From: Natronosalvus halobius
GTDB taxonomy: Archaea > Halobacteriota > Halobacteria > Halobacteriales > Natrialbaceae
Direction of reading: 5' to 3'
Length of the DNA: 64,000 bases
Assembly: GCF_024138145.1 (NCBI RefSeq)
Contig: NZ_CP099997.1
Coordinates: 248,001 to 312,000, forward strand
Below are positions 1 through 64,000 of the stretch, in pieces (positions within the stretch are counted from its first letter, which is position 1; the number at the start of each line of letters is the position of its first letter). The position numbers and the translations under genes were made by a program. A model generated the notes under the pieces. It saw nothing but the letters and a program-made list of their open reading frames with translations. It did no database searches and was not told the origin of the DNA.

Positions 1-631
1 GCCGATCACGTCCCGCGGCGTCTTCGAGGGGCTGCGGGCCTGCGTCGAGGCCACCTACGGAACGCCGGACGTGGACGGCCTCTCCGTCGTCGTCCAGGGC
101 GTCGGAAAAGTCGGTAGCGGTCTCGCCGAACTCCTCGACCAGCACGGTGCCGAGGTCGCGGTGAGCGACATCGACGAGGAGGCGACTGCGGCACTCGCTC
201 GCGAGTACGGCTTCGAGACCGTCGCCCCTTCGGCCGTCTACGAACAGCCCTGTGACGTCTTCGCTCCCTGTGCGATCGGCGGCGTCGTCAACGACGAGAC
301 GATTCCCCAATTCGAGTGCGACATCGTCGCCGGAGGGGCGAACAACATCCTGGACGAGCGGGCTCACGCGCAGGCGCTTCACGACCGGGACATTCTCTAC
401 GCGCCCGATTACGTGCTCAACGCGGGCGGCCTGATTACCGTCGCGGCTGAACACACCGGCGCCACGCGAGAACAGGCGCTCGCCGACGCGGTGGCCATCG
501 GCGACCGGACCCGCACGCTCATCGAGCGCGCCGACGCCGAGGACGTGACCGTCCTCGAGGCCGCGGATCGGTACGCGCTCGACCGGATCGAGGCAGCAAG
601 GTCCGAGGCGGTGTCTCCGTCGTCCAGGTAG
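1..631 (+). CDS. Leucine/glutamate dehydrogenase family protein, 3' part
   Basis: This is the C-terminal half of a Glu/Leu/Phe/Val dehydrogenase; the gene begins before the window and is read in frame from base 2. The first residues, PITSRGVFEGLRAC, match the end of the catalytic domain. They are followed by a Rossmann NAD(P)-binding domain with QGVGKVGSG, an acidic residue after the second strand (SDIDEE), then GGANNIL and PDYVLNAGG. The family deaminates an amino acid oxidatively to its 2-oxo acid. The ANNIL and PDYVLNAGG signatures favour the leucine/valine dehydrogenase branch over hexameric glutamate dehydrogenase, but the substrate cannot be fixed from this half. Confidence 0.85.
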   Translation, partial: PITSRGVFEGLRACVEATYGTPDVDGLSVVVQGVGKVGSGLAELLDQHGAEVAVSDIDEEATAALAREYGFETVAPSAVYEQPCDVFAPCAIGGVVNDETIPQFECDIVAGGANNILDERAHAQALHDRDILYAPDYVLNAGGLITVAAEHTGATREQALADAVAIGDRTRTLIERADAEDVTVLEAADRYALDRIEAARSEAVSPSSR

Positions 632-689
632 TGCCTGAGCCGGACCGACCTGGCCTCTCTTGGACCGAGTCCCTCCTGCGTCCCGGAGT

Positions 690-1094
690 TCACCGGTCAC
701 CGGTGTCCCGAGCCGCGGCCTGCATGACGGCCACGCCGCGTTTGACCGCCGCGGCGCGCTCGAGAAAGACGAGCGACTTCGCCGGCGTCGTCGCCTTGGG
801 GCGCGTCCGCAGACCGGCCTCCCCGGCGGCGCCGACGGCCGCTTCTCGTCCCTGGCCGAACTCGATATGGGCGCGATCCGGGTGAACGAAGACGCGAGCG
901 AGGCGCTCCAGCGTGTCGCCGTCCTCGTCTACGAACGAAATATCGAACGCGCGAGCGCCGCCGACTGTCGGTTCGACGTCGCGATCGGCGTTCGTCACCG
1001 CGAGTGACGCGAGTTCGTCGTCTTCCCTCCCGTCGATTTCGGAGGCGAGCAACTCGGCGATCCGCCGTCCGTCGGTGATCCGATCCTCGACCAT
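690..1094 (-). CDS. Hypothetical haloarchaeal protein, 134 aa
   Basis: An acidic 134-residue protein with no signal peptide or membrane segment. It starts at an ATG (MVEDRITDGRRIAELL). The middle reads like an alternating beta-sheet domain (AFDISFVDEDGD, ARVFVHPDRAHIEF) and the C-terminus is more basic (LRTRPKATTPAKSLVFLERAA). I do not recognise a named family. It runs convergent to the dehydrogenase gene and lies 23 bp downstream of the DUF2240 gene on the same strand, so the two may share a transcript. Codon use and acidity look like genuine haloarchaeal coding sequence. Confidence 0.6.
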   Translation of the reverse strand: MVEDRITDGRRIAELLASEIDGREDDELASLAVTNADRDVEPTVGGARAFDISFVDEDGDTLERLARVFVHPDRAHIEFGQGREAAVGAAGEAGLRTRPKATTPAKSLVFLERAAAVKRGVAVMQAAARDTGDR

Positions 1095-1117
1095 ACGCGC
1101 CGTTGTCCCTGGGTAGG

Positions 1118-1570
1118 CTAACCGTCTTCGATCAACGCCGACCGGGCGGCGGGGGCGAGTTCGTCGACGTCGATCCCCTCACCGCTGGCGTAGACGACCG
1201 CGGCGGCCTCGATCGTGATCGCGTACTCCTGTTGGAGTGAGTTGATCGCCCCAACCGCCTCGTGCTTTTCGACGCCCGACGCCACCAGCGCGTCCAGGAC
1301 GCGCTCGAACGTCGATCGCTCTCTGAGCAGGTCGTCGCCGGGGACGAAGTCGTCGTCGATGGTTACGCTCGAGGGATCGAACGTCGCTACCAGTTCGGGA
1401 CCGTCGCGCTCCAGGACGCCTTCCTGCGTCGCGACGTCGATGAGGCGCTGTGACTGATCGGGTGAGAACCAGTCGCGATCGAGCGACAGCGCGACGACGA
1501 ACTCGTTTTCGCGCAGCCGATTCGTTCCGTGTTGTTTGAAAGGGGCGGCGACCGCGACGCGAAGGCTCAT
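1118..1570 (-). CDS. DUF2240 family protein
   Basis: A 150-residue protein beginning MSLRVAVAAPFKQ, the characteristic start of the archaeal DUF2240 family. The N-terminal half looks like a winged-helix module (DWFSPDQSQRLIDVATQEGVLERDG). The C-terminal half is helical and includes YAITIEAAAVVYASGEGIDVDEL. The family's biochemical role is not established as far as I know. There is no signal or membrane segment, so it should be cytosolic. It is on the minus strand between an RNase H-like gene and a hypothetical gene, with short gaps that allow co-transcription. Confidence 0.75.
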   Translation of the reverse strand: MSLRVAVAAPFKQHGTNRLRENEFVVALSLDRDWFSPDQSQRLIDVATQEGVLERDGPELVATFDPSSVTIDDDFVPGDDLLRERSTFERVLDALVASGVEKHEAVGAINSLQQEYAITIEAAAVVYASGEGIDVDELAPAARSALIEDG

Positions 1571-1621
1571 CGAGAACGACTCTCGCGACGGGGTGAATAA
1601 CGTTGGCGGTTCGTCTCACGC

Positions 1622-2257
1622 CTAGTCCGATGCCCGTCCCCCCTGATTCCGATTGGCTCGAGACGGTGGCGGGACCTGTGTCGACGTCACCTCGGGTGGG
1701 TCTGGGAGTACGCAGCGATCGAGTTCGCTGTTGACGTGGGCGTACTCCTCGGGAGCGTTCGCGAGGGGGTGTGCGGGGTTCTGGCTGCTGTCGATTCGGG
1801 CGGCCCGGACCTCGCCGAAGCGGCTGAGTCTGGCGGTGATCCCGCGCCAGTGGTGAGTCGTCGCCGCCGGAACGGTGTACGGACGTGGCGGTTTACGGTC
1901 GGGGTGTCTGGCGGCCAGGATCGCGGCGTTGACGTTGCTCGCGAGTTCGTCGTGATCGACGAGGATGCCGACGCGGGCGTCGACCGGCGCCCTGGCTGCG
2001 AGGATGTCGAGACCGAGGTGGAGCGCCCGGTACTCCGCGACGTTGTTGTCCGGCGGCACGTCGGTGGTCGCGATCCGACCGACGCGCGTGCCGTCACGCG
2101 TTTCGATGACGGCCCCGAGGCCGCCGCCCGCCCGCCGGAAGGACCCGTCGGTGGCGACGTAGAAGTCACGGTGATGGGTCGATGGCGGATGAGCAATGTG
2201 CGGTGTCGGCGACTCGTCGAACAGATCCCGAAGTGCGGGGCGGCCGTGAGCGGCCAT
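1622..2257 (-). CDS. Ribonuclease HI-like (reverse-transcriptase-like) protein
   Basis: A 211-residue protein with an RNase H fold: DFYVATDGSF (first catalytic Asp), NVAEYRALHLGL (catalytic Glu) and VGILVDHDELASNVN (third acidic residue). Related haloarchaeal proteins begin MAA-GRPALRDLFDESPTPHIAHPP, as seen here, so I chose the internal ATG at 2257 rather than an ATG 99 bases upstream. A TATA-like TTAAGTA about 25 bases before this ATG also fits a leaderless transcript. RNase HI cleaves RNA in RNA:DNA hybrids. The long N-terminal extension is typical of the haloarchaeal version and of unknown use. Confidence 0.8.
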   Translation of the reverse strand: MAAHGRPALRDLFDESPTPHIAHPPSTHHRDFYVATDGSFRRAGGGLGAVIETRDGTRVGRIATTDVPPDNNVAEYRALHLGLDILAARAPVDARVGILVDHDELASNVNAAILAARHPDRKPPRPYTVPAATTHHWRGITARLSRFGEVRAARIDSSQNPAHPLANAPEEYAHVNSELDRCVLPDPPEVTSTQVPPPSRANRNQGGRASD

Positions 2258-2332
2258 ATGCCGCTGTAGGACAGTCAAGTACTTAACAACTAGGCCGTCT
2301 CTCACCGAGCGCTGGTCGACCGAATCCAACAA

Positions 2333-2342
2333 TGTATAAATA
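2333..2342 (+). promoter_or_regulatory. TATA box of the peptide-transporter operon
   Basis: The AT-rich stretch tgtataaata is centred about 22 bases before the ATG at 2359. This is roughly the spacing expected for an archaeal promoter with a leaderless or nearly leaderless transcript. It faces the divergent RNase H-like gene. It is inferred from sequence only. Confidence 0.6.
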
Positions 2343-2358
2343 GGATGGTTGTACATGT

Positions 2359-4032
2359 ATGCGTATGCAGGGTGCTGACAAACTCACGACGAACCGCCGG
2401 AACGTTCTCCGATACACAGCTGGTGCGACCACGCTCGGACTCGCATCGCTCGCCGGTTGTATCGGTGACGACCCGGGAGATGGTAACGGGAATGGAAACG
2501 GGAACGGCAACGGAAACGGGAATGGCAACGGAAACGGCAACGGTAACGGCGGTGGCGACATCGACGAAATCACGCTGACGCTGACGCAGTTCCCGGACAC
2601 GCAGGATCCGCTCGATCACATCACCGGGGACTACTTCAACGTCTACGACCACATTTACGAGCCGCTCTTCGACTTCCAACCCGGCGAGGGTATCTTCCCT
2701 CGCGTCGCCGAGGACTGGGAAGCACAGGACGACGGTACGACGGAGATTTACCTCAGGGACGACGTCGTCTTCCACAACGGTGACGACCTCACCGCAGAGG
2801 ACGTCGCCTGGACGATCAACCGAACGGTCGATCCCGAGATGGGAGTCCAGAGCCCGATCGGTACGTACGGCCTCGGCTCCATCGAAGGCGCTGAAGCCGT
2901 CGACGACACCACCGTCGCGGTCAACTACGGTGCGTCAGCCGGCCTCGCGGAGTTCGAGTTCGGAAACTACGCGCGAGCGATGAACCAGCAGTGGGCGATC
3001 GACAACTTCGACGCCGAGAACGAGGCGATCGCCGGCGCCGAACCCGAAGCGTTCAACGGGACCGGCCCGTACGAGGTCGTCGAGTACACCTCTGGTGAAG
3101 AAATCGTCGTCGAGGCGTTCGACGACTACTGGGGCGATCAGCCGCCGTTTAGCCGGGTCACGTTCAACGCCTCAGGCGAGTCGAGCAGCCGCGTCGCCGC
3201 CCTCGAGACCGGCGAGAGCGACGTGACCATGAACATCCTTCCCGAGGACGTGACGACGGTGCAGGACGCCGACGGCATCGACATCCGGAACGTCACCAGC
3301 TTCCGGAACATCTTCTGCCCGATGAAGAACACGGTGGAACCGTTCGACAGCCAGGAGTTCCGCCAGGCGATGAACTACGCCGTCGACAACGAAGCGATCG
3401 TCGACGAGATCCTGAGTGGCTTCGGCGAACCGCGAGGACAGCCGGTTGCGCCCGGAATCAACGGCTTCAACGACGAACTCGGACCCTACGAGCACGACCC
3501 CGGCCGCGCCGAGAGCCTCGTCGAGGACAGTGGATACGGCGATGTCGAGATCACGCTCACCGCCCCGCAGGGCCGCTACCTCAACGACGCCGCGATCGGC
3601 GAGCGCGTCGCCGACATGATCGACCAGCTCGACAACGTGAGCTGTGAGGCTGAAATCGTCGACTTCCCGGTCGTCTCCGACGCCAACCAGGCCGGCGTCG
3701 AACCCGGCGAGTTCGACATCCCCTTCTACATGATTGGCTGGGGGACCATCACGGGCGACACCGACTACGGCGTGCAGGGATTCTTCACGATCCCCGACAA
3801 CCCGTCGCGCACTTTCGACGACGAAGAGCTCAGCGACGCCATCCTCGAGACCCAGCAGATCGACGACCCCGAGGAACGAACCCAGGCGCTCCAGGACGTC
3901 AACGCGCTGGCGCGTGAGAAGGCACCGTTCGTCTTCCTGCACACGCAGGAGAGCATCTACGGGGCGAACAGCAACATCCAGTGGGAGCCCCGCGAGGACG
4001 AGACCATCTACATCTGGGAGATGGAAGGGTAA
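2359..4032 (+). CDS. ABC transporter substrate-binding lipoprotein (peptide type)
   Basis: A 557-residue solute-binding protein of SBP family 5 (dipeptide/oligopeptide/nickel class). It captures substrate outside the cell and delivers it to the permeases encoded downstream. The N-terminus has a twin-arginine motif (R13-R14 in TTNRRNVLRY), a hydrophobic stretch and a lipobox LAGC with Cys34, so it is Tat-exported and lipid-anchored. A Gly-Asn repeat linker follows (about residues 42-64), holding the domain off the membrane. Family signatures include YEPLFDF, FHNGDDLTAEDVAWTINR and FRQAMNYAVDNEAIV. It is the first gene of a five-gene operon ending at 8783. The ligand cannot be read from sequence. 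Confidence 0.9.
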   Translation: MRMQGADKLTTNRRNVLRYTAGATTLGLASLAGCIGDDPGDGNGNGNGNGNGNGNGNGNGNGNGGGDIDEITLTLTQFPDTQDPLDHITGDYFNVYDHIYEPLFDFQPGEGIFPRVAEDWEAQDDGTTEIYLRDDVVFHNGDDLTAEDVAWTINRTVDPEMGVQSPIGTYGLGSIEGAEAVDDTTVAVNYGASAGLAEFEFGNYARAMNQQWAIDNFDAENEAIAGAEPEAFNGTGPYEVVEYTSGEEIVVEAFDDYWGDQPPFSRVTFNASGESSSRVAALETGESDVTMNILPEDVTTVQDADGIDIRNVTSFRNIFCPMKNTVEPFDSQEFRQAMNYAVDNEAIVDEILSGFGEPRGQPVAPGINGFNDELGPYEHDPGRAESLVEDSGYGDVEITLTAPQGRYLNDAAIGERVADMIDQLDNVSCEAEIVDFPVVSDANQAGVEPGEFDIPFYMIGWGTITGDTDYGVQGFFTIPDNPSRTFDDEELSDAILETQQIDDPEERTQALQDVNALAREKAPFVFLHTQESIYGANSNIQWEPREDETIYIWEMEG

Positions 4033-4200
4033 GTCGAGTACCGCTCCCACTCGATTCGACGACCCGGTCGATTTTTCGAGGCATCGAAATGTTCGGTCCA
4101 GGAGCTACCGCTCGAGTTCGTGTACGTGCCCCGAAACCGCCTGAATCGAGCGGGGACCGACAGTATAATTACTGTTCGTGGTTACCTTCGACACATTCCG

Positions 4201-5277
4201 ATGGCACTGAGGAAATTTCTGATCAGGCGGATACTCCAGGGCGTATTCGTCATCTGGGGCGTGGTGACGGTCCTGTTTGGGCTTCGGGCCGTTTCGCCAG
4301 GTGACCCAGCGACGTTGATGCTCGGGGAAGGGGCGAGCCGGGCGCTCGTCGAGCGGGTTAGGGAGGAAGAGGGGCTCAACGACCCTATATACGTCCAGTA
4401 CCTCGATTACGTCGGGGGATTGCTCCAGGGCGACCTCGGCTATTCGTGGCAATCGAGCAGGGACGTTTCGGCGATGGTCATCGAGCGAATTCCGGCGACG
4501 ATCGAACTCACGGTCGCCGCGACCATCGTGGCGATCGTCATCGCGATTCCCCTCGGGGTCGTCTCCGCGACGCGCCGGAACGAACCCTCCGACTACGGGG
4601 CGACGCTGTTTTCCCTCCTCGGGATCAGCACGCCGAACTTCTGGCTCGGGCTGATGTTGATCCTCGTGATGAGCGTCTGGTTCGGCATTCCGTACCCGGA
4701 CGTGGCCACCGACACGTTCTCGATCGGAATCGTCCACATCCCGTATCCCACCTACATCGGCTACGACTTCTACGGGTTCCCGACCGGAAGACGGGGCGTG
4801 AGCTTCGCCGACGCGGTTCGGGCGATCGTCTTCGACCAGTCGATCAGCGAGATGGGAACCTGGTTGCACTACATCACCCTTCCGGCGATCACCCTCGGAA
4901 CGTACTTTACCGCGCTCATCACCCGGCTCACCCGGAGCGGCATGATCGACGAACTCGGGAAGCCGTACGTGACGGCGACGAAGGCTAAAGGGTTGCCGAA
5001 CCCGCTGATCCGATACAAACACGTCCTTCGCAACACGATGATTCCGATCATCACGGTTCTGGGTCTTCAGATGGGGTCACTGATCGGCGGGTCGGTCATC
5101 ACCGAAACCGTCTTCAATTGGCCTGGCCTCGGGCTTCGTCTGGTCGACGCGCTACGAATTCGGGACTGGCCGCTGATGCAGGGAATTATCCTCTTTATCG
5201 CCATCTCGTTCATCGTCATCAACATCGTCGTTGACGCGCTGTACACGTCGCTCAACCCGCAGGTGAAAAACGAATGA
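4201..5277 (+). CDS. ABC transporter permease, DppB type
   Basis: A 358-residue inner-membrane permease with six predicted transmembrane helices. It opens MALRKFLIRRILQGVFVIWGVVTVLFGL, the usual DppB/OppB start, which decides for the ATG at 4201 over an ATG 81 bases upstream. The N-terminal TM is followed by the extracellular LVERVREEEGLNDPIYVQYLDYVGGLLQGDLG signature. The EAA loop that contacts the ATPases is at YVTATKAKGLPNPLIRYKHVLRN. It overlaps the next permease gene by four bases (ATGA), so translation is probably coupled. With the DppC-type partner it forms the channel for the substrate bound by the upstream lipoprotein. Confidence 0.9.
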   Translation: MALRKFLIRRILQGVFVIWGVVTVLFGLRAVSPGDPATLMLGEGASRALVERVREEEGLNDPIYVQYLDYVGGLLQGDLGYSWQSSRDVSAMVIERIPATIELTVAATIVAIVIAIPLGVVSATRRNEPSDYGATLFSLLGISTPNFWLGLMLILVMSVWFGIPYPDVATDTFSIGIVHIPYPTYIGYDFYGFPTGRRGVSFADAVRAIVFDQSISEMGTWLHYITLPAITLGTYFTALITRLTRSGMIDELGKPYVTATKAKGLPNPLIRYKHVLRNTMIPIITVLGLQMGSLIGGSVITETVFNWPGLGLRLVDALRIRDWPLMQGIILFIAISFIVINIVVDALYTSLNPQVKNE

Positions 5278-6275
5278 TCTCCAATCGAATTACGTCGAAT
5301 CTCAAACAGACGTTCGTCGAGAGTCTCCTGCCCAAAGTCGGATTGGTTCTCCTGGTCGCGATAATTCTGATGGCGATGTTCGCGCCGTTGCTGGCCACCC
5401 ACGATCCGACCCGAACGGGATACTACGCTGAGAGCGGTTCGCCGTACCCGCCGCTGGGCCATTCCTACGAGACGCAGGTCGCCCAGGACGGCGAAATCGG
5501 TGACGTGGCCGTCGAACCCACGAGCGAGCACATCCTGGGCACCAACAACGTCGGACAGGACGTCTTCTCGAGATTCGTCTACGGTGCCCGCGTTTCGCTG
5601 CTGGTCGCCCTGCTGGGAACCGCACTGGCCATCGTAGTTGGGGTTCCAGTCGGGCTCATCGCCGGCTACTACGGCGGCCGCGTCGACGACGGGTTGATGC
5701 GGGTCGCCGACACAATGTTGGCGTTCCCCTCGCTCGTCCTCGCGATGGCGCTGGTCGGCGTCTTTGGCTCCTCACCGATCTACGTCCCCGACCCAATCGT
5801 CATGGCGGGGCTCGCGGACGGCATGCCCGAATCGATTCCCATTCCTGGTACGGTGACGGTCGTGGCCGGCCTCGTCATCTGGGTCTGGTTCGCGCGAGTC
5901 GCCCGCGGGGAGGCCCTGTCGCTGCGGAACCAGGAGTACGTCAAGGCGAGCAAGAGCTATGGGATGTCGAGTAGATCGATCCTCACCAAGCACATCCTCC
6001 CGAACAGTCTGACGCCCATCATCGTCCTCGCGACGATTCAGGTGGCCGTGGTGATTCTCCTCGAGGCGTCGCTAGCGTACCTCGGATTCTCCGGCACGAC
6101 GCTGTCGTGGGGGTACGAAATCGAGCGCGGACAGGACCTCCTCCGGACGCGTCCGTGGATCGCGATGTTCCCCGGAGTCGGCATCATGCTCACGGTGATC
6201 GCGGTCAACTTACTCGGCGACTGGTTCCGCGATGCGCTCGACCCGAACATCGAAGGAAGCGAACGAGGTGCCTAA
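5274..6275 (+). CDS. ABC transporter permease, DppC type
   Basis: A 333-residue permease and second half of the transmembrane channel. The N-terminal helix (VGLVLLVAIILMAMFAPLLA) is followed by a long extracellular segment containing HILGTNNVGQDVFSRFVYGARVSL, diagnostic of the DppC/OppC family. Helices and the EAA loop (EYVKASKSYGMSSRSILTKHILPN) come next. It starts at an ATG overlapping the stop of the DppB-type gene by four bases. The first ATPase gene starts one base after its stop. This tight packing indicates one polycistronic mRNA with coupled translation. Confidence 0.9.
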   Translation: MISNRITSNLKQTFVESLLPKVGLVLLVAIILMAMFAPLLATHDPTRTGYYAESGSPYPPLGHSYETQVAQDGEIGDVAVEPTSEHILGTNNVGQDVFSRFVYGARVSLLVALLGTALAIVVGVPVGLIAGYYGGRVDDGLMRVADTMLAFPSLVLAMALVGVFGSSPIYVPDPIVMAGLADGMPESIPIPGTVTVVAGLVIWVWFARVARGEALSLRNQEYVKASKSYGMSSRSILTKHILPNSLTPIIVLATIQVAVVILLEASLAYLGFSGTTLSWGYEIERGQDLLRTRPWIAMFPGVGIMLTVIAVNLLGDWFRDALDPNIEGSERGA

Positions 6276-6276
6276 C

Positions 6277-7488
6277 ATGAGCGACGACATTCTTCGCATT
6301 AGCAACCTATCGACCCAGTTTTTCACCAGTGAAGGACAGGTAAACGCCGTCGACGATTTCGATCTGACGATCGAACGCGGCGAAATCTTCGGTATCGTCG
6401 GCGAGAGCGGAAGCGGTAAGAGCGTGACAGCGCTTTCGATCATGGACCTGGTCGAATCGCCGGGAGAGGTGACGAGCGGATCGATCGAGTACCGAAATCC
6501 AACGCTGGCCGACGCGATGCGGGAGTCCCATCCGGAAGCCGTCGAGGGAGAGATGGTCGACCTGCTGGCGATCCCCGACGAGGCCCGTCGCTCGCTCAGG
6601 GGAACGTCATTCAGCATGATCTTTCAGGACCCCGAGAGTAGTTTCAACCCCAGTCTAACCGTCGGCGAACAAATCGCCGAGGCCGTCGAGGTCCAGCAAC
6701 GAGCGACACCGAACCCGCGATCCGGCGAGGCCCGCACACGGGGGCCAGAGTACTCCCTGGGTTCGTACATCATGTCGATGGTACTCCCCTCGAAGCGCTA
6801 CGTGAGCGAAGAGAGCAGGGCGAAAGCGATCGAACTGCTCAAGACCGTGGGGATTCCGGACCCGGCCCAGCGCGCCGACGAACACCCCCACGAGTACTCC
6901 GGCGGCATGCTCCAGCGGGCGATGATCGCCCAGGCGCTCGCCGGCGAACCGGACATTCTGATCGCCGACGAACCGACGACCGCGCTCGACGTGACGATCC
7001 AGGCTCAGATCCTCGACCTCCTGAACGACCTCCAGGAGGAGACGGGAATGACCATCCTGCTGATCACGCACAACCTCGGGGTCGTCGCTCGAATGTGTGA
7101 TCGCGTCGGCGTGATGTACGCCGGGGAGATAGTCGAACGCGGCACTCTCGAGGACGTCTTCGACCGGTCGGTCCACCCGTACACGGAGGGTCTGCTCGGG
7201 AGTGTTCCCGACCTCGAGCGAACCGCCGACCGGTTGCGATCGATCCCCGGAAACGTCCCGAGCCTCCTCGATCACGAGATGCCCGATCGGTGTTACTTCG
7301 CTGATCGATGCCCGAAAGCGATGGAGGAGTGCCTGAAGAAGCCGCCCGCGTACGCGGCCGAGGGAAGTCCAGACCACGCGACGAAGTGTTACCTCGCGGA
7401 GATGGAGTACGACCCGAACCAGGCGCTCGAAAGCGACGCCCTCGAGCGCGAGGCGACGGCAACGACCGACGGAGGTGAGTCGCAATGA
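6277..7488 (+). CDS. Peptide ABC transporter ATP-binding protein, DppD type
   Basis: A 403-residue ATPase. Walker A is GESGSGKS (residues 42-49), the signature motif YSGGMLQRA and Walker [10 protein letters not shown], followed by the switch His in LLITHNLG. The C-terminal Opp/Dpp extension carries the conserved cysteines of [19 protein letters not shown] and a later Cys. An insertion between Walker A and the signature (roughly residues 70-185) makes it longer than bacterial DppD. I chose the ATG at 6277, just after the DppC stop, because an upstream ATG would lie inside dppC and add an atypical leader. Its stop overlaps the start of the second ATPase by four bases. Confidence 0.9.
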
Positions 7489-8783
7489 GTACCGATACCG
7501 GGAGCGACCAGCCGCTGGTGCGCGTCGAGGGGCTCCGCAAGTACTTCTACGAGCAAGATTCGTACATCGACCGTCTCTTCGGTCAGGAGCCCGTCGCCGT
7601 CCGCGCGGTCGACGACGTGGACTTCGACGTTCACCGCGGCGAGACGCTCGGTCTCGTCGGCGAATCCGGCTGCGGGAAGTCGACGACGGGAGAGACGCTG
7701 TTACACCTGCAAGAACCCACCGACGGCGTCGTCCAGTTCGAGGGCGAGAACGTCTTCGAACTCGAGGGTGACCGTCGCAACGAGTTCCGGCGGAACGCAC
7801 AGGTCGTCTTCCAGGATCCGTTCTCGAGCCTCGATCCGCGAATGACGATCGGAAGGACGATCCAGCAGCCACTCGCGGTCCACGACGTCGGTACTGCCGA
7901 GGAGCGCCGCGACCGGGCCCAGGAGTTGCTCGAGCGCGTCGGCCTGTCGGCCGACCAGATCGACCGCTATCCACACGAGTTTTCGGGCGGCCAGCGCCAG
8001 CGGATCGGCATCGCGCGGGCACTCGCCCTCGAACCTGAGTTCGTCGTCCTCGACGAACCGACCAGCGCACTCGACGTGAGCGTCCAGGCACAGGTCCTCA
8101 ATCTGCTCGAGGACCTCCAGGAGGAGTTCGGCCTCACGTACCTGCTCATCAGTCACGACCTCTCGGTCATCCGCCACATCTGTGACCGGGTTGCCGTTAT
8201 GTACCTGGGTGAAATCGTCGAAATCGGGCCGGTCGAGGAGATCTTCAGCACGCCGAAGCACCCCTACACGCGGGCGCTCCTCGAGAGCGTCCCGAGGGCG
8301 TCGACCGACGAGCGCGATCGCGACCGCAACACGCTATCCGGTGACGTTCCCTCGCCGCGGGACCCGCCGAGTGGCTGTCGGTTCCGGACGCGGTGCCCGG
8401 AGGTGATCCCGCCCGAAGACGTCGCAATCGAGCAAGCCACCTACCGGGAGATCATGACCCTCAGGGAACTGGTCGAACGGGAGAATATCAGTCTCGAAGT
8501 CGTCAGCGACCACGCCGAGATGACCGACGAGGGAATCGACGTCGACCCTGCCGAGGTGGACGCCTTCGTCGCGGACCTGAAGGCCCACGTTTTCGACACA
8601 CCGTTGCCGCCGGAACACGATGCGATAGTCGAGGAAGCGCTGGTACCGCTCGCCCACGAGAACTGGGACGAATCCGCGATGCGGTTGCGCGACGCTTACG
8701 AGAGCATCTGCGAACTCGAAAATCCGGAGTTGGGGAACGAAGCCCATCCCGTCGCCTGTCACCTCTACGCCGACGATCGCTGA
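7485..8783 (+). CDS. Peptide ABC transporter ATP-binding protein, DppF type
   Basis: A 432-residue second ATPase of the importer. Walker A is GESGCGKST (59-67), the Q-loop [13 protein letters not shown], the signature [12 protein letters not shown] and Walker [10 protein letters not shown]. The Opp C-terminal cysteine pair is in [10 protein letters not shown]. About 130 residues follow it, acidic and without an obvious domain, a common haloarchaeal extension. It should heterodimerise with the DppD-type protein to drive uptake. It is the last gene of the operon; the start overlaps the preceding stop (ATGA). Confidence 0.9.
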
Positions 8784-8883
8784 CGTTCGACGAATCTGGA
8801 TTTTCCTGGGAAATGGCGGATTACTCCTCCAAGCGCCTCGTTGCGTGCGAGATGCTTTTGCGCGTTTCTCGCGTATCGGTGCT

Positions 8884-9042
8884 ATGGCGAGCAAAGCACC
8901 GATCTACTGTGAACTGTGTAAAGAATCGATCGACACCGGCGAGAGCCTCGAACATCACTTGCTGAACGAACACCGACCGCCCGAACTGGCCGAGCGGCTT
9001 GCGTCCCAGTGGGAATCTGAAGAACTCGGCGATCCTTCCTGA
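8884..9042 (+). CDS. Small C2H2-like zinc-finger protein, 52 aa
   Basis: A 52-residue protein beginning MASKAPIYCELCKESIDTG. The pattern C-x2-C followed by HHLLNEH gives a single C2H2-type zinc site, the typical layout of haloarchaeal small zinc-finger proteins. The rest is an acidic helix (ELAERLASQWESEEL). I used the ATG at 8884; an in-frame ATG 39 bases upstream would add an unrelated basic leader. It is co-directional with the transporter but separated by 100 bp, so probably independent. Its function is unknown; regulation of transcription or a protein contact is possible. Confidence 0.7.
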   Translation: MASKAPIYCELCKESIDTGESLEHHLLNEHRPPELAERLASQWESEELGDPS

Positions 9043-9446
9043 CGCATCTGTGTTCTGTGTGCTGTGCTCTCTGCCTCTGCTCCGTGCTCCGCTGAGACCA
9101 CCCGAGAAGCCGTTTTAGTACGTCAAACACACTGAACGCGGGGGTGTCCTGGATGCTCGGACTCCGTCCGATGCTCGCCGTTTTCTGCATTTCGTAATGG
9201 ATCAGTTCGACCGTCTCGTCGTCCGATCGGCGTTCGTACCGTTTAGGAGCCACCGGTTTTCGACTCGAGGCCGATATCGGCAATTACACCGTTCTCTGAC
9301 GACAGTAACGACGATTGTGGGTTCGTAATCGAGGTTACTAGTACACTCGACATCCGTAATCAAAATTATCAGCGTGTTCGGTTTAGATAACAAAGTAGAG
9401 TATTCCCGAGAGGGTGAGTTGGCGGGCTATCCGCCAGGATGAAAAA
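9043..9446 (+). other. Intergenic region before the repeat-protein gene
   Basis: About 400 bp without a convincing gene. GC falls sharply over 9280-9410, where AT-rich patches (for example tcaaaattatc and tttagataac) are likely to contain the promoter of the large repeat protein. I see no tRNA, clear hairpin or recognisable operator. Confidence 0.5.
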
Positions 9447-12400
9447 ATGTCAGGAAAGGACCGTTTCGTCGTAACTTTCGTCGCGCTACTCGTGGCGACC
9501 GGCATGCTCTTTGCCGGGAGCGCGATGGCGCTAGGGGCGACATCGGCATCGAATGCAACGAATTGTGAACAAGCGGAAGTAACGATCGTCAACGGGGCAC
9601 AAGATAGCTTTCAAGAAGCCGACGGCGACGAGAATTACCAGGACCAGGTCGCAACTGTAGACGGCGAGTTACTACAGAGTCAACTCGCGACCGGCGACAA
9701 CAACTGCCAGGAGGCGACCCAGGTTCTCTACTACCAGCAGAGCCAGGAGCAGTGGGCGTTGTTCGGTAACGACAACCAGCAGGTGGAAGACCAGGGTATC
9801 CTCGTTTTCTACACGCAGAATCAGTCCGTCGAGGGTGACGACAACGACCAGAGCGCCGAACAGCACGGAAACATCCAGCAGGACCAGATCCAGTACGTCA
9901 TCCTGGGTGTCGACAACCACCAGCTGAGCGCCCAGGAGGCAGCGCAGGTGCTCGTCCAATCGCAATCCGCCGAGGGTGACGACAACGACCAGAGCGCCGA
10001 ACAGAACGACAACAACGTCAGCCAGTTCCAGATCCAGCTTTCGATCGCTGGAAACGACAACGCCCAGGGCGCGAGTCAGACTGGCGTGCAGGTGCTCGAG
10101 CAATCCCAGACGGCCGAGGGTGACGACAACAACCAGGAAGCCGAGCAAAACGGCAACGACATCGGCCAACAGTCGGTTCAGTTGGTAATCTTCGGCAACG
10201 ACAACGAGCAAAATACCACCCAGGCTGCCGAGCAAATCTTCAGCCAGGACCAGACTGCCGAGGGTGACGACAACGACCAGGAAGCCGAGCAAAACGACAA
10301 CGACATCGACCAGCAGTCGGTCCAGCTCGTGCTCTTCGGTGACAACAACGATCAGGACGCCAGCCAGAGTGCGAGTCAGTCGCTACACCAAAGCCAGAGC
10401 GCGGAGGGTGACGACAACGACCAGAGCGCCGAGCAAAACGGCAACGACATCGACCAGCAGTCGGTCCAGCTCGTACTCTTCGGCGACGACAACGAGCAAT
10501 CGTCCGATCAGGACGGTGAACAGCACAGTAGCCAGACCCAGACGGCCGAGGGTGACGACAACGATCAGAAAGCCGAGAGCGAACAGGACATCGATCAGGA
10601 CGCTGAGCAGGAAGCGAGCGGCTACTATAACAACCAGGACGCTGAGCAGGAAGCCCAGCAGGAGGTCGAGCAGGAACAGGAGGTCGAGGACGGTAACCAC
10701 AACGAGCAGGAAGCCGAAGCCGATCAGGAGGCCGATCAGGAGGCCGACCAGCAGACGAGCGGCGTCGCCAACGACCAGGACGCCGACCAGGAGAGCGAAC
10801 AGGAGATCGAACAGGAGCAAGAAGTCGAGGACGGTAACCACAACGAACAGGAAGCCGAGGCCGACCAGAAATCTGAACAAGAAGTCGAGCAAGATTCCAG
10901 CGGTGCGCTGAACGATCAGGACGCCGACCAGGAATCTGAACAAGAAGTCGAACAGGAACAGGAAGTGGAGGACGGTAACCACAACGAGCAGGAAGCCGAG
11001 GCCGACCAGGAATCCGAGCAAGAAGTCGAGCAAGAGGCTGACGGCCTGGGCAACAACCAGGACGCCGACCAGGAGAGCGAACAGGAAATCGAGCAAGAAC
11101 AGGAAGTCGAGGACGGTAACCACAACGACCAGGAGGCCGAAGCCGACCAGGAATCAGAACAGGAAGTCGATCAGAACGCTGATGGAGATCTGAATAACCA
11201 GGAGGCTGACCAGGAGAGCGAACAGGAGATCGAACAGGAACAGGAGGTCGAGGACGGTAACCACAACGACCAGGAGGCCGAAGCCGACCAGGAATCTGAA
11301 CAGGAAGTCAAGCAAGATTCCAGCGGCGTCGCAAACAATCAGGAGGCCGACCAGGAGAGCGAACAGGAAATCGAGCAAGAGCAGGAAGTCGAAGACGGCA
11401 ACCACAACGACCAGGAAGCCGAAGCCGATCAGGAATCTGAACAAGAAGTCGAGCAAGATTCCAGCGGTGCGCTGAACGATCAGGAGGCTGACCAGGAGAG
11501 CGAACAGGAAATAGAGCAAGAGCAGGAAGTCGAAGACGGTAACCACAACGACCAGGAGGCCGAAGCCGACCAGGAATCCGAGCAAGAAGTCGAGCAAGAT
11601 TCCAGCGGTGCGCTGAACGATCAGGAGGCCGAACAGGAATCTGAACAAGAAGTCGAACAGGAACAGGAAGTGGAGGACGGTAACCACAACGAGCAAGAAG
11701 CCGAAGCCGATCAGGAATCTGAACAAGAAGTCGAGCAAGAGGCTGACGGCCTGGGCAACAACCAGGACGCCGACCAGGAGAGCGAACAGGAAATCGAGCA
11801 AGAACAGGAAGTCGAGGACGGTAACCACAACGACCAGGAAGCCGAGGCCGAACAGGAATCTGAACAGGAAATCGAGCAAGATTCCAGCGGCGTCGCCAAT
11901 AATCAGGACGCCGACCAGGAGAGCGAACAGGAGATCGAACAGGAACAGGAAGTCGAGGACGGTAACCACAACGAACAGGAGGCCGAAGCCGAACAGGAGG
12001 TCGAACAGGAGGTCGAACAGGACGCTAACGGTATCGCCAACGACCAGGAGGCCGAACAAGAAGCCGAGCAGGAAGCCGAACAGGAACAGGAAGCCGAAAA
12101 CGGTAACGACAACGACCAGGAGGCCGACCAGGAGAGCGAGGTCGAACAGGAGGCCGACCAAGAGGCGACCGGAACCTCGAACGACCAGACCGTCGAGCAG
12201 GACGCCGAAACCGACCAGAACCAGGAGCAGACGGTCGAGAACGGCGACGACAACGAACAGACTGCCGAACAGGATGTCGAGGTCGAGCAGAACGCCGACC
12301 AGGAGGCCACCGGCGATGGTAACGATCAGACCATCGAACAGGACGCGGACGTGACCCAGGACCAGGAACAGACTGTCGAGAACGGCGACGGTAACGTGCA

Positions 12401-12584
12401 GAACGCCGAACAAGATGCCACGATCGAACAGAACGCCGAACAGGACTCGGACGGCGGTGACACGGTGACCCAGACCGACGAGACCGAGGTCGACCAGACG
12501 CAAACTCAGCACGCGTCCGGCGACGACAATACGCAGTCCCAGTCCCAGTCGACCACGATCACGACCAGCCAGAGCGCCGCGTAA
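9447..12584 (+). CDS. Secreted Gln/Glu/Asn-rich protein of curlin-like tandem repeats
   Basis: A 1045-residue exported protein. A Sec-type signal (MSGKDRFVVTFVALLVATGM...AMALGA) supports the ATG at 9447. Nearly all the rest is one tandem array. A Gly-x-x-Asn-x-Gln-x-Ala/Ser pattern recurs every 23-24 residues, two per 47-48-residue unit, about 41 coils in total. In the first seven units the second coil is hydrophobic (QLVLFGDDN). The next ten are extremely acidic (EDGNHN...QEAEADQ). The last few are mixed, ending in a Ser/Thr/Gln tail. The spacing and the G-x2-N...Q layout recall curlin repeats of CsgA, which fold as a beta-solenoid. Lys and Arg are almost absent from the mature part. I infer a surface fibre or matrix protein; no family assignment is certain. 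Confidence 0.75.
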   Translation: MSGKDRFVVTFVALLVATGMLFAGSAMALGATSASNATNCEQAEVTIVNGAQDSFQEADGDENYQDQVATVDGELLQSQLATGDNNCQEATQVLYYQQSQEQWALFGNDNQQVEDQGILVFYTQNQSVEGDDNDQSAEQHGNIQQDQIQYVILGVDNHQLSAQEAAQVLVQSQSAEGDDNDQSAEQNDNNVSQFQIQLSIAGNDNAQGASQTGVQVLEQSQTAEGDDNNQEAEQNGNDIGQQSVQLVIFGNDNEQNTTQAAEQIFSQDQTAEGDDNDQEAEQNDNDIDQQSVQLVLFGDNNDQDASQSASQSLHQSQSAEGDDNDQSAEQNGNDIDQQSVQLVLFGDDNEQSSDQDGEQHSSQTQTAEGDDNDQKAESEQDIDQDAEQEASGYYNNQDAEQEAQQEVEQEQEVEDGNHNEQEAEADQEADQEADQQTSGVANDQDADQESEQEIEQEQEVEDGNHNEQEAEADQKSEQEVEQDSSGALNDQDADQESEQEVEQEQEVEDGNHNEQEAEADQESEQEVEQEADGLGNNQDADQESEQEIEQEQEVEDGNHNDQEAEADQESEQEVDQNADGDLNNQEADQESEQEIEQEQEVEDGNHNDQEAEADQESEQEVKQDSSGVANNQEADQESEQEIEQEQEVEDGNHNDQEAEADQESEQEVEQDSSGALNDQEADQESEQEIEQEQEVEDGNHNDQEAEADQESEQEVEQDSSGALNDQEAEQESEQEVEQEQEVEDGNHNEQEAEADQESEQEVEQEADGLGNNQDADQESEQEIEQEQEVEDGNHNDQEAEAEQESEQEIEQDSSGVANNQDADQESEQEIEQEQEVEDGNHNEQEAEAEQEVEQEVEQDANGIANDQEAEQEAEQEAEQEQEAENGNDNDQEADQESEVEQEADQEATGTSNDQTVEQDAETDQNQEQTVENGDDNEQTAEQDVEVEQNADQEATGDGNDQTIEQDADVTQDQEQTVENGDGNVQNAEQDATIEQNAEQDSDGGDTVTQTDETEVDQTQTQHASGDDNTQSQSQSTTITTSQSAA
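9693..12521 (+). repeat. Coding tandem repeat array, 141/144-bp unit
   Basis: Gly codons of the G-x-x-N anchor lie at 9693, 9834, 9975, 10119, 10263, 10407, 10551, 10692 and then every 141 bp to 12384, with a last anchor at 12519. From 10692 to 11961 ten copies encoding DGNHN follow each other at exactly 141 bp with no net insertion or deletion (nine steps, 1269 bp). The earlier copies use 141 or 144 bp. Half-units start 69 or 72 bp after each anchor. The unit is coding and in frame throughout, so this is protein repeat expansion and not a CRISPR or satellite. Confidence 0.9.
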
Positions 12585-12598
12585 TCGCCTTCGGCTGG

Positions 12599-12611
12599 TG
12601 TGTCTTTTTTC
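12599..12611 (+). terminator. T-rich terminator after the repeat gene
   Basis: A run of six T (tgtgtcttttttcg) lies about 20 bases after the stop codon of the repeat-protein gene. Short oligo-T tracts are the usual intrinsic termination signal of archaeal RNA polymerase. There is no strong hairpin. Confidence 0.5.
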
Positions 12612-12970
12612 GAACCTGTGCAACCCGTGCTCGAGTACACACGGGTAGGAACGCGGCTTCGTCGAGCCGTCAGCTTCGTCGTGTCGTCGGCTTCGTCCAA
12701 CGTATCGAGCGTGTTGAGCGAATCGAACGAGTTGAGCCAATCGAACCAGAATTGACTCGAAGTGAGCCAGGTTATTCGAACCGATTGCCTATCCACTCCG
12801 TCTAGCCACCCAGTCCGGCCGCTCCGTCACGGAGGCGTTCGGGGCTCATCACTGACGAATTCGTGACGAATTTTCCGACGAAATGGTGAGAAACGGCACG
12901 GACTTCGATTCGTTTGAAGTCTGTCCGCGTTTAGTGCTATTGACTCGCCGGTGCGGCTCGTGTTCGTTAC
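12612..12970. other. Convergent intergenic region
   Basis: About 360 bp between the 3' ends of two convergent repeat-protein genes. It contains a loosely repeated tract (cgtcg, gttgag and tcgaac motifs around 12660-12760) but no gene, RNA gene or clear terminator for the minus-strand gene that I can support. Confidence 0.4.
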
Positions 12971-14161
12971 CTACGTGTGACTGGCCTTCGTTTGCTTCTT
13001 GTAATCCGGCACACACTCGCTCTCGTCCTCGTTTTCCTCGTCGCCACCGCTTTCGTCGTCTCCGTCGCTTTCGTCCTCGTTTTGATTGTCGTCGCTTTCG
13101 TCTTCGTCACTCCCGTCCTCGTCACTTTCATCTCCATCACTTTCGTCACCGTCGCTCGTGCTCGTATACTCCTCCTGCGTACTGATCTGTACACTCTCCT
13201 GGATGACGTAGATCGCACTCTCGTTCGCCTCGACGACGATATCCACGTCCTGGTCGTTCAGTTGGGAACTCTCCTGTATCACGTCGGCCGTCGCACCCGG
13301 ACCTGCCGCGGCAGCCATCGCTTCTTGCTCGCTGACCTGGACGTTGATCTGGGCGACGACGACCGCCGCCTCCGAGGCGGTGACGTTCACCGAGGCGAAC
13401 TGCGTCGCGCGCTGGTCGTTCTCCTGGTGGACGACCGCCGACGCGTTCTCGCCAGCCGCCGCCGCGTAGCCAGTCTGGTCGTTCTCCTGGACGTTCAGTT
13501 GGACGACGAGGACTGCTGCCCGCTCGGCGTCGACCGTGACCGTCGCGTTCTGGTCCGTCGTCTGGCTGTTCTCCTGATAGACCTCTGCGCGGCTATCGGG
13601 TCCAGTCGACGTCGACTCACCGTCCTGTTCGGTCCGATCTCGGGTGACTTGCTCCACCGTCACGACCGTCCCGTGATCAGTCGTGATCGTCGCTTCACCG
13701 TCGTCGTCGACGGCGAGCGTTTCGCCGTTCGCGGTCGACGCCGTCACGTCGTTCGTGAAGTCCGCGAGTGTCGCCTCAACGGTGTCGTCCGCCGACTCCA
13801 GCAACGTCCCCCACACGAGTTCGGCATCCTCGTCTTCCAGGGCGTGTACCCGCGTGTTAGCTTCCCCGTCGGTCGTACTCGATTCGATGACGACCGCCTC
13901 GAGTTCGTCGGTGTCGAACGCGGCAAGTGCCTCCTCGATCGACATCGTTCCGTCTTCGGTTACGACCGTGGCCGAGTCGCTGCCGTTTCCGGTGTTCGCG
14001 TGTGACTGATCGGGTTCGAACGTCGTCGCCTCGAGTGGTGTCTGGGTCTCTTCCGTGACGGTACCTGTCGCTGCTAGCGATGCGCCTGCTGGAACTGCCA
14101 TGCCAATCACGACTATGACAACTGCGAGTAGTGTGATCGGGACGGGAGTGTGCTTTTGCAT
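12971..14161 (-). CDS. Secreted protein with three 50-residue Ala/Gln repeats
   Basis: A 396-residue exported protein. The ATG at 14161 gives a clean Sec-type signal (MQKHTPVPITLLAVVIVVIG...AGASLAA); an upstream ATG would add 44 unrelated residues. Residues about 20-215 form an acidic globular part. Three tandem repeats with exactly 50-residue spacing follow, starting GPDSRAEVYQENSQ, GENASAVVHQENDQ and GPGATADVIQESSQ. Each fits Gly-x4-Ala-x3-Gln, which overlaps the curlin repeat consensus, and each contains a second VVQLNVQ-type strand. The C-terminus is a long Asp/Ser/Glu tail ending in a single Cys. It is convergent to the large repeat protein. The two may contribute to the same surface structure; that is inference. 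Confidence 0.7.
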   Translation of the reverse strand: MQKHTPVPITLLAVVIVVIGMAVPAGASLAATGTVTEETQTPLEATTFEPDQSHANTGNGSDSATVVTEDGTMSIEEALAAFDTDELEAVVIESSTTDGEANTRVHALEDEDAELVWGTLLESADDTVEATLADFTNDVTASTANGETLAVDDDGEATITTDHGTVVTVEQVTRDRTEQDGESTSTGPDSRAEVYQENSQTTDQNATVTVDAERAAVLVVQLNVQENDQTGYAAAAGENASAVVHQENDQRATQFASVNVTASEAAVVVAQINVQVSEQEAMAAAAGPGATADVIQESSQLNDQDVDIVVEANESAIYVIQESVQISTQEEYTSTSDGDESDGDESDEDGSDEDESDDNQNEDESDGDDESGGDEENEDESECVPDYKKQTKASHT

Positions 14162-14773
14162 GATAATACCGATTCTGACGACGGTAACGGTGTGTTTTAA
14201 TAATGACTTCCCAACCATTCGTAGGGTGGTCCAACGGCCTCTCTGGAGCAAATTTGGGAGACCAGCAGAGGCTACGCCGTCGGTAACGGGCAAATCTCGA
14301 GCACGTACCGCGAGTTCTGCTCGAGAGAGGACTATTACCGAGATGTACGGGCTGAATACCGGTCGGTACGTTTCATTACGGACCGGACCAGGCGCGAGAG
14401 CGTGGAGTTAGAGCGGGGTTACGGGCGGGCTGTCGGAACCGTCGCTGGGAGATGTGTCCGTGCGGATTCCACCGGGTTCGGCGATCCTCGAGCACTGGAA
14501 CGTAACGTGGCCTTTCGATGAGGTATTCCGTTCGCTCCTCGTGGCCAATTCGATTCCAGTACGGCCCGGCAGCCCTGCGGTCCGCGCACGGAAACCACTC
14601 TTGATATGTTGGTGGCACGAACATTCCGACGGTGAAAACGCACGTATCGACGACTAACACGCACGGTGACGTAGTATTCACGTACGGAAACTTCAACATA
14701 TGACGGTTCGCGGACGATATAATTCTAATTGTCAATCCATAACGAGGATTCCCCTTTAAGAGTGCGGTAGTCG
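14162..14773. other. Divergent intergenic region
   Basis: About 610 bp between the divergently transcribed secreted-repeat gene and the winged-helix membrane protein. An AT-rich stretch just after 14161 (tgataataccgattctgac, tgttttaataatgac) should hold the minus-strand promoter. Around 14715-14760 (atataattctaattg, cccctttaagag) lies the probable plus-strand promoter. The middle looks non-coding and I see no RNA gene. Confidence 0.5.
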
Positions 14774-15361
14774 ATGGGTCGAGCGAATGCCGTACGCATG
14801 AACGGGAATAGCCAACTGCTCGAGGACCTCTCCGAAGACATTCGGGAGATGACGAGGAATATCCGGAGGCGATACGTCCTGTATTATCTGTCAGAGCGGG
14901 ACGGTGCGGTGGACCTCTTCGACCTCGTCGAACGCGTCGCGAGTTGGGAATCCGGATGCGAACCCGACCAACTCGACAGACGAACCGTCAAATCGGTCTA
15001 CAGTTCGCTCTATCAATCGCACCTCCCGTTGCTCGAAGAGCGAGACCTCATCTCGTTCGATCGTCAACGAAAGATCGTCTCGCCGACGGACCGGACGGAA
15101 CGCGTCACAATCGAGTTTCGGACGGACCCATCCCCCCTCGACCGCCAGTCGACGGCCGCAATCGTTGGGATTTCGATCGCAGCCGCGTCGGTGAGCCTCT
15201 GGGGGGGACAACTCTTCCCGACCGAGATCGGTGGTCTCGTGGGAATAACCCTGCTCGCAGTCGTGCTCGTCTCGAGCTATGGTGTGTATCGATCCGCTCG
15301 TCGATCGACGACGTCGATTGCGCCGGATTTCACGCTTACCGTCGACGACACGCGTCGCTAA
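14774..15361 (+). CDS. Winged-helix (DUF7344-type) protein with two C-terminal TM helices
   Basis: A 195-residue protein. Residues about 15-115 form the haloarchaeal DUF7344-type winged helix (RRRYVLYYLSERDGAVDLFDLVERVA ... VYSSLYQSHLPLLEERDLISFD...IVSPT). Two hydrophobic segments follow (STAAIVGISIAAASVSLW and IGGLVGITLLAVVLVSSYGVY). This makes it a membrane-tethered putative DNA-binding regulator. The start is either ATG 14774 or ATG 14798; a TATA-like ctttaag at 14755 fits both. Position next to the secreted repeat genes suggests it could control them, but nothing in the sequence proves this. Confidence 0.7.
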   Translation: MGRANAVRMNGNSQLLEDLSEDIREMTRNIRRRYVLYYLSERDGAVDLFDLVERVASWESGCEPDQLDRRTVKSVYSSLYQSHLPLLEERDLISFDRQRKIVSPTDRTERVTIEFRTDPSPLDRQSTAAIVGISIAAASVSLWGGQLFPTEIGGLVGITLLAVVLVSSYGVYRSARRSTTSIAPDFTLTVDDTRR

Positions 15362-15641
15362 TCGAGCCGCAGTCGTCCCCCTCCTGCTCGAGAGCAGGGA
15401 ATATTGTATAGAGGCCTCGACTCGGGTTCCGATGTGTCCGTCGGTGACGTTCCGAATGCCAAAGCTCGAAATGAGACGGCAGACCGACGATCCGTCGAGC
15501 GCGAACGACCGACCGTACTGACGGAATTGAGCGTTAGCCTCGAACCCGTCGCCCGTGGGGACTCCAGTGACGCTAGTGACGAGAACGCATCGAAAACAGA
15601 CGATTCTCCTGCTTCGCTCAAAAGACAATTTCCCGCCCTGC

Positions 15642-18551
15642 TCAAAAATCGTCCACACTCGCGTCCGTCTCACCGTCTGATCTGGAGTCGGGTACCGAGG
15701 AGCGCAGATCGTACTCGTCGAACTCGTCGATATCCTCGATCAGGACGTTCTCCGTTGCCGCCCCTTCTACTCGTTGCTCCACCAGCTCGCTGTGAGCAGC
15801 CTGCACTTCCTCGACGGATAGTCCAAGCTCCAGAAACTCGAGGATCACCCCATCGAGTTCGTCCTGGGCACCGTCGACCCCTCGGACTAACTTTTCTCCG
15901 GCCTGCACAATCCGCTCCAGTTGCGACTCGGACATCAATTCCGGGCTCGGAACCGGAACCGACGAAACTTCGTACGTGAGTAACTGAAGCACCCCTCCTC
16001 CCTCGTGTCGTCCCCACAGTTCGAGCAGTACCTTGTACACCGTCGAGTGGAGAATGTAGGGGAGAACCTCGTCGCACTCGGTTATATCGACGCACTGGAT
16101 CGCATTCGTCGGCGCGTACCCGCCGGCGTTATCGACCGTGAACACCCGTTCGTTGTAGAACACGGGATGTAAGACGTCTGGGACGAGCAGGTCTCCCAGG
16201 TTGAACCAGGGCGTGTGCTGGGATACGGTGTGTCCATCGGGGACGCCCCCTTCTTCTCCGTACTCGAGATATCTGACCGTCGGCTCGTGCCCGTCGTTGC
16301 GCAACTCGTTCTTAACCGCTTCTGCTAGCTCGCTCGTCGAGCCCACTCCGTCCTGGCGTGACTCGACAGTATCGACGTACGCTCCAAAATCGAGAAGGTA
16401 CTGATCCGTATCCGCCACACGATACGATTCCAGCTCTCGAATCGATCGAATCGCTGGCTGTAAGAACCGTTCGTCAATACCCCACTGTGTGACGTCCTGC
16501 TCGTCGAGCAAGAAAAATTCGTTGTTGCCCGTCTTGTTGCCGAACGCCACGTCTGCATACCTATCCAGCCGCTGCATCTTTTCACTGTGGACGAGCGGAA
16601 TAAACGGGCTCGGGCCGTACAGGTAGTAGCCGATCTTTCGTCCCCCCTGTCTCTCCAGGCGGTCCTGAGGGAGACTGACGACTCGATACGCTTCGTTCGT
16701 CTCGATTCCAAACGCCTTCCCGTCGGGGACCGACCGTCGAGTGCCCGCAATCGACGAAAGGTCGTCCGGTGACAGCCGCTCTTTCACCCTGATAAAGTCG
16801 GTAACCGTCTCCCGACGCTCCGCTTCGTCGGCACATCGTTCGGCGAACAACACCACCGTGTCGACGAGTGCAGTGAACGCTCTGTCAGAAAATCCGACGA
16901 TTGCGTGGACCTTCGCCTGATCGTACAGGAACTCCTGGAACGACTCGCCGTATTTCGTCGTCAGCCACTTCGTGGGGATAATGAATCCGAGGCGCCCCCC
17001 GTCTCGGAGGAACTGCAGCGCGTGGGAGACGAAGTAGACGTACGCGTCGGACCTGGTCGATAGTTTGTTCCGCCCGCTCGCGTATCGATTCGAGTTCTCC
17101 GCGCCGTACTTCTCCAGGTGAGAACGGAAATGGTCCCTGTCTGGATACAGGTTCTCCTGGCGGATGTACGGCGGGTTCGCGACTACGGCGTCGTATTTCC
17201 TCGACTCATCTCCCGTATCGTCTCCCCGGGACAGGCGCCTGTCCTCGGGAAACACTTCGAAGAAGGAATCGTTGACCGTGTGCAACTCGCTGGTTCCCTC
17301 CAGGACGGTTCGTGATGCGAGATTGAGTTCCGTGAGATGTAACGGGAATCGGTTGATGTCGATTGCGGTGATGTTGTCCAGGATCTCCTGGTGTGTTGCG
17401 GTGGGCGCTAGTTCTTGCATTCGGTGGTACGCTGCTACCGGGAACGTACCGCTTCCGGACGCCGGATCGAGGACTCGAGGGACGCCATCTCCCTGCGGTT
17501 GCAGCGCCCAGTTACAGATCGCTTCGGCGATATCTGGATGCGTGTAGAACTGCCCGAGGGACTTTCGTTCGCGTTCCGGGATCAGGTCCTCGTACAGTTC
17601 CCCTAACAGGTCCTCGTCGACGGTGGAGAGGTTCTTTGCCTCGATGCTCCCGAGCAGCGAACGCATGGCCGACCGCGTTTTCCCATTGTGTGGGTACGCG
17701 GCGAACAACGACGTACCGTCGTCGAACACGGGTTCGAAGTCGATTTCCGCCTGAACCTCTTCGAACTGCCGGGCTATTCCGTTTTTATTATCGGCAGTCG
17801 AGGCGCCTTCGACGAGTGACTCGAGCGGATACTCGCGTTTCGCCCGTTCCGGTTCGGGTGTCCGTTCTCGAACGACCTCGTAGAACAGGATTTGACTGGC
17901 GACCAGGTATGCGTACTGTTTGGCAGCGAGGGAGAACCGTTCGGACTCCGGGAGTGACGCGTAATCGTTCTCCTGGACCCACTCGTCGAACGTTTCGGCG
18001 AAATCGGGGTCGGTATCGTACGTTTCTCGAGCGAGGGCCCGGAGCGTCGGCCAGATCGAGTCGTGAAACGAGCGAAGTGGGCCGACAATTCGGTCGCGTG
18101 CGCTCTGTTGGGGAAGTTCACCGTGGGTCGTGAGGTACTGAACCGCGTGAAAGATCGTCGAGAGACGATCGGTTACCGACGGATCGTCGAAGTCGACGTC
18201 ACGCAAATCGAGATAGTAGTACGGAATCTCCGAGACCTCACACTGGTCCGTGTAGTGAAACAGGAAGCAGTCCCGAGAGTTACACGTCGCGAACTGGTCG
18301 ACGCCGGCCGTATCGGCGTCGTCTCGAGCCTGTGTAAGTACGTCGGTGTCGAGCGGATAGACGCAATCGCGCTCGACTGCGATAACCAGGCTCCCGCTGA
18401 CTTCGGATTCGACGACGATGTTTGCCTGTCTCCCCTCGGTCTTTTCCCCAAGGCGAACGGAACCGAACGGCGTTCGTTCGCGGTGGACGTACTCTCGCAA
18501 TCGCGCAAAGAGAATACGGTGGAACTCCGATTCGGATGGAGCGCCCGGCAT
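15642..18551 (-). CDS. Solitary N6-adenine DNA methyltransferase (Eco57I/type IIG-like)
   Basis: A 969-residue protein. The middle is an N6-adenine methyltransferase: FYTHPDIAEAICNWAL, motif I DPASGSGTF (about residue 363) and the catalytic motif NPPY (about 458), followed by FIIPTKWLTTKYGESF. It transfers methyl from S-adenosylmethionine to adenine in DNA. The C-terminal third (HSEKMQRLDRYADVAFGNKTGNNEFFL ... HTPWFNLGDLLVPDVLHPVF) is the target-recognition part seen in Eco57I-type enzymes. The N-terminal 95 residues resemble a PD-(D/E)xK nuclease domain in which the acidic and Lys residues look substituted. No separate endonuclease gene is adjacent. It may be a type IIG enzyme, or a methyltransferase that has lost cleavage. 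Confidence 0.85.
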   Translation of the reverse strand: MPGAPSESEFHRILFARLREYVHRERTPFGSVRLGEKTEGRQANIVVESEVSGSLVIAVERDCVYPLDTDVLTQARDDADTAGVDQFATCNSRDCFLFHYTDQCEVSEIPYYYLDLRDVDFDDPSVTDRLSTIFHAVQYLTTHGELPQQSARDRIVGPLRSFHDSIWPTLRALARETYDTDPDFAETFDEWVQENDYASLPESERFSLAAKQYAYLVASQILFYEVVRERTPEPERAKREYPLESLVEGASTADNKNGIARQFEEVQAEIDFEPVFDDGTSLFAAYPHNGKTRSAMRSLLGSIEAKNLSTVDEDLLGELYEDLIPERERKSLGQFYTHPDIAEAICNWALQPQGDGVPRVLDPASGSGTFPVAAYHRMQELAPTATHQEILDNITAIDINRFPLHLTELNLASRTVLEGTSELHTVNDSFFEVFPEDRRLSRGDDTGDESRKYDAVVANPPYIRQENLYPDRDHFRSHLEKYGAENSNRYASGRNKLSTRSDAYVYFVSHALQFLRDGGRLGFIIPTKWLTTKYGESFQEFLYDQAKVHAIVGFSDRAFTALVDTVVLFAERCADEAERRETVTDFIRVKERLSPDDLSSIAGTRRSVPDGKAFGIETNEAYRVVSLPQDRLERQGGRKIGYYLYGPSPFIPLVHSEKMQRLDRYADVAFGNKTGNNEFFLLDEQDVTQWGIDERFLQPAIRSIRELESYRVADTDQYLLDFGAYVDTVESRQDGVGSTSELAEAVKNELRNDGHEPTVRYLEYGEEGGVPDGHTVSQHTPWFNLGDLLVPDVLHPVFYNERVFTVDNAGGYAPTNAIQCVDITECDEVLPYILHSTVYKVLLELWGRHEGGGVLQLLTYEVSSVPVPSPELMSESQLERIVQAGEKLVRGVDGAQDELDGVILEFLELGLSVEEVQAAHSELVEQRVEGAATENVLIEDIDEFDEYDLRSSVPDSRSDGETDASVDDF

Positions 18552-18826
18552 AGTTTGGACTCAGACGGGGACGTATTGATTCTGTTGATCAGCGGGCCAC
18601 TCGAGTACCGTTCGCCGACGCTATCGTGACGACGTCGAAGCAATTACACAGGCTCGCGGGTCATCCAGAAGCCCACCTCGAATCGCCCACTGTTCGATCG
18701 CTTCCCGAACCGGAGTTCCCGCCCCGATTCGGCTCTCATGGTCTGTCATCGGATGAGGTGAGTGTCACGGGGATACTCACACCCCAAACGCTTGGGAGTA
18801 TCCGTTTTGAAGCACAGTCCACAAAT

Positions 18827-18955
18827 ATGAACACAGTGAACAGCACCCGCTGTCCGGACTGCGGCGAGATAAATCGAAGCACACTACTCGGAGACGGGGA
18901 GTTGGTGACGATCGAATGCGCCCACTGTGGCCACGAGTGGACCACTCCCAATTGA
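18827..18955 (+). CDS. Tiny zinc-ribbon protein, 42 aa
   Basis: A 42-residue protein starting MNTVNSTRCPDCGEINRST and continuing ECAHCGHEW, so two C-x2-C knuckles form one zinc ribbon. I prefer the ATG at 18827. The upstream extension (68 codons) has no zinc site and poor coding character. Its role is unknown; related tiny ribbons are numerous in haloarchaea and are thought to bind nucleic acid or partner proteins. Confidence 0.6.
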   Translation: MNTVNSTRCPDCGEINRSTLLGDGELVTIECAHCGHEWTTPN

Positions 18956-19077
18956 GCGAGAGCAGTATCGTTTTTGGTCGGCACCTTCGCCGTAGTTCCG
19001 GCATCTCCAGCGGCTCGTAGCTGTGGATCACCACGTCGGCAACCACCGTTATCCGTGTCCGGCCGCTATAGTGGAGT

Positions 19078-19308
19078 ATGTCCCCCTCCGCTGAACCCCC
19101 CAGGCAATCGACGCCTCGAAAGTCGATGCTCATTTGTTTCACGTGCGGTCACGAAAGCCCCCTCGAAGCGGACTGGATCCGCCGAGTGCACGACGACGCC
19201 ACCGACATCGAGTGTCCGAAGTGTGAAACGACGATCACCTCTCGTCCGTCCCGCACCGATCGGGTCCCAGAGAGTAAGGGCGGCCTTTGCTACCGTCCAG
19301 GTGACTGA
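19078..19308 (+). CDS. Zinc-ribbon protein (CxxCGHESP type), 76 aa
   Basis: A 76-residue protein with ICFTCGHESPLEADWIRR and, 20 residues later, IECPKCETTITSRP. The two C-x2-C pairs form one zinc ribbon. The CGHESP...DWIRR...CP-CETTIT-RP pattern is one I associate with a widespread small haloarchaeal family of unknown function. The ATG at 19078 is used; an internal ATG at 19126 is possible and would start just before the first knuckle. It lies immediately left of the fossil element. Confidence 0.65.
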   Translation: MSPSAEPPRQSTPRKSMLICFTCGHESPLEADWIRRVHDDATDIECPKCETTITSRPSRTDRVPESKGGLCYRPGD

Positions 19309-19451
19309 GTCGTCGAAGTGCTGTTCTCGGACGAATGTTCGGAGTCGATCAGTAGCGCCCGTGGAGCGATTGGGTTCGGTCGCACCTCGACTTCCAGGGC
19401 TTCAAGTCCCGCCTCGACATTCCCACTCGCTCGAAGACGCACTCGTTCCGT

Positions 19452-19738
19452 TGGACTCGCTGGGAACGAATATTCCGTTCGAGTCGTAGGGTTTTGGTGA
19501 TTTTCTGAATCGTAATTTGGATTAGTTCGGTAGCTCCTGGCGGCGAACCGTCATCTTCTCTCGCTCTGTATCGCGTCGTAGTGCTGGTAGAGAACGTCGA
19601 GCGAGACGTGCGAAACCCGCGGCCGCCATCACTCGCCTCAGAACAGCGAAAATTCCGTGTGCTGATTTAGTGCGGAATTCCGAGTCAGCCTCTAACGATA
19701 CGACTAACGGGACACTTCGAAACGTGACAACAGTGTGA
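19452..19738. mobile_element. 287-bp fossil of a sister integrated element
   Basis: The segment starts with an attachment core (tggactcgctggga, 19452-19465) and contains the last 29 or so codons of an integrase gene (19522-19608), both matching the left end of the adjacent provirus at a constant offset of 287 bp. From 19611 it matches the provirus right end instead (37451-37578, constant offset 17,840 bp) up to the next core. It therefore holds the left and right ends of a related element fused with the interior lost, in tandem with the intact provirus. Confidence 0.8.
19522..19608 (-). pseudogene. Integrase 3' fragment
   Basis: About 87 bases nearly identical to the 3' end of the intact integrase gene at 19809 (only a handful of differences), including the stop codon and the C-terminal TEREKMTVRRQELPN. 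It is cut off after the region encoding the catalytic-Tyr helix and runs directly into unrelated right-end sequence, so any reading frame through it is a chimera and not a gene. Confidence 0.85.
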
Positions 19739-19752
19739 TGGACTCGCCGGGA
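19611..19752. repeat. Left copy of the provirus end repeat with att core
   Basis: This copy aligns without net gaps to 37451-37592 (offset 17,840). The final 26 bases before the core (cgaaacgtgacaacagtgtga and on) are identical. The core tggactcgccggga at 19739-19752 equals the 3' end of tRNA-Ala, with 14 identical bases. It is attL of the provirus. Confidence 0.85.
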
Positions 19753-19808
19753 ACGAATATCCCGCTCGAGCCGTGGGGTTTCGGTGATTTTCTGGATCAT
19801 GATTTGGA

Positions 19809-20819
19809 TTAGTTCGGTAGCTCCTGGCGGCGAACCGCCATCTTCTCTCGCTCGGTCCTCGCGTCGTAGTGCTGGTAGAGAACGTCGAGCGAGACGTCCA
19901 TGCGCTCGCTCACGACCTCAGGTGCAGCCTCCTCGTTCAGGTGGTAGGTGATCGCCCCGCGGCGGACGGCGTGTGGGGATCGCGCCGACGGACACCTGGC
20001 CGGAACCGCGTCACGGGCTCGAGCCTCGCACTCTTCGGGCGTCCGATCGTGGGGACACTCGGCGTAGGTACAGGGGTGCAGCGCTCGAAGGACCCACTTG
20101 TAGATGGTTCCACCGTGCGGGCGGGTACCGAGTCTGGTCGTAAACAGCGGCTGGCGGTCGTGATCGTCGATGACGACCTCGCGATCGGGATTCTTCGCGT
20201 AGTCGTCGAGGATCTGGAACCATTTCGGCCCGAGATACACCCAGCGGTTTCCGTCGTCACCGTTTTTCAGCGTCGTCCCGGTTTCCGGTCGGTGCTCGAC
20301 ACGAACCGCGTGGTCGTCGGCCTCGAGGTCGTCGACGTCGATCGACCGAACGGCGCTCCGACGCATTCCGGTTCGCCACAGTATTGCGAGTAACGCGTGG
20401 TCACGACTGGCGTAGTGATGCCGGTCGAAGTACTCGAGCGCCGCTTTTGCCCGGTGCGGGTCGAGAAACACGTCTTTCGACTCAGCTCCGTCGGGGAGTT
20501 CCGGTGCGTGTAGCTTCTCCGCCAATCCCTCCTCGACGGCCTCGATGTCGGCCCACCACCGGAGCGCCTGGCGGACGCTGCTTAGCTGCTTCTGGAGCGT
20601 GATCGCCGCGACGTCCGTACGTCGCCAGTCGACGAAATCCGCGAGATCGCGCCCACTGAGTTCGTTCAGGTTCCCGATCTCGCGTTCGTCACACCACTCG
20701 AGAAACACCGACAGGCGGTGTTTCGCGTTCTGATACGTCGTTTTCCGAACGCCTGGTTCGTGGTGCCGGAGGAAACGCTGCACGCCCTCCTCCGGTCCGA
20801 GCGGCTCGAGGTCGCTCAC
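19809..20819 (-). CDS. int: Tyrosine integrase of the provirus
   Basis: A 336-residue tyrosine recombinase with an N-terminal SAM-like core-binding domain (VFLEWCDEREIGNLNELSGRDLADFVDW). The catalytic residues visible are Arg in LWRTGMRRSAV (about 152), His-x-x-Arg in SPHAVRRG (about 284) and the Tyr nucleophile in LDVLYQHYD (about 315). A Cys-rich insertion (CTYAECPHDRTPEEC...C) sits before the His motif. It should cut and join the tRNA-Ala attachment cores 60 bp downstream of its stop. The GTG start overlaps the stop of the preceding small gene by four bases (GTGA), indicating a coupled operon of four genes read leftward from 21499. Confidence 0.9.
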   Translation of the reverse strand: MSDLEPLGPEEGVQRFLRHHEPGVRKTTYQNAKHRLSVFLEWCDEREIGNLNELSGRDLADFVDWRRTDVAAITLQKQLSSVRQALRWWADIEAVEEGLAEKLHAPELPDGAESKDVFLDPHRAKAALEYFDRHHYASRDHALLAILWRTGMRRSAVRSIDVDDLEADDHAVRVEHRPETGTTLKNGDDGNRWVYLGPKWFQILDDYAKNPDREVVIDDHDRQPLFTTRLGTRPHGGTIYKWVLRALHPCTYAECPHDRTPEECEARARDAVPARCPSARSPHAVRRGAITYHLNEEAAPEVVSERMDVSLDVLYQHYDARTEREKMAVRRQELPN

Positions 20820-21055
20820 TTCGAACCAGCCTCCGATCGGACAGCCTCGAGGAGTTCCGATCGCTCTTGGTCGTCGAGTCGTTCGTCGACGATCTCGACC
20901 AACCAGGCGGAGTCGGCGCGCCGCGCTGGCCCAAGCCCACCGCCCACGGCGTCGACGGCCTCGGTGGCCGTCTCCGCGTTCCCGATGGCGAGTTCACAAA
21001 GTGCTTTCCGAGCGACTTGCTGGACTTGAGTCCAGTGGCGTTGCTCGTAGATCAC
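20816..21055 (-). CDS. Small helical protein in the integrase operon, 79 aa
   Basis: A 79-residue, mostly helical protein (MIYEQRHWTQVQQVARKALCELAIGNAETATEAVDAVGGG...) without zinc site or membrane segment. It starts with GTG overlapping the stop of the 83-residue gene upstream and ends overlapping the integrase start, so it is translationally coupled on both sides. In SNJ2-like viruses I recall two small proteins encoded with the integrase that promote integration and excision. This gene is a candidate for one of them by position only. Confidence 0.65.
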   Translation of the reverse strand: MIYEQRHWTQVQQVARKALCELAIGNAETATEAVDAVGGGLGPARRADSAWLVEIVDERLDDQERSELLEAVRSEAGSK

Positions 21056-21303
21056 GCCGAACCCTCCTCGAGGGTCGTCTGGTCCTCGTCGAGAGCGGCG
21101 TGATCCCGAACCGTCTCTCCGCTGGGTTGTACCTCGCGGAGGTCCTCAGCCCATTGCTCGAGACGTTCCCGAACCTGCTCGACTTTGTGCTCGAGTTCGT
21201 CGACGTTCCCAGCTGAAACCTTTGCTCGAATTTTATCACGGTCGTCGGTGCTGGTGCCGCGGGTGAGCTCGACGGTGATCTCGAGTGAGTCCTCGTCACT
21301 CAT
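21052..21303 (-). CDS. Small coiled-coil protein in the integrase operon, 83 aa
   Basis: An 83-residue protein. An acidic beta-like N-terminus (SLEITVELTRGTSTDDRDKIRAKVSAG) is followed by a heptad-like helix (VDELEHKVEQVRERLEQWAEDL) that should form a coiled coil. It lies between a zinc-finger gene and the 79-residue gene with start/stop overlaps on both sides. Together with that gene it may act as an accessory factor for the integrase, by analogy with SNJ2. No DNA-binding motif is obvious. Confidence 0.65.
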   Translation of the reverse strand: MSDEDSLEITVELTRGTSTDDRDKIRAKVSAGNVDELEHKVEQVRERLEQWAEDLREVQPSGETVRDHAALDEDQTTLEEGSA

Positions 21304-21499
21304 CGATGCTCACCTCCTGGACGATCGTCGCCTCGAGCAGGTCCTCGCAACTCTCGCAGACGGTGATCCGTCCGTCCGGATCTTCGACGTCGACGAGTCG
21401 AATGGTCCCGGCGGTGGTTCCACAGCCGTCACAGTACAGCGCTTCGTCGTCGACGTACCTGGCGGTACGTTTACTTTGGATGCCTTCGTCGGTGTGCAT
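21296..21499 (-). CDS. Small zinc-finger protein heading the integrase operon, 67 aa
   Basis: A 67-residue protein with YCDGCGTTAGT and, about 20 residues later, VCESCEDLLEA, so one C-x2-C...C-x2-C zinc site. I chose the ATG at 21499 (MHTDEGIQSKRTARYVDDEALYC). A longer frame to 22033 runs through the AT-rich control region and is not convincing. Its stop overlaps the start of the coiled-coil gene by eight bases. It may be a DNA-binding accessory or regulator of the integrase operon. Confidence 0.65.
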   Translation of the reverse strand: MHTDEGIQSKRTARYVDDEALYCDGCGTTAGTIRLVDVEDPDGRITVCESCEDLLEATIVQEVSIDE

Positions 21500-22089
21500 G
21501 GTCTCTGGTTTCAGGGACCGCGGACGGACCGCGCGCGCTGCTTGTTCCACCAAAACGCGCGTGCGGTCGATGTCCGCTGGTCGATTATGTTCTGAGTGGC
21601 AACACGTCTTAAGCATCGGGGGGTGGTTTCCAATATTTCCGAAACCGGGTTTTGGCCGGTTCGGTGGAATCTCGAAACGACTTCTACTGACCCATATCCG
21701 GGGATTCAAGCGATTTTGAGATCCGAATCGATACGGAAAAACCCGTTTCCAATAACTTTCCGATAATTCGAATGCCGGGAAAAATGACTGTCGCCGTGAT
21801 CGATACGACTCTCGTCTGTCGGGGGCTTTATCTCCCCGCGAAGTGCGTTTTACCATGCTTCCGTAGTCTGGATACGGAGGCCAGGCGGATCGGTGCCCCA
21901 AACACCGGGTCCGCGTTTTGCGAGGACCCGACCGGGCAGCGGTGGGTCCGTCTGGCGTCCGTTGCTCGCCTCCGAGACACCCCATTGACTTATAGTTTAG
22001 CGTATTTCCGCTACTAATGTGGCACAAATACAATCGTCTATCAACGAACCGACTGCAGTTAAACCGTCTGAGTGGGTTGGACGGACTGA
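21500..22089. promoter_or_regulatory. Lysogeny control region between integrase operon and repressor
   Basis: This 590-bp divergent region has no convincing gene. It contains an inverted repeat with 6-bp arms (GGTTTC at 21625-21630 and GAAACC at 21641-21646) around an AT-rich centre. A partly matching direct copy, gtttccaataactttccga, starts at 21745. Such paired sites are plausible operators for the adjacent PhiH1-type repressor. A TATA-like gttaaacc near 22056-22062 is about 30 bases before the repressor ATG. Confidence 0.5.
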
Positions 22090-22359
22090 ATGCGACCCCG
22101 CCCCGAGTGGATGAGTCTGAAAGACGGCCTGATCCTCGAGTTCCTCGCAGAACACGATCTCGAGCTTCCGGCGAAGCCGTTGTACAAGAACCTCAACCGC
22201 CACGGGCACCAGATCGGCTACTCGACGGTTCGCCAGCGACTCAACGAGCTGGAGGACCACGGACTGCTCGATCGCGCCGACGACGGAGGGTACTACGAGA
22301 TTTCGGACCGCGGACGGGCGTGGGTCGCGGGCGACCTCGAGGCCGACGACCTCGAGTAA
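22090..22359 (+). CDS. PhiH1-type repressor-like winged-helix protein, 89 aa
   Basis: An 89-residue winged-helix protein: MRPRPEWMSLKDGLILEFLAEHDLELP, then YSTVRQRLNELEDHGLLDRADDGGYYEISDRGRAWVAG. The opening, size and wing match the haloarchaeal phage PhiH1 repressor-like family. It is transcribed away from the integrase operon across a control region with repeats, the position of the lysogeny repressor in SNJ2-like viruses. It probably maintains the integrated state by blocking integrase and late promoters; that role is inferred from family and position. Confidence 0.75.
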   Translation: MRPRPEWMSLKDGLILEFLAEHDLELPAKPLYKNLNRHGHQIGYSTVRQRLNELEDHGLLDRADDGGYYEISDRGRAWVAGDLEADDLE

Positions 22360-22362
22360 TCG

Positions 22363-23145
22363 CTAAATTACGCTTCCCAAGTTTTCAGCGGCTGCTTTAG
22401 AGAGGTTGACGTTCTTTTCTGAAACGGTGACCGGTCCCCCGGTGACGTCCTCGATAAGCGCTGCCAGCTCCTTGAGATATGTACTCGAGCGTTCCTCCCT
22501 GAATTTGAGAATGGAGCCATGGGCATGGGCTCGATTTTCGAGATAGCAGACGACGAACAGCCGACGGACGTCGTCAGGTGCGCCCTCGAGGTACGTGGGC
22601 AACTCGAGTTCGCCCTCGGTTTTCGACCCTACGGGCGCGCCGAGGCTGGCGAGCACGCGACCTAGAACACGGCCGTCGGTCGTCGGCCGGGCTTCGTCCG
22701 CGCGACCCGTGCGCTCGAGGAGATCGTAGTCGACGCCGGCGAGCTCGAGCGCGTCGATAACGTGGCTCTCGTCGCCGCGTCGGTTCAGGGCGAACGCAGG
22801 GGTGTAGTTCTCGCGGGCGATCGACCCGCCCGAGAAGATGTTCGCGACAAGTGCGTTCAGCGCGTCGAATTTTGAGTCACCGTACTCGAGGTCGAGCCAA
22901 CCGTGGCGACGTGCGGCCTCGATACAATTCACCGCATCAGGTGCACCGCCATCGTCGATCCACGTCCGCAAGCGTGAGCGCGGGAGATCCAGCGCAGAGG
23001 CGGTCGCCCCCGATTTGACGTCGTGTTTTGACGCATAGCGCGTCGCTTTCCGGTATTGCCTGACGATCTCAGCGGCGTCCTCGTAGGCACCGCCGTCGAA
23101 GGTTTGCGCCAGATCCTCCTCGGTCACGAACACGCGGTCGGTCAT
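22363..23145 (-). CDS. Putative degenerate LAGLIDADG-like DNA-binding protein, 260 aa
   Basis: A 260-residue protein starting MTDRVFVTEEDLAQTFDGG. Residues about 20-65 suggest a helix-turn-helix (YASKHDVKSGATASALDLPRSRLRTWIDDGG). Two later segments have the layout of LAGLIDADG homing endonuclease half-domains: ALNALVANIFSGGSIARENY...PAFALN and LPTYLEGAPDDVRRLFVVCYLENRA. The acidic residues at the motif ends are replaced, so cleavage is unlikely. The gene faces the repressor gene tail to tail (3-bp gap). It could be a regulator or replication factor of the provirus. I chose the ATG at 23145 because the longer version adds a leader with different composition. Confidence 0.5.
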   Translation of the reverse strand: MTDRVFVTEEDLAQTFDGGAYEDAAEIVRQYRKATRYASKHDVKSGATASALDLPRSRLRTWIDDGGAPDAVNCIEAARRHGWLDLEYGDSKFDALNALVANIFSGGSIARENYTPAFALNRRGDESHVIDALELAGVDYDLLERTGRADEARPTTDGRVLGRVLASLGAPVGSKTEGELELPTYLEGAPDDVRRLFVVCYLENRAHAHGSILKFREERSSTYLKELAALIEDVTGGPVTVSEKNVNLSKAAAENLGSVI

Positions 23146-23490
23146 TGCTCGAGTGATGGATTGTGTTGTGTAATAGGATTCGGGTTTCGACAGCACAGGG
23201 AAAAACGCCAGACGTGAACGTTTCAAGAGGGTGTTGTAGGCCTTCCACGAGTCGCTGATTATCACATCTGAAAGCCTCTCAGATACCTTGAATCTCGTTT
23301 ATTCATACCTAGCCACAGCGTTTATTATACAGCCGTTAAGTGAGACTATCAGCACAGGTGCGACGCGAAGAACTGACGGTGTGGGAAGGTAAGTACCCCC
23401 AACCCCATCCGCCGACTGATTCGACGCCGGGTCAGTCAATAAAGTTTCTGACCGTTCACATCTGGTGCGCATAATAGAACAACGATAATC
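23146..23490. promoter_or_regulatory. Divergent promoter region before the pilin gene
   Basis: A 345-bp AT-rich region between the LAGLIDADG-like gene and the pilin gene. Two similar AT-rich boxes (cgtttattcatac at about 23298 and cgtttattatac at about 23321) look like promoter elements. Another AT-rich tract (gtcaataaag, cataatagaac) precedes the pilin ATG. I see no gene in it. Confidence 0.4.
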
Positions 23491-23916
23491 ATGGACCTGA
23501 AGAAATACAGAAGCAAGCTGATCGGAAACGAATCGGAGAGGGCTGTCTCTCCTGTCATCGGAGTTATACTCATGGTCGCCATTACGGTGATTCTCGCGGC
23601 TGTGATTGCGGCGTTTGTACTGGATTTGGGAGCTTCAACCGGGGAGGGCCCGGTCAATGCAGTGGTTGCAACTGAAACGGATAATGCTGCGGGAGAAATC
23701 AAAGTCACAATTCAGGACTCTGGTCAGGCAGGCAACTTCAAATACGTAGTTGACAATGGTGACCAGAACGATCTTGGCATCAGTTCCACTGGTCAGAGCA
23801 TAACCCTAGATGACTCCGATGCCGATATTCCTGCCAGTGGAAACGGAGAAATCAAAATTATTGCAGTTGACGGCGATTCTGAAACGGTAGTCTCCACCCA
23901 GGAGTTTAACTTCTAA
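23491..23916 (+). CDS. Type IV pilin with conserved H-domain
   Basis: A 141-residue type IV pilin-like protein. The N-terminus ends in a short charged leader (…GNESERA) followed directly by VSPVIGVILMVAITVILAAVIAAFV, the conserved haloarchaeal pilin H-domain processed by prepilin peptidase. The rest is a small acidic beta-rich head (NAVVATETDNAAGEIKVTIQDSG...). GC is visibly lower than in neighbouring genes, suggesting recent acquisition. A pilin is not a core pleolipovirus gene, so this is probably cargo. It may alter the surface or adhesion of the host. A recombinase gene lies about 400 bp downstream. Confidence 0.85.
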   Translation: MDLKKYRSKLIGNESERAVSPVIGVILMVAITVILAAVIAAFVLDLGASTGEGPVNAVVATETDNAAGEIKVTIQDSGQAGNFKYVVDNGDQNDLGISSTGQSITLDDSDADIPASGNGEIKIIAVDGDSETVVSTQEFNF

Positions 23917-24028
23917 AACCACACCCGTCTATTTCTATTATTTCAATTATAAGTGGTCAAACCATCGTCGGATAACAACTAATCTTCGGACGACCCTTTT
24001 TATGGGATAACACATCCAGGGAAAGTAG

Positions 24029-24217
24029 ATGCAAACGACACCACAAGAAGACTGTTTGTTAATCGTGGCGCTAACCCGTTTTGAAGTAGAATTTCGGGAC
24101 GCTGATCCGATATTGGCAGAAAAAGCGTGGCTACTGGCCGAGAAGTTCGCTTCCACACATGGTCTCGAACCAACAGATGCTGCAATGCAACTCGAATGGC
24201 CGTCCGATAAGGAGTAG
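24029..24217 (+). CDS. Hypothetical protein, 62 aa
   Basis: A 62-residue protein (MQTTPQEDCLLIVALTRFEVEFRDADPILAEKAWLLAEKFASTHG...) with helical, acidic character and no known motif. It starts about 30 bases after a TATA-like cctttttatggg and ends 94 bp before the recombinase start. I do not recognise it; it may be a partner of the downstream recombinase. Confidence 0.45.
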   Translation: MQTTPQEDCLLIVALTRFEVEFRDADPILAEKAWLLAEKFASTHGLEPTDAAMQLEWPSDKE

Positions 24218-24310
24218 ATCTCGGACGTGAATCGTCCCGATCGGGGCGCCCATCGCACCAAAACACTCACTATCTACCGGGTTGCCGTCCGGCTTACTCG
24301 CAACCCGGAC

Positions 24311-24898
24311 ATGAATCTTCAGCAACATCGCAACCGCGACGACATGAAAGTCTGGCTCAGCCAGGCCGAAGTTGCACAGCTCCTCGAGGCCGCCATCAAC
24401 ACCCAGCAGCGACTCGCCTATTCTTTGGGCGCGCGTTGTGGGCTCCGCTCGCACGAAATTCTGGACGTCTCGCCCGAGGACGTCGTCGACACTGACGCCG
24501 GAACAGTCCTCCGTGTCTGGCACGGGAAAGGCGACAAGTTCCGCGAAACGCCCGTTCCCCGCGACCTGGCGACGACTATTCGAACCGTGGCCGACGTTCG
24601 CGACGCCTCGAGCGACAAACCGTTGCTCGAGATTTCGACGACACGCTCGCTTCGGCGCTGGCTCAGTGGTACCGCTCGCGAGCTCCACCAGGTGACCGGC
24701 GACGACGGCTGGTTATATCTCGGGATGCACGACCTCCGACGGACGTGGGCGACCGCGCTCGCGGCTGCCGACGTCGATCCGCTCCTTGTGATCGACTGGG
24801 GTGGATGGAACGACCTCGAGACGTTCCTCGAGCACTATCGCGGGACGTACTCACCGGAAGCGCAACAGCGAGAACGCGGGAAAGTGAAATGGCTGTAG
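24311..24898 (+). CDS. Short tyrosine recombinase (XerC/D-like), 195 aa
   Basis: A 195-residue tyrosine recombinase catalytic domain with little or no N-terminal core-binding domain. Visible catalytic residues: Arg in ARCGLRSHEI, Lys region HGKGDKFRETPVP, His-x-x-Arg in MHDLRRTWAT, Trp in DWGGW, and Tyr in LEHYRGTYSP. It starts at ATG 24311 (MNLQQHRNRDDMKVWLSQ). It is distinct from the provirus integrase at 19809 and its C-terminus RERGKVKWL is intact. Short recombinases of this type are common in haloarchaeal plasmids and proviruses; they may resolve dimers or invert DNA. It is next to the pilin gene and just before an inverted-repeat segment. Confidence 0.75.
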   Translation: MNLQQHRNRDDMKVWLSQAEVAQLLEAAINTQQRLAYSLGARCGLRSHEILDVSPEDVVDTDAGTVLRVWHGKGDKFRETPVPRDLATTIRTVADVRDASSDKPLLEISTTRSLRRWLSGTARELHQVTGDDGWLYLGMHDLRRTWATALAAADVDPLLVIDWGGWNDLETFLEHYRGTYSPEAQQRERGKVKWL

Positions 24899-24909
24899 TT
24901 CGGAATTTC

Positions 24910-25596
24910 GGCTCTGTTGAAACCCTTAATTGATGATACGTTCCGAGAGTTGTGCTGAATACAGAGGATGGGTACAGCACGATGCCGCTATTTATTTCGG
25001 GCGTTCAGGTCGAAACCAACCGCTACATACGGCTGCGGACATAGCACCAATCCCATGGATAAATCAATTAATTTAAATTAGATGGCCGTCACCTCAAAAT
25101 ATGGTTTCCCAGATTGACTCATCAGGAACGGACCTCCACTCTCTCGAGACCTTTGCTGCTAAGACTGACAAGTGGTGGTATCTACCGGCACTATCTGGTG
25201 GCAGTGCTGCTTTGATCACGTTTCTGGCTTATTTCACAGCTACTCCAGTATGGGCGCTAGAAACGTTCAGTGTACTGTTTTTATTTCCGGCAACAATTTT
25301 CGCTATCCCAGCCATCGCCTTCGATATACTCAATAAATATGATGATGGTCTACCACCCGGGTTATTCTTCTACCCGCCTTTGCTATTAATAGCAATGATA
25401 ATCGGAACTTTTCCACATATTTCGGTCGTTTCCGTTTACTTTGTGAGGTGGGTGTGGTTCGAAAGTGATAGTGATGCATAAACCATCTGTATTGAGCGTT
25501 TGACCTTCCGCGTTGATCCCTCCTCAGTCCGTGCAACATTCGCGCTCTGTATTCAGCACGCTATTTCTATCACGTTCAAAGGGTTTCAGCAGAGCC
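24910..25596. mobile_element. 687-bp segment bounded by imperfect inverted repeats
   Basis: The left end ggctctgttgaaaccctt (24910-24927) is the reverse complement of the right end aagggtttcagcagagcc (25579-25596) except for one base. Inside, gtgctgaatacagag (24951-24965) is mirrored by ctctgtattcagcac (25545-25559). This paired terminal structure resembles the ends of a transposable element. No transposase is encoded between them, only one AT-rich membrane protein. I found no exact target duplication: the flanks are merely similar (aatttc and attttc). Confidence 0.55.
25101..25481 (+). CDS. Small multi-pass membrane protein, 126 aa
   Basis: A 126-residue protein with three hydrophobic segments (WYLPALSGGSAALITFLAYF, FSVLFLFPATIFAIPAIAF, FFYPPLLLIAMIIGTFPHIS) and short charged ends. 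GC is clearly lower than in the flanking virus genes. It is the only gene inside the inverted-repeat segment. I do not recognise the family. A superinfection-exclusion or other membrane role is conceivable but not shown. Confidence 0.55.
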   Translation: MVSQIDSSGTDLHSLETFAAKTDKWWYLPALSGGSAALITFLAYFTATPVWALETFSVLFLFPATIFAIPAIAFDILNKYDDGLPPGLFFYPPLLLIAMIIGTFPHISVVSVYFVRWVWFESDSDA

Positions 25597-25605
25597 GTAA
25601 TTTTC

Positions 25606-25791
25606 TTATTGGCCGATTCCTTCGACGAGTTCGATCGTCCATTCCCCTTCGTCGACGTGGCGAATGTGGGCGTGGTGTTCGCCCTCGAGTTTCCCGTCGT
25701 CGTCGAGTAGGCCCTCGAGGCGGAGGTCGTCTTTCGGGAGCGTGATACCCGCGGAGTTCTGGTCGAGCTGGCGTAATTTGTTCAATGCCAT
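25606..25791 (-). CDS. AbrB/SpoVT-like small regulator, 61 aa
   Basis: A 61-residue protein, MALNKLRQLDQNSAGITLPKDDLRLEGLLDDDGKL...EWTIELVEG. The NS-x-GITLPKDDL segment is the typical swapped-hairpin beta strand of AbrB/MazE-type DNA-binding domains. It is divergent from the late operon, whose first gene starts 121 bp away. By position it could regulate late virus genes. An antitoxin-like role is unlikely without a toxin gene nearby. Confidence 0.65.
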   Translation of the reverse strand: MALNKLRQLDQNSAGITLPKDDLRLEGLLDDDGKLEGEHHAHIRHVDEGEWTIELVEGIGQ

Positions 25792-25870
25792 ACCCGGCGG
25801 GCAACCCGCCTTGGTATAAAGGTTGCTGACAGTCTGTTTTGCCGATGAATACCCGAGGCGTCGCCTATGA

Positions 25871-26347
<477 letters not shown>

Positions 26348-26363
26348 CCTCGAGGCTCAATTC

Positions 26364-26489
26364 ATGCAACTCACGAAATTCAACGGTACGAAAGCGGAGT
26401 GGTACGATTCGACGATCACCGGCTACATCATCACGGCCTCGGCGCTCTCGATCGCGCTTACCGGGGTGATGGCTGCGGGGGTGGTCTGA
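26364..26489 (+). CDS. Small single-pass membrane protein, 41 aa
   Basis: A 41-residue protein beginning MQLTKFNGTKAEWYDSTIT with one C-terminal hydrophobic segment (YIITASALSIALTGVMAAGVV). It lies 16 bp after the VP3-like gene. Its stop codon (tga in tctgagtg) is directly followed by the GTG start of the next gene, so it fits as a coupled late gene. Small membrane proteins in this position occur in pleolipoviruses; its role is unknown. Confidence 0.6.
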   Translation: MQLTKFNGTKAEWYDSTITGYIITASALSIALTGVMAAGVV

Positions 26490-27023
26490 GTGCGGCCCAC
26501 TCCCACGGCTGGCCGATTCCTCTCGGTAGTGGTCGTCGTGCTCGCGCTCGGCGCTGGCCTCCTGGTCGGCCTCGGCGCCGCGGACACGAGCGAGCTCCTG
26601 AACGAAACCGTCGAGGTCGACAACAACTCCGATCCGGTGACGATCGCCGTCGAGTTCTCCGATGACTTCAACGATTCGTCGACGGACGTCGCAAGCGTTG
26701 AGGCGACGTTCTACAACGAAACCGAGTTCAACGACTCGGGAACGAACGCCACGGTGCTGCACACGGTCACCATCGAAGGCAAAGAGACCGAGCGCATCGT
26801 CCAGGATGTCTACTTCGAGGATCACGCGAACCTCGAGTACAACGAGACGACGCGCCTGGTGGTCGAAGGTGACGCCGAAAAGGTCGAGACCGTCGAAATC
26901 GAGGGCGGGCTGATCGGCGGTGTGATCGCCTACGGTGACGCCCAACCCGGCTTCGGCGTCGGGGTTGCTGTCCTCGCGCTGGCTTTCGCTGGCGTGGCGG
27001 CACGCGCTCGAGGAGGTGACTAA
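26490..27023 (+). CDS. Exported virus protein with C-terminal TM anchor, 177 aa
   Basis: A 177-residue protein: N-terminal signal (FLSVVVVVLALGAGLLVGLGAA), an acidic beta-rich ectodomain with several N-x-S/T sites (NNSD, NDSS, NETE), and a C-terminal hydrophobic anchor (GFGVGVAVLALAFAGVAARARGG). It starts at GTG immediately after the preceding stop. Its own stop overlaps the spike gene start (TAATG). Its position and topology suggest a second surface protein or spike-associated factor of the virion. I do not recognise the fold. Confidence 0.65.
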   Translation: MRPTPTAGRFLSVVVVVLALGAGLLVGLGAADTSELLNETVEVDNNSDPVTIAVEFSDDFNDSSTDVASVEATFYNETEFNDSGTNATVLHTVTIEGKETERIVQDVYFEDHANLEYNETTRLVVEGDAEKVETVEIEGGLIGGVIAYGDAQPGFGVGVAVLALAFAGVAARARGGD

Positions 27024-29896
27024 TGTCGTCAGCCCAAAGCCCATCGCCAGGAGATCCTCCGACGTACCATCACGGGATCACGCTCACCCGGCGCCGGACG
27101 CTCCAGGCGATCGGCGCGGCTGCGATCGCGGGGACGGCCTCGAGCGGAACGGTCGCTGCTGACAATGGCCTCGTCGATGGCCTCAAGGAGGCTATCGGCG
27201 GTGTCATCGACAAGACCCACTGGACGATGGCGGTCTTCGCGATGCCTGTCTTCGTCGGCCTCGTCGGAGGCACCTGGTATCGCAACGCGATGAACGAAGA
27301 CCCAACGTCCGACCGCGTGCAGCTGCACCAACTCGTAACCAACGAGGCGGCCTGGATGAACAACCACTCGGTAAACTTCGGTAACTACCTGAACGACACT
27401 CGCCCTATCGCCTCGCTCGAGGCGCGTCACGGGATGGCGTCTGAATGGGAACTCGGAAACGGCTCGAGCAAAGGTTACGACACTGCGCTCTCGCGCATTC
27501 GCCAGTACTACTGCGTTCCTGAGTTCAACCATCTGCACGTCTCTAACAAGGCGCTGCTGCAACTGTCCTATATCGCTGGCGCTGGTCAGAACACGGACCC
27601 GGCGTACAACATTCAGACGATCGGCGAGCGCGTGTCGGACGGCTCGAACGTCATCGTTCGCATCTCGGATGCTCGAGAGCAGACGAAACCTGTGCTGCAC
27701 GAGGGAACGGTCGTCGATGAAAACGCTCTCGACAATGTCGATAACCTCGATGGCGACGACGGGCGTTTCATCACGCCTGTTTTCGACTTCCTCGACGCAT
27801 CCGATGAGACGCTGATCGGCTCGAAGGCACTCGGCCCGGACGAACTCGACGCCTGGGACTCGGATCACCAACTCTCCGTTCGTGGCGACGGTCACACGGG
27901 CGCGACAACGTTCGTGCTCGAGGACGGTACGGAGGTGCTGACGGACCTCCGACTCACTACGCAAAACGTGAGCGACGACGGTGGCGACCTCAATTCGACG
28001 GACTCGCTGCTCGCGTTCGATGGGCGGGAGTTCTTCGAGATTCTCGAGGAGGTTCGAACGCTCTCGGACGACGTAGTGGCTTGGTATGACCAGTCGTTCG
28101 TCGAGGATATTTATGCTGAACTCGACGCAGGGAATATCACGCCCGAGCAGGTTCGATCGCCTGAAGGGATGGCTCGGTTCCTATCGGGAACTGACGATCC
28201 TACTGATGAACGCTTCCAAATATCGTGGATGCAACAATTCGGGTTCGAGCGGCCTGATCTCCGACTCGTGCGTGGCATGAGGGTAAACTGGACCGGCGCA
28301 ACGGACACCTGGATCGACCCCGACCCGAACCTCGACGATCGTCACGCTTACCCTGACGAGTACGTCGACGGCGAAACGTACAATGGTATGTTGTTCGGTA
28401 CGGAGGATGTCGATTTCAAAAGCGGGAATCGGTACGCTGTGGGGTCTGAACGCTTCTCGAGGAGCGACGGGGGCCTGGCAGTTATCGACCAGATGGGCGA
28501 CCCTGTACGCTACCATTCTCCTTCTGGCCGGGTGTTCGGCTCTCCCGAGCACAATATCGCAATCGGTGAATCTGGCGGTGACGTTGAGGCGATGAACACG
28601 ACAGATGGGTCAGTCGCCTGGACGGGCTCGTACACTCACAACGGTTACAACCGTTGGGCTGGCCTGAGCAAGAACCAGGACGTGTTCGTTGTCGTCGATA
28701 GCCCTTCGGGCAGCGACCCGGCACCGGCAAAAACGTTCGACGTAGAAACTGGGGATGTCCTGTGGTCGAGTACGCTGGCAGACCAAGGTCGGCAACTCTC
28801 GGTTACGGAGAATTACTTGGCCCATCTCGGAACGTCATCGACGGACGGGCTGTGTATCTACGACCTCTACACCGGGACCGAGTACGTCGCTGAGTCGGGG
28901 GATTTCTACGATAATCTCCATGCTGCTGCGGAAACTGGTTCGGTCGTCGCCTCGGGTTGGGACGGGACGTACAAAGCCTACGATACCGACACCTGGGAGG
29001 TCCTATGGACCGGTTCGCATTCGCCGAATCATGCCATCGGACACGACGGGGTGTTGTATCTGGCGAACGGAACAACGCTGACTGCTCTCGAGGCAGATAC
29101 TGGTACGGAGATGTGGACGTACACGGCCTCGGATTCGATCGTTTCGCTGAACGTTGCGCAGTCGGCTGACCACCTCGTATTAGGGGCGAGCGGAACTGTA
29201 CGTGTGTCGTTCGATGGCGACGAGCTCGCCACTGTGGGCGGCCTGTCTCCGTACTGGCTCCGCCTCCCCAATGAATCACTCGACGGTGTGGCCGCTCGAG
29301 CGATCATGTTCGACGAGTCGACCCGTGACGAGGACGGCGAGGTGATCGAGCAAGGGCAAGGACAGGTCGACCTTTGGGACGGCGTGCTCGAGGTTGTCGA
29401 GATGTGGGACGCCGAAGGCGCCGATATCACACACGTCGACGATGGCACGATTTCGGACATTGAGGCGCTTGAAGGGACGCCGGACTCGATCGACACAATC
29501 GTCGAGGAGATGGACGAGTTCGATAGTGTCGATGATATTCGCTACACGCGTGACGTGCTGGCGATTATCGAGCACTACGAAGTCGATGCCACGGTCGGAA
29601 ACGACGGCGATGCTGACGTACAAACGACTGAACCGGATTACACTGACCAGGACTACGACGCGGTAACGTCTGCTGAGTTCGCTGAGGCGATGGCTGAACT
29701 CGAGGAGTTGATCGCTCAACTCGAGAGCGAGAACGAGGAGACGAGCTCGAGCACCGAAGACGACGAGCCGCTGTTCGGCGGGCTGTTCGGAAGCTTCGAC
29801 GGCGGCAGCGGAACCCTGCTCGGGTTCGGGCTCATCGCGGCGGTGGTCCTGGCGGTCGTCGGGATCGTGACCGACCTCCTCCCCTGGACGAGATAA
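27023..29896 (+). CDS. Pleolipovirus-type spike protein with central PQQ-like beta-propeller
   Basis: A 957-residue exported protein. A Tat signal (LTRRRTLQAIGAAAIAGTAS) precedes an ectodomain starting RNAMNEDPTSDRVQLHQLVTNEA and SLEARHGMASEWELG, features I associate with pleolipovirus spikes. The C-terminus has a heptad-like helix (FAEAMAELEELIAQLESENEE) and a TM anchor (GTLLGFGLIAAVVLAVVGIV), also spike-like. Residues about 455-735 instead show repeated PQQ/WD-like blades (TTDGSVAWTGS, ETGDVLWSSTL, DTWEVLWTGSH, DTGTEMWTYTA). The protein is clearly longer than ordinary spikes, consistent with insertion of a propeller. It should mediate attachment and membrane fusion; the propeller may bind a host sugar or protein. 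Confidence 0.75.
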   Translation: MSSAQSPSPGDPPTYHHGITLTRRRTLQAIGAAAIAGTASSGTVAADNGLVDGLKEAIGGVIDKTHWTMAVFAMPVFVGLVGGTWYRNAMNEDPTSDRVQLHQLVTNEAAWMNNHSVNFGNYLNDTRPIASLEARHGMASEWELGNGSSKGYDTALSRIRQYYCVPEFNHLHVSNKALLQLSYIAGAGQNTDPAYNIQTIGERVSDGSNVIVRISDAREQTKPVLHEGTVVDENALDNVDNLDGDDGRFITPVFDFLDASDETLIGSKALGPDELDAWDSDHQLSVRGDGHTGATTFVLEDGTEVLTDLRLTTQNVSDDGGDLNSTDSLLAFDGREFFEILEEVRTLSDDVVAWYDQSFVEDIYAELDAGNITPEQVRSPEGMARFLSGTDDPTDERFQISWMQQFGFERPDLRLVRGMRVNWTGATDTWIDPDPNLDDRHAYPDEYVDGETYNGMLFGTEDVDFKSGNRYAVGSERFSRSDGGLAVIDQMGDPVRYHSPSGRVFGSPEHNIAIGESGGDVEAMNTTDGSVAWTGSYTHNGYNRWAGLSKNQDVFVVVDSPSGSDPAPAKTFDVETGDVLWSSTLADQGRQLSVTENYLAHLGTSSTDGLCIYDLYTGTEYVAESGDFYDNLHAAAETGSVVASGWDGTYKAYDTDTWEVLWTGSHSPNHAIGHDGVLYLANGTTLTALEADTGTEMWTYTASDSIVSLNVAQSADHLVLGASGTVRVSFDGDELATVGGLSPYWLRLPNESLDGVAARAIMFDESTRDEDGEVIEQGQGQVDLWDGVLEVVEMWDAEGADITHVDDGTISDIEALEGTPDSIDTIVEEMDEFDSVDDIRYTRDVLAIIEHYEVDATVGNDGDADVQTTEPDYTDQDYDAVTSAEFAEAMAELEELIAQLESENEETSSSTEDDEPLFGGLFGSFDGGSGTLLGFGLIAAVVLAVVGIVTDLLPWTR

Positions 29897-29898
29897 TC

Positions 29899-30450
29899 AT
29901 GAAACGGATTTTCATTTTCACGATTGTGGTAGTGGTATCGCTCGCGATGGGCATGGGCAATATGGGCGCGCTCGCGCAAGAAAACGCCACGAACGAGACT
30001 GCCACCGAGGACGGCATCGAGGCCGGTGAAGACTACGAGCGGGCGATCGACGCCGAAACGCGAATCGTCGATTGGTCCTATTCGAGCGGTCGGTTCACCC
30101 TGACGATCGAGGCCGACGAACGGCGACGTATCTCTATGACCGAAGCCGGCACCTTCGAGGAGGGAACGACGTCGTTCAACTACGACGAGGTGCGCCTCGA
30201 GGAGGGAACGAACACGGTGACGTTCGCCGTAGCTGACCGCCAGGGCGCCGCGGTCGCCATTGCCACCAGGCAATCACTCGCGCAGGGGAGCGGCGCGATC
30301 GTCTCGACGGGAATGGTGGAACAGAACCCGTTCCGTCACTTCGGAGGTGAGAGCGGCCTGTTTTCGGGCGTCATCATGACGACGGCGCTCGCAGGTATTG
30401 GCGCGGCGTACGTCGTCCGCTCCGAGGAAAGCGGGGTGGTGCAGGCATGA
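29899..30450 (+). CDS. Exported late virus protein, 183 aa
   Basis: A 183-residue protein with a signal peptide (MKRIFIFTIVVVVSLAMGMGNMGALAQ), an acidic N-x-T-rich start, a beta-rich middle (VDWSYSSGRFTLTIEADERRRISMTEAG) and a C-terminal hydrophobic segment (GLFSGVIMTTALAGIGAAYVV). It lies two bases after the spike stop and overlaps the next gene by four bases. Pleolipoviruses carry conserved membrane-associated ORFs between spike and ATPase; this is one by position. Its function is unknown. Confidence 0.7.
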   Translation: MKRIFIFTIVVVVSLAMGMGNMGALAQENATNETATEDGIEAGEDYERAIDAETRIVDWSYSSGRFTLTIEADERRRISMTEAGTFEEGTTSFNYDEVRLEEGTNTVTFAVADRQGAAVAIATRQSLAQGSGAIVSTGMVEQNPFRHFGGESGLFSGVIMTTALAGIGAAYVVRSEESGVVQA

Positions 30451-31241
30451 CTGAAACCAGCGGAACGTTCTCGAGCTGGTCCGACCGAGTGACCTACTTG
30501 CTGGCCGAGAGCCAGCTAATCGTTCTCGGGATCATGGTCTCGCTCGGCGCCGCGCTCATTTGGATTCGACCGAGTGTCCCCGGTATCCCGCCGATCGTCT
30601 TCGGCTGGTTTGCCGCGCTGTTACTCCTGGGGCCGCCGCTACTTGCGGTATTCGTCACGGGTGCGCGGAAGCTCCGAAACCGCCACATGATTCCCGTGCA
30701 CCACATCAACGGCGTCGAGGACGTCCGCGAGAAGTACTACGTCGAACCCGAGGTGTGGGCGAACAAGACCGTCGAAGGACCGTCGCCGTACCAATGCAAC
30801 GACAACGAGGCTTTCGAGGTTCGCGAGTTCGAGTGGCTCGAGGACACAGAGGACCTCATCGTCACCGGCTGTTACCAGTCGAATATGGCCGACTCGAAGC
30901 TCGTGACGCTGAAGGCGATGCTGGAGGACATCCACGGCGACCTTATCGAGGATTCGATCGCGCTCAACAAACTCCGCGGCCGTATCAGCAAGATGGGCGT
31001 CGAGATCGAACGTGACTCGATCAACTTCCAGGCGGAGGCCGACGAGCGTGGGCTAATGGGCCAGCAGACCAGCGTGAAAGAGCGCTTCGAGTCTGCTCGT
31101 AAGGAGGCCGACAAGTGGGACAGCGACGAGATCCGCGACGTCGACGACTACGCGATCGACTACGATCCGGCGGAGAACCCGCAGGGGATCACGTTCGAAC
31201 CCGCGGAGGCCGCCACCGACAGAGGACGAGATCATGAGTGA
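30447..31241 (+). CDS. Conserved pleolipovirus membrane protein, 264 aa
   Basis: A 264-residue protein with two N-terminal TM helices (LIVLGIMVSLGAALIWI and IVFGWFAALLLLGPPLLAVFV) followed by a long cytosolic domain. That domain starts RKLRNRHMIPVHHINGVEDVREKYYVEP and ends in charged helices (ESARKEADKWDSDEIRD). It overlaps the preceding gene by four and the ATPase gene by eight bases. The pair of this membrane protein with the VP8-like ATPase is a conserved pleolipovirus arrangement, possibly acting together in genome handling or budding. Confidence 0.75.
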   Translation: MTETSGTFSSWSDRVTYLLAESQLIVLGIMVSLGAALIWIRPSVPGIPPIVFGWFAALLLLGPPLLAVFVTGARKLRNRHMIPVHHINGVEDVREKYYVEPEVWANKTVEGPSPYQCNDNEAFEVREFEWLEDTEDLIVTGCYQSNMADSKLVTLKAMLEDIHGDLIEDSIALNKLRGRISKMGVEIERDSINFQAEADERGLMGQQTSVKERFESARKEADKWDSDEIRDVDDYAIDYDPAENPQGITFEPAEAATDRGRDHE

Positions 31242-32415
31242 GAACAACGGCGCCGACCAGCAGGCGCTCTACACGACCGCACAGGCGCGCGAGCACCAGG
31301 AAGGCTACAGCGACCGGGAAAACCGCGAAATTCACGACCACGGCGGTATCGTGCGCGACGAGCACGTCTCGAGAGCGCTGTCGATCCGGTCGGTTCACTA
31401 CGATCCTCTCGAGGCCGATAGGCCCGACAAGATGCCCGGCCAGTGCAAAGACCTCCGAAAGCACCGCGACATCCGCATGGTCGAAGGGACTGAAACCTTC
31501 CGCCAGGCGCTCGAGAACGGCGATATACCGACGATCAAGCACATGGTCGGCGACACCTCACAGCGAGCGGACGTCTCAGGAATGAAAGCCATCGGCAAAG
31601 TCGACAACCTGATCGACGGTCCGGCGCCGGTCGTCGTTGTCCTGGGCGAAATGGGCGCCGGAAAGACCGACTTCGCGTGTCTGCTCGCGCAGCGCTGGCG
31701 CGACCTCAACCGATCCGATTCGCTGCTCGGAACCAACATCCAGTCCCTCGAGGAGAAGAACCGTTGGGTCGACGACGACGGCGACGTCCAGGACGGCTGG
31801 ATTCCTGACTACGGCACCCTCATGGAGTGGGTCGAGCAGGACGGCGACCCGCTCGAGCACAGCCAGCGTTCCAAACTGTTCATCGGTGACGAGTTCTCGA
31901 GTTCGGCAAGCGGCCAGGGCAAACAGGGCTACGAAACCCGGATGAAGATGGCGCCGTTGGTCTACAAGATCCGCAAGTATGGCGGTGCGCTGATCTACAT
32001 CGCTCACGGCGAACGATCGATCCACCCGATGCTGTGGCGCGTCGGCACGATCGTCAAGAAGGTCAGTCAGAAGAAAGCGATCATCGCCGATTCGATAAGC
32101 AACGCGAAACTCGCTGACGTCCAGGGCGAGATCGAAGGCATCCCACCGACGGACTTCCGCTACAACACCAAAGAGGCGAGCGACTGGAGCTGGTCGCGCT
32201 TCGGCGACGAAACCGACGAGATGAACGCCGACGAGGCCGCTCGACTCACCGCGCTGTGGACGGTAATCCGCTGTAAGGAAGAGGGAATGACGAACCGTGA
32301 AACCGCCAAATTCGTTCCCTACAGCCACGGTTGGGTGGGTTCGCGCTGGCGCGAGTACCGAGACGACGGCGAGCACGTCGACGCGATTTCCAAAGTGAAC
32401 GAGGTTATCGCATGA
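31234..32415 (+). CDS. VP8-like P-loop ATPase of the provirus
   Basis: A 393-residue ATPase. Walker A GEMGAGKTD (about residues 137-145) and Walker B KLFIGDE (about 214-220) are clear, followed by KYGGALIYIAHGERSIHPMLWR and a C-terminal helix-turn-helix-like part (TNRETAKFVPYSHGWVGSRWREYRDDG). Pleolipovirus VP8 proteins are ATPases of this kind, encoded at the end of the conserved cluster and thought to act in virion assembly or DNA packaging. It ends the late operon; a hairpin follows about 60 bases later. Confidence 0.8.
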   Translation: MSENNGADQQALYTTAQAREHQEGYSDRENREIHDHGGIVRDEHVSRALSIRSVHYDPLEADRPDKMPGQCKDLRKHRDIRMVEGTETFRQALENGDIPTIKHMVGDTSQRADVSGMKAIGKVDNLIDGPAPVVVVLGEMGAGKTDFACLLAQRWRDLNRSDSLLGTNIQSLEEKNRWVDDDGDVQDGWIPDYGTLMEWVEQDGDPLEHSQRSKLFIGDEFSSSASGQGKQGYETRMKMAPLVYKIRKYGGALIYIAHGERSIHPMLWRVGTIVKKVSQKKAIIADSISNAKLADVQGEIEGIPPTDFRYNTKEASDWSWSRFGDETDEMNADEAARLTALWTVIRCKEEGMTNRETAKFVPYSHGWVGSRWREYRDDGEHVDAISKVNEVIA

Positions 32416-32472
32416 CCGCGGTCCGATGGATGGCTGGATACGGATACGCAGTCCCCTTTACTCGAGGCCCAA

Positions 32473-32514
32473 GCCCATCGCTCGCTCCAGCGGGGAGCGA
32501 AGCGACCGATGGGC
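32473..32514 (+). terminator. Hairpin after the late operon
   Basis: GCCCATCG (32473-32480) pairs with CGATGGGC (32507-32514), and CGCTCC/GGAGCG extend the stem inside with a short loop. It lies between the ATPase stop and the promoter of the nuclease-like gene, so it may mark the end of the late transcript. No oligo-T tract follows, so termination is uncertain. Confidence 0.45.
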
Positions 32515-32572
32515 GGTCGTCGAGACGACCGGAGGAGTTGATATATATCGGCGCGCGTAGCGCGTGGTCGGC

Positions 32573-32956
32573 GTGAACCGCTCGAAGCGAGCGAACCACT
32601 TCGGGACGATCTGCGAGAAGCGCATGGCCCGGAAGCGACGGTTCGACCTCGAGCGCTCGAGCTGGCACGATGCGAAGTTCCAGAACGGATCGCCCGTCGA
32701 GATCAAGAGCACGATGCTCGAGCACAGCGATGGGCAGCCAGGGAACTTCAAGGTCTACAGGGCGTATCACGATCGACTCCGTCGAGCGAACGGGTGGTAC
32801 TGTTTCGTGGTGTACCGGCCACACGGGCGATCAGGACTGACGATCGTCAAAGACAGGGTGTGCAAGGCCTCGAGTCTTCCGTTACTTCGGTGGCATGGCG
32901 GTGGAGATCATCGCAATACTCAGCAGGCCAAAATAGCGATTTCAGATATGTTTTAA
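32573..32956 (+). CDS. PD-(D/E)xK nuclease-like protein, 127 aa
   Basis: A 127-residue protein with the layout of a small PD-(D/E)xK nuclease or resolvase: Glu15 (FGTICEKRMAR), Asp33 (SWHDAKF), then VEIKS (Glu43-x-Lys45), and a later GWYCFVVYRP strand. A TATA box (atatatat, 32541-32548) about 28 bases upstream favours the GTG at 32573 as a leaderless start over a GTG nine bases earlier. It may be a Holliday-junction or restriction-type nuclease used in virus DNA processing. The family assignment comes from the motif pattern only. Confidence 0.6.
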   Translation: MNRSKRANHFGTICEKRMARKRRFDLERSSWHDAKFQNGSPVEIKSTMLEHSDGQPGNFKVYRAYHDRLRRANGWYCFVVYRPHGRSGLTIVKDRVCKASSLPLLRWHGGGDHRNTQQAKIAISDMF

Positions 32957-33027
32957 GAGCAATAGATGTGTTTGGATACGGTTGGGAGCCTAAAAACTAT
33001 GTGTCACTAACCATATTGGTTCAGCCT

Positions 33028-33828
33028 ATGTCAGCGAATAGTCCAGACTGGTTGCAAAATAGTACTCATCCTCTTTATACAACTGTAACGCGAATTCGGT
33101 TTCCTCACGAAGAGGGGCATGCAACTGGTTTCTTTTATAATTCAGGCGAACAAACCTACTTAGTAACTAACAGACATGTACTCAATTGGGGCGAAAAAGA
33201 TAGTCCTGATTCGATGCGAATCTTTACTCGGGAATTGAAGAACCTTGGAGAACGCCAATTCCATGATATTGACCTATCTAAAGGAGATGGGAGTAATTGG
33301 TACTCTCATCCTCATGGGTCGGCTATCGATGTTGTCGTGATACCTCTTGACTTCAAACTTGACTCAATAAATCCTCGCATCGGAATTTCCAACGAAAGAC
33401 CGTCTGAAACGGGGAGTCTTGCCTTTAATAATGAATCAATCTTGTCCCAGAAAGAACGTGTCCTCGCTGGCGATCGATCTCAAGTAATTGGATATCCTGG
33501 CCAATATATTGATCAAAATAGTGACTTTCCGGTGACCCGAAACGCAATTATCTCTACCCAATATGGGATGCCCTATAACGGGAACCCAATCTTCCTAACT
33601 GATGCTCGGATGCATCCTGGAACTAGTGGTAGTCCAGTCCTAGCAGGACCTGTTACACTCATAAATTATAATGGAATTGATCTATGGGGGCCAGCATACA
33701 AATTGTTAGGTGTTCATTCGGCAACCCTCAGACAAATTGACGTAAATAATGAAAACCACTGGCTGGATTTGAACACTGCTTGGTATGCAGAACTAATTGA
33801 AGAGACTATCCAACACCATGACGAATAG
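33028..33828 (+). CDS. Trypsin-like serine protease (cargo gene), 266 aa
   Basis: A 266-residue trypsin-fold peptidase. The catalytic triad is visible as His50 (VTNRHVLNW), Asp101 (SAIDVVVIPL) and Ser200 (HPGTSGSPVL). There is no signal peptide, so it is probably cytosolic. GC is far lower than in the surrounding virus genes, with A/T-rich third positions, so it was probably acquired recently. It lies between the nuclease-like gene and a structured non-coding region and is not part of the conserved pleolipovirus set. Intracellular trypsin-like peptidases occur in antiphage systems, so a superinfection or defence role is possible. The start at 33028 lies about 35 bases after a taaaaact box. 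Confidence 0.75.
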   Translation: MSANSPDWLQNSTHPLYTTVTRIRFPHEEGHATGFFYNSGEQTYLVTNRHVLNWGEKDSPDSMRIFTRELKNLGERQFHDIDLSKGDGSNWYSHPHGSAIDVVVIPLDFKLDSINPRIGISNERPSETGSLAFNNESILSQKERVLAGDRSQVIGYPGQYIDQNSDFPVTRNAIISTQYGMPYNGNPIFLTDARMHPGTSGSPVLAGPVTLINYNGIDLWGPAYKLLGVHSATLRQIDVNNENHWLDLNTAWYAELIEETIQHHDE

Positions 33829-34405
33829 TTCCGATAGGAGTAGCGCGGGGAACTAACAATGATGTGGTTGGCTGGTCAGCTGTAAGTCCGACGTGGCAAC
33901 GACAGACTCCCCCCGCGCTGATTGAGAATTGTCCGCAGAGAAGGTAATCTTAGTGGCCGGATCGGCCCACCCTAAACACACTCGACAACCCTGGTTAGCG
34001 AGGTCACACCATCGTCAACGGGGGGTACTGGGGTATGAGCCATGCGTTTCCAGCCCGTCGACCAAACCTCGAGCGCGGCGCGCGTTCTGCGCGCCGCAAG
34101 ATTACCCTGCCCCCTTAGGGGCACTTACCGTAGGGGGACCTGACAACCACGGTGGGCGGGCCGACGCCTGTATCGCCCGATCTCGCCTACCAGGGACGCG
34201 CTACTCGCCGGTTTCCACGTGGGATCGAGAGGCGAAATGTCGCCAATTTTCGGCACTCACGCTCGATTACAGGTAGGCGAAAGTGAAAATGCGGCCAGCG
34301 AGACTCTTCGAAAAGCGAGAACGTGAGAACCAGCGCTGAAACGCTCGAAAACAACGCGCAAAACCGAATGCTGTAGCTAGCGACCGGGCGAACTCGGACC
34401 GAGAG
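33829..34405. other. Structured non-coding region of the provirus
   Basis: About 577 bp with no supportable gene between two convergent provirus genes. It contains a perfect 9-bp hairpin with a 5-base loop (GCGGCGCGC at 34075-34083, GCGCGCCGC at 34089-34097). A wider inverted pair (agcgcgggg near 33842, ccccgcgct near 33913) and C/G runs around 34110-34140 are also present. It could be a replication origin, packaging signal or structured RNA; nothing seen discriminates between these. Confidence 0.5.
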
Positions 34406-36073
34406 TTACCGTAATGGCGGCGGCAGCTCGTCGGCCCGGACCCGGATGTCACGATCGTCGAGGCGGTCGCGGTCGTACTCCTGGGCGATCTCCGCGAACG
34501 ACGCGCTCAGCTTCGCCAAGTACTCGAAGCCGATCTGGTCGTCGCTGGTGGCGCTCTCGCTGGCTTCGTCGTCGCGTTCGTTCGATTGGTCGTCCATTTC
34601 CTCCTGTAGTTCCTCGCGGCGCTCACGGCGCTCGTCACGCCGTTCGTTCATGTCCTCGGCCATGTCGTCCGGACGGATCTCGCGAACGATCTCGCGAGCG
34701 CGCTCGAGGACGGCCTGGCTCACGAATACCACCAGGACGGGATTACCGAGTCGCTTCACGACACCGGCCTCGGCGAGTCGGGCGACGTGGTACCGGACCG
34801 TCGATCTCGCGAGCCCGGTTCGCTCCTGGAGGCAGTCGTAACTGGCACCCGTCTCCTCGGCAATCACCCGGAGGATGTCGTAAACTGACGTAGTGGACTC
34901 CTTGAGTGCTTCCCGGTAGATCTCCGTCGCCAGGTCCTCGTACCGCCGACGGAGCATCTGACGGCGCCCTGTGGGTCGCTCGAAGGTGAACGGTGCGGCC
35001 ATCGGCCCATCGAAGAAGTCGTCGGACACCAGGTCTGACCGGCGAACGCCGGCCCATTGCGCGTGCGTCGCGACGACGGTCCGGAGGTGGTGGAGGACGT
35101 CGTCCCAGTCCAGGACGTGCGGGAGTTCCCCGCGGTCGACACCGGAAAAGGACGCCTCGAGCTTCGGGTGGGCGAACGCATCACTTCGCGGGCGCTTGTG
35201 CCAGTCGCCGATCTGGTAGACCTTCAGCTCGGTACTGTAGCGCTGCGGATCGAATCCGAGTAGATTCCAGCGGTCGCTTTCGACGATCGCCTCGAGCCAA
35301 CCCTCTTTCAGTCGGCGCTGGCGAGCATCGATCTCGGACTCACCACCCCAGTCGATCAAGTGTTTCGACTGGTCGATCGTCTCGATCACGGCGCCCTTCT
35401 TCTCGAGGTTGAACCGAATGTGTGCTTCGGCTTTCGAGATCCGTCGCGACTCGAAAACTCGTTGCTCGAGGTCAATACAGTCGTCGCCGTAGACGGCCCG
35501 TAGCGCGTCGTACATCCGGTGCTCAATCTCCTCGGGACCTTCGGCCCACGTCGTCCACCCGACGACTCGCGTTCCCTCGCCGTGGGGACACTCGAGCGGA
35601 TCACCCGACTTGTAGACCATGTCCTGGTACTGCGGGTTGATCTCGACGTGCAACGCGAGCGGTGGTTTCTGGAGCGGTCGTTCGCCGTTGTCGTCTTCAG
35701 GTCCCCAGCGCCGGAGCTTCAAATGCTGGTCGTAGAACGATCGGTAGTCGTCACCGAGTCCTTTCCCGGCCTTCCATCGAGACGACGTGAGTACGAGCGC
35801 ATAGTCTCCCTCGGGCAACCAGTCGGCATCGAAGTCGTCGACGGCGACATAGGGTTCGTTCTCCGGGTTCTCGACGTGCTCGCGCCAGTAGCTCAATGCA
35901 CGAGCGTAGAGCGTTCCGCGTTCGCCAGCTGGCTTTCGTCGATTTCGCGGATCGAAGTCGGCGAAATGGTTCATTACTCCGGCACCGTGTGCTCGAGGCT
36001 CGGGAAACGTCTCCCGGCTGGTGCCGGTGACGTTGCTGAAATCCTCCGGTTCGACCGGATTATCGACGCTCAC
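34406..36073 (-). CDS. Large winged-helix provirus protein (DUF7845-like), putative replication protein
   Basis: A 555-residue protein. The N-terminal 400 residues form an uncharacterised domain (PKSGD...HVEINPQYQDMVYK, WTTWAEGPEEIEHRMYDALRAVYGDDC, LKVYQIGDWHKRPRSDAFAHPKLE). It reminds me of haloarchaeal DUF7845. A winged helix follows (VYDILRVIAEETGASYDCLQERTGLARSTVRYHVARLAEAGVV) and then a charged coiled coil (ERRDERRERREELQEEMDDQ). I chose the GTG at 36073 because it overlaps the stop of the upstream 39-residue gene (GTGA). Beta-type pleolipoviruses lack the rolling-circle Rep of alpha types; this large DNA-binding protein is a candidate initiator. That role is inference. Confidence 0.7.
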   Translation of the reverse strand: MSVDNPVEPEDFSNVTGTSRETFPEPRAHGAGVMNHFADFDPRNRRKPAGERGTLYARALSYWREHVENPENEPYVAVDDFDADWLPEGDYALVLTSSRWKAGKGLGDDYRSFYDQHLKLRRWGPEDDNGERPLQKPPLALHVEINPQYQDMVYKSGDPLECPHGEGTRVVGWTTWAEGPEEIEHRMYDALRAVYGDDCIDLEQRVFESRRISKAEAHIRFNLEKKGAVIETIDQSKHLIDWGGESEIDARQRRLKEGWLEAIVESDRWNLLGFDPQRYSTELKVYQIGDWHKRPRSDAFAHPKLEASFSGVDRGELPHVLDWDDVLHHLRTVVATHAQWAGVRRSDLVSDDFFDGPMAAPFTFERPTGRRQMLRRRYEDLATEIYREALKESTTSVYDILRVIAEETGASYDCLQERTGLARSTVRYHVARLAEAGVVKRLGNPVLVVFVSQAVLERAREIVREIRPDDMAEDMNERRDERRERREELQEEMDDQSNERDDEASESATSDDQIGFEYLAKLSASFAEIAQEYDRDRLDDRDIRVRADELPPPLR

Positions 36074-36189
36074 AGCGGTCCACCTCGAGCGCGGCGGACC
36101 TCTCGAGTACATTCGGGACAAAGGCGACGGAGGCCGGTGACGGATTCTTCACAGCGCTCGCACTCGCTGTTCTCGACGAGGCGACTCAT
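36070..36189 (-). CDS. Tiny zinc-finger protein, 39 aa
   Basis: A 39-residue protein starting MSRLVENSECERCEESVTG and continuing LCPECTREV, so two C-x2-C knuckles. Its start overlaps the stop of the 41-residue gene upstream, and its stop overlaps the GTG start of the large winged-helix gene. Both overlaps are four bases, strong evidence for a translated, coupled gene despite its size. A Zn-dependent nucleic-acid or protein contact is likely; nothing more can be said. Confidence 0.65.
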   Translation of the reverse strand: MSRLVENSECERCEESVTGLRRLCPECTREVRRARGGPL

Positions 36190-36311
36190 CGAAGACCCTC
36201 CGCAAGTTCAGCTGCGTGCTCGGAACACATCGGCCCATCCGGCGTAGCGGCGGCCGCTTCCCGCCCACAGTCAGGGACGACGCACCGAAGCGCGTCGCGA
36301 TCGGGTTTCAT
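36186..36311 (-). CDS. Tiny zinc-binding protein, 41 aa
   Basis: A 41-residue protein: MKPDRDALRCVVPDCGREAA, then PMCSEHAAEL. The C-x4-C...C-x2-H set can bind one zinc ion. It heads a three-gene unit with the 39-residue zinc-finger gene and the large winged-helix protein, linked by four-base start/stop overlaps. It resembles HNH-like or zinc-finger fragments common in haloarchaeal viruses but lacks nuclease residues. Confidence 0.6.
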   Translation of the reverse strand: MKPDRDALRCVVPDCGREAAAATPDGPMCSEHAAELAEGLR

Positions 36312-36407
36312 CGCTTGCCCTCCGACCGATCAAATTCCGTAAGGAGGGCCCATTTTGATGAGTTTGTCAGAGCCTTATTTGTAGACCAATTCCTCCGATA
36401 AGCCGTA

Positions 36408-36566
36408 GTGACTGAACCAGTTGATACCGAGAGGGTGGTTGCACAATGTGCCCAGTGTGGACTCGTATACCGTGCGGAAATCTGCCCCGATGAGACGATT
36501 CGACCGATCGGGAGGCAGTCCGGATGTTCGTGTGGATCGTCCGAGCTGGAACTCGTTACTAAGTAA
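36408..36566 (+). CDS. Small zinc-ribbon protein (CxxCG...PIG...CxCGS family), provirus copy
   Basis: A 52-residue protein starting GTG (MTEPVDTERVVAQCAQCGLVY). Core features: C-x2-C-G, then TIRPIGRQSG and CSCGSSELEL. Three chromosomal copies of the same family occur in this window (52890, 59318, 59623), and all share RV-x-A-x-C, PIG and C-x-CGS. The C-x2-C plus C-x-C set makes one zinc ribbon. It is transcribed opposite to its provirus neighbours. The function is unknown. A virus-borne copy suggests exchange between host and virus, or mimicry of the host protein. Confidence 0.7.
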   Translation: MTEPVDTERVVAQCAQCGLVYRAEICPDETIRPIGRQSGCSCGSSELELVTK

Positions 36567-36621
36567 CCGCATTTTGACCAGGGGCTACGGCCAATGCTGC
36601 TCGAGCAGTGATCGGTTTCGC

Positions 36622-36822
36622 TCACGCCAATCCCTCCTCGAGGCGATCCTCTGCTCGAGCGAGCAGGTTCCCGATCGTACCCGGACGCCGGTCGGTTCGT
36701 CGAGCGAACTCGCGAACGCCGACCCCGTTTTCGCGACAGGCGACGTAGGCCTCGCGTTCGGCCTCCGTTAACGGCGAGAGATCCGAGCCGAAGTCGACCA
36801 GGCGGGCTTGCTCACTCGACAT
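36622..36822 (-). CDS. Sigma-70 region 4-like helix-turn-helix protein, 66 aa
   Basis: A 66-residue protein with LTEAEREAYVACRENGVGVREFARRTDRRPGTIGNLLARAEDRLEEG, a helix-turn-helix of the sigma-70 region 4 type often seen in small haloarchaeal and viral regulators. It overlaps the 3' end of the 121-residue gene by 11 bases, so it is the last of a three-gene minus-strand unit starting near 37410. A role in regulating provirus genes is likely by motif. Confidence 0.7.
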   Translation of the reverse strand: MSSEQARLVDFGSDLSPLTEAEREAYVACRENGVGVREFARRTDRRPGTIGNLLARAEDRLEEGLA

Positions 36823-37177
36823 CGGTCACCTCCCGCTCCGGCGTCGGAACGTGGCGAACGTGACCGTCGACGAACTCGACCTCGAGGCCGACCCAGCCGT
36901 CGATCATGCCCGGTGCCGATGGGCCGTGGGCGTGGGCTGGCATCACGACGTCGTAAGCGTGGCGCTCGCACGACCACCCGAATGTGATCAGTCGGTCGAC
37001 GCCCGCCAGGTCGTCGTCGACGAGCGTTGGTCTATCGATGGACTGCGACCCTTTCGAATTCGCGACCGGGTGGCCGCACTCGGCGCAAATTGGAATCTTC
37101 TGTGCATCTCGAGCGGGTTCGCGGACGACCGTCGGCGAGACGACGCCGAAGCGCTTGAGGCCCTTCCGGGTGCTCAC
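36812..37177 (-). CDS. Provirus right-end protein with degenerate zinc site, 121 aa
   Basis: A 121-residue protein (MSTRKGLKRFGVVSPTVVREPARDAQKIPICAECGHPVANSKG...ITFGWSCERHAYDVVMPAHAHGP). C-x2-C plus a later Cys and His residues suggest zinc binding. A decayed copy of the same gene lies near tRNA-Pro (61541-61855), showing that the family travels with this type of element. Its start overlaps the 78-residue zinc-ribbon gene by four bases and its stop overlaps the sigma-like gene. Its function is unknown. Confidence 0.65.
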   Translation of the reverse strand: MSTRKGLKRFGVVSPTVVREPARDAQKIPICAECGHPVANSKGSQSIDRPTLVDDDLAGVDRLITFGWSCERHAYDVVMPAHAHGPSAPGMIDGWVGLEVEFVDGHVRHVPTPEREVTDVE

Positions 37178-37410
37178 GCAGTCTCACCTCCGTGATGACC
37201 AGGCGCGATCTCGGGGTCGGGAATCGCGACGTCGACGCCGGCGCCGGTTCCCCGGCTCAGGCGTCGGAACGAATCGCACTCGCCGCAGCGGTGGGCGCGG
37301 TCCGACGAGTCACCGTAGACGCGCCGGAACTGGTCGCTAACGTGGGCGCCACAGTAGTCACAGGTCGAACTGCTCTCGAGCCCCCAGTCACTCACCGCCA
37401 CGTCGACCAC
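37174..37410 (-). CDS. Zinc-ribbon protein (DUF7563-like), 78 aa
   Basis: A small protein with CDYCGAHVSDQFRRVYGD and, about 20 residues on, HRCGECDSFRRLSRG. This is a two-knuckle zinc ribbon of a type common in haloarchaea (DUF7563-like). GTG starts are possible at 37410 or 37395; the second gives MSDWGLESSSTCDYCG and may be the true one. It is the first gene of the right-end operon, 168 bp from the tRNA. A decayed copy exists at about 62190-62310 beside tRNA-Pro. Confidence 0.7.
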   Translation of the reverse strand: MVDVAVSDWGLESSSTCDYCGAHVSDQFRRVYGDSSDRAHRCGECDSFRRLSRGTGAGVDVAIPDPEIAPGHHGGETA

Positions 37411-37450
37411 CCCGATTTTCCTTCGGGAAAATCGACAGCAGGTGCGGAGG

Positions 37451-37592
37451 CGAAACCCGCGGTCGCAATCACTCGCCTCAGAACTGCGAAAATTTCGGAT
37501 ATCGGCTTAGTGCAAAATTTCGAGTCAGCCGCTATCGATGCGACTATCTGGACAATTCGAAACGTGACAACAGTGTGATGGACTCGCCGGGA
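37451..37592. repeat. Right copy of the provirus end repeat with att core
   Basis: Aligned base for base with 19611-19752. The last part, including the core tggactcgccggga, is shared with attL and forms the 3' end of the intact tRNA-Ala. It is attR; the tRNA gene is kept whole at this side, as usual for tRNA-targeting integrases. Confidence 0.85.
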
Positions 37593-37650
37593 TTTGAACC
37601 CGGGGCCTCTTCCTTGCGAAGGAAGCGATCTGCCACTGATCTACGAGCCC
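37579..37650 (-). tRNA. tRNA-Ala (anticodon CGC)
   Basis: The minus strand folds into a full cloverleaf. The acceptor GGGCTCG pairs with CGAGTCC with discriminator A, the anticodon arm is CTTCC-TTCGCAA-GGAAG, and the T arm is CCGGG-TTCAAAT-CCCGG. The anticodon CGC reads GCG (Ala). The acceptor has the G3:U70 pair that identifies tRNA-Ala. CCA is not encoded. No intron. The 14 bases at its 3' end are the provirus attachment core. Confidence 0.95.
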
Positions 37651-37789
37651 TCGAGGAGTTCTATCCGTGGTTCGTACTTGTAGCTTGTGTTTCGGGGTAG
37701 GTTCGTCATCGAGTGGCGCGCTCGAGTTCGAGTACCGGGTCTGTTACGTCTTCACGCCGCCGCGCCGCACGCTGCCACACGTCACACTG

Positions 37790-38419
37790 TCACGCCGTCG
37801 CCCGTCCGCTTCGAACGGCGCGCGAGACCTCGAGAACGCCCAGACGACCAGCCACGAGCCCCACCAGAAAGCCGGTGAAGTGGGCGACGAGCGCGACGCC
37901 CGGCGCGCCGGTTGCGACCGTGATGACAGCCGAGAGGACGACGAACGCCAGCAGCGTCGCCCAGAGCGGAACCTCGACGCGGGCTGCCACGCTGTCGGAG
38001 ACGCGGTTGCCGGCGATCAGGTACCCCATCAGCGCGAAGACGGCGCCGCTGGCCCCGAGGACGCCTGCCGTCGAGCCACCGACGAACGAGGCGACCGCTC
38101 CCGTCACGAGGATCTGCGAGACGCCGGCGATCGCACCGGTCACCACGAAGAACGTGTGAAAGCGAAGCCGGGTCGTCGCACGAGCGATCGGCCAGCCGAA
38201 GACGATCAGCCCGATGCTGTTCGAGACGAGATGACCCACGCCACCGTGGGCGTAGACGCTCGTGACAATCGTCCATGGGTTGGACTCGAGTGGCGGCGCG
38301 AGGACGAAGAAGGCGGCCATCACGCCGAGGCTGAACATCGCTGCGATCCCCTGCAGGACGAACACGATCACGAACAAGCCGAGCGTCTCGAGGATCGGGC
38401 TCGCGGAGTCAGACGCCAT
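37790..38419 (-). CDS. Rhomboid family intramembrane serine protease
   Basis: A 209-residue membrane protein with about six helices. The rhomboid features are HGGVGHLVSNSIGL (with the conserved His/Asn), the nucleophile motif GASGAVFALMG and the catalytic His in VALVAHFTGFLVGL. It should cleave substrates within the membrane. The ATG at 38419 (MASDSASPILETLGLFVIVF) is chosen; longer versions add a basic leader running into the downstream spacer. It lies between the tRNA-Ala gene and the S10 gene on the same strand, 190 bp after S10. Confidence 0.85.
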   Translation of the reverse strand: MASDSASPILETLGLFVIVFVLQGIAAMFSLGVMAAFFVLAPPLESNPWTIVTSVYAHGGVGHLVSNSIGLIVFGWPIARATTRLRFHTFFVVTGAIAGVSQILVTGAVASFVGGSTAGVLGASGAVFALMGYLIAGNRVSDSVAARVEVPLWATLLAFVVLSAVITVATGAPGVALVAHFTGFLVGLVAGRLGVLEVSRAVRSGRATA

Positions 38420-38610
38420 ATCGGGTGTTCGTCGATCGGACACAAAAGTATGTACCGCGAATGTGCGTCGTCGGATTCGTGGACGGCTCGGGTTCGTATC
38501 GAACTCGAGTCGCGTGCTCCCAATGCAGTCGCTCGAGCGTCGAAAAACGAATAGAAACGAATCTCGAGACTCCAGACTTGATATTCGAGACTCGAGACTC
38601 GAGACTCGCC

Positions 38611-38919
38611 TCAGTCCTCGAGGACGATCTCGATCGAGACGTCGTTTGGAACCTGAATGCGCATGAGCTGTCGGAGTGCGCGTTCGTCGGCGTCCAGATC
38701 GATCAGGCGCTTGTGGACGCGCATCTCCCAGTGCTCCCACGTCGCGGTGCCTTCGCCGTCAGGCGACTTTCGCGTTGGCACCTCGAGCGTCTTCGTTGGC
38801 AGCGGGATCGGCCCGCTGAGGTTGACGCCGGTGTTGTTCGCAATCTCGCGGACGTCCGCACAGATGTTGTCCAGGTCGTTCGGGTTGGTGCCCGCGAGTC
38901 GAACGCGTGCTTGCTGCAT
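38611..38919 (-). CDS. rpsJ: 30S ribosomal protein S10
   Basis: A 102-residue protein with the archaeal S10/uS10 sequence: [68 protein letters not shown]. It is a small-subunit protein of the ribosome head. Its start codon follows the EF-1 alpha stop directly, the usual archaeal tuf-S10 pairing, so both are translated from one mRNA starting near 40200. Confidence 0.97.
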
Positions 38920-40185
38920 TTATTTCTCGCTGACGCTCAGGACCTTGCCGGCGGCGATGGTCTGACCCATGTCGCGGATGGCGAAGCTCCCGAGTTCGGG
39001 GATCTCGCTTGCCGGCTCGATGCTGAGAGGCTTTTGCGGTCGGATCGTGACGACCGCGGCGTCGCCCGACTGGATGAAGTCGGGGTTCTCCTCGGAGACC
39101 TCGCCGCTCGAGGGGTCCATCTTCTTGTCGATGGACTCGATCGTACAGGCAACCTGGCTGGTGTGAGCGTGGAAGACCGGGGTGTAACCCGCGGTGATCA
39201 CGCTGGGGTGCTGCATGACGATGATCTGGGCCTGGAAGGTCTCGGCGACGCTCGGCGGGTCGTCGGCGGGGCCGCAGACGTCACCGCGGCGGATGTCGTC
39301 CTTGCCGATGCCGCGGACGTTGAATCCCACGTTGTCACCGGGGCCGGCCGAGGGGACTTCCTCGTGGTGCATCTCGATCGTCTTCACTTCGCCGCTCACG
39401 TCGCTGGGCTGGAAGGAGACGTTGTCGCCGACGTTCATCGTCCCGGTCTCGAGGCGTCCGACGGGGACGGTCCCGATACCGGAGATGGTGTAGACGTCCT
39501 GGATGGGGAGACGCAGCGGTGCGTCCGACGGCTCCTCGGTCTCGGGCAGGTCGTTGAGGGACTCGAGGAGGGTACGGCCGTCGTACCAGGGGGTGTTGTC
39601 GGAGGCCTCGGCGATGTTGTCGCCCTCGAAGGCCGAAATCGGGATGAACGAGTCGTCCGAAACCTGGAACTGGACCTGGTTGAGGAGCTTGTTGACCTCG
39701 TCGACGACTTCCTTGTAGGAGTCTTCGGAGTAGTCGACGACGTCCATCTTGTTGATGCCGATGATGAGCTCGTTGATACCGAGCGTGCGGGCCAGGAAGA
39801 CGTGCTCCTGGGTCTGGGGCGCGACACCGTCGTCGGCGGCGACGACGAGGACGGCGTTGTCCGCCTGGGAGGCGCCCGTGATCATGTTCTTGACGAAGTC
39901 ACGGTGACCAGGACAGTCGACGATGGTGAAGTAGTACTTGTCCGTGTCGAACTCCTGGTGGGCGATGTCGATGGTGACACCACGCTCTCGCTCCTCGGCG
40001 AGGTTGTCCATGACGTAGGCGAACTCGAAGCCGCCTTTGCCCTTCTCTTCGGCTTCCTGTCGGTGCTGCTCGATGACGTGCTCGGGTACGCTTCCCGTCT
40101 CGAACAGGAGGCGTCCGACCAGCGTACTCTTTCCGTGGTCGACGTGGCCGATAATGGCCAGGTTCTGGTGCGGTTTGTCGCTCAT
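38920..40185 (-). CDS. tuf: Translation elongation factor EF-1 alpha
   Basis: A 421-residue GTPase that delivers aminoacyl-tRNA to the ribosome. G1 is [10 protein letters not shown]2 region [10 protein letters not shown]3 DCPGH, G4 NKMD; domains 2 and 3 follow ([37 protein letters not shown]). Length and insertions fit archaeal EF-1A rather than bacterial EF-Tu. It is co-transcribed with rpsJ. The upstream 250 bp include AT-rich boxes (gttaaaacc near 40239 on the plus strand) that may hold a strong promoter. Confidence 0.97.
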
Positions 40186-40434
40186 TGTTGTAGCTCACGC
40201 GCAAAGGCGCTTATATCGGTCTCTTTTGGCCGATGCGGTTAAAACCATTTCGAAAGCGTATTCGTGCTACCCCGTCGCTTGCTTGCGGTTTGTGAGTGGT
40301 GCACACGCCCTGACGGTGTTCGTTGCTGATCGAACGGTCGCTCACTCGACCCGAGCGGCAGTGTGACAAACCACGGGGCGGCGGCACACGTACTCTGAGG
40401 TGTTCTCGCCCCCTCGGAGTCACCCCGCCTTCTC

Positions 40435-41376
40435 TCAGAGCCTCCCCACGTCCGAGAGCACCGCCGTCGCCGTCTCCGGGCCGCCCGCGCCGCGGCCGCT
40501 CGAGTAGAGGTCGCCCGCGTGGCGCGTCTGAATCTGGACGATGTTTCGCGTGCCGGAGACGGCCATCGCGCCGTTTTCGGGGACGAGTCGCGGGCCGACG
40601 CGCACCCCCTCGCGGGTCGCCTCCCCGACCAGGCGAATCGTCCGGCCGTCCTCGGTCGCGAGTTCGAGCGCGCTCGGTGGGACGTCCTGGATGCCGGTCA
40701 CGTCGGCGTCCTGGAGGGAGAAACCGCCGTCGGCGAGGACGTTCGCCAGGATGACGCACTTGAGCGCGGCGTCGGTGCCGTCGACGTCGAACGCCGGGTC
40801 GGCCTCCGCGACGCCGAGGTCCTGAGCCTCCGCGAGAACGTGCTCGTACTCGAGGCCCTCGGCGGCCATCCGCGTCAGGATGAAGTTCGCCGTCCCGTTG
40901 AGGACGCCGCGAACGGCGGTGACTGCCTGGGGCGTGCAGTCTTCGATGGTCGAGAGCACCGGAATTGCGCCGCCGACGGCGGCCTCGAACCGGACGGACC
41001 CCGCGCTCTCTCGCTCGAGCGCGCGAACGTCTTCGTAGCGCTCGGCGACCGGGCCCTTGTTCGCGAGGACGACGTGTTTGTCGTCGGACAGCGCGCGTTC
41101 GACGTGGGAGAAGCCGGGTTCGGCGTCGCCGAGGGTCGTCGGGGTCGCCTCGACCAGGACGTCGTAGTCGGTTTCGAAGACCCGGTCTGGATCACTCGAG
41201 CCGAGGGATTCGTCACTCGCCGCTCGTTCGAGCGCCGACTCGACGTCGAGTTCCTCGTCGTCGGCGACGGCGGCCTGACTCGAGTTCGCCAGGGCGACGA
41301 CCTCGTGGCCGTACTCGCCGGCGAGCTCCGCGACCGAACCGCCGACGGCACCGGCGCCGAGAATCGCGAGGCGCAT
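40435..41376 (-). CDS. hom: Homoserine dehydrogenase
   Basis: A 313-residue oxidoreductase that reduces aspartate semialdehyde to homoserine in the threonine/methionine pathway. The N-terminus has the Rossmann motif LAILGAGAVGGSVAEL. The catalytic domain shows ANKGPVAERYED, FEAAVGGAIPVLSTIEDC and GVLNGTANFILTRMAAEGLEYEHVLAEAQDLGVAEADPAFDVDGTDAALK. It lacks the C-terminal ACT domain of bacterial enzymes. The gene just upstream, whose stop overlaps this start (TGATG), encodes a separate ACT protein that may supply regulation. Confidence 0.95.
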   Translation of the reverse strand: MRLAILGAGAVGGSVAELAGEYGHEVVALANSSQAAVADDEELDVESALERAASDESLGSSDPDRVFETDYDVLVEATPTTLGDAEPGFSHVERALSDDKHVVLANKGPVAERYEDVRALERESAGSVRFEAAVGGAIPVLSTIEDCTPQAVTAVRGVLNGTANFILTRMAAEGLEYEHVLAEAQDLGVAEADPAFDVDGTDAALKCVILANVLADGGFSLQDADVTGIQDVPPSALELATEDGRTIRLVGEATREGVRVGPRLVPENGAMAVSGTRNIVQIQTRHAGDLYSSGRGAGGPETATAVLSDVGRL

Positions 41377-42005
41377 CAGATCTCACCTCCCGACAGCGGC
41401 TCGATCAGGCTGAGTCCCTTCTCGTCGGCGAGCGAACGGAGGGCATCCAGGACGGTCTCGCGTCGCCCCGTGTCCACGGCGAGGCGAAGTCGTGCACTCG
41501 AGATTGCGTCGGTCCCGTCGGGAGCGTTCAGCGAGAGGTCGAGGACGCCGGCGTGGGCTTCGCCTTCGATTCGCGAGAGTGAATCCGAGAGGTCGGTCTC
41601 GACGAGGTGGCCGACGAGTACCACGGTCAGTTCCTCGCCGTAGCGCTCGGGCCCGGCCTGGATGACGTTGATACCGGCCTCGCGCAACCCGTCGACGACG
41701 TCGTCGAACCGGGCTGGGACGCACTCGAGGTCGACCTCGACGGGGATGTGGCCCCGCGGCGTGATGTTTCCGCGCTCGTGGTGGATGCTCAGGAGGTTGC
41801 CGCCGTGTTCGCTGATCGGCGCGAGCGCCCGGAGGAGTTCGCCTGGTTCGTCGACCAGTTCGAGGCGGACGGTGTAGGCCTGCTGGCCGCCGTCGGTTTC
41901 CGGGGAGTTGCCTTCCCTGTCGGCCGCGGTGGCGTCGTCAGCCTCGACCTCAGAGTCGGCCGCGGTCCCTGTTGTCGACGACCCGGAAGCGTACTCGTCA
42001 CTCAT
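41376..42005 (-). CDS. ACT-domain amino-acid-binding regulator of hom
   Basis: A 209-residue protein. After a low-complexity Asp/Glu/Ser/Thr tail (about 40 residues) comes an ACT domain (YTVRLELVDEPGELLRALAPISEHGGNLLSIHHERG) and a second ACT-like half (ELTVVLVGHLVETDLSDSLSRIEG...). ACT domains bind amino acids. Translational overlap with homoserine dehydrogenase suggests it provides threonine-type feedback control in trans. The ATG at 42005 (MSDEYASGSSTTG) is preferred to an ATG 27 bases earlier. Confidence 0.85.
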   Translation of the reverse strand: MSDEYASGSSTTGTAADSEVEADDATAADREGNSPETDGGQQAYTVRLELVDEPGELLRALAPISEHGGNLLSIHHERGNITPRGHIPVEVDLECVPARFDDVVDGLREAGINVIQAGPERYGEELTVVLVGHLVETDLSDSLSRIEGEAHAGVLDLSLNAPDGTDAISSARLRLAVDTGRRETVLDALRSLADEKGLSLIEPLSGGEI

Positions 42006-42156
42006 CGACGATCCCTCCCGACGGTCGTCCACGCGTCGTCATGGCTCCATCTGCGTAACGGGCATAAAAAAGCGTATAGGCGTCGCCAAAACTGACCGGC
42101 GGTGTCAGCAGGTGCCACGGTCAGCGGTTCAGGGGTCGGAGCTCAGGGCTCAGGAC

Positions 42157-42519
42157 TTAGAAGTGGTCCTTCCCCGGATTCGAGGATCCCCAGTCGCCGC
42201 GTCCACCTTCGGTTCGGTCGATGCCCATGATCGACTCGGCCTGGTCGGGTCCGCCGAGACTCTCGCGTGGGTCGGGAACCCGGACGGTGATGTCGGAGAT
42301 TTCGGGCCAGGTCAACAACTCGGCCTCGATGTTGCTGGTCGTGATGTTGGCGACCTCACAGCCGGTACAGCCACCGCCGAGTTCGATGATCACTTCGCCG
42401 GTCTCCGGATCGGCTTCGCGGACGGCGCTCGTCCCGCCGTGCATCTTGATGATCGGCATCTCGCGGGTGAGCCACTGCTCGACGCGCGCTTTCAGTGGCT
42501 CGTCGTCGGCGTCGGTCAT
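42157..42519 (-). CDS. NifU C-terminal-domain Fe-S scaffold protein
   Basis: A 120-residue protein with VEQWLTREMPIIKMHGGTSAVREADPETGEVIIELGGGCTGCEVANITTSNIEAEL. This is the NifU C-terminal (Nfu) domain with its C-x2-C cluster ligand. Such proteins assemble or carry iron-sulfur clusters. The C-terminal tail (GDWGSSNPGKDHF) is extra. It stands alone between hom/ACT and the LVIVD-repeat protein genes. Confidence 0.9.
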   Translation of the reverse strand: MTDADDEPLKARVEQWLTREMPIIKMHGGTSAVREADPETGEVIIELGGGCTGCEVANITTSNIEAELLTWPEISDITVRVPDPRESLGGPDQAESIMGIDRTEGGRGDWGSSNPGKDHF

Positions 42520-42557
42520 TGGGCGTTTTAGGAAGCCGACCGCTGAAAGGGTTTGGT

Positions 42558-44105
42558 TTATCGGTGACGACGCCAGGCCTCGAGTGCGAGCGTCCCGCCG
42601 ACGACGCCGGCCGCGCCCGCGGCGGTGAACCCGGGGATCGAATCGGACTCCTCGTCCCCGGCGTCTGCGTCGGCCGTCTCGTCGTCACCGGCGTCGTTGT
42701 CGTTCTCGTCGTCACCGGCGTCGCTTTCGTTTTCGTCGATGCCCGTGTCGCTTTCGTTTCCGTCGGCATCTTCACCGGGATCCCCCGTGTCGTCCTCGAA
42801 GGACGGCGGATCGGTCTGTTCGCCGGGTTCACTCGCGAAGACGTACAGTGCGCCCTCGGTGTCGGCGTTGGTAAGGATCGACGTACTGCTGGCGACGAAC
42901 GTCTCCGTCGGTTCGAGCACCCGCGCCGTCCAGAAGGCGGCAACAGACGGGTCTCGCCAGGCGGCGATTTCCTCGGGGTCCTCGAGCACCGAGATGTCGT
43001 GGAGCTTCACGCCGCCCCGGTACCACGAGGAGTAGAGGAGTCCGTCGCGAAGCTCGAAGTTGTGTGAGGTGGTCCACTGGCCGGCCTCGTAGGCGCCGTT
43101 CGGCGTCTCCGGCGCGTCGATCGTCGCCGCGTGGACGGGATTCTCGATGTCGCTGACGTTGTAGAGGTCGATGCCACCGTGTCGGTCGGCCTCGGGTGCG
43201 TCCGTCACCCAGGCCTCCCGACCCACTGCGAGAATCGACCCGGTTTCGTCGAGCGCGCCGTAGTGGTCGTTTCCGGGCAGCCCGGTGTAGTAGTCCATCA
43301 TCTCGGCGTCGGTGATCTCGAGCTGGTCCTCGAGGGACGTATCCGACACGTGCGAGACGTACGTCGGGTCGCTCGGATCGCTCACGTCGACGAGGTAGGT
43401 ACCGGCGTTCCAGAAGGGAAGAACGGCGATTCCGTCGCGGACGGTTACGTCGTGAAGGTACCAGAGGAAGGGGTTGACGACGTCGTCCCACCGCGGCTCG
43501 TGGTCGAGTAACGACCACTCACCGAGCCGTTCGGGGTCGTCACCGCTCAGGTCGTAGATTTCGACCGCGTTCGGCCGTCGATTTTCGCCAACTTCGTTGC
43601 GAGGGAGGTAGAGACGATCACCGTCGTGAAAGCAGTTGTGGAGGTGATATCCCGTCTCGACGGGATCGCCAATCATCGTCGGATTCGCGGGATCGCTCAC
43701 GTCGTACTGGAGAAAGCCGTAGAATACGCCGGATCCAAGGTAATTTGCCGGCCCGGGAACGATCAGGCGGTCGCCACTGACCTCGACGTCGAGGATTTCG
43801 GTAAACGAGCGGTCCTCGTTCTCGACGTCCTCGAGGAGGCCTCGCCTGTCGGCCAGCACCTGCGGATCGGTCGGATCGCTCACGTCGACGGTGGCGAAGC
43901 CGTCGACCGTCGCGAGGTAGGCCGTCTCCTGGTCGTCGCCGACGACGACCTCACACGCCCCGTGGACGGGGACCGATCCCAGGGGTTCGTAGGATTCCTG
44001 TGCCGCCGAGGCGGCGACGGTGGATCCGCTCGAGACGCCGAGACTCAGGCCGACGCCGACGCCACAGGAGCCAGCGACCGTTCGGAGGAGGGCGCGTCGT
44101 TGCAT
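42558..44105 (-). CDS. LVIVD-repeat beta-propeller surface protein with PGF-CTERM
   Basis: A 515-residue exported protein. It starts MQRRALLRTVAGSCGVGVGLSL, a twin-arginine-like signal. The body consists of repeats of the form Y-DVSDP-xPT (for example VDVSDPTDPQVL, YDVSDPANPTMI, VDVSDPSDPTYV) typical of LVIVD beta-propellers. An Asp/Glu/Asn-rich stalk (about 70 residues) leads to SIPGFTAAGAAGVVGGTLALEAWRRHR, a PGF-CTERM tail recognised by archaeosortase, so the protein ends lipid-anchored at the surface. The ligand or activity is unknown. Confidence 0.85.
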   Translation of the reverse strand: MQRRALLRTVAGSCGVGVGLSLGVSSGSTVAASAAQESYEPLGSVPVHGACEVVVGDDQETAYLATVDGFATVDVSDPTDPQVLADRRGLLEDVENEDRSFTEILDVEVSGDRLIVPGPANYLGSGVFYGFLQYDVSDPANPTMIGDPVETGYHLHNCFHDGDRLYLPRNEVGENRRPNAVEIYDLSGDDPERLGEWSLLDHEPRWDDVVNPFLWYLHDVTVRDGIAVLPFWNAGTYLVDVSDPSDPTYVSHVSDTSLEDQLEITDAEMMDYYTGLPGNDHYGALDETGSILAVGREAWVTDAPEADRHGGIDLYNVSDIENPVHAATIDAPETPNGAYEAGQWTTSHNFELRDGLLYSSWYRGGVKLHDISVLEDPEEIAAWRDPSVAAFWTARVLEPTETFVASSTSILTNADTEGALYVFASEPGEQTDPPSFEDDTGDPGEDADGNESDTGIDENESDAGDDENDNDAGDDETADADAGDEESDSIPGFTAAGAAGVVGGTLALEAWRRHR

Positions 44106-44157
44106 AATCTCACCACGAACCTCGAGTATAAAAACGTTGTTCGACGCCGCCAGCCCG

Positions 44158-45135
44158 CTATCCGCGCAGTCGACGTCGGTCGCCGGTCCCCTCGGTCATC
44201 GCACTCGCTAACGCCCCCTCCAGGACGACGTCGTCACCGTGTTCGGTGACGGTGATCTCGGGAACGTTCGACATCACCATCTCGGGGACTCGTTCGCGAA
44301 TGGGGTCGACGACCAGGTCCTCGTTGTGCAAGACGACGGCGCCGCCGAGGGAGACGACCAGCGGTGCGTAGGAGTGAACGACGTTCGTGAGGCCGATGAC
44401 GTTCCAGTGGGCGACTTGCTCGATGGTGTGGTCGGCCAACTCGTCCTGGCCGGCCAGGTCGAAGACGTCCTTGGCCGTGAAGTCGGGATTCTCGAGGGGG
44501 AGGCTGGTGTCGATCGACGGATCGTCCTCGGCCAGCAGGCGGGCGTACTCGGGGATGTTGTTCCCAGAACAGTAGCCCTCCCAGTGGCCTTCCTTGCCAC
44601 AGCCACAGGTCAATCGCCCGCGCGGGTCGACGACACAGTGGCCGACCTCGCCCGCGTTGCCGTCCCAGCCGGAGATGATCCGCCCGTCACAGCACACCCC
44701 CGCGCCGATTCCCGAGGAGATGGTGACGTACACCATGTCGTCGGGGTTTCGGTCGGAGTGGAATCGTTCGCCGATGACGCCCGCGTTGGTGTCGTTGTGG
44801 AGGTAGACCTCCTCGGAGTCGACGAGCACCGAAATCGGGCCCGTCAACGGGATCCGATCGACCGTGTCCGGGAAGTTCGCGGGGTCGATCACCGCTCCCT
44901 CGGCGAGGTCGAACGGGCCGATCGAGCCGATGCCGACGGCCTCGATCCGCGCCGGTTCGACCCCGGCGTCCGCGCAGGCTTCCCGCAGCGTCGCGAGAAC
45001 CTTCTCGGTCACGTCGATCCCGGTCGGGCCCCGAGGCGTCCCGTTCTTGCTCGAGCCGACGGTTCGACCCTCGCCGTCGCCGACGACCGCTCGAACGTTG
45101 GTCGCGCCGAGGTCGACGCCCGCGTAGTAGACCAT
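44158..45135 (-). CDS. ROK family sugar kinase (glucokinase)
   Basis: A 325-residue kinase. The phosphate-binding start is YYAGVDLGATNVRAVVGDGEGR. The sugar and acid-base region is LHNDTNAGVIGERFHSDRNPDDMVYVTISSGIGAGVCCDGRII. The ROK zinc-binding signature is GHCVVDPRGRLTCGCGKEGHWEGYCSG. It phosphorylates glucose or a related sugar with ATP. The ATG at 45135 is chosen over one 27 bases upstream. It is next to, and divergent from, a TrmB-type regulator, which in haloarchaea often controls sugar metabolism. Confidence 0.9.
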   Translation of the reverse strand: MVYYAGVDLGATNVRAVVGDGEGRTVGSSKNGTPRGPTGIDVTEKVLATLREACADAGVEPARIEAVGIGSIGPFDLAEGAVIDPANFPDTVDRIPLTGPISVLVDSEEVYLHNDTNAGVIGERFHSDRNPDDMVYVTISSGIGAGVCCDGRIISGWDGNAGEVGHCVVDPRGRLTCGCGKEGHWEGYCSGNNIPEYARLLAEDDPSIDTSLPLENPDFTAKDVFDLAGQDELADHTIEQVAHWNVIGLTNVVHSYAPLVVSLGGAVVLHNEDLVVDPIRERVPEMVMSNVPEITVTEHGDDVVLEGALASAMTEGTGDRRRLRG

Positions 45136-45672
45136 TCCTATCCGTGCAACCGACGTCCCCACACTTAACTACATACATCCTTACTCGAGAGCGAGTACAC
45201 CGCCCATTACACGTGTCAACACGCGTCTCGAGAGGACCGGTCGGTCTATTGGGAGGGTACATTCGTCACCGTGCGATTGGAGACGCCCGTACGCGAGTCA
45301 CTTGTATTTTCGTTCGTAATTTTGACCTCGTTCGTACCAGGTGGACGAAAAGCCCGGCCTCGTTGAATCAATCACTGGCTGTCGTTTTCAACCGTCACGG
45401 AAGCGCCACGAGTGAACGACGCGCTACTCAGCGCAAGGGTCGGTAGAAAGCGACATCGGCGTGCCCCATAGTGGTTGGGCCATAACGGGACACGCCAGTT
45501 CCCCATAGCGATTGGGACTTCAAGTAGTTTGTGTGATTATCTGAGTGAACAGAGTTGCCCCCGCACGACCCGCCGAAATGAATCCAGTTTCGAACGCAGT
45601 CTACGACACGAATCCTTTTCCGTCACCGCCGCCAACCGCACACGTTCGGAATACCGGACTCGTGGTTGGGCC
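45136..45672. promoter_or_regulatory. Divergent control region with direct repeats
   Basis: A 537-bp gap between the kinase and the TrmB-like regulator. Two near-identical 16-bp boxes, ccccatagtggttggg (45464-45479) and ccccatagcgattggg (45501-45516), lie 37 bp apart. A related partial copy (gtggttgggcca) lies just before the regulator ATG. They could be operators for the regulator itself. No gene seen. Confidence 0.45.
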
Positions 45673-46494
45673 ATGACACAGGAAGAACGCATCTCGGAGG
45701 CGATTAGTCTGTTGCAGGAACTCGGACTCAAGGAGTACGAAGCGCGCTGTTTTCTGGCGCTCACACAACTGTCCACCGGCACGGCGAAAGAGATCCACGA
45801 GATCTCCGAGGTGCCTCGGACGCGGGTGTACGACGCAATCGGTGTACTCGAGTCACAGGGACTGGTCGAAGTACAGCACGCGAGCCCACAGCGGTTTCGA
45901 GCGGTGGGGATCGCCGAGGCGACGCGGACGCTCCGCCGGGAGTACGACACCCGTATCGAAACGCTCGAAACGTATCTCCAGTCTATCGAACGCCGGAAAC
46001 TCGAGGAGACCGACACCCAGCTCCAGGAGGTGTGGTCGCTGATGGGAAACGAGGCGATCGAGTCACGGACGCTCGACCTCATCGACGGTGCGAAATCGGA
46101 AATCGCGCTGCTCGTCGTCGACGAGGAACTGCTGTCGGAAACGCTGTTCGAGCGCCTCGAGGCGGCCCGAGAACGAGAGCTCTCGATTCTTCTCGGTGGG
46201 CAAACAGAGTCGATCATCGAGCAACTCGGGACGGGACTCCCCAACGTACGCACGTTCGAAACCGATCTAGACTGGCTCACCGGACCGGCGGTCGCCCACG
46301 AGGTTGCGATCAGTCGGATATTGCTCGTCGATCGCGAGACGTTGCTGATCGGCTCGTACTATCCAGACGCCGACGACGGGAAGACGAAAGAGCAGGCGGT
46401 GTTCGCGCGCGGTCTCGAAAACGGAATCGTGGTGCTGTTGCGGCGACTGGTGTCGGCAGGATTGCCACCTTCGAACGATCCAGGAAACGCGTAG
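45673..46494 (+). CDS. TrmB family transcriptional regulator
   Basis: A 273-residue regulator. The N-terminal winged helix reads ISEAISLLQELGLKEYEARCFLALTQLSTGTAKEIHEISEVPRTRVYDAIGVLESQGLVEVQ. A coiled segment and a phospholipase-D-like/TrmB C-terminal domain follow (LIDGAKSEIALLVVDEELLSETLFERLEAARERELSILL). The ATG at 45673 is preferred because upstream frame sequence lacks coding character and holds the repeat boxes. It is divergent from the ROK kinase gene. A homologue lies at 46982. Confidence 0.85.
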   Translation: MTQEERISEAISLLQELGLKEYEARCFLALTQLSTGTAKEIHEISEVPRTRVYDAIGVLESQGLVEVQHASPQRFRAVGIAEATRTLRREYDTRIETLETYLQSIERRKLEETDTQLQEVWSLMGNEAIESRTLDLIDGAKSEIALLVVDEELLSETLFERLEAARERELSILLGGQTESIIEQLGTGLPNVRTFETDLDWLTGPAVAHEVAISRILLVDRETLLIGSYYPDADDGKTKEQAVFARGLENGIVVLLRRLVSAGLPPSNDPGNA

Positions 46495-46588
46495 ACAGAC
46501 AGGTGAAGTGGTCGGTGGTGATTCTCGTTCGTGGTCCAGGAGCGCGGTCTTGGTCCAGGAGCGATTTCTGACCGCCCGACGTGCAGCG

Positions 46589-46915
46589 TTACGGTGACGA
46601 TGGATCGCTCGGTTCTGAGACGGTCAGTTCGTCACCGTCGAACCGGATCTGGTAGGGGTCGATCGAAATCGTGACGGCGATCGATTCCGACTTCCGCTCT
46701 CGGACGAGAATATCGAGCGCTTCCGGGTCGGCGTGATCGTAAAGCGTCGTCTCGGACACGGTCAGCAGCTCGGCTGGGTCGACGCTCTCGATGGTTGCGA
46801 GGGCGTCGATCACGGCGAAACTCGGCGCCGTGGCCGACCAGTCGTACGTTTTCCGGAGGCGAACGGCAGCCGATTCTGACGACTGCGCATCTTCATCTCG
46901 ATCACTACTGACCAT
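46589..46915 (-). CDS. HalOD1 output-domain protein
   Basis: A 108-residue protein with one HalOD1 domain: YDWSATAPSFAVIDALATIESVDPAELLT...TLYDHADPEALDILVRERKSESIAVTISIDPYQIRFDGDELTV. HalOD1 domains are small haloarchaeal output modules of signalling systems; their biochemical action is not established. The ATG at 46915 is chosen (MVSSDRDEDAQ). It follows the second TrmB gene on the same strand with a 66-bp gap. Another HalOD1 gene lies at 56957. Confidence 0.8.
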   Translation of the reverse strand: MVSSDRDEDAQSSESAAVRLRKTYDWSATAPSFAVIDALATIESVDPAELLTVSETTLYDHADPEALDILVRERKSESIAVTISIDPYQIRFDGDELTVSEPSDPSSP

Positions 46916-46981
46916 TGCTCGTCCAACGCGGCCAAACAGCATTAAGCTGGTGTGATGATGTGAGTGAACGATTGGACAGGG

Positions 46982-47788
46982 TCACGCCGATCGAGTGTCG
47001 TCGAGTCGCCACGTGAAGATGGCTCGCAGGACGACGACGAGGCTGTTGCGGTCGCCAGCGCCCCAGATCGCCGTTTCCTCGATATCGTCGGCGCCGCCGG
47101 TCCCGTTCACGAGCGCGCTGACGAGCGCCGTCTCTTCGTCGGTGATCAACAGGCTCCCGGCGGGCGTATCCTGCCACTCCCAGAGGGTTTCGAATATGTC
47201 GATCGACGGCACCTCCTCCCGAACGCGATCCTCGACCGCCTCCGAGATGCCCGCCAGATAGATCTCGACCCCTCGGTCGGCAGCAGCCTGCAGCGCGTCG
47301 AGATGGGGGTCGGTGAGTAACTCGTCGACGGTCATGTAGACGATCTGGTCGTCTGCCTCGGCGATGAACTCGTCGATGCGGGCGGCTACCGCCTCTCGAC
47401 TGGTAACCGTCCAGACGCCGAACTGCTCGCGCTGTGGCTGTGCGGGGCCGATCTCCTCCAGACACTCTCTGAGTTCGGTAATCGTGGTTTCGCGTTTGGT
47501 GTTGAGCATACGAACGATGGTCTCCTTCGAGATTACGGTGAATTTTCGCGGCGTCGTGTGCTGAATGTCGACGAACCCCAGTTCGTGGAGCCGATCCGCC
47601 GCTTCGTACACCCGCGTTCGGGGAACGCCGTTGATACGAGTGATGTCCTGTGCGGTGCCCGTCCCGAGCTGCAAGAGGTTGATGAGCGTCTGGGCTTCGT
47701 ACTGGGACAACCCAAGATCCTGTAACCGGTCGAGTGCCTCGGCTTCAGCCTGCTCTTCGTCGAATGCTACCATAGTTGATCCGTCCAT
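46982..47788 (-). CDS. TrmB family transcriptional regulator (second copy)
   Basis: A 268-residue regulator similar in layout to the one at 45673. The winged helix ALDRLQDLGLSQYEAQTLINLLQLGTGTAQDITRINGVPRTRVYEAADRLHELGFVDIQ is followed by a C-terminal domain (EFIAEADDQIVYMTVDELLTDPHLDALQAAADRGVEIYLAGI). Both end in a segment starting with an Ile/Thr-rich strand and DEETAL. Start choices are ATG 47788 or ATG 47773. The two paralogues are in opposite orientation around a HalOD1 gene. Confidence 0.85.
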   Translation of the reverse strand: MDGSTMVAFDEEQAEAEALDRLQDLGLSQYEAQTLINLLQLGTGTAQDITRINGVPRTRVYEAADRLHELGFVDIQHTTPRKFTVISKETIVRMLNTKRETTITELRECLEEIGPAQPQREQFGVWTVTSREAVAARIDEFIAEADDQIVYMTVDELLTDPHLDALQAAADRGVEIYLAGISEAVEDRVREEVPSIDIFETLWEWQDTPAGSLLITDEETALVSALVNGTGGADDIEETAIWGAGDRNSLVVVLRAIFTWRLDDTRSA

Positions 47789-47855
47789 GGAGAGCGCAAA
47801 AAGCCTACCTCCCGGTGGCACGCTCGACCCGGCCACGAGTCACGCTGTGAGAAGG

Positions 47856-48191
47856 CTACTCGAGTTCAGTGGTGACGAACTGGTGCAGTTTTTCGACGCG
47901 GTCGTTCGGATGATAGCGAACCGTTTCCGTTCGATCGTCGTACTCGACGAGGCCGGCCTCTTCCAGTTTCGGGAGATGGTTGTGATACAGATCGAGAAGA
48001 AGTCGTTCGGAACTCTTCGTTTCAACTGAGTCTGGGGGAGGGTTCTCCGGCGACAGGTGCTCGGCGAGCAGATCCACCGCCACGGCGTTCTGCTCGCTTT
48101 CGATTAATTGCGTGAGAACCAATCGTCGTCGTTGGTTGGCGACGAGGTGTAGCGCCGTCTCGGTTGACATGTTGTAGGTGGTCTGACTCAT
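47856..48191 (-). CDS. DUF7344-type winged-helix protein
   Basis: A 111-residue protein with one DUF7344-like winged helix: ALHLVANQRRRLVLTQLIESEQNAVAVDLLAEHLSPE, then LLLDLYHNHLPKLEEAGLVEYDDRTETVRYHPNDRVEKLHQFV. Such proteins are soluble haloarchaeal regulators. It is upstream of the second TrmB gene with a 67-bp gap. A relative with membrane helices is at 14774. Confidence 0.8.
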   Translation of the reverse strand: MSQTTYNMSTETALHLVANQRRRLVLTQLIESEQNAVAVDLLAEHLSPENPPPDSVETKSSERLLLDLYHNHLPKLEEAGLVEYDDRTETVRYHPNDRVEKLHQFVTTELE

Positions 48192-48364
48192 TGTATGCCC
48201 AATTCAATCTTATAACGGTCGCCACGGGGATTAACCCCATAGTTCACTCGCATCCTCACACTCCAGATGCCGTCAGATCACGATTGAGCAGGGTGTTCTA
48301 CACCTGCACTCTCGAAAAGAGAGGTTGGCTCCAGAGCTATTCCTTCCGACCGGAGAGACTCCTT

Positions 48365-48398
48365 ACTCGGCCTCGAGTTCGATCGCCGCTCCCTGACG
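48365..48398 (-). repeat. Duplicated 3' end of the thiolase gene
   Basis: Bases 48365-48398 (tactcggcctcgagttcgat and on) match the last 11 codons and stop of the downstream-lying thiolase gene (48469 onwards) with two differences. It encodes QGAAIELEAE-stop but is not attached to any coding frame. It is probably the scar of a lost tandem thiolase copy or of a recombination event. Confidence 0.6.
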
Positions 48399-48468
48399 CA
48401 ACCACCTTTTAACTCGCTCGGCTCGCGCCTCGCTCGCAAAAGCTGGACCAAAAAACCCAGTTCAGGCT

Positions 48469-49605
48469 CTACTCGACCTCGAGTTCGATCGCCGCTCCTT
48501 GACCAAATCCAACACACAGCGTCGCTAGCCCGCGGCCGCCGCCTCGCTCGAGCAACTCGTGGACCAGCGTGACGGGCAGGCGGGCGCCGGAGGCCCCGAG
48601 CGGGTGACCGAGCGCGATGGCACCGCCGTTGACGTTGAACTGCTCGTTGTCGATGCCGAGTTCGTCTCGGCTGTAGACACACTGGCTCGCGAACGCCTCG
48701 TTGAGTTCGACCAGGTCGTAGTCCTCGATGTCCCGGCCAGTGCGCTCGAGCAACCCACGGGTGGCCGGGACCGGACCGATTCCCATCACGGTGGGGTCGA
48801 CGCCGGCGACGTTGTTCGAGCCCACTGACGCCATGATCTCGAGGTCGTGTTCCTCCGCGAAGGCCTCGCTCGTGACCATCACGCCCGCCGCCCCGTCGGA
48901 GATCTGGGAGGCGTTGCCGGGCGTCACGGTTCCGTCGCCTTTGAAGACCGTCGGGAGTCCTGCCAGGGTCTCGAGGTCGGTGTCGGGGCGAATACCCTCG
49001 TCTTTCGTCACGGTGCCGTCCTCGGTTTCGATGGGGACGATCTGATCCTCGAAGCGACCCTCCTCTGTCGCGGCGTGGGCGCGCTGGTGGCTCTGGAGGG
49101 CGTACTCGTCCTGGGTCTCGCGGTCGACGTCGTAGCGCTCGGCGACCTTTTCGGCGGTCATCCCCATCTGGAGTTCGCCGACGTTGTACTCGGTCGCGAG
49201 CTGGGGGTGGAGCGTCGCGTAGCTGTCGCCCATCGACACCTTCGACATGTTCTCGACGCCGCCGGCGATGATGCACTCGCGCTGGCCGGCGCGGATGGCG
49301 TCGGAGGCGGAGATGATCGCCTGCATCGAGGAGGCACACCAGCGGTTGATCGTCGTCGCCGGCACGGACTCGCCGAGCTCCGAGAGGAGCGCGATGACGC
49401 GGGCGATGTTGTTGTCCTGTTCGTCGCGCTGCTGGGCACAGCCCCACATCAGGTCGTCGACGTCCTCGCCCGAGAGGCCGGTTTCGGCGAGCATTTCGTC
49501 GATCAGCGGAATGGAGAGATCCTCGCTGCGAACGTCGGCGAACACGCCGCCGTCTTTCCCTTGGGGGGTCCGGACAGCCTGGACGATCACTGGCGTCTGT
49601 GTCAT
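48469..49605 (-). CDS. Thiolase family protein (acetyl-CoA acyltransferase)
   Basis: A 378-residue thiolase. The nucleophile Cys90 is in INRWCASSMQAI, the His-containing motif in GGAIALGHPLGASGAR and the second catalytic Cys in LATLCVGFGQGAAIELEVE. NEAFASQ is also conserved. It condenses or cleaves acyl-CoA with CoA. The ATG at 49605 (MTQTPVIVQAVRTPQGK) is the usual family start. The typical degradative role is the last step of beta-oxidation. The gene stands alone on the minus strand. Confidence 0.92.
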   Translation of the reverse strand: MTQTPVIVQAVRTPQGKDGGVFADVRSEDLSIPLIDEMLAETGLSGEDVDDLMWGCAQQRDEQDNNIARVIALLSELGESVPATTINRWCASSMQAIISASDAIRAGQRECIIAGGVENMSKVSMGDSYATLHPQLATEYNVGELQMGMTAEKVAERYDVDRETQDEYALQSHQRAHAATEEGRFEDQIVPIETEDGTVTKDEGIRPDTDLETLAGLPTVFKGDGTVTPGNASQISDGAAGVMVTSEAFAEEHDLEIMASVGSNNVAGVDPTVMGIGPVPATRGLLERTGRDIEDYDLVELNEAFASQCVYSRDELGIDNEQFNVNGGAIALGHPLGASGARLPVTLVHELLERGGGRGLATLCVGFGQGAAIELEVE

Positions 49606-49765
49606 ACCGACTCGCACGTCCCTCACGAACTTAAATGGCCGTAGAACTCGTGGAGACGCACGCGAAGTTTACGCTCGAGACGTGATTGACGATTCGGCTC
49701 GAGACAGGTGCTCGACATTACTCACGGTGAAAGAGCGATTTTACCTTACCTTAGTATATTGAGGT

Positions 49766-51754
49766 ATGGGGACGAATCACTTGTCGATGGGATTCGATCG
49801 ACAGGTGCTGGCAGTCGCCCTCGTCGCCCTGCTCGTGGGCTCGAGCGTGGGATTCGCCTTCGCCGGCGAACTCGGTGGGACGAGGCCGGCGGCAGCCGAC
49901 ACCAACGGACCGGAGAATCGACAGCTATCGAACGACACCGCTCAGCCGACCATCGAGCAGTTCGACTCCGAGGCGGCGTTCGCCGACTACCTGCGGGCGT
50001 CGAACGAGGGCTCCAGGTCCTTCGGCTTCGGAATGGGGCGGCCGGCCGTCGCGACCGACGAGGCTGAGGATGACGCCGCAGATGGGGACGCCGGGAACGG
50101 AAACGGCAACGATGCCAGTGACGACGCGGCCAGGAGCGGCGACTCCTCGAGCACCAGTGCCGACGAGCGCCGCTACGCCGAGACGAACGTCCAGGAGGCA
50201 ATGCTGGACGAACCCGACATCCTGAAGACCGACGGGCAGACCGTCTACTACGGCGACCGACGCTTCCGTGGTGGGAGCGCGACCCACGTCATCGACGCCT
50301 CGACGCCGAACGACCCGACGGCGCTGAGCGAGATTCCGCGCTCGGGCGAGATGCTCCTGACCGACGACGACGTGCTGGTACAGTTCGACCGCAACCGCCT
50401 GCGTGGCTACGACGTCTCGAGCCCCGAAGACCCCGACGAGGCCTGGTCGACGGGCCTAGAGGGTCACCTCGAGACGGCTCGCCTCTACGACGGTGACGTC
50501 TACCTCGTCGTGGCCGATCGCGTCTCGCCGGCCGAGCCCTGTCCGGTCGAACCGCTCGGCGACGACGGCCCCGCGGTCGACTGCACGGACGTCCACTACC
50601 CGAGCGATCAGAACGGTGCCAACACGGTGTACACGACGTTGCGCCTGGATCCCTCGAGCGGCGAGGTCACGGATTCGGTGAGTTTCCTCGGGTCGTCGTA
50701 CACGACCGCGACCTACGTCTCCGAGAACGGCGTCTACCTGACGTACGTGGACTCGCCGTCCCACGCCGACGTTCGGCTCGAGTTCCTCCTGACGACCGGT
50801 GAAGCGTACCTCGACGACCGGACGCTCGAGCGACTCGAGCGCCTGCGGGGGTACGACCTCTCCGAACGCGCGACCATGACCGAGGTCGAGGCCATCCTCG
50901 CCGACTGGCGGGTCGGACTCGACGACGACGAGCGACGAACGAAAGAGCGCGAACTCCGCGACGCCTGGGAGGAGTACGTCGAGGAGAACAAACGAGCGTT
51001 CGATCGGACGGGGATCGTCACGGTCGGTTTCGACGATAGTCTCTCGGTCGACGCCGGCGGTGCCGTCCCCGGCACGCCGCTCAACCAGTGGTCGATGGAC
51101 GAACACGACGGCCACCTGCGCATCGCGACGACGATCAACGCGCCGGGTGCCGAGTGGGAGAACGACCTCTACGTGCTCGACTCCGACCTCGAGGTGACCG
51201 GCTCCGTCACCGGCATGGGCGTCGACGAGCGCGTCTACTCCGTGCGCTACGAGGGCGACAAGGCCTACGTCGTCACGTTCCGCCAGATCGATCCGTTCCA
51301 CGTCATCGACGTCTCCGACCACGAGAACCCGGTGCTCGAGGGCGAACTCAAGCTTCCGGGCTACTCCGACTACCTCCACCCGCTGGGCGAGGAGCGCATC
51401 CTCGGCATCGGGCAGGAAGACGGGAAGGTCAAGGCCGTGATCTTCGACGCGAGCGATCCCGAGAACCCGGTGATCCAGGACGACGAGATCCTCGAGGATC
51501 GCTGGTCGGCCGTCAGCGAGAGCCACAACGCCTTCCTGCTCGACGAGCGTCACGGGGTGTTCTTCCTCCCGGGCAGCGAGGGCGGGCACGTCTACGCCTA
51601 CGAGGACGGCCTCGAGCGCGTGATGACCGTCGATACCGACGGTCCGGCCTTCCGGGCGACGTACATCGACGACTCGCTGTACGTCTTCGGCGAAGACGAG
51701 CTGGTCGTCGTCGACCAGACGACCTGGGAGGAAGTGAAGCGCCTCGACCTGTAG
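49766..51754 (+). CDS. Secreted beta-propeller domain protein (COG4880-like)
   Basis: A 662-residue exported protein with a signal (MGFDRQVLAVALVALLVGSSVGFAFAGEL), an acidic linker (DAADGDAGNGNGNDASDDA) and a propeller-like domain. That domain starts ETNVQEAMLDEPDILKTDGQTVYYGDRRF and contains repeats such as VIDVSDHENPVLEGELKLPGYSDYLHPLGEERILGIGQE. This matches the archaeal family described as having a C-terminal beta-propeller distantly related to WD repeats. An AT-rich box (ttagtatattg) lies about 20 bases upstream of the ATG. Its function is unknown; no C-terminal anchor is seen. Confidence 0.85.
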   Translation: MGTNHLSMGFDRQVLAVALVALLVGSSVGFAFAGELGGTRPAAADTNGPENRQLSNDTAQPTIEQFDSEAAFADYLRASNEGSRSFGFGMGRPAVATDEAEDDAADGDAGNGNGNDASDDAARSGDSSSTSADERRYAETNVQEAMLDEPDILKTDGQTVYYGDRRFRGGSATHVIDASTPNDPTALSEIPRSGEMLLTDDDVLVQFDRNRLRGYDVSSPEDPDEAWSTGLEGHLETARLYDGDVYLVVADRVSPAEPCPVEPLGDDGPAVDCTDVHYPSDQNGANTVYTTLRLDPSSGEVTDSVSFLGSSYTTATYVSENGVYLTYVDSPSHADVRLEFLLTTGEAYLDDRTLERLERLRGYDLSERATMTEVEAILADWRVGLDDDERRTKERELRDAWEEYVEENKRAFDRTGIVTVGFDDSLSVDAGGAVPGTPLNQWSMDEHDGHLRIATTINAPGAEWENDLYVLDSDLEVTGSVTGMGVDERVYSVRYEGDKAYVVTFRQIDPFHVIDVSDHENPVLEGELKLPGYSDYLHPLGEERILGIGQEDGKVKAVIFDASDPENPVIQDDEILEDRWSAVSESHNAFLLDERHGVFFLPGSEGGHVYAYEDGLERVMTVDTDGPAFRATYIDDSLYVFGEDELVVVDQTTWEEVKRLDL

Positions 51755-51799
51755 GGCGCGAGGACAACCCTTATTTCGAGCGTCTGGGAATGACGTCGC

Positions 51800-52723
51800 A
51801 TGGACGACACCGGCGACCAGGACACCGGATCGCGGGCCGACGACCGCGACCGGGAGACGGTTCGCGACGGCGATAGCGACGCCGAGTCGGACGGCAGGAA
51901 CGACGCCTCCGACCCCGGTACCTCCTCGAGGACGACCCCTGGGTCAGAGGAGGGAACGGACTCGGCCACCGAGAACGAACGCGAACGCGAACGCGACCGT
52001 CGAGGCGCCGAGGACAGGTCGGAGCGAACTACCGCAGGTGAATCCGAGGAGCAAGACGACGAATTTGAGGCTCGTGACGTCGAAGCCGAGGCACGCGACG
52101 ACGAACCCGAAAGTCGAGACGAGGAATCTGAACAGGGGACAGAGTACTCGAGCGAGGATCGCGACGAGACGGCGACGTCCGAACCGCCGATGCCCGGCGT
52201 CCCCGACCCCGACGCCGTCGACGAGGACGACGAAATCCCGGCCGACGTTCAGAAGTACGCCCGCTTCCAGAAGATGGACGGTGCCCAGTACGACCGGGTC
52301 AACGAATTCCTGCGCGACCGGACGTACGTCACCGCCCGCGAGTGGGCCATCGCCCGACTCTGTTCTGACTTCCGGACCGAGACGGGCGTCGAGATGACCA
52401 AAATCGGCGAGAATCTGCCCGAACTCGTGCCGTTCATGACCGATACCTACACGCCGCAGGCGGTCAACCAGGCCCGGTCATCCTTCGAGGAGAAGGTTCG
52501 AAAGTCGGGGGCGACCTTCCTCTACGGCGCGATGTGTGACTTCTTCACCGCGGAGGAACTCGACGACGTCATGTACGAGGCCACCGAGGTCGCGAAGTTC
52601 CTCCTGGAGGTCGAGGGCGTCGACCTCTCTGTCGAGGACGAACTCGAGGCCGAAGAGCGCATCTCGAGCGTGATGCGTGAGGTTCGCGAGGCGAGCAAGG
52701 AACTTCGGGAGGAAGAAACGTAG
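51800..52723 (+). CDS. DUF5806 family protein
   Basis: A 307-residue protein. The first 140 residues are a low-complexity Asp/Glu/Arg/Thr tail. The conserved domain reads DVQKYARFQKMDGAQYDRVNEFLRDRTYVTAREWAIARLCSDFRTETGVEMTKIGENLPELVPFMTDTYTPQAVNQARSSFEEKVRKSGATFLYGAMCDFFTAEELDDVMYEATEVAKFLLEVEGVDL. This is the haloarchaeal DUF5806 family of unknown function. It is predicted cytosolic, 45 bp after the propeller gene. Confidence 0.8.
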   Translation: MDDTGDQDTGSRADDRDRETVRDGDSDAESDGRNDASDPGTSSRTTPGSEEGTDSATENERERERDRRGAEDRSERTTAGESEEQDDEFEARDVEAEARDDEPESRDEESEQGTEYSSEDRDETATSEPPMPGVPDPDAVDEDDEIPADVQKYARFQKMDGAQYDRVNEFLRDRTYVTAREWAIARLCSDFRTETGVEMTKIGENLPELVPFMTDTYTPQAVNQARSSFEEKVRKSGATFLYGAMCDFFTAEELDDVMYEATEVAKFLLEVEGVDLSVEDELEAEERISSVMREVREASKELREEET

Positions 52724-52889
52724 GCGATCTGCTGGCCGGCTGTGAGACGAGCCGTCAACGATCTGGTACCGTTCCCCCTCGAGCGACGCTGATCCACCGC
52801 TCGAGGCCAGACGGGCGAACGGGACCCAGCGAACCTGTGGCGGGTTCGTTCATCGACGACGTTCACGACGGAGACCGACGATTGGACCG

Positions 52890-53126
52890 TCAGATCGGGT
52901 AAACGGGACCGCCGAGCGCGTCGTTGCGTTCGCTTTCGGTGCCAGGCGGAGGCTCGACGGCCGTTCGATTCTCGTCAAGCACAATAAAATCCGTCGAGCC
53001 GCATGAGCAACCCTTTTGCTGGCCGATCGGCTTGACCGAGCCGTCGGGCCAGACGTAGGAGGCGTACACGTTCCCGCAGTTGGGACACTGTGCGATCACT
53101 CTGGTGGGTTTGATTCGATCGGCCAT
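52890..53126 (-). CDS. Small zinc-ribbon protein (CxxCG...PIG...CxCGS family)
   Basis: A 78-residue protein starting MADRIKPTRVIAQCPNCGNVYASYVWPDGSVKPIG. After that come GCSCGSTDFIVLDE and a divergent acidic tail. It shares the C-x2-C-G...PIG...C-x-CGS ribbon with the copies at 36408, 59318 and 59623. The ATG at 53126 aligns with the start of the 59318 copy. Its function is unknown; the ribbon fold suggests nucleic-acid or protein binding. Confidence 0.75.
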   Translation of the reverse strand: MADRIKPTRVIAQCPNCGNVYASYVWPDGSVKPIGQQKGCSCGSTDFIVLDENRTAVEPPPGTESERNDALGGPVYPI

Positions 53127-53934
53127 GACGCACGCATCTATCATACCCGTCGGACAGTTACTTCCGGAAAAACCATCCACACGACTGTCCTCCTCGCATA
53201 ACCGTCGATCGAATATTGAGGTTGTCGATCACCTGAGCGCTCCTGGATGCGTCGTCGATGCCTCGAGGAACGACATCGGAACGGTCAACGGTGCTATCCA
53301 TTCGGACCCACATTCGGTCCTCATCGACTGTCCCATTGCATGACGAATGCCTTCGTCGGTCGTGGCGATCAGCGCTCGCGTCATTGTGATCGTCTAGCGC
53401 TGCTCGCAACGGAAAACCGGGCTGAAATCACGTTCGGCCCAGTGGTCGCCCTACTGGGTGAGGTGTTCACCTTCACGTAATTGAGCCGTTTCGAGGAGAA
53501 ATTTGGTTCATTTGTCCGTCCAGAGCCTGACGCTATTGCTAGTTCGGATCGGGTCAAGTACAGCTGAACGGCGGCAGTAGCCGTTCACACTGCGATGTAA
53601 CGACGGCTTGAGCACACTGGTCGTCGCGCTCTGAGAGACCACATCGACCACGAATTCTTGAGCGACTCCCTCGGTTTCGAACGAGAAATCATTACCCACC
53701 TCTGTCGGTGCGTTTCAGGCGGAAATGCGTCCGTTACAGCGGCAGTCGTCGGCCAGGTGAAGAAATCAACAGTTACAGACCGAATTCGATAGGCGAGGCC
53801 AGGGTCACTACAGCCAATATTGTGTCCGCACGAGGTATTATTCACCGACTGTTTGCGAAAAGAAGTGAAACGAACGAACTTACTTATACGAAACCTTGGC
53901 CAAGCAATCGACCGCCCAACCTGGGCTGAGAGAC
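53127..53934. other. Intergenic region without supportable genes
   Basis: About 800 bp. Several short open frames exist on both strands but none has a conserved motif, haloarchaeal acidity or a good start. An AT-rich box (acttatacgaaa, 53879-53890) about 50 bases before the next ATG is a likely promoter. I looked for transposase or tRNA remnants and could not support any. Confidence 0.4.
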
Positions 53935-54510
53935 ATGAGAGAAGAACGAGACCCAGACGACGGAAGACGGTCATTCATGAAGAAGAGCGCGTTAGCAACA
54001 ACCGCCCTGGCTGTCGGTGCCGGTGCCAGCACGAACGTGGCGGCTCAGGAAGACGACGAGAACGGCGAAGGACTCCAGGATGGTGAGGTCGTCATCCACG
54101 GCCGCGATTACTTCCCGGATGCCGATTTCACGGTCCTTGCGGAGATGGACTCGGGAACTCGAGACACCCTCGTTGAGGCACTCGGCGACGAGTTCGACGA
54201 CGATTGGGAGGTGTACGTGATCCAGGTTGATATCGGTTCGGGCGGCCCATTAGGGCACATCTTCGTCGACGAAGACGAGGCGGACGTGAGCGAAGGTGAT
54301 ACGGGAACGATGACGTCTGACACCGTGTCGATTCGCAATGCGGAGCTGAACCTGTTCGAGGTCGATATTGGCGCCTCTGCTGGAGGCGCTGCAGCAGACG
54401 AGGAGGAGGAGGAAGAGGAGGAGGAGAACGGCAACGGCGCTGGCAACGGCGGCGGAAACGGCGGCGGAAACGGCGGCGGAAACGGCGGCGGAAACGGCGG
54501 CGGCAACTGA
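53935..54510 (+). CDS. Tat-exported protein with Gly-Gly-Asn tail
   Basis: A 191-residue exported protein. The Tat signal is DDGRRSFMKKSALATTALAVGAGASTNVAAQ. The body (EVVIHGRDYFPDADFTVLAEMDSGTRDTLVEALG...WEVYVIQVDIGSGGPLGHIFVDED) is a small beta-rich domain of no recognised family. A run of Glu residues then leads to a C-terminal array of GGGN repeats. There is no membrane anchor or sortase motif, so it is probably released or held by the tail. The ATG at 53935 is chosen; a TTG 39 bases upstream is possible. Confidence 0.75.
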   Translation: MREERDPDDGRRSFMKKSALATTALAVGAGASTNVAAQEDDENGEGLQDGEVVIHGRDYFPDADFTVLAEMDSGTRDTLVEALGDEFDDDWEVYVIQVDIGSGGPLGHIFVDEDEADVSEGDTGTMTSDTVSIRNAELNLFEVDIGASAGGAAADEEEEEEEEENGNGAGNGGGNGGGNGGGNGGGNGGGN

Positions 54511-54529
54511 CGCGATTACCCTCGTCTCG

Positions 54530-54542
54530 GATTTTTCTTTCG
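54530..54542 (+). terminator. T-rich terminator
   Basis: An atttttctttcg tract about 20 bases after the stop of the GGGN-tail gene fits archaeal oligo-T termination. Confidence 0.45.
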
Positions 54543-54669
54543 AACCTCGAAGATCAGGCGATGTTGCGAGCGGCCCGAAACGGGAGCCGTGGACGGATCC
54601 TGTGCGCGCTCGAACTCTTCACACTCGTAGAGCGACACGTCTTTCCCACCGTGGGCGACACTGTGGTGT

Positions 54670-56862
54670 ATGAGCACCGAGCCAAAGCAGGAACTCACCA
54701 GCGTCGACCTCGCGGCGCTCGTCGGTGAACTCGGATCCTACGAGGGGGCCAAAGTCGACAAGGCCTACCTCTACGGCGACGACCTCGTTCGCCTCAAGAT
54801 GCGTGACTTCGACCGCGGCCGAGTCGAACTCATGCTCGAGGTAGGCGACCGCAAACGCGTCCACACCGTCTCGCCCGAACGGGTGCCGGACGCGCCAGGT
54901 CGCCCGCCGCAGTTCGCGATGATGCTTCGCAACCGGCTTTCGGGGGCGGACTTCGTCGGCGTCGAACAGTACGAGTTCGACCGCATCCTCGAGTTCGTCT
55001 TCGATCGAGAGGACGGGATGACGCGGATCATCGTCGAACTGTTCGGCCAGGGCAACGTCGCCGTCACGGACCGCGAGTACGAGGTGATCGACTCCCTCGA
55101 AACTGTGCGACTGAAGTCCAGGACGGTCGTTCCAGGCTCGCGGTACGAGTTTCCGGAGTCGCGCGTCAATCCGCTCACCGTCTCGCGGGAGGCGTTCGGT
55201 CACCAGATGGACGACTCCGACACGGACGTCGTCCGGACGCTCGCGACCCAGCTCAACTTCGGCGGCCTCTACGCCGAGGAACTGTGTACCCGCGCGGGCG
55301 TCGAGAAGACCCTCGACATCGAGAACGCGGGCGAGGACGAGTACGAACGGATTTACCGCGAAACCGAGCGATTGGCACTCGACCTGCGAAACGCCAATCT
55401 CGAGCCGCAGGTGTTACTGGAGGGCGGCGGGAACGATGGTAACGACGAGAACGGCCACAGCGGCGGCGACGGGAACAGCGGCGACGGGGACGCGGAACGT
55501 GAAGACGAGACGAACGCCCACGTCGTCGACGTCACCCCGTTCCCGCTCGAGGAGCACGAAGGCCTCGCCAGCGAATCCCACGAGACGTTCAACGGCGCCC
55601 TCGAGGAGTACTTCTTCCGGCTGGACCTCGACGCCGACGAGCCGGATCCGCGCGATCAGCGTCCGGACTTCGAGGAACAGATCGCCAAGCACCAGCGGAT
55701 CATCGACCAGCAAGAGGGCGCAATCCAGGGCTTCGACGAGCAAGCTGAGGCCGAGCGCGAGAAGGCCGAACTGCTGTACGCCCACTACGGCACGGTCGAC
55801 GACCTCCTGTCGACCGTTCGTTCGGCCCGCGACGACGGCGTCCCCTGGGGCGAGATTGCCGGACGACTCGACGAGGCCAAAGAACAGGGGATGGACGCCG
55901 CCCAGCCGTTCGTCGACGTCAACGGGAAGGAGGGGACGGTGACGATTCGCCTCGAGGGCGACCCCATCACGCTCCTGGTCGAGGACGGCGTCGAGAAGAA
56001 CGCCGACCGCCTCTACACGGAGGCAAAGCGAATCGCCGAGAAGAAGGAGGGCGCTCTGGCGGCGATCGAAGACACCCGCGAGGAACTCGCGGAGATCGAG
56101 CGTCGGCGCGACGAGTGGGAAGCCGACGACGGTGACGAAGAAATAGACGAGGCGGGCGACGACGAACGCGACTGGCTCGCCGAATCCTCCGTCCCGATTC
56201 GCCAGAACGAGCAGTGGTACGAGCGGTTCCGGTGGTTCCGGACCAGCGACGACTACCTCGTGATCGGTGGGCGAAACGCCGACCAGAACGAGGAACTCGT
56301 CAAGAAGTACCTCGAGCGCGGCGACCGCGTGTTACACACGCAGGCTCACGGCGGCCCGGTTACGGTTCTGAAGGCTACCGATCCCAGCGAGGCGTCGTCG
56401 AGCGACATCGAGATTCCCGACTCGAGCGTCCAGGAGGCGGCCCAGTTCGCAGTCTCGTACTCGTCGGTCTGGAAGGACGGGCGATACGCGGGCGACGTCT
56501 ACGTCGTCGACTCCGATCAGGTGTCGAAGACGCCCGAGAGCGGCGAGTACCTCGAGAAGGGTGGATTCGCGATTCGCGGCGACCGAACCTACCTGGACGA
56601 CACGCCCGTTGGCGTCGCGGTTGGCATCCAGTGTGAGCCGTATACGCGAGTCGTCGGCGGGCCCCCGTCGGCGATCGGGGGCCAGACGGTGACGACGATC
56701 GAGGTCGAACCTGGACGGTTCGCCCAGGCCGACGCCGCAAAGCGCATCTACCGCGAACTCCGCGAACGCTTCGCGGACGAATCGTTCGTCAGAAAGATCG
56801 CGAGCCCTGACCAGATCGCGCACTTCCTGCCGCCGGGCGGGAGTCGCCTGCTCCAGGAGTAG
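54670..56862 (+). CDS. NFACT family protein (archaeal Rqc2/NEMF/RqcH homologue)
   Basis: A 730-residue protein. The N-terminal NFACT-N domain (TSVDLAALVGELGSYEGAKVDKAYLYGDDLVRLKMRDFDRGRVELMLEVGDRKRVHTV, PPQFAMMLRNRLSGADF) is followed by helix-hairpin-helix segments, a long coiled coil (EQIAKHQRIIDQQEGAIQGFDEQAEAEREKAELLYAHY) and the NFACT-R domain (WYERFRWFRTSDDYLVIGGRNADQNEELVKKYLERGD). Family members bind the 60S/50S subunit carrying stalled nascent chains and add C-terminal tails. A Gly/Asp/Asn-rich insertion at about residues 255-280 is peculiar to this protein. Confidence 0.92.
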   Translation: MSTEPKQELTSVDLAALVGELGSYEGAKVDKAYLYGDDLVRLKMRDFDRGRVELMLEVGDRKRVHTVSPERVPDAPGRPPQFAMMLRNRLSGADFVGVEQYEFDRILEFVFDREDGMTRIIVELFGQGNVAVTDREYEVIDSLETVRLKSRTVVPGSRYEFPESRVNPLTVSREAFGHQMDDSDTDVVRTLATQLNFGGLYAEELCTRAGVEKTLDIENAGEDEYERIYRETERLALDLRNANLEPQVLLEGGGNDGNDENGHSGGDGNSGDGDAEREDETNAHVVDVTPFPLEEHEGLASESHETFNGALEEYFFRLDLDADEPDPRDQRPDFEEQIAKHQRIIDQQEGAIQGFDEQAEAEREKAELLYAHYGTVDDLLSTVRSARDDGVPWGEIAGRLDEAKEQGMDAAQPFVDVNGKEGTVTIRLEGDPITLLVEDGVEKNADRLYTEAKRIAEKKEGALAAIEDTREELAEIERRRDEWEADDGDEEIDEAGDDERDWLAESSVPIRQNEQWYERFRWFRTSDDYLVIGGRNADQNEELVKKYLERGDRVLHTQAHGGPVTVLKATDPSEASSSDIEIPDSSVQEAAQFAVSYSSVWKDGRYAGDVYVVDSDQVSKTPESGEYLEKGGFAIRGDRTYLDDTPVGVAVGIQCEPYTRVVGGPPSAIGGQTVTTIEVEPGRFAQADAAKRIYRELRERFADESFVRKIASPDQIAHFLPPGGSRLLQE

Positions 56863-56956
56863 CGTTCGATGCGCGGTCCCTCAGTGGGGCTCAGAAGCGG
56901 TTACCTCGACCTCGACCTCGACCTCGGCGATCGGGTCGTCCGTCGTCCGTACTCGG

Positions 56957-57235
56957 CTACGCCTCGCCGTGGGGTGACTGGCTGCCGCAAGTGGTAGAGG
57001 AGTCACAGTCGGGCCGCGGGGTGAGTCGGACCGACTCGGGCCCGTCGAGGTGCACCGTGTACCGGCCGTACTCGAACGAGACGGAGACGGAATCGTTCGT
57101 CGATCGAAAGACGTCCTGGAGTGCACCGACGTCGACTGCGTCGTGGAGCGGTGGGTCGACGTCGAGCGGGTCGACGCCCTCTCGCGTGGCAATGGCTTCG
57201 ATGATCCGGTAGCCGATATCGTGGTCCTCTTGCAT
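56957..57235 (-). CDS. HalOD1 output-domain protein
   Basis: A 92-residue protein with one HalOD1 domain: IGYRIIEAIATREGVDPLDVDPPLHDAVDVGALQDVFRSTNDSVSVSFEYGRYTVHLDGPESVRLT. A short Cys-containing tail follows (CDSSTTCGSQ). The ATG at 57235 (MQEDHDIGY) is chosen because longer frames run through the promoter region of ilvD. It is convergent with the NFACT gene and divergent from ilvD. Confidence 0.8.
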   Translation of the reverse strand: MQEDHDIGYRIIEAIATREGVDPLDVDPPLHDAVDVGALQDVFRSTNDSVSVSFEYGRYTVHLDGPESVRLTPRPDCDSSTTCGSQSPHGEA

Positions 57236-57439
57236 ATTTGTGGTGGCCACAACCGACGATAAATATCCCGGTGATAGTGGAATGATAGGTGTCTGACGGT
57301 CGTCATGCTCCCGCCAGACGCCGCTGGATCGAGCGTATGCCACAGCGGGTCGGCGCCGAGTACGCGCGATTCGTCCTCGAAATCCGGCACCACTTGACCG
57401 AGTGGGGTGACTTATGCACACTCGAACCAAGTGGCGACT

Positions 57440-59182
57440 ATGAGCAGCGACGACGCGTTCGACCACGGGAAAGACGAGCGGCTGACCAGCCGCGACGTGA
57501 CCGAGGGGGCTGATCGGGCGCCTCATCGGGCGATGTTTCGGGCGATGGGATTCGACGACGACGATTTCGGCTCGCCGATGATCGGGGTGGCGAATCCCGC
57601 CGCGGACATCACGCCATGTAACGTCCACCTCGACGACGTGGCCGACTCGGCGCTCGAGGGCGTCGACGAGGCCGGCGGCATGCCCATCGAGTTCGGCACG
57701 ATCACCATCTCCGACGCCATCTCGATGGGAACGGAGGGGATGAAGGCCTCCCTCATCTCGCGGGAACTCATCGCCGACAGCGTCGAACTCGTCAGCTTCG
57801 GCGAGCGGATGGACGGCCTCGTTACGGTCGCCGGTTGCGATAAGAACCTCCCCGGGATGATGATGGCCGCGATCCGCACCGATCTTCCTTCCGTCTTTTG
57901 CTATGGGGGCTCGATCATGCCCGGCCAGCACGAGGGCCGGGACGTGACCATCGTCCAGGTGTTCGAGGGCGTCGGCGCGTACGGAACCGGGGAGATGGAC
58001 GAGGAAGAACTCGACGACCTCGAGCGTCACGCCTGCCCCGGCGCCGGTTCCTGCGGCGGGATGTTCACGGCGAACACGATGGCCTCGATTTCGGAGGCGC
58101 TCGGGCTGGCTCCGCTAGGTAGCGCCTCGCCGCCCGCCGAGGACGAAGAGCGCTACGAGGTCGCCAGACGCGCGGGCGAACTCGCCCTCGAGTGCATCGA
58201 GGAAGATCGGCGCCCTTCGGACGTCCTCACGCGCGAGTCCTTCGAGAACGCCATCGCCCTCCAGACCGCCATCGGAGGGTCGACCAACGGCGTCCTCCAC
58301 CTGCTCGCGCTCGCCCGCGAGGCCGACGTCGACCTCGAGATCGGTGACTTCGACGACATCTCGCGGCGGACGCCCAAGATCGCCGACCTCCAGCCCGGCG
58401 GGACGCGCGTGATGAACGACCTCCACGAACTCGGGGGCGTCCCGGTCGTCCTCCGCCGACTACTCGAGGCGGACCTCCTCCACGGGAACGCGATGACCGT
58501 CACCGGCCGGACGATCGCCGAGGAACTCGCTCACCTCGAGGCGACCGGCGACCTGCCGGCGAACGACGCCGACATCGAGGCGGACTTCCTCTACACGGTC
58601 GAAGAGCCGAAGGAAGAGGAGGGCGCGATCAAAATCCTCGAGGGCAACCTCGCCCCCGACGGCGCCGTGTTGAAGGTGACCGGGGACGACGCCTTCCACC
58701 ACGAGGGGCCGGCCCGGATCTTCGAGCACGAGGAGGACGCCATGGCCTACGTCCAGGAGGGCCACATCGAGAGCGGCGACGTGATCGTCATTCGCAACGA
58801 GGGCCCTCGTGGTGGCCCCGGGATGCGCGAGATGCTCGGCGTCACCGCGGCGGTCGTCGGCGCGGGTCACGAAGACGACGTCGCGCTCATCACCGACGGC
58901 CGGTTCTCCGGGGGGACCAGAGGCCCGATGATTGGTCACGTCGCTCCGGAAGCCTTCGTCGGCGGGCCCATCGGCCTGCTCCAGGACGGGGACGTCGTCA
59001 CGGTGGACATCCCTGACCGGACGCTCGAGGTCGGCCTCGACGACGCGGAACTCGAGGCGCGACGCCAGGGGTGGAGCCAGCCAGACCCCGCCTACGACGG
59101 GGGCGTCCTGGCGAAGTACTGCAGGGACTTCGACTCGGCGTCGAACGGTGCCGTGACGAATCCGCGGCTCACTCGAGACTGA
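57440..59182 (+). CDS. ilvD: Dihydroxy-acid dehydratase
   Basis: A 580-residue enzyme that dehydrates 2,3-dihydroxy acids to 2-oxo acids in branched-chain amino acid synthesis. Cluster-binding cysteines lie in [20 protein letters not shown] and [14 protein letters not shown]. Conserved [30 protein letters not shown] and [21 protein letters not shown] follow. The ATG at 57440 ([15 protein letters not shown]) is chosen. It is a single gene with a short upstream region shared with the divergent HalOD1 gene. Confidence 0.96.
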
Positions 59183-59317
59183 GCGGACGTCGGGCGATTC
59201 GACCGGCGATTCCCTCTCGAGGCTCCCGATGAAGGGCACCTCGAGAACGGTTTGCCCCCCGCTGACAGACGCTGATAGCTACCCTCAAATAGTCTCCGCG
59301 CCTCTGAGCGTTGAAAA

Positions 59318-59515
59318 ATGGCCTACAGGAAAGACGACGTCGAACGCGTTATCGCCGTCTGTCGCAATTGTGGATCCGGATACGCTGCCAGACGGTGGCC
59401 CGACGGCGAGGTGCAACCTATCGGCTCCGAGGGGTGCAATTGCGGTTCGACCGAACTGATTGCTGTCGACGAGGATGCAGGCGGGGACTCGAATACCACT
59501 ACCGATCCGGTCTAA
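59318..59515 (+). CDS. Small zinc-ribbon protein (CxxCG...PIG...CxCGS family)
   Basis: A 65-residue protein starting MAYRKDDVERVIAVCRNCGSGYAARRWPDGEVQPIG, then GCNCGSTELIAVDED and an acidic Ser/Thr tail. It has the same ribbon as the copies at 36408, 52890 and 59623. Together with the 59623 copy 107 bp downstream it forms a tandem pair. No operon partner of known function is adjacent; its role is unknown. Confidence 0.75.
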   Translation: MAYRKDDVERVIAVCRNCGSGYAARRWPDGEVQPIGSEGCNCGSTELIAVDEDAGGDSNTTTDPV

Positions 59516-59622
59516 CCGGCTTCCCTCTCGCCAGTCGACACGCTGCCGAGATCGACCGCCGCCATCGTGTCAGAAAACCGGGGCGAATATTGAAATTCCC
59601 GGGCGTCGTCTGCACGATCGGG

Positions 59623-59775
59623 GTGATCGCCTTGCGCGAGCACAATCGCGTCATGGCCGTGTGCGAACGCTGCGAGTCGGTATACGCAGCGAAAAAGCTC
59701 CAGAGCGGTCGTATCCGCCCGATCGGAACGCACTCCTGTCGGTGTGGATCCGAACACTTCCGAGCGATCAGGTGA
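59623..59775 (+). CDS. Small zinc-ribbon protein, tandem paralogue, 50 aa
   Basis: A 50-residue protein, MIALREHNRVMAVCERCESVYAAKKLQSGRIRPIG then SCRCGSEHFRAIR. It keeps C-x2-C, the PIG turn and C-x-CGS of the family but has lost the Gly after the first knuckle and is more basic. I prefer the GTG at 59623, because alignment with the paralogues requires about ten residues before the first knuckle and an AT-rich gaatattgaaat box lies about 30 bases upstream. An ATG at 59653 is the alternative. Confidence 0.65.
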   Translation: MIALREHNRVMAVCERCESVYAAKKLQSGRIRPIGTHSCRCGSEHFRAIR

Positions 59776-60155
59776 ATTGCCTCGCCACAACCATCGCGAA
59801 CGCCCCTTTCACGTCGTGACGGCACACCCGACCAGTCGACGGTCTGGCGTGTGACGATATTACCCCACCCGAATATGCGACGGATGCTGTCCACCCTCGA
59901 GCATACAGTGTGTGGCCGATACCGACCGCTGCCTCGAGCATCGTGGGTGAGCAGATAGCGTTAATACGTCGATACAACCAGCACGGGCAGTTGTGTTGAA
60001 GGATTGTTATTATATCGTTATTGACTCTAAATTAGTTCGAATGTATTTTTATATACGATGGTGACCGTCATTGCCTTACTTAATTTGCTATTCACTTAAC
60101 ATATGAATGTTAGGACCGAAACGTTCATCTTTGGGTGAGTGTCACGTGAAAACGG
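59776..60155 (+). promoter_or_regulatory. AT-rich upstream region of the halolysin-like gene
   Basis: A 380-bp region with a marked drop in GC from 59990 to 60120 (for example ttattatatcgttattgac, tttttatatacgatgg). It contains a small palindromic patch (acatatgaatgt). It is probably the promoter and control region of the protease gene. I found no gene or RNA in it. Confidence 0.5.
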
Positions 60156-61304
60156 ATGTCACGGGATACGCACCCAGTTGACAGACGAACAGTGTTGAAA
60201 GCAGTGGGCGGCACGCTCGCGACCGCCGGGGTCTCTGGGCTGGCAGCAGCCGACCCAGACGACATCGTCGAAGTCAACGTCGGCTTCTCGAACGGCAGCG
60301 GTCGAGCCGCGGCACTCGATGCAGCCTCGGACACGGTTCGCGAGTTCGCGTTCGACGCGGTCACGATTCGGGTACCCAAACGCGCCGTCTCCGGGCTACA
60401 GAACAACCCCAACGTACGATACGTCGAGGAAAACGGCGAGATGCACGCACTCGCACAATCCACGCCGTGGGGGATCGACCGCGTGGACGCCGACGTCGCC
60501 CACGACAACGGCGAGACCGGCGCCGGGGCCGACATCGCAATTCTCGACACCGGAATCGACTCCGATCACCCCGACCTACAGGCCAACCTGGGCGAAGGCA
60601 GGGCGTTCGTAAGTTGCAAGGGCGGCCCGAACTCGTGTGGCCAGGACTGGGACGACGACAACGACCACGGCACCCACTGCGCGGGCACCGCCGACGCCCT
60701 CGACAACAACGAAGGCGTCGTCGGCGTCTCCACCGAGGCGACGCTGCACGCGGTCAAGGTCCTGGACAAGCGCGGCAGCGGATCGTTCTCCGACATCGCG
60801 GCCGGTGTCGAGTACGTCGCCGACCAGGGCTGGGACGTCGCCAGCCTCAGCCTCGGCGCGAGTTCCGGCTCCCAGGCCCTCAGAGACGCCGGTCAGTACG
60901 CGTACAACAACGGCGTGTTGCTCGTCGCTGCCGCGGGCAATTCCGGCCCGTGTTCTGACTGCGTCGGCTACCCGGCCGCCTATCCGGAGTTCATCGCCGT
61001 CAGTGCGACCAGCGAGGACGACTCGCTGGCGAGTTTTTCCTCGACCGGTTCCGAGGTCGAGATCGCTGCGCCTGGCGAGGACGTCAACTCGACGGTCCCC
61101 GGTGGCGGGTACGACACGTTCTCCGGAACCTCGATGGCCTGCCCGCACGTTGCTGGCGCAGGCGGTCAGTTGATGGCTAACGGCTACACGAACACCGAAG
61201 CCCGCCAGCAATTGAAAGACACGGCCGAAGACATCGGGCTCTCGGACAACGAGCAGGGAAGCGGCCTGCTCGACGTCGCCGCGGCGCTCGGTCTCTCGAG
61301 CTGA
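60156..61304 (+). CDS. Halolysin-like subtilisin family serine protease
   Basis: A 382-residue exported protease. The Tat signal is PVDRRTVLKAVGGTLATAGVSG. The propeptide runs to about residue 100. The S8 catalytic domain has Asp131 (ILDTGIDSDHPD), His171 (DHGTHCAGT), the oxyanion Asn in AAAGNSGPC and Ser326 (SGTSMACPHVAG). The C-terminal extension found in classical halolysins is absent; the protein stops shortly after the catalytic domain. The start is the ATG in the context gtcacgtgaaaacggatgtca. It is active outside the cell, degrading peptides and proteins in high salt. Confidence 0.93.
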   Translation: MSRDTHPVDRRTVLKAVGGTLATAGVSGLAAADPDDIVEVNVGFSNGSGRAAALDAASDTVREFAFDAVTIRVPKRAVSGLQNNPNVRYVEENGEMHALAQSTPWGIDRVDADVAHDNGETGAGADIAILDTGIDSDHPDLQANLGEGRAFVSCKGGPNSCGQDWDDDNDHGTHCAGTADALDNNEGVVGVSTEATLHAVKVLDKRGSGSFSDIAAGVEYVADQGWDVASLSLGASSGSQALRDAGQYAYNNGVLLVAAAGNSGPCSDCVGYPAAYPEFIAVSATSEDDSLASFSSTGSEVEIAAPGEDVNSTVPGGGYDTFSGTSMACPHVAGAGGQLMANGYTNTEARQQLKDTAEDIGLSDNEQGSGLLDVAAALGLSS

Positions 61305-61540
61305 ACAAACCGGTCCCCGTTTTGTCGTCGCTGAGTACGCGACTTGTTTTCAGTAAGACGATGGGAATGTAGTGAACTCGACGACGTACACGGGTAAATG
61401 AATCTGGAATGGAATCGAACGCTGATTTTCGAGGTCAATCGTCGTCTTCGGCCAACGCTCGCTCGGGAATTGTCTCCCGTCCTGGCGTGTCGCGTGGCAT
61501 CGAAACCGAGCGCAATGTGAATCGCTTTGCTACCCTGTCG

Positions 61541-61855
61541 CCGAGAAAGACGACCGCCCCCCGAAGTCGATTTATCCGTCGACCATGCTCGGCGCCGCTG
61601 GACCGTGGGCGTGTGTCGTCATCACGATCTCGGAGGAGTGGCGCTCACGCGACTATCAGAACGTGTTCAGCCAGTCGCCGTCCGCCAGATCGGTATCGAC
61701 GAGCGTCGGTTTCTCGATGCCTCCGGCACCTTCGCGTTGCCGACCGAATGGACGCTCTCGACACAAATCGATATCTTCTGGGTGTTTCGAACAGGTTCAC
61801 GGACGACCGCCAGCGCGACGACGCCGGAGCGCTCGAACCCCTTCCGGCTACTCAC
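61541..61855 (-). pseudogene. Decayed copy of the provirus 121-aa gene
   Basis: The minus strand encodes MSSRKGFERSGVVALAVVREPVRNTQKISIC, clearly related to the start of the protein at 36812-37177. After a frame change come WLNTF, RERHSSEIVMTTHAHGPAAPSMVDG, matching the later part. In-frame stops and loss of zinc ligands (C-x2-C reads C-x2-V) show that it is dead. It is in the same orientation relative to tRNA-Pro as the intact gene is to tRNA-Ala. Confidence 0.75.
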
Positions 61856-61953
61856 GCCAAATATCCTCTGACCGATCAGTTCCCATCTGTTGTGACCGCT
61901 GAAAACCCCCTAAATTAGAAAAGATATAAATCAAACACGTCCGATTTGTTACT

Positions 61954-62145
61954 ATGCCCTCCAGTGAATCGCGACAGAAAGATATTTTCTGGATCGGTCT
62001 TGCAATACAATTGTCCCTTTTTGCAGTAGTGGTACCGCAACTTTTCCCGCTGGTATTTGTGAGTGCGTTCCTCACTTTCAGAGCGGTCATTAATGAAGTA
62101 AGGCGAGTAGAGCATCCAGATCGAGAAGTACCGCTCGAGAATTGA
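61954..62145 (+). CDS. Putative small membrane protein, 63 aa
   Basis: A 63-residue AT-rich frame, MPSSESRQKDIFWIGLAIQLSLFAVVVPQLFPLVFVSAFLTFRAVINEVRRVEHPDREVPLEN. Two close hydrophobic segments and a basic/acidic tail give a hairpin-like membrane protein. A TATA-like agaaaagatataaatc lies about 30 bases upstream. The composition is unlike its neighbours, so it may belong to the decayed element beside tRNA-Pro. I do not recognise it. Confidence 0.5.
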   Translation: MPSSESRQKDIFWIGLAIQLSLFAVVVPQLFPLVFVSAFLTFRAVINEVRRVEHPDREVPLEN

Positions 62146-62189
62146 GTGCTGATTTTCACGCAGACTCATCCCCGTGGCGACCAGGTACG

Positions 62190-62310
62190 ACCTCGGGAAC
62201 AGGAATTGCGACGTCCCCGCTGACGCCGCTCCCACAGCTCGATCGACGAGACGAATCGCACTCGCCGTACCGATGGACGCGGTCCGATGAGTTACTTAGA
62301 CGCAGGGGAA
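62190..62310 (-). pseudogene. Decayed copy of the provirus DUF7563-like zinc-ribbon gene
   Basis: The sequence ggaattgcgacgtccccgct, then gacgaatcgcactcgccg and gacgcggtccgatgagt, aligns with 37217-37315 of the provirus right end with scattered changes and small gaps. No open frame survives. Together with the pseudogene at 61541 it shows that the right arm of a related element once lay here. Confidence 0.7.
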
Positions 62311-62410
62311 CTGCTCGAGATAGTCGTAGATGGAAAGCAGTGACTTTCGATTTAATCGCCGAGATACCGTCCTACAGCATCTCGAACTCCCATTGTTGCG
62401 TCGCAAAATA

Positions 62411-62424
62411 TGGGACCGCCGAGA
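62411..62424. repeat. Duplicated 3' end of tRNA-Pro (att-like)
   Basis: tgggaccgccgaga at 62411-62424 repeats exactly the 3' end of the tRNA-Pro gene (62494-62507), 83 bases away in the same orientation. It is consistent with a leftover attachment core of an element that integrated into tRNA-Pro. Confidence 0.65.
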
Positions 62425-62493
62425 TTGAGCAAACTCGAAGAATTTGCGATGTTCGGCGGTCTCACGAATGAATGAGCACCGCGAATGAATGAG

Positions 62494-62564
62494 TGGGACC
62501 GCCGAGAGTCGAACTCGGGTCCTACGGACCCCATCCGCAGAGGATACCACTACCCCACGGTCCC
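62494..62564 (-). tRNA. tRNA-Pro (anticodon GGG)
   Basis: The minus strand gives a cloverleaf: acceptor GGGACCG with CGGTCCC and discriminator A, D arm GGGT...ATCC, anticodon arm TGCGG-ATGGGGT-CCGTA with anticodon GGG, and T arm CCGAG-TTCGACT-CTCGG. It reads CCC/CCU (Pro). No intron; CCA not encoded. Decayed provirus genes lie on its 3' side. Confidence 0.92.
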
Positions 62565-62723
62565 GCATCTGGAACGATGCGTGTGCATTGTTTAAGGGTA
62601 TCGCTTCGGGGACGGGGTGCGACTCTTTCGCTCGCCGCCGCCGACCCGTCGCCCCACCTGGACGCCCACCAAGAGAGCTATCGGCGGGGGAACGTTTTTC
62701 TCGTCGGGGTTCAACCTCCGCAC

Positions 62724-63014
62724 ATGAGCGATTTCGACCTCGACCTTCGAACCGCCGAGGAACACATCGACGACGAACTCGATCTCGAGGGGAGCATCCT
62801 GCTGGACGTCTTGGACGGCTCGAAAGACCCCGAAGAGTGGCTCGAGGCCATCGACGCGGGCAACGTTTTGGTACTGAACGTAAACGGCGACGTCAACGAA
62901 CTGGCGGCAGGCTTCGCTCGAGACATCAAGGAAGCGGGCGGCACGTTAGTCCACTTTCGGGGCTTCTTGATCGTCGCGCCGTCGGGCATCGACGTGGACA
63001 CGAGCCGTCTCTGA
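62724..63014 (+). CDS. DUF5779 family protein
   Basis: A 96-residue cytosolic protein, MSDFDLDLRTAEEHIDDELDLEGSILLDVLDGSKDPEEWLEAIDAGNVLVLNVNGDVNELAAGFARDIKEAGGTLVHFRGFLIVAPSGIDVDTSRL. I recognise it as the haloarchaeal DUF5779 family. The NVLVLNVNGDVNELAAGFARD part has a SepF-like look, but I cannot prove a division role. The ATG at 62724 is the conserved family start. Confidence 0.75.
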   Translation: MSDFDLDLRTAEEHIDDELDLEGSILLDVLDGSKDPEEWLEAIDAGNVLVLNVNGDVNELAAGFARDIKEAGGTLVHFRGFLIVAPSGIDVDTSRL

Positions 63015-63028
63015 GCGAGTTTCGGTTT

Positions 63029-63748
63029 TCAATCCTCGAACACAGTCAGGTGGTGGCCGTCGGGGTCGCGCGCAACGAGCCGTGAGTTGGATCGGTCGAG
63101 CGAGCAAGCCCACCCCTCGAGCGCGGCTTCGACGGCTTCCAGGTCGTCCGTCTGGAATCCCAGGTCGACGTGGACGCCGCCCCTGGCGTCGGCCAGCCCC
63201 AGTTGGGGTTCCCAGAGTTCGAGCGCGACAGGGCCGTTCATCCGAATTCGACGCCGATCCGAGCCGCGGTCGACGGTCTCGAACCCCAGACGCCCGTAGC
63301 GGTCCTCGGCGTCCTCGAGCGACGCGACCTCGAGGACGACCTCGAAGACGCCGTCGATGCCCGGTCCTGGAACGTCGCTCTGGCCCAGTTCCACGCAGTT
63401 GCCGTCGGGGTCGTAAAGATAGAGCGAGCGAGCGTCACCGAAGGTGTGCTCCTGGAGGTCGTGTTCGTCCTCGAGTGCGTCCCACCAGTCGTCGTACTCG
63501 GCGGCCGGGATCGAGCAGGCGAAGTGAGTGTGGAGCCCGCCGCGCGGGAGCCTCGTCGGCCGTCGGAGGATCAGATCTGTCCCACCGGCGTCGAAGACGA
63601 CCGTTCGTCCGTCGTCGCCTCGCGCCTCGTCCGCGTGCCGGGCGAGGGGTCGATCCGTGGTCGACAACTCGAGGGTTTCCTCGTAGAACCGGCGCGCGGG
63701 TGCGAGGAACTCGACTTCCAGCCCCAGCCAGGCCAGCCTGGTCAGCAT
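63029..63748 (-). CDS. VOC family (glyoxalase-fold) protein
   Basis: A 239-residue protein of two tandem VOC modules. First: RLAWLGLEVEFLAPARRFYEETLEL...HTHFACSIPAAEYDDWWDAL...SLYLYDPDGNCVELGQSD. Second: IDGVFEVVLEVASLEDAEDRYGRLGFETV...VHVDLGFQTDDLEAVEAAL...RLVARDPDGHHLTVFED. The paired beta-alpha-beta-beta-beta units bind a divalent metal through His/Glu residues. The substrate is unknown (glyoxalase, dioxygenase or resistance-type activity). The ATG at 63748 is chosen. Confidence 0.85.
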   Translation of the reverse strand: MLTRLAWLGLEVEFLAPARRFYEETLELSTTDRPLARHADEARGDDGRTVVFDAGGTDLILRRPTRLPRGGLHTHFACSIPAAEYDDWWDALEDEHDLQEHTFGDARSLYLYDPDGNCVELGQSDVPGPGIDGVFEVVLEVASLEDAEDRYGRLGFETVDRGSDRRRIRMNGPVALELWEPQLGLADARGGVHVDLGFQTDDLEAVEAALEGWACSLDRSNSRLVARDPDGHHLTVFED

Positions 63749-63870
63749 ACGACCGAGTACGCCGGACGGCCTCAAAGTCCCATCGCTGTCACGAACGTCG
63801 GACCGGTTCGGCGACGAAATGTTGGCGATTCTGTATGACGTTTATGGTCGTTGCGTTCGAAACAATAGCC

Positions 63871-64000
63871 ATGAGCTTTCGTGTCGACGAGAGTGAGACG
63901 GCCCTCCAGGAGATCGACCGATTCGACGGCGGCGTCGGCTGGATTGCCCATCCGGAGGAGGCGATGGAGCGGGCCAGCCACGCCCTCGAAATCGACGGCG
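63871..64000 (+). CDS. Haloarchaeal hypothetical protein, 5' part
   Basis: The first 43 codons of a gene that leaves the window: MSFRVDESETALQEIDRFDGGVGWIAHPEEAMERASHALEIDG. I recall similar starts in a haloarchaeal family of about this N-terminus, possibly a metallo-beta-lactamase-like protein, but the diagnostic region is outside. An AT-rich tract (ttctgtatgacgtttatggtcg) upstream may be the promoter. Confidence 0.55.
   Translation, partial: MSFRVDESETALQEIDRFDGGVGWIAHPEEAMERASHALEIDG

Follow-up and report, generated by a model that had tools for sequence, protein, structure and literature searches.

In the 64,000-nucleotide stretch of Natronosalvus halobius DNA analysed here (the window), we found a gene for a highly acidic repeat protein that is part of a patchily distributed haloarchaeal gene module, new in this work. 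This conserved module was absent from the original prediction and is the strongest support for the reading that we prefer, in which a secreted subunit forms wide two-sheet rungs that build an extracellular amyloid-like fibre, with the neighbouring gene product as anchor or nucleator. We put the chance that this reading is correct at about even. A more far-reaching version is held only tentatively: a new archaeal fibre system that arose independently of curli, with a double-width, acid-coated polar-zipper solenoid, assembly in high salt only, a dedicated surface nucleator or anchor whose Gln ladder matches that of the fibre, and a regulator belonging to the system. Haloarchaeal biofilms stain for amyloid, and the Haloferax candidate gene HVO_1403, the only one named in the two reports, is unconfirmed (PMC4180959, PMC12520557). 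The module adds a concrete and testable gene set. If the fibre reading is true, archaea would have a curli-like system outside the bacterial curlin family, convergent with curli and operating in cells that have no outer membrane, and an amyloid-like zipper made salt-proof by placing every charge outside.

The candidate fibre protein and its repeats

The reading frame starts with ATG at 9447, its stop codon ends at 12584 (+ strand), and the predicted protein has 1045 aa (Table 1). A script counted exactly 41 GxxNxQ anchors. They are spaced by 23 or 24 residues (23 or 25 in the N-terminal part), and the single exception is one interval of 45 close to the C-terminus. The composition is 19.3% E, 19.1% Q and 12.2% D (31% Glu plus Asp) with 0.5% K plus R. 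Autocorrelation at a lag of 47-48 reached 0.45 in the N-terminal part and 0.82 in the middle, far above the 0.15-0.21 of shuffled sequences (mean maximum over all lags). A Sec-type signal was recognized by eye (MSGKDRFVVTFVALLVATGMLFAGSAMA, followed by LG). The original prediction had described a secreted acidic protein with 41 such anchors, hydrophobic N-terminal units, then roughly ten very acidic units, and hardly any Lys or Arg; all of these features were confirmed. The Cys pair near the N-terminus is possibly a disulphide-locked cap, and the small inverted repeat just 5' of the start codon is a putative leader hairpin. Three homologues (L061:11360-11385, L062:11090-11118 and L064:10920-10949) have a short APxxL/F tail at the end, after the acidic stretch (AMVAPVAL, VMTAPPLGF and SLIAPLAL), which is unlike the TTSQSAA ends and is possibly a sorting or anchoring signal.

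Table 1. Coordinates of the fibre gene, its parts and the neighbouring genes in the window.
Feature	Position	Strand	Basis
Small inverted repeat TGGCGG-GCTAT-CCGCCA, fibre gene leader	9420..9436	+	Kept in two congeners, loop and stem end slightly changed
Fibre protein candidate, 41 GxxNxQ anchors	9447..12584	+	Reading frame, anchor count, homologues
Sec-type signal peptide, cleavage after A28	9447..9530	+	By eye; intact homologues inspected have similar hydrophobic N-termini
Cys pair C40/C87, 47 residues (one repeat pair) apart	9564..9707	+	Spacing 46-50 in 9/10 homologues listed; missing in L021
Conserved N-module, residues 60-391, hydrophobic halves (LVLF type)	9624..10619	+	60-66% identity to two other families
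Acidic array, residues 392-885	10620..12101	+	Acid fraction 0.00 on one face, 0.94 on the other
C-terminal halves and TTITTSQSAA end	12102..12581	+	Sequence, face analysis
Window's partner candidate, secreted: N-domain, three 50-aa repeats with [N/S]xQxxxQ ladders, acidic tail	12971..14161	-	Convergent to fibre gene
Gln-ladder repeat domain of window's partner	13151..13651	-	Sequence
DUF7344 (PF24035) protein, possible regulator	14774..15361	+	PF24035 E 8.9e-24

Two faces and the size of the rung

Residues were assigned to two faces by their offset (odd or even) from each anchor Gly, and z values were calculated from within-half shuffles. In the acidic stretch (residues 392-885), Asp and Glu are found at 0% of the odd offsets and 94% of the even offsets (z -18.8). 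The odd face, uncharged and presumed inward, holds Gln/Asn and aliphatic residues (N/Q/A/S/V). Acid is excluded from the odd face in eight homologues too (fraction 0.00-0.05), and on their even face it ranges from 0.29 to 0.96. Such period-two alternation fits a beta-strand and not a helix; the pattern is consistent with long beta-strands that carry a polar zipper inside and acid outside. When the N-module of the window was compared with homologues of two other families, invariant positions came to 67% on the odd (inward) face and 30% on the even (outward) face; for offsets 3-9, the first strand, the counts were 41/52 inward vs 5/39 outward. The uncharged face is conserved between families and the acidic face is not. 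Both the N-module (dN 0.046-0.047, dS 0.24-0.31) and the neighbouring protein (dN 0.029-0.045, dS 0.22-0.29) are under purifying selection. Three features expected of an amyloid-like protein were found: a secretion signal (judged by eye), two-faced strands and conserved inward residues.

On the uncharged face of the acidic array, halves two apart have an identity of 0.86 and adjacent halves one of 0.27. Gly and Pro, counted in 236 halves of 23-24 residues, are almost confined to the anchor G, and their frequency stays within 0-9% throughout offsets 3-22. Indels cluster just before the anchor Gly, near the arcs, with a minor site near offset 11. The scarcity of Gly/Pro between anchors, the identity values and the indel sites together indicate that the stacking repeat is probably the 47-48-residue pair, composed of two strands of ~19 residues and two GxxN arcs, which gives ~20 rungs. 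An additional break, at NGND, may be present in the 25-residue halves of the N-module. The spacing of 23-24 and the pairing into 47-48 residues had both been predicted correctly, but the real repeat is the pair and not the half; what had been called 41 coils are 41 anchors in probably ~20 double-width rungs.

Structure prediction

AF2 was run on residues 37-510 (474 residues) with an alignment of three sequences. The best model is all-beta with a pLDDT of 73.9, and the five models range from that value down to 31.5. A beta-solenoid, as had been proposed, is predicted for the fibre protein with moderate confidence. AF2 over-predicts solenoids for regular repeats, and PF07012, with its diverged repeats, is predicted consistently by four methods (PMC11795689). 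Because of this bias toward beta-solenoids we count the fibre model as supporting evidence only. A Foldseek search with the model found nothing significant (best E 0.53). VIA re-alignment of the PDB chains from that search ranked Pontibacter curli CsgA (8c50_A) first, at Z 19.9 over 223 aligned residues (rmsd 8.7 A, 18% identity) and level with SufD beta-helices (Z 19.1 to 16), with the handedness of the AF2 model not visible. The CsgA alignment paired a 252-residue curlin range with all 474 model residues. For the repeat domain of the window's partner, AF2 on the single sequence without alignment was uninformative (pLDDT 44.8).

Proposed assembly and alternative explanations

For the fold, polymerisation, anchoring and regulation we infer the following scheme. 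The fibre gene product would be exported by Sec as a secreted fibre subunit, and in high salt the chain would fold into a flat two-sheet beta-solenoid, in which GxxN arcs connect the two ~19-residue strands of each 47-48-residue rung. A polar zipper between the sheets would be formed by the uncharged face (N, Q, A, S, I/V); the acidic face would be turned toward the brine, with the high salt screening the outside charge. Since the rungs would be open-ended, subunits could add end to end, as in curli. The resulting amyloid-like fibre outside the cell may serve in cell-cell or surface attachment. The neighbouring secreted Gln-ladder protein (12971-14161 in the window, the FG-GAP protein in the three other families) would anchor or nucleate the fibre, and the DUF7344 protein may regulate the module. 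A secreted, salt-adapted amyloid or beta-solenoid fibre, as first proposed, is the best reading of the sequence and is supported in part. Acidic repeats rich in E and Q are often disordered, which counts against it.

The same fold evidence would apply to a monomeric, non-polymerising beta-solenoid rod, for instance a surface decoration or the stalk of an adhesin. The single chain is long (820-1100 aa) and could itself be the stalk, and SufD and other non-fibre beta-helices fit the model about as well as CsgA. We consider such a rod rather unlikely: the C end of the fibre protein shows neither a cap nor a head domain, and the second secreted ladder protein is the most persistent feature of the module, which fits assembly better.

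A disordered polyanionic coat or matrix polymer, similar to an acidic mucin and binding water and divalent cations, would have no need for acidic and uncharged residues to alternate perfectly over ~20 halves, nor for the conserved inward residues, the restriction of Gly/Pro to the arcs or the conserved Cys pair. It is unlikely on these grounds, although the mean of 31% Asp+Glu with hardly any Lys/Arg and the poor agreement among the AF2 models would suit it.

A narrow curlin-type solenoid of 41 rungs, each of 23-24 residues with two arcs, was the geometry first supposed. It would explain the NGND-like break near offsets 10-13 and the curlin-like parity shift in the 25-residue halves of the N-module, and also the N3-Q9 spacing of the Gln ladder, which is the same in curlin, but it is quite improbable given the low Gly/Pro content between offsets 3 and 22, the acidic-array alternation unbroken over 19 residues, the identity peak at two halves instead of one and the setting of 252 curlin residues against the whole model.

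Comparison with curli and other known systems

Judged by its sequence, the proposed fibre subunit is not a curlin, since Gln is missing before Gly at every anchor, PF07012 and profile similarity are lacking, and CsgG is absent. The PF07012 search found no match at E 10 in the fibre protein and none in the whole genome, with a positive E. coli control. No strict match to the minimal curlin repeat X6-Q-X-G-X2-N-X10 (PMC3521004) was present in the fibre protein: at its 41 anchors, Gln two before Gly occurs in 0/41, N at +3 in 41/41 and Q at +9 in 29/41. The hhalign comparison of the fibre repeat profile with the E. coli CsgA/CsgB repeats gave a probability of 0.5, with limited power for such short profiles. 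CsgG (PF03783) was absent from the genome of the window; to our knowledge, archaea do not have the outer membrane that CsgG serves. The claimed closeness to the curlin consensus is limited to G, N, the second Gln and the residue at two places after N, and fails at the Gln two before Gly. The term "curlin-like" is apt for the architecture and not for family membership.

Like CsgA/CsgB of curli, the fibre protein is a secreted repeat protein with a G-x-x-N arc, Asn/Gln ladders, alternating inward and outward residues and two half-repeats per unit, and the major protein adjoins a second secreted ladder protein. Its half-repeat shares with the curlin kernel (PMC10192328) the G-x-x-N arc, the Gln at +9 and the alternating ladder. 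It differs in length (23-25 residues vs 11), in its extreme acidity, in having no Gln two before Gly and in having Gln two after Asn in place of curlin's small or hydrophobic residue. The curlin fold is a left-handed two-sheet beta-solenoid with ~22-residue rungs.

Bona fide PF07012 proteins above the curated cut-off were found in 5/392 haloarchaeal genomes, four belonging to a single genus of the window's family and one (G243) to another family. They carry a signal peptide and match with E ~1e-45 (L088:9051-9788 (-) and L089:9419-10462 (-), also L080 and L082). G243 has both a curlin-repeat protein of this kind and the fibre module. These proteins resemble the fibre protein in being secreted and repetitive with N/Q ladders in haloarchaeal hosts; they differ in their true curlin-repeat matches, 19-residue period, length (245-347 aa) and neighbours. 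One archaeal protein with regularly spaced curli-like repeats was mentioned by Dueholm et al. in 2012 (PMC3521004). A search of the open-access literature turned up no account of the haloarchaeal PF07012 proteins or of the protein mentioned in 2012 as an archaeal curli system. The original statement that no archaeal curli system is described needs to be qualified by the 2012 mention and by the five genomes above.

The MspA/SH sheath amyloid of Methanospirillum and Methanothrix is likewise an archaeal extracellular amyloid-like protein, but it forms cell-enclosing sheath rings, and library searches with the fibre protein gave no match to it. The FG-GAP (integrin alpha-like) propeller surface proteins (PF01839) correspond to the N-terminal part of the partner found in three families. 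That partner has in addition a Gln-ladder domain whose period is near that of the fibre, and the window's own partner is without FG-GAP.

Distribution of fibre homologues

A profile of the fibre repeat was searched against 392 genomes sampled from the order. Homologues were found in 11 genomes (5/95 genera, four families). Three genomes of the window's genus carry the gene, and one of them (G112) has a second, diverged partner and fibre pair (L019:5462-6673 and 7995-10634, +) with a 181-aa frame between the two genes, which move or are duplicated together. G053 (L021) has a more remote relative that contains Gly-rich insertions. Two named records match, Halobacteria archaeon HArc-gm2 and Halostella pelagica DL-M4, the latter a culturable strain with the module. 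A same-phylum sample gave no match outside the genus, family and order already found, viral contigs searched with the N-module gave none, and the fibre protein had none in Pfam, NCBIfam, PHROGs or PDB sequences. In G336 (L066:8800-10700, -) several in-frame stops interrupt the fibre gene, which looks like a decaying gene; the adjoining FG-GAP partner is intact.

Neighbouring genes

A protein of 1210-1587 aa adjoins the fibre gene in all seven genomes of the other three families, with an opposite-strand gene in between in two loci. Four of these seven partners were scanned and all four have an FG-GAP propeller (PF01839, E 1e-20 to 1e-38). By sequence reading, all seven have a propeller-like N-terminus, an acidic linker, a Gln-ladder domain and an S/T/E-rich tail. 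Strong Gln lags of 2, 12 and 23 occur in most ladders, lag 23 being among the top values in 6/7 loci. A Cys pair 43-45 residues apart opens the ladder domain and echoes the fibre Cys pair (46-50 apart). The partner ladder was detected in 7/392 genomes, all of them fibre-positive, and in no other sampled genome. The nominal chance of this co-occurrence is 1.2e-12 with genomes treated as independent; in practice they represent three families.

In the window's genus, the 12971-14161 protein takes the place of the FG-GAP partner. Two congeners have it at 93-96% identity, and it is also conserved, at 53%, in the paralogous pair. Since hhalign detected no homology among the fibre protein, the FG-GAP partner ladder and the window's partner, the kinship of the ladders is one of resemblance only, and the two partners may be functional counterparts by inference only. 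Profile comparison likewise linked none of the three to curlin. Weak matches to the window's partner (G094, G115 and another site in G000) were rejected, as the large frames of L025/L026 are other proteins; for the weak match in L028, no large frame was found on the strand read.

The DUF7344 gene is close to the fibre gene in seven loci including the window; the f17 loci and the paralogues lack it. DUF7344 proteins are common in haloarchaea, so the link to the fibre module is suggestive. Close downstream of the module lie an Eco57I-type restriction-modification methylase (15642-18551, -) and a phage-type integrase (19809-20819, -), and the region beyond the module may be a mobile island.

Follow-up and report, generated by a model that had tools for sequence, protein, structure and literature searches.

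A Predicted Beta-Propeller Inserted into a Pleolipovirus Spike and Its Apparent Replacement between Closely Related Haloarchaeal Proviruses

Few fusion proteins of archaeal viruses are as well studied as the pleolipovirus spikes, whose receptors, like the manner in which these viruses switch hosts, are open questions. The spikes of HRPV are fusion proteins that are monomeric and V-shaped, and for HRPV-2 and HRPV-6 the receptor-binding role has been proposed to lie with N2 (PMC6381117). Fusion of HRPV-6 is triggered by an S-layer extract of its own host but not by an extract of Haloferax volcanii (PMC8875312). Modelling has indicated that spike variation is host-driven and tied to host S-layers, with N2 and the C-terminal part as the most variable regions, and that spikes fall into two sets, having either two or three C-terminal subdomains (PMC10599561). 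The locus described here lies in a stretch of 64,000 nucleotides of the Natronosalvus halobius genome (contig NZ_CP099997.1, positions 248,001 to 312,000), referred to below as the window, and raises the question of how a beta-propeller comes to stand in the middle of such a spike and what it may do there.

The spike gene belongs to what is, judged from its sequence, a complete SNJ2-like betapleolipovirus provirus of approximately 17.8 kb, that is, a dormant virus of a salt-loving archaeon, since 37-bp repeats flank the element and homologues of SNJ2 genes lie between them. Its main features are as follows:

19716-37592: whole provirus, delimited by the repeats and holding homologues of SNJ2 gp1, gp4, gp9, gp10, VP12, spike, gp14, gp15, gp17 and gp18
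19716-19752: left attachment-site repeat, exact 37-bp copy of 37556-37592
19809-20819, minus strand: SNJ2-type tyrosine integrase (43% to SNJ2 gp1, E 8e-77; Pfam Phage_integrase)
25892-26347, plus strand: small membrane protein in the position of SNJ2 VP12 (31% to VP12, E 4e-4; phrog_3232, E 9e-40)
27023-29896, plus strand: spike gene, 957 aa, with Tat signal, C-terminal helix/stalk and TM helix
29899-30450, plus strand: SNJ2 gp14 homologue (35%, E 6e-27)
30447-31241, plus strand: SNJ2 gp15 homologue (60%, E 8e-89)
31234-32415, plus strand: SNJ2 gp17 NTPase homologue (47%, E 1e-105)
37556-37592: right attachment-site repeat, overlapping the 3' end of tRNA-Ala(CGC)
37579-37650: tRNA-Ala(CGC) gene, its 3' end overlapped by the right repeat

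The gene order resembles SNJ2 (VP12-like membrane protein, spike, gp14, gp15, NTPase, gp18), and the homologues of the integrase, gp4, gp9 and gp10 are likewise inside the provirus. The spike occupies its position in the conserved core, between the small membrane protein on one side and the two conserved ORFs and NTPase on the other, as is required of a Pleolipoviridae VP4-like spike. The provirus also contains a second tyrosine integrase-like gene (24227-24898, plus strand; Pfam Phage_integrase, E 3.6e-16) and, downstream of the gp18 homologue, an ORF of uncertain start (32794-33828, plus strand) that by eye resembles a trypsin-like serine protease (TNRHVLNWG, GTSGSPVL); no SNJ2 counterpart of it was found, and it is possibly a cargo or defence gene.

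The spike ORF is intact, and the following parts can be distinguished in the predicted protein, largely from structure models:

27302-27595, plus strand: N1-like helical region, residues 94-191 (AlphaFold2 helices; the short-spike profile matches the N-terminal part of 6qgi VP5)
27614-27961, plus strand: N2-like beta region, residues 198-313 (AlphaFold2 strands)
28268-28444, plus strand: first half of the socket subdomain, residues 416-474 (strands 418-427, 447-459 and 470-473 in the second model)
28445-29287, plus strand: inserted beta-propeller, residues ~475-755 (PQQ_2, fold match, absence from short spikes, hole in DNA similarity)
29288-29422, plus strand: second half of the socket subdomain, residues ~756-800, FDE..GQVDLWDGVLEVVEMWDAEG (aligns in all spikes; second-model strands)
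29423-29626, plus strand: accessory helical segment, residues ~801-868 (alignment gap in other spikes)
29813-29878, plus strand: C-terminal TM helix, residues 931-952 (predicted hydrophobic helix; aligns across spikes)

A Tat motif, TRRRTLQAIGAAAIAGTAS, is present, with a signal spanning residues ~22-46, and together with the helix at 931-952 it satisfies the criterion of a signal peptide plus a single C-terminal TM anchor. The helices of the AlphaFold2 model continue to residue ~405 and are followed by a beta subdomain; a conserved G..Y motif in the first half of the socket subdomain precedes the insert. The accessory helical segment (THVDDGTISDIEALEGTPDSIDTIVEEMDEFDSVDDI) adjoins the stalk and is a further insertion, restricted to some members of the propeller clade.

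By the homology of its flanks, the 957-aa protein is a genuine pleolipovirus spike, its fusion activity itself being inferred. The flanks match the spikes of HRPV-2/3/6 (hhalign E 7.2e-11, residues 8-472), with the alignment running up to the insertion point and ending there, and the spike matches SNJ2 VP13 at a tblastn E of 1e-9; among the phages searched, the full protein matches SNJ2 only. Foldseek aligned the whole-spike model with HRPV-11 VP4 (E 3e-8, 650 columns), the whole model being of low confidence, and VIA-align was unusable for the flanks because propellers fill its candidate list. A preliminary description of this DNA had taken the regions around the propeller for an ordinary pleolipovirus spike with a TM anchor and had proposed an alignment with SNJ2 and HRPV spikes; that alignment has now been run, and it, together with the C-terminal helix, bears the claim out. 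The protein was also rightly held to be much longer than typical spikes, as the isolate spikes read measure 486-613 aa.

The identification of the insert as a propeller rests on profiles, motifs and predicted structure. Pfam PQQ_2 matches the window spike at E 1.6e-7 and 31.7 bits against a curated gathering cut-off of 27.6, and relatives match it more strongly (10 of 10 in alignment A1 and 8 of 11 in A3, with best E values of 9e-25 and 2.5e-25). Searching 23 inserts for a strict form of the blade motif gives 58 copies, where shuffled sequences would lead one to expect 12.5, and the copies tend to lie about 40-46 residues apart; the window's own insert holds only one strict copy. Few or none are found in L019, L023, L024 and L026, whose propeller identity is assumed from length and position, and the inserts of L023 and L024 have no significant match to other inserts. 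AlphaFold2 with seven sequences gave a poor whole-spike model (mean pLDDT 55, pTM 0.37), in which regular strands nevertheless run from 477 to 738 at pLDDT values of roughly 50-85. In VIA-align, residues 477-748 match the WD40 protein WDR61 (Z 17.9, rmsd 3.9, 246 residues); a second model, of residues 328-905, matches the same chain at Z 19.1 over 245 residues and also a designed eight-bladed propeller at Z 20.2, the latter match drawing in strands of the flanking subdomain. Foldseek against the PDB ranked BamB first (E 4e-11). A closed propeller fold of residues 477-748 is thus supported as a predicted model of moderate confidence, and the insert is most likely seven-bladed, since seven blade-end motifs, counted by eye, recur at a spacing of 36-47 residues and make seven blades from the insert the best count. 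The propeller reported earlier inside the spike is accordingly upheld by PQQ_2 above its gathering score, by relatives down to 2.5e-25 and by the predicted fold at Z 17.9-19.1; its limits of residues 455-735 need to be moved to ~475-755 (28445-29287 of the window), and "four or more" blades become most likely seven.

The spike insert has the fold and blade motif of BamB/PQQ_2-type and WD40 propellers, although it falls far below the BamB equivalog cut-off (TIGR03300, NCBIfam: 23.5 bits against 285.2, so that the criterion is not met) and stands within a viral membrane spike. No PQQ-dependent dehydrogenase model is among the profile matches listed for the window protein. The YVTN propeller of an archaeal surface-layer protein (1l0q, Z 16.8) shares an archaeal cell-surface setting, the difference being that it belongs to a cellular S-layer protein and the spike is a viral fusion protein.

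That the propeller is a domain inserted at a single site is firmly supported by comparison of predicted proteins; the site is a hairpin within a small beta subdomain, which would belong to the C-terminal arm if this spike shares the V shape of HRPV spikes. Full-length homologues without a propeller were sought and found (SNJ2 VP13, HGPV-1 VP4 and many provirus spikes); they cross the insertion point with a short turn, which marks the region as an added domain rather than part of the normal fold. Between the motifs G..tY and G.FTI.eM.D, short-class spikes, including SNJ2 VP13, have 9-21 residues and propeller-class spikes 282-324; spacers of intermediate length are absent from the alignment holding these two classes, and the bordering residues are the same. 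SNJ2 VP13 (Betapleolipovirus SNJ2, OP012469) comes from the same type of provirus, with the same gene order and spike family, and the flanks of the window spike align with it on both sides of the insertion point, whereas it measures 541 aa, has a 13-residue turn at the socket, no propeller and no Tat motif that could be found. The propeller class comprises 24 loci in 23 genomes of four families, mostly the window's own (f1) and otherwise f4, f7 and f10; the search covered 392 genomes of the order and 125 from the family. No propeller spike appeared in the isolate records matched by the searches, no relatives were found in the plasmid collection, and none were found among IMG/VR viral contigs when the protein and three alignments served as queries. 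An origin of the region as an ordinary stretch of the normal spike fold, or as an assembly or gene-fusion artefact, has nothing found in its favour and can be practically dismissed, as the 24 loci are independent and show the same arrangement in open frames, and the homologous spikes without the region already refute it.

A third occupant may exist at the same position. HRPV-2/3/6 and one provirus spike apparently carry roughly 75-100 (~80) residues of a different segment between the motif pair. HRPV-2/HRPV-6 VP5 (6qgi; PMC6381117) belong to the same spike family (profile E 1.8e-6 and 7e-11) and have a recognizable pre-socket motif (GxTYDPSTFSGDV) and post-socket motif, but show at the apparent same site a conserved ~80-residue segment in place of a propeller. 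Equivalence of this site to the socket is probable and has not been shown, because the individual pre-socket match is weak (-0.7 to -2 bits), although motif order and the motifs themselves agree. The provirus spike in question (L062 in genome G300, a minus-strand ORF of 653 aa) is a spike of the window's family with the HRPV-type segment instead of a propeller. In other families, spikes of 630-727 aa (L069-L077) have a nearly empty socket, their extra length lying elsewhere, apparently N-terminal.

As for how the propellers arose, a tree of the flank (residues 91-472) separates the propeller spikes from the rest by a branch with SH-aLRT 97; the ~80-residue group is set apart likewise, with SH-aLRT 99. 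Since the propeller spikes form one clade, a single gain suffices to account for this inferred tree, with turnover thereafter. The alternative is that cellular haloarchaeal propellers of the PQQ/BamB-like kind were captured several times independently, each time at this socket. It draws on the finding that the window's propeller scores 53.9 bits against an apparently cellular propeller and 41.2 bits against the best other spike propeller. All other inserts are nearest to another spike propeller, in a comparison limited to nine cellular loci chosen with the window's propeller itself, and one flank clade holds every propeller spike, so that repeated capture is unlikely, if still conceivable; a capture added to one original gain cannot be ruled out. 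When the propeller by itself was used to search 392 genomes, no close donor of the window's propeller emerged, only local matches of ~25-46%, mostly to ORFs of 400-580 aa that are apparently cellular. A foreign base composition of the inserts was considered and rejected (mean GC difference -0.014, sd 0.033).

Turnover after the gain is most visible between proviruses that are otherwise nearly the same. The window and its sister provirus in the same genus (genome G237) share ~90% DNA identity over most of about 12 kb; their DNA matches stop at window position 28398 and resume at 29289, and the gap is the propeller. Protein identity between the two spikes is 90% in the N-terminal flank, 31% in the insert and 87% in the C-terminal flank, shuffled inserts giving 25%. 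Another provirus (G318) has the same hole at the propeller and a smaller one in the N2 region. Among 23 spikes, the nearest neighbour by insert agrees with that by N-flank in only two, which form one pair, and nearest neighbours by N-flank and C-flank agree in 12. Replacement of the propeller as a cassette between near-identical proviruses, as read from these alignments, is well supported. If the propellers had instead diverged where they stand, through very rapid adaptive point mutations and small indels and without exchange, this would be compatible with the one gain on the flank tree and with the residual correlation of insert and flank similarity (Mantel r 0.58, p 0.0005), but DNA of ~90% identity on both sides with none alignable between is hard to obtain by point change. 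One pair of loci, L021 and L022, runs opposite: their propeller DNA is 98-100% identical, but stretches of the N-terminal coding sequence are only 75-88% identical, so that divergence in place is improbable. The correlation does imply that exchange is not the whole history and that descent and exchange both act. The L021/L022 mosaic lies at residues ~40-230 within an otherwise ~98% identical stretch, and the N-terminal spike region, by this comparison, also undergoes exchange.

Turning to function, the best reading, given that there are no binding or host-range data, is that the propeller acts as a receptor-binding head which can be exchanged while the fusion machine that carries it is conserved; to this reading we assign a probability of roughly 0.66. 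The propeller would project from the spike and bind a host-specific surface structure, the target being the S-layer glycoprotein or its glycans, and binding would release the conserved fusion machine. Homologous recombination within the conserved coding sequence on either side would exchange one propeller for another, a swap made feasible by both ends of the hairpin lying together, and the traded propellers would let the virus follow changing host surfaces. If the propeller serves in host recognition, its being replaced selectively between proviruses that are otherwise nearly identical is the expected pattern. Receptor binding by the propeller is nonetheless inferred, and its placement on the spike is not established because of the low AlphaFold2 confidence for the whole protein. 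All 24 propeller spikes carry Tat signals, from which it is inferred that folding of the propeller probably takes place in the cytoplasm, prior to export; the Tat signal was rejected as independent support, since these spikes form one clade. The wider proposition, in which one socket takes unrelated recognition domains (nothing, an ~80-residue segment or a propeller) and whole propeller cassettes are traded so as to change host specificity, is evenly balanced.

The main rival to a recognition head also accepts that the propeller is exchangeable, but assigns it to docking or spacing at the S-layer, or to shielding of the fusion part, and leaves recognition of the host to N2. Recognition in HRPV-2 and HRPV-6 has been proposed for N2 and not for the propeller site, which counts against the receptor-head reading; N2 is variable here too, between more distant pairs, and the fold matches include a propeller from an archaeal surface-layer protein. 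The closest pair of spikes (L001/L003), however, largely keeps N2 (76-100% per 40 residues) and has its propeller replaced (31%), which places the strongest turnover on the propeller and leaves docking or shielding rather unlikely.

In the literature searched, which did not include most subscription papers and preprints, no propeller was found in a pleolipovirus spike; papers containing both terms concern, as far as their titles tell, other subjects, and in one of them the propeller is the propeller-shaped vertex of HHIV-2. What appears to be new, within an already known spike family, is the propeller domain together with its socket and the turnover of cassettes. The insertion socket offers a simple anatomical account of the division between two- and three-subdomain spikes (PMC10599561). 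A discrete propeller, able to fold separately, that differs between near-identical proviruses constitutes a natural experiment and a reagent that can be produced by itself for S-layer binding tests. If the wider proposition of one socket with traded recognition domains is true, these spikes would represent an archaeal counterpart of the exchange of receptor-binding modules in tailed phages, located inside a membrane-fusion protein.
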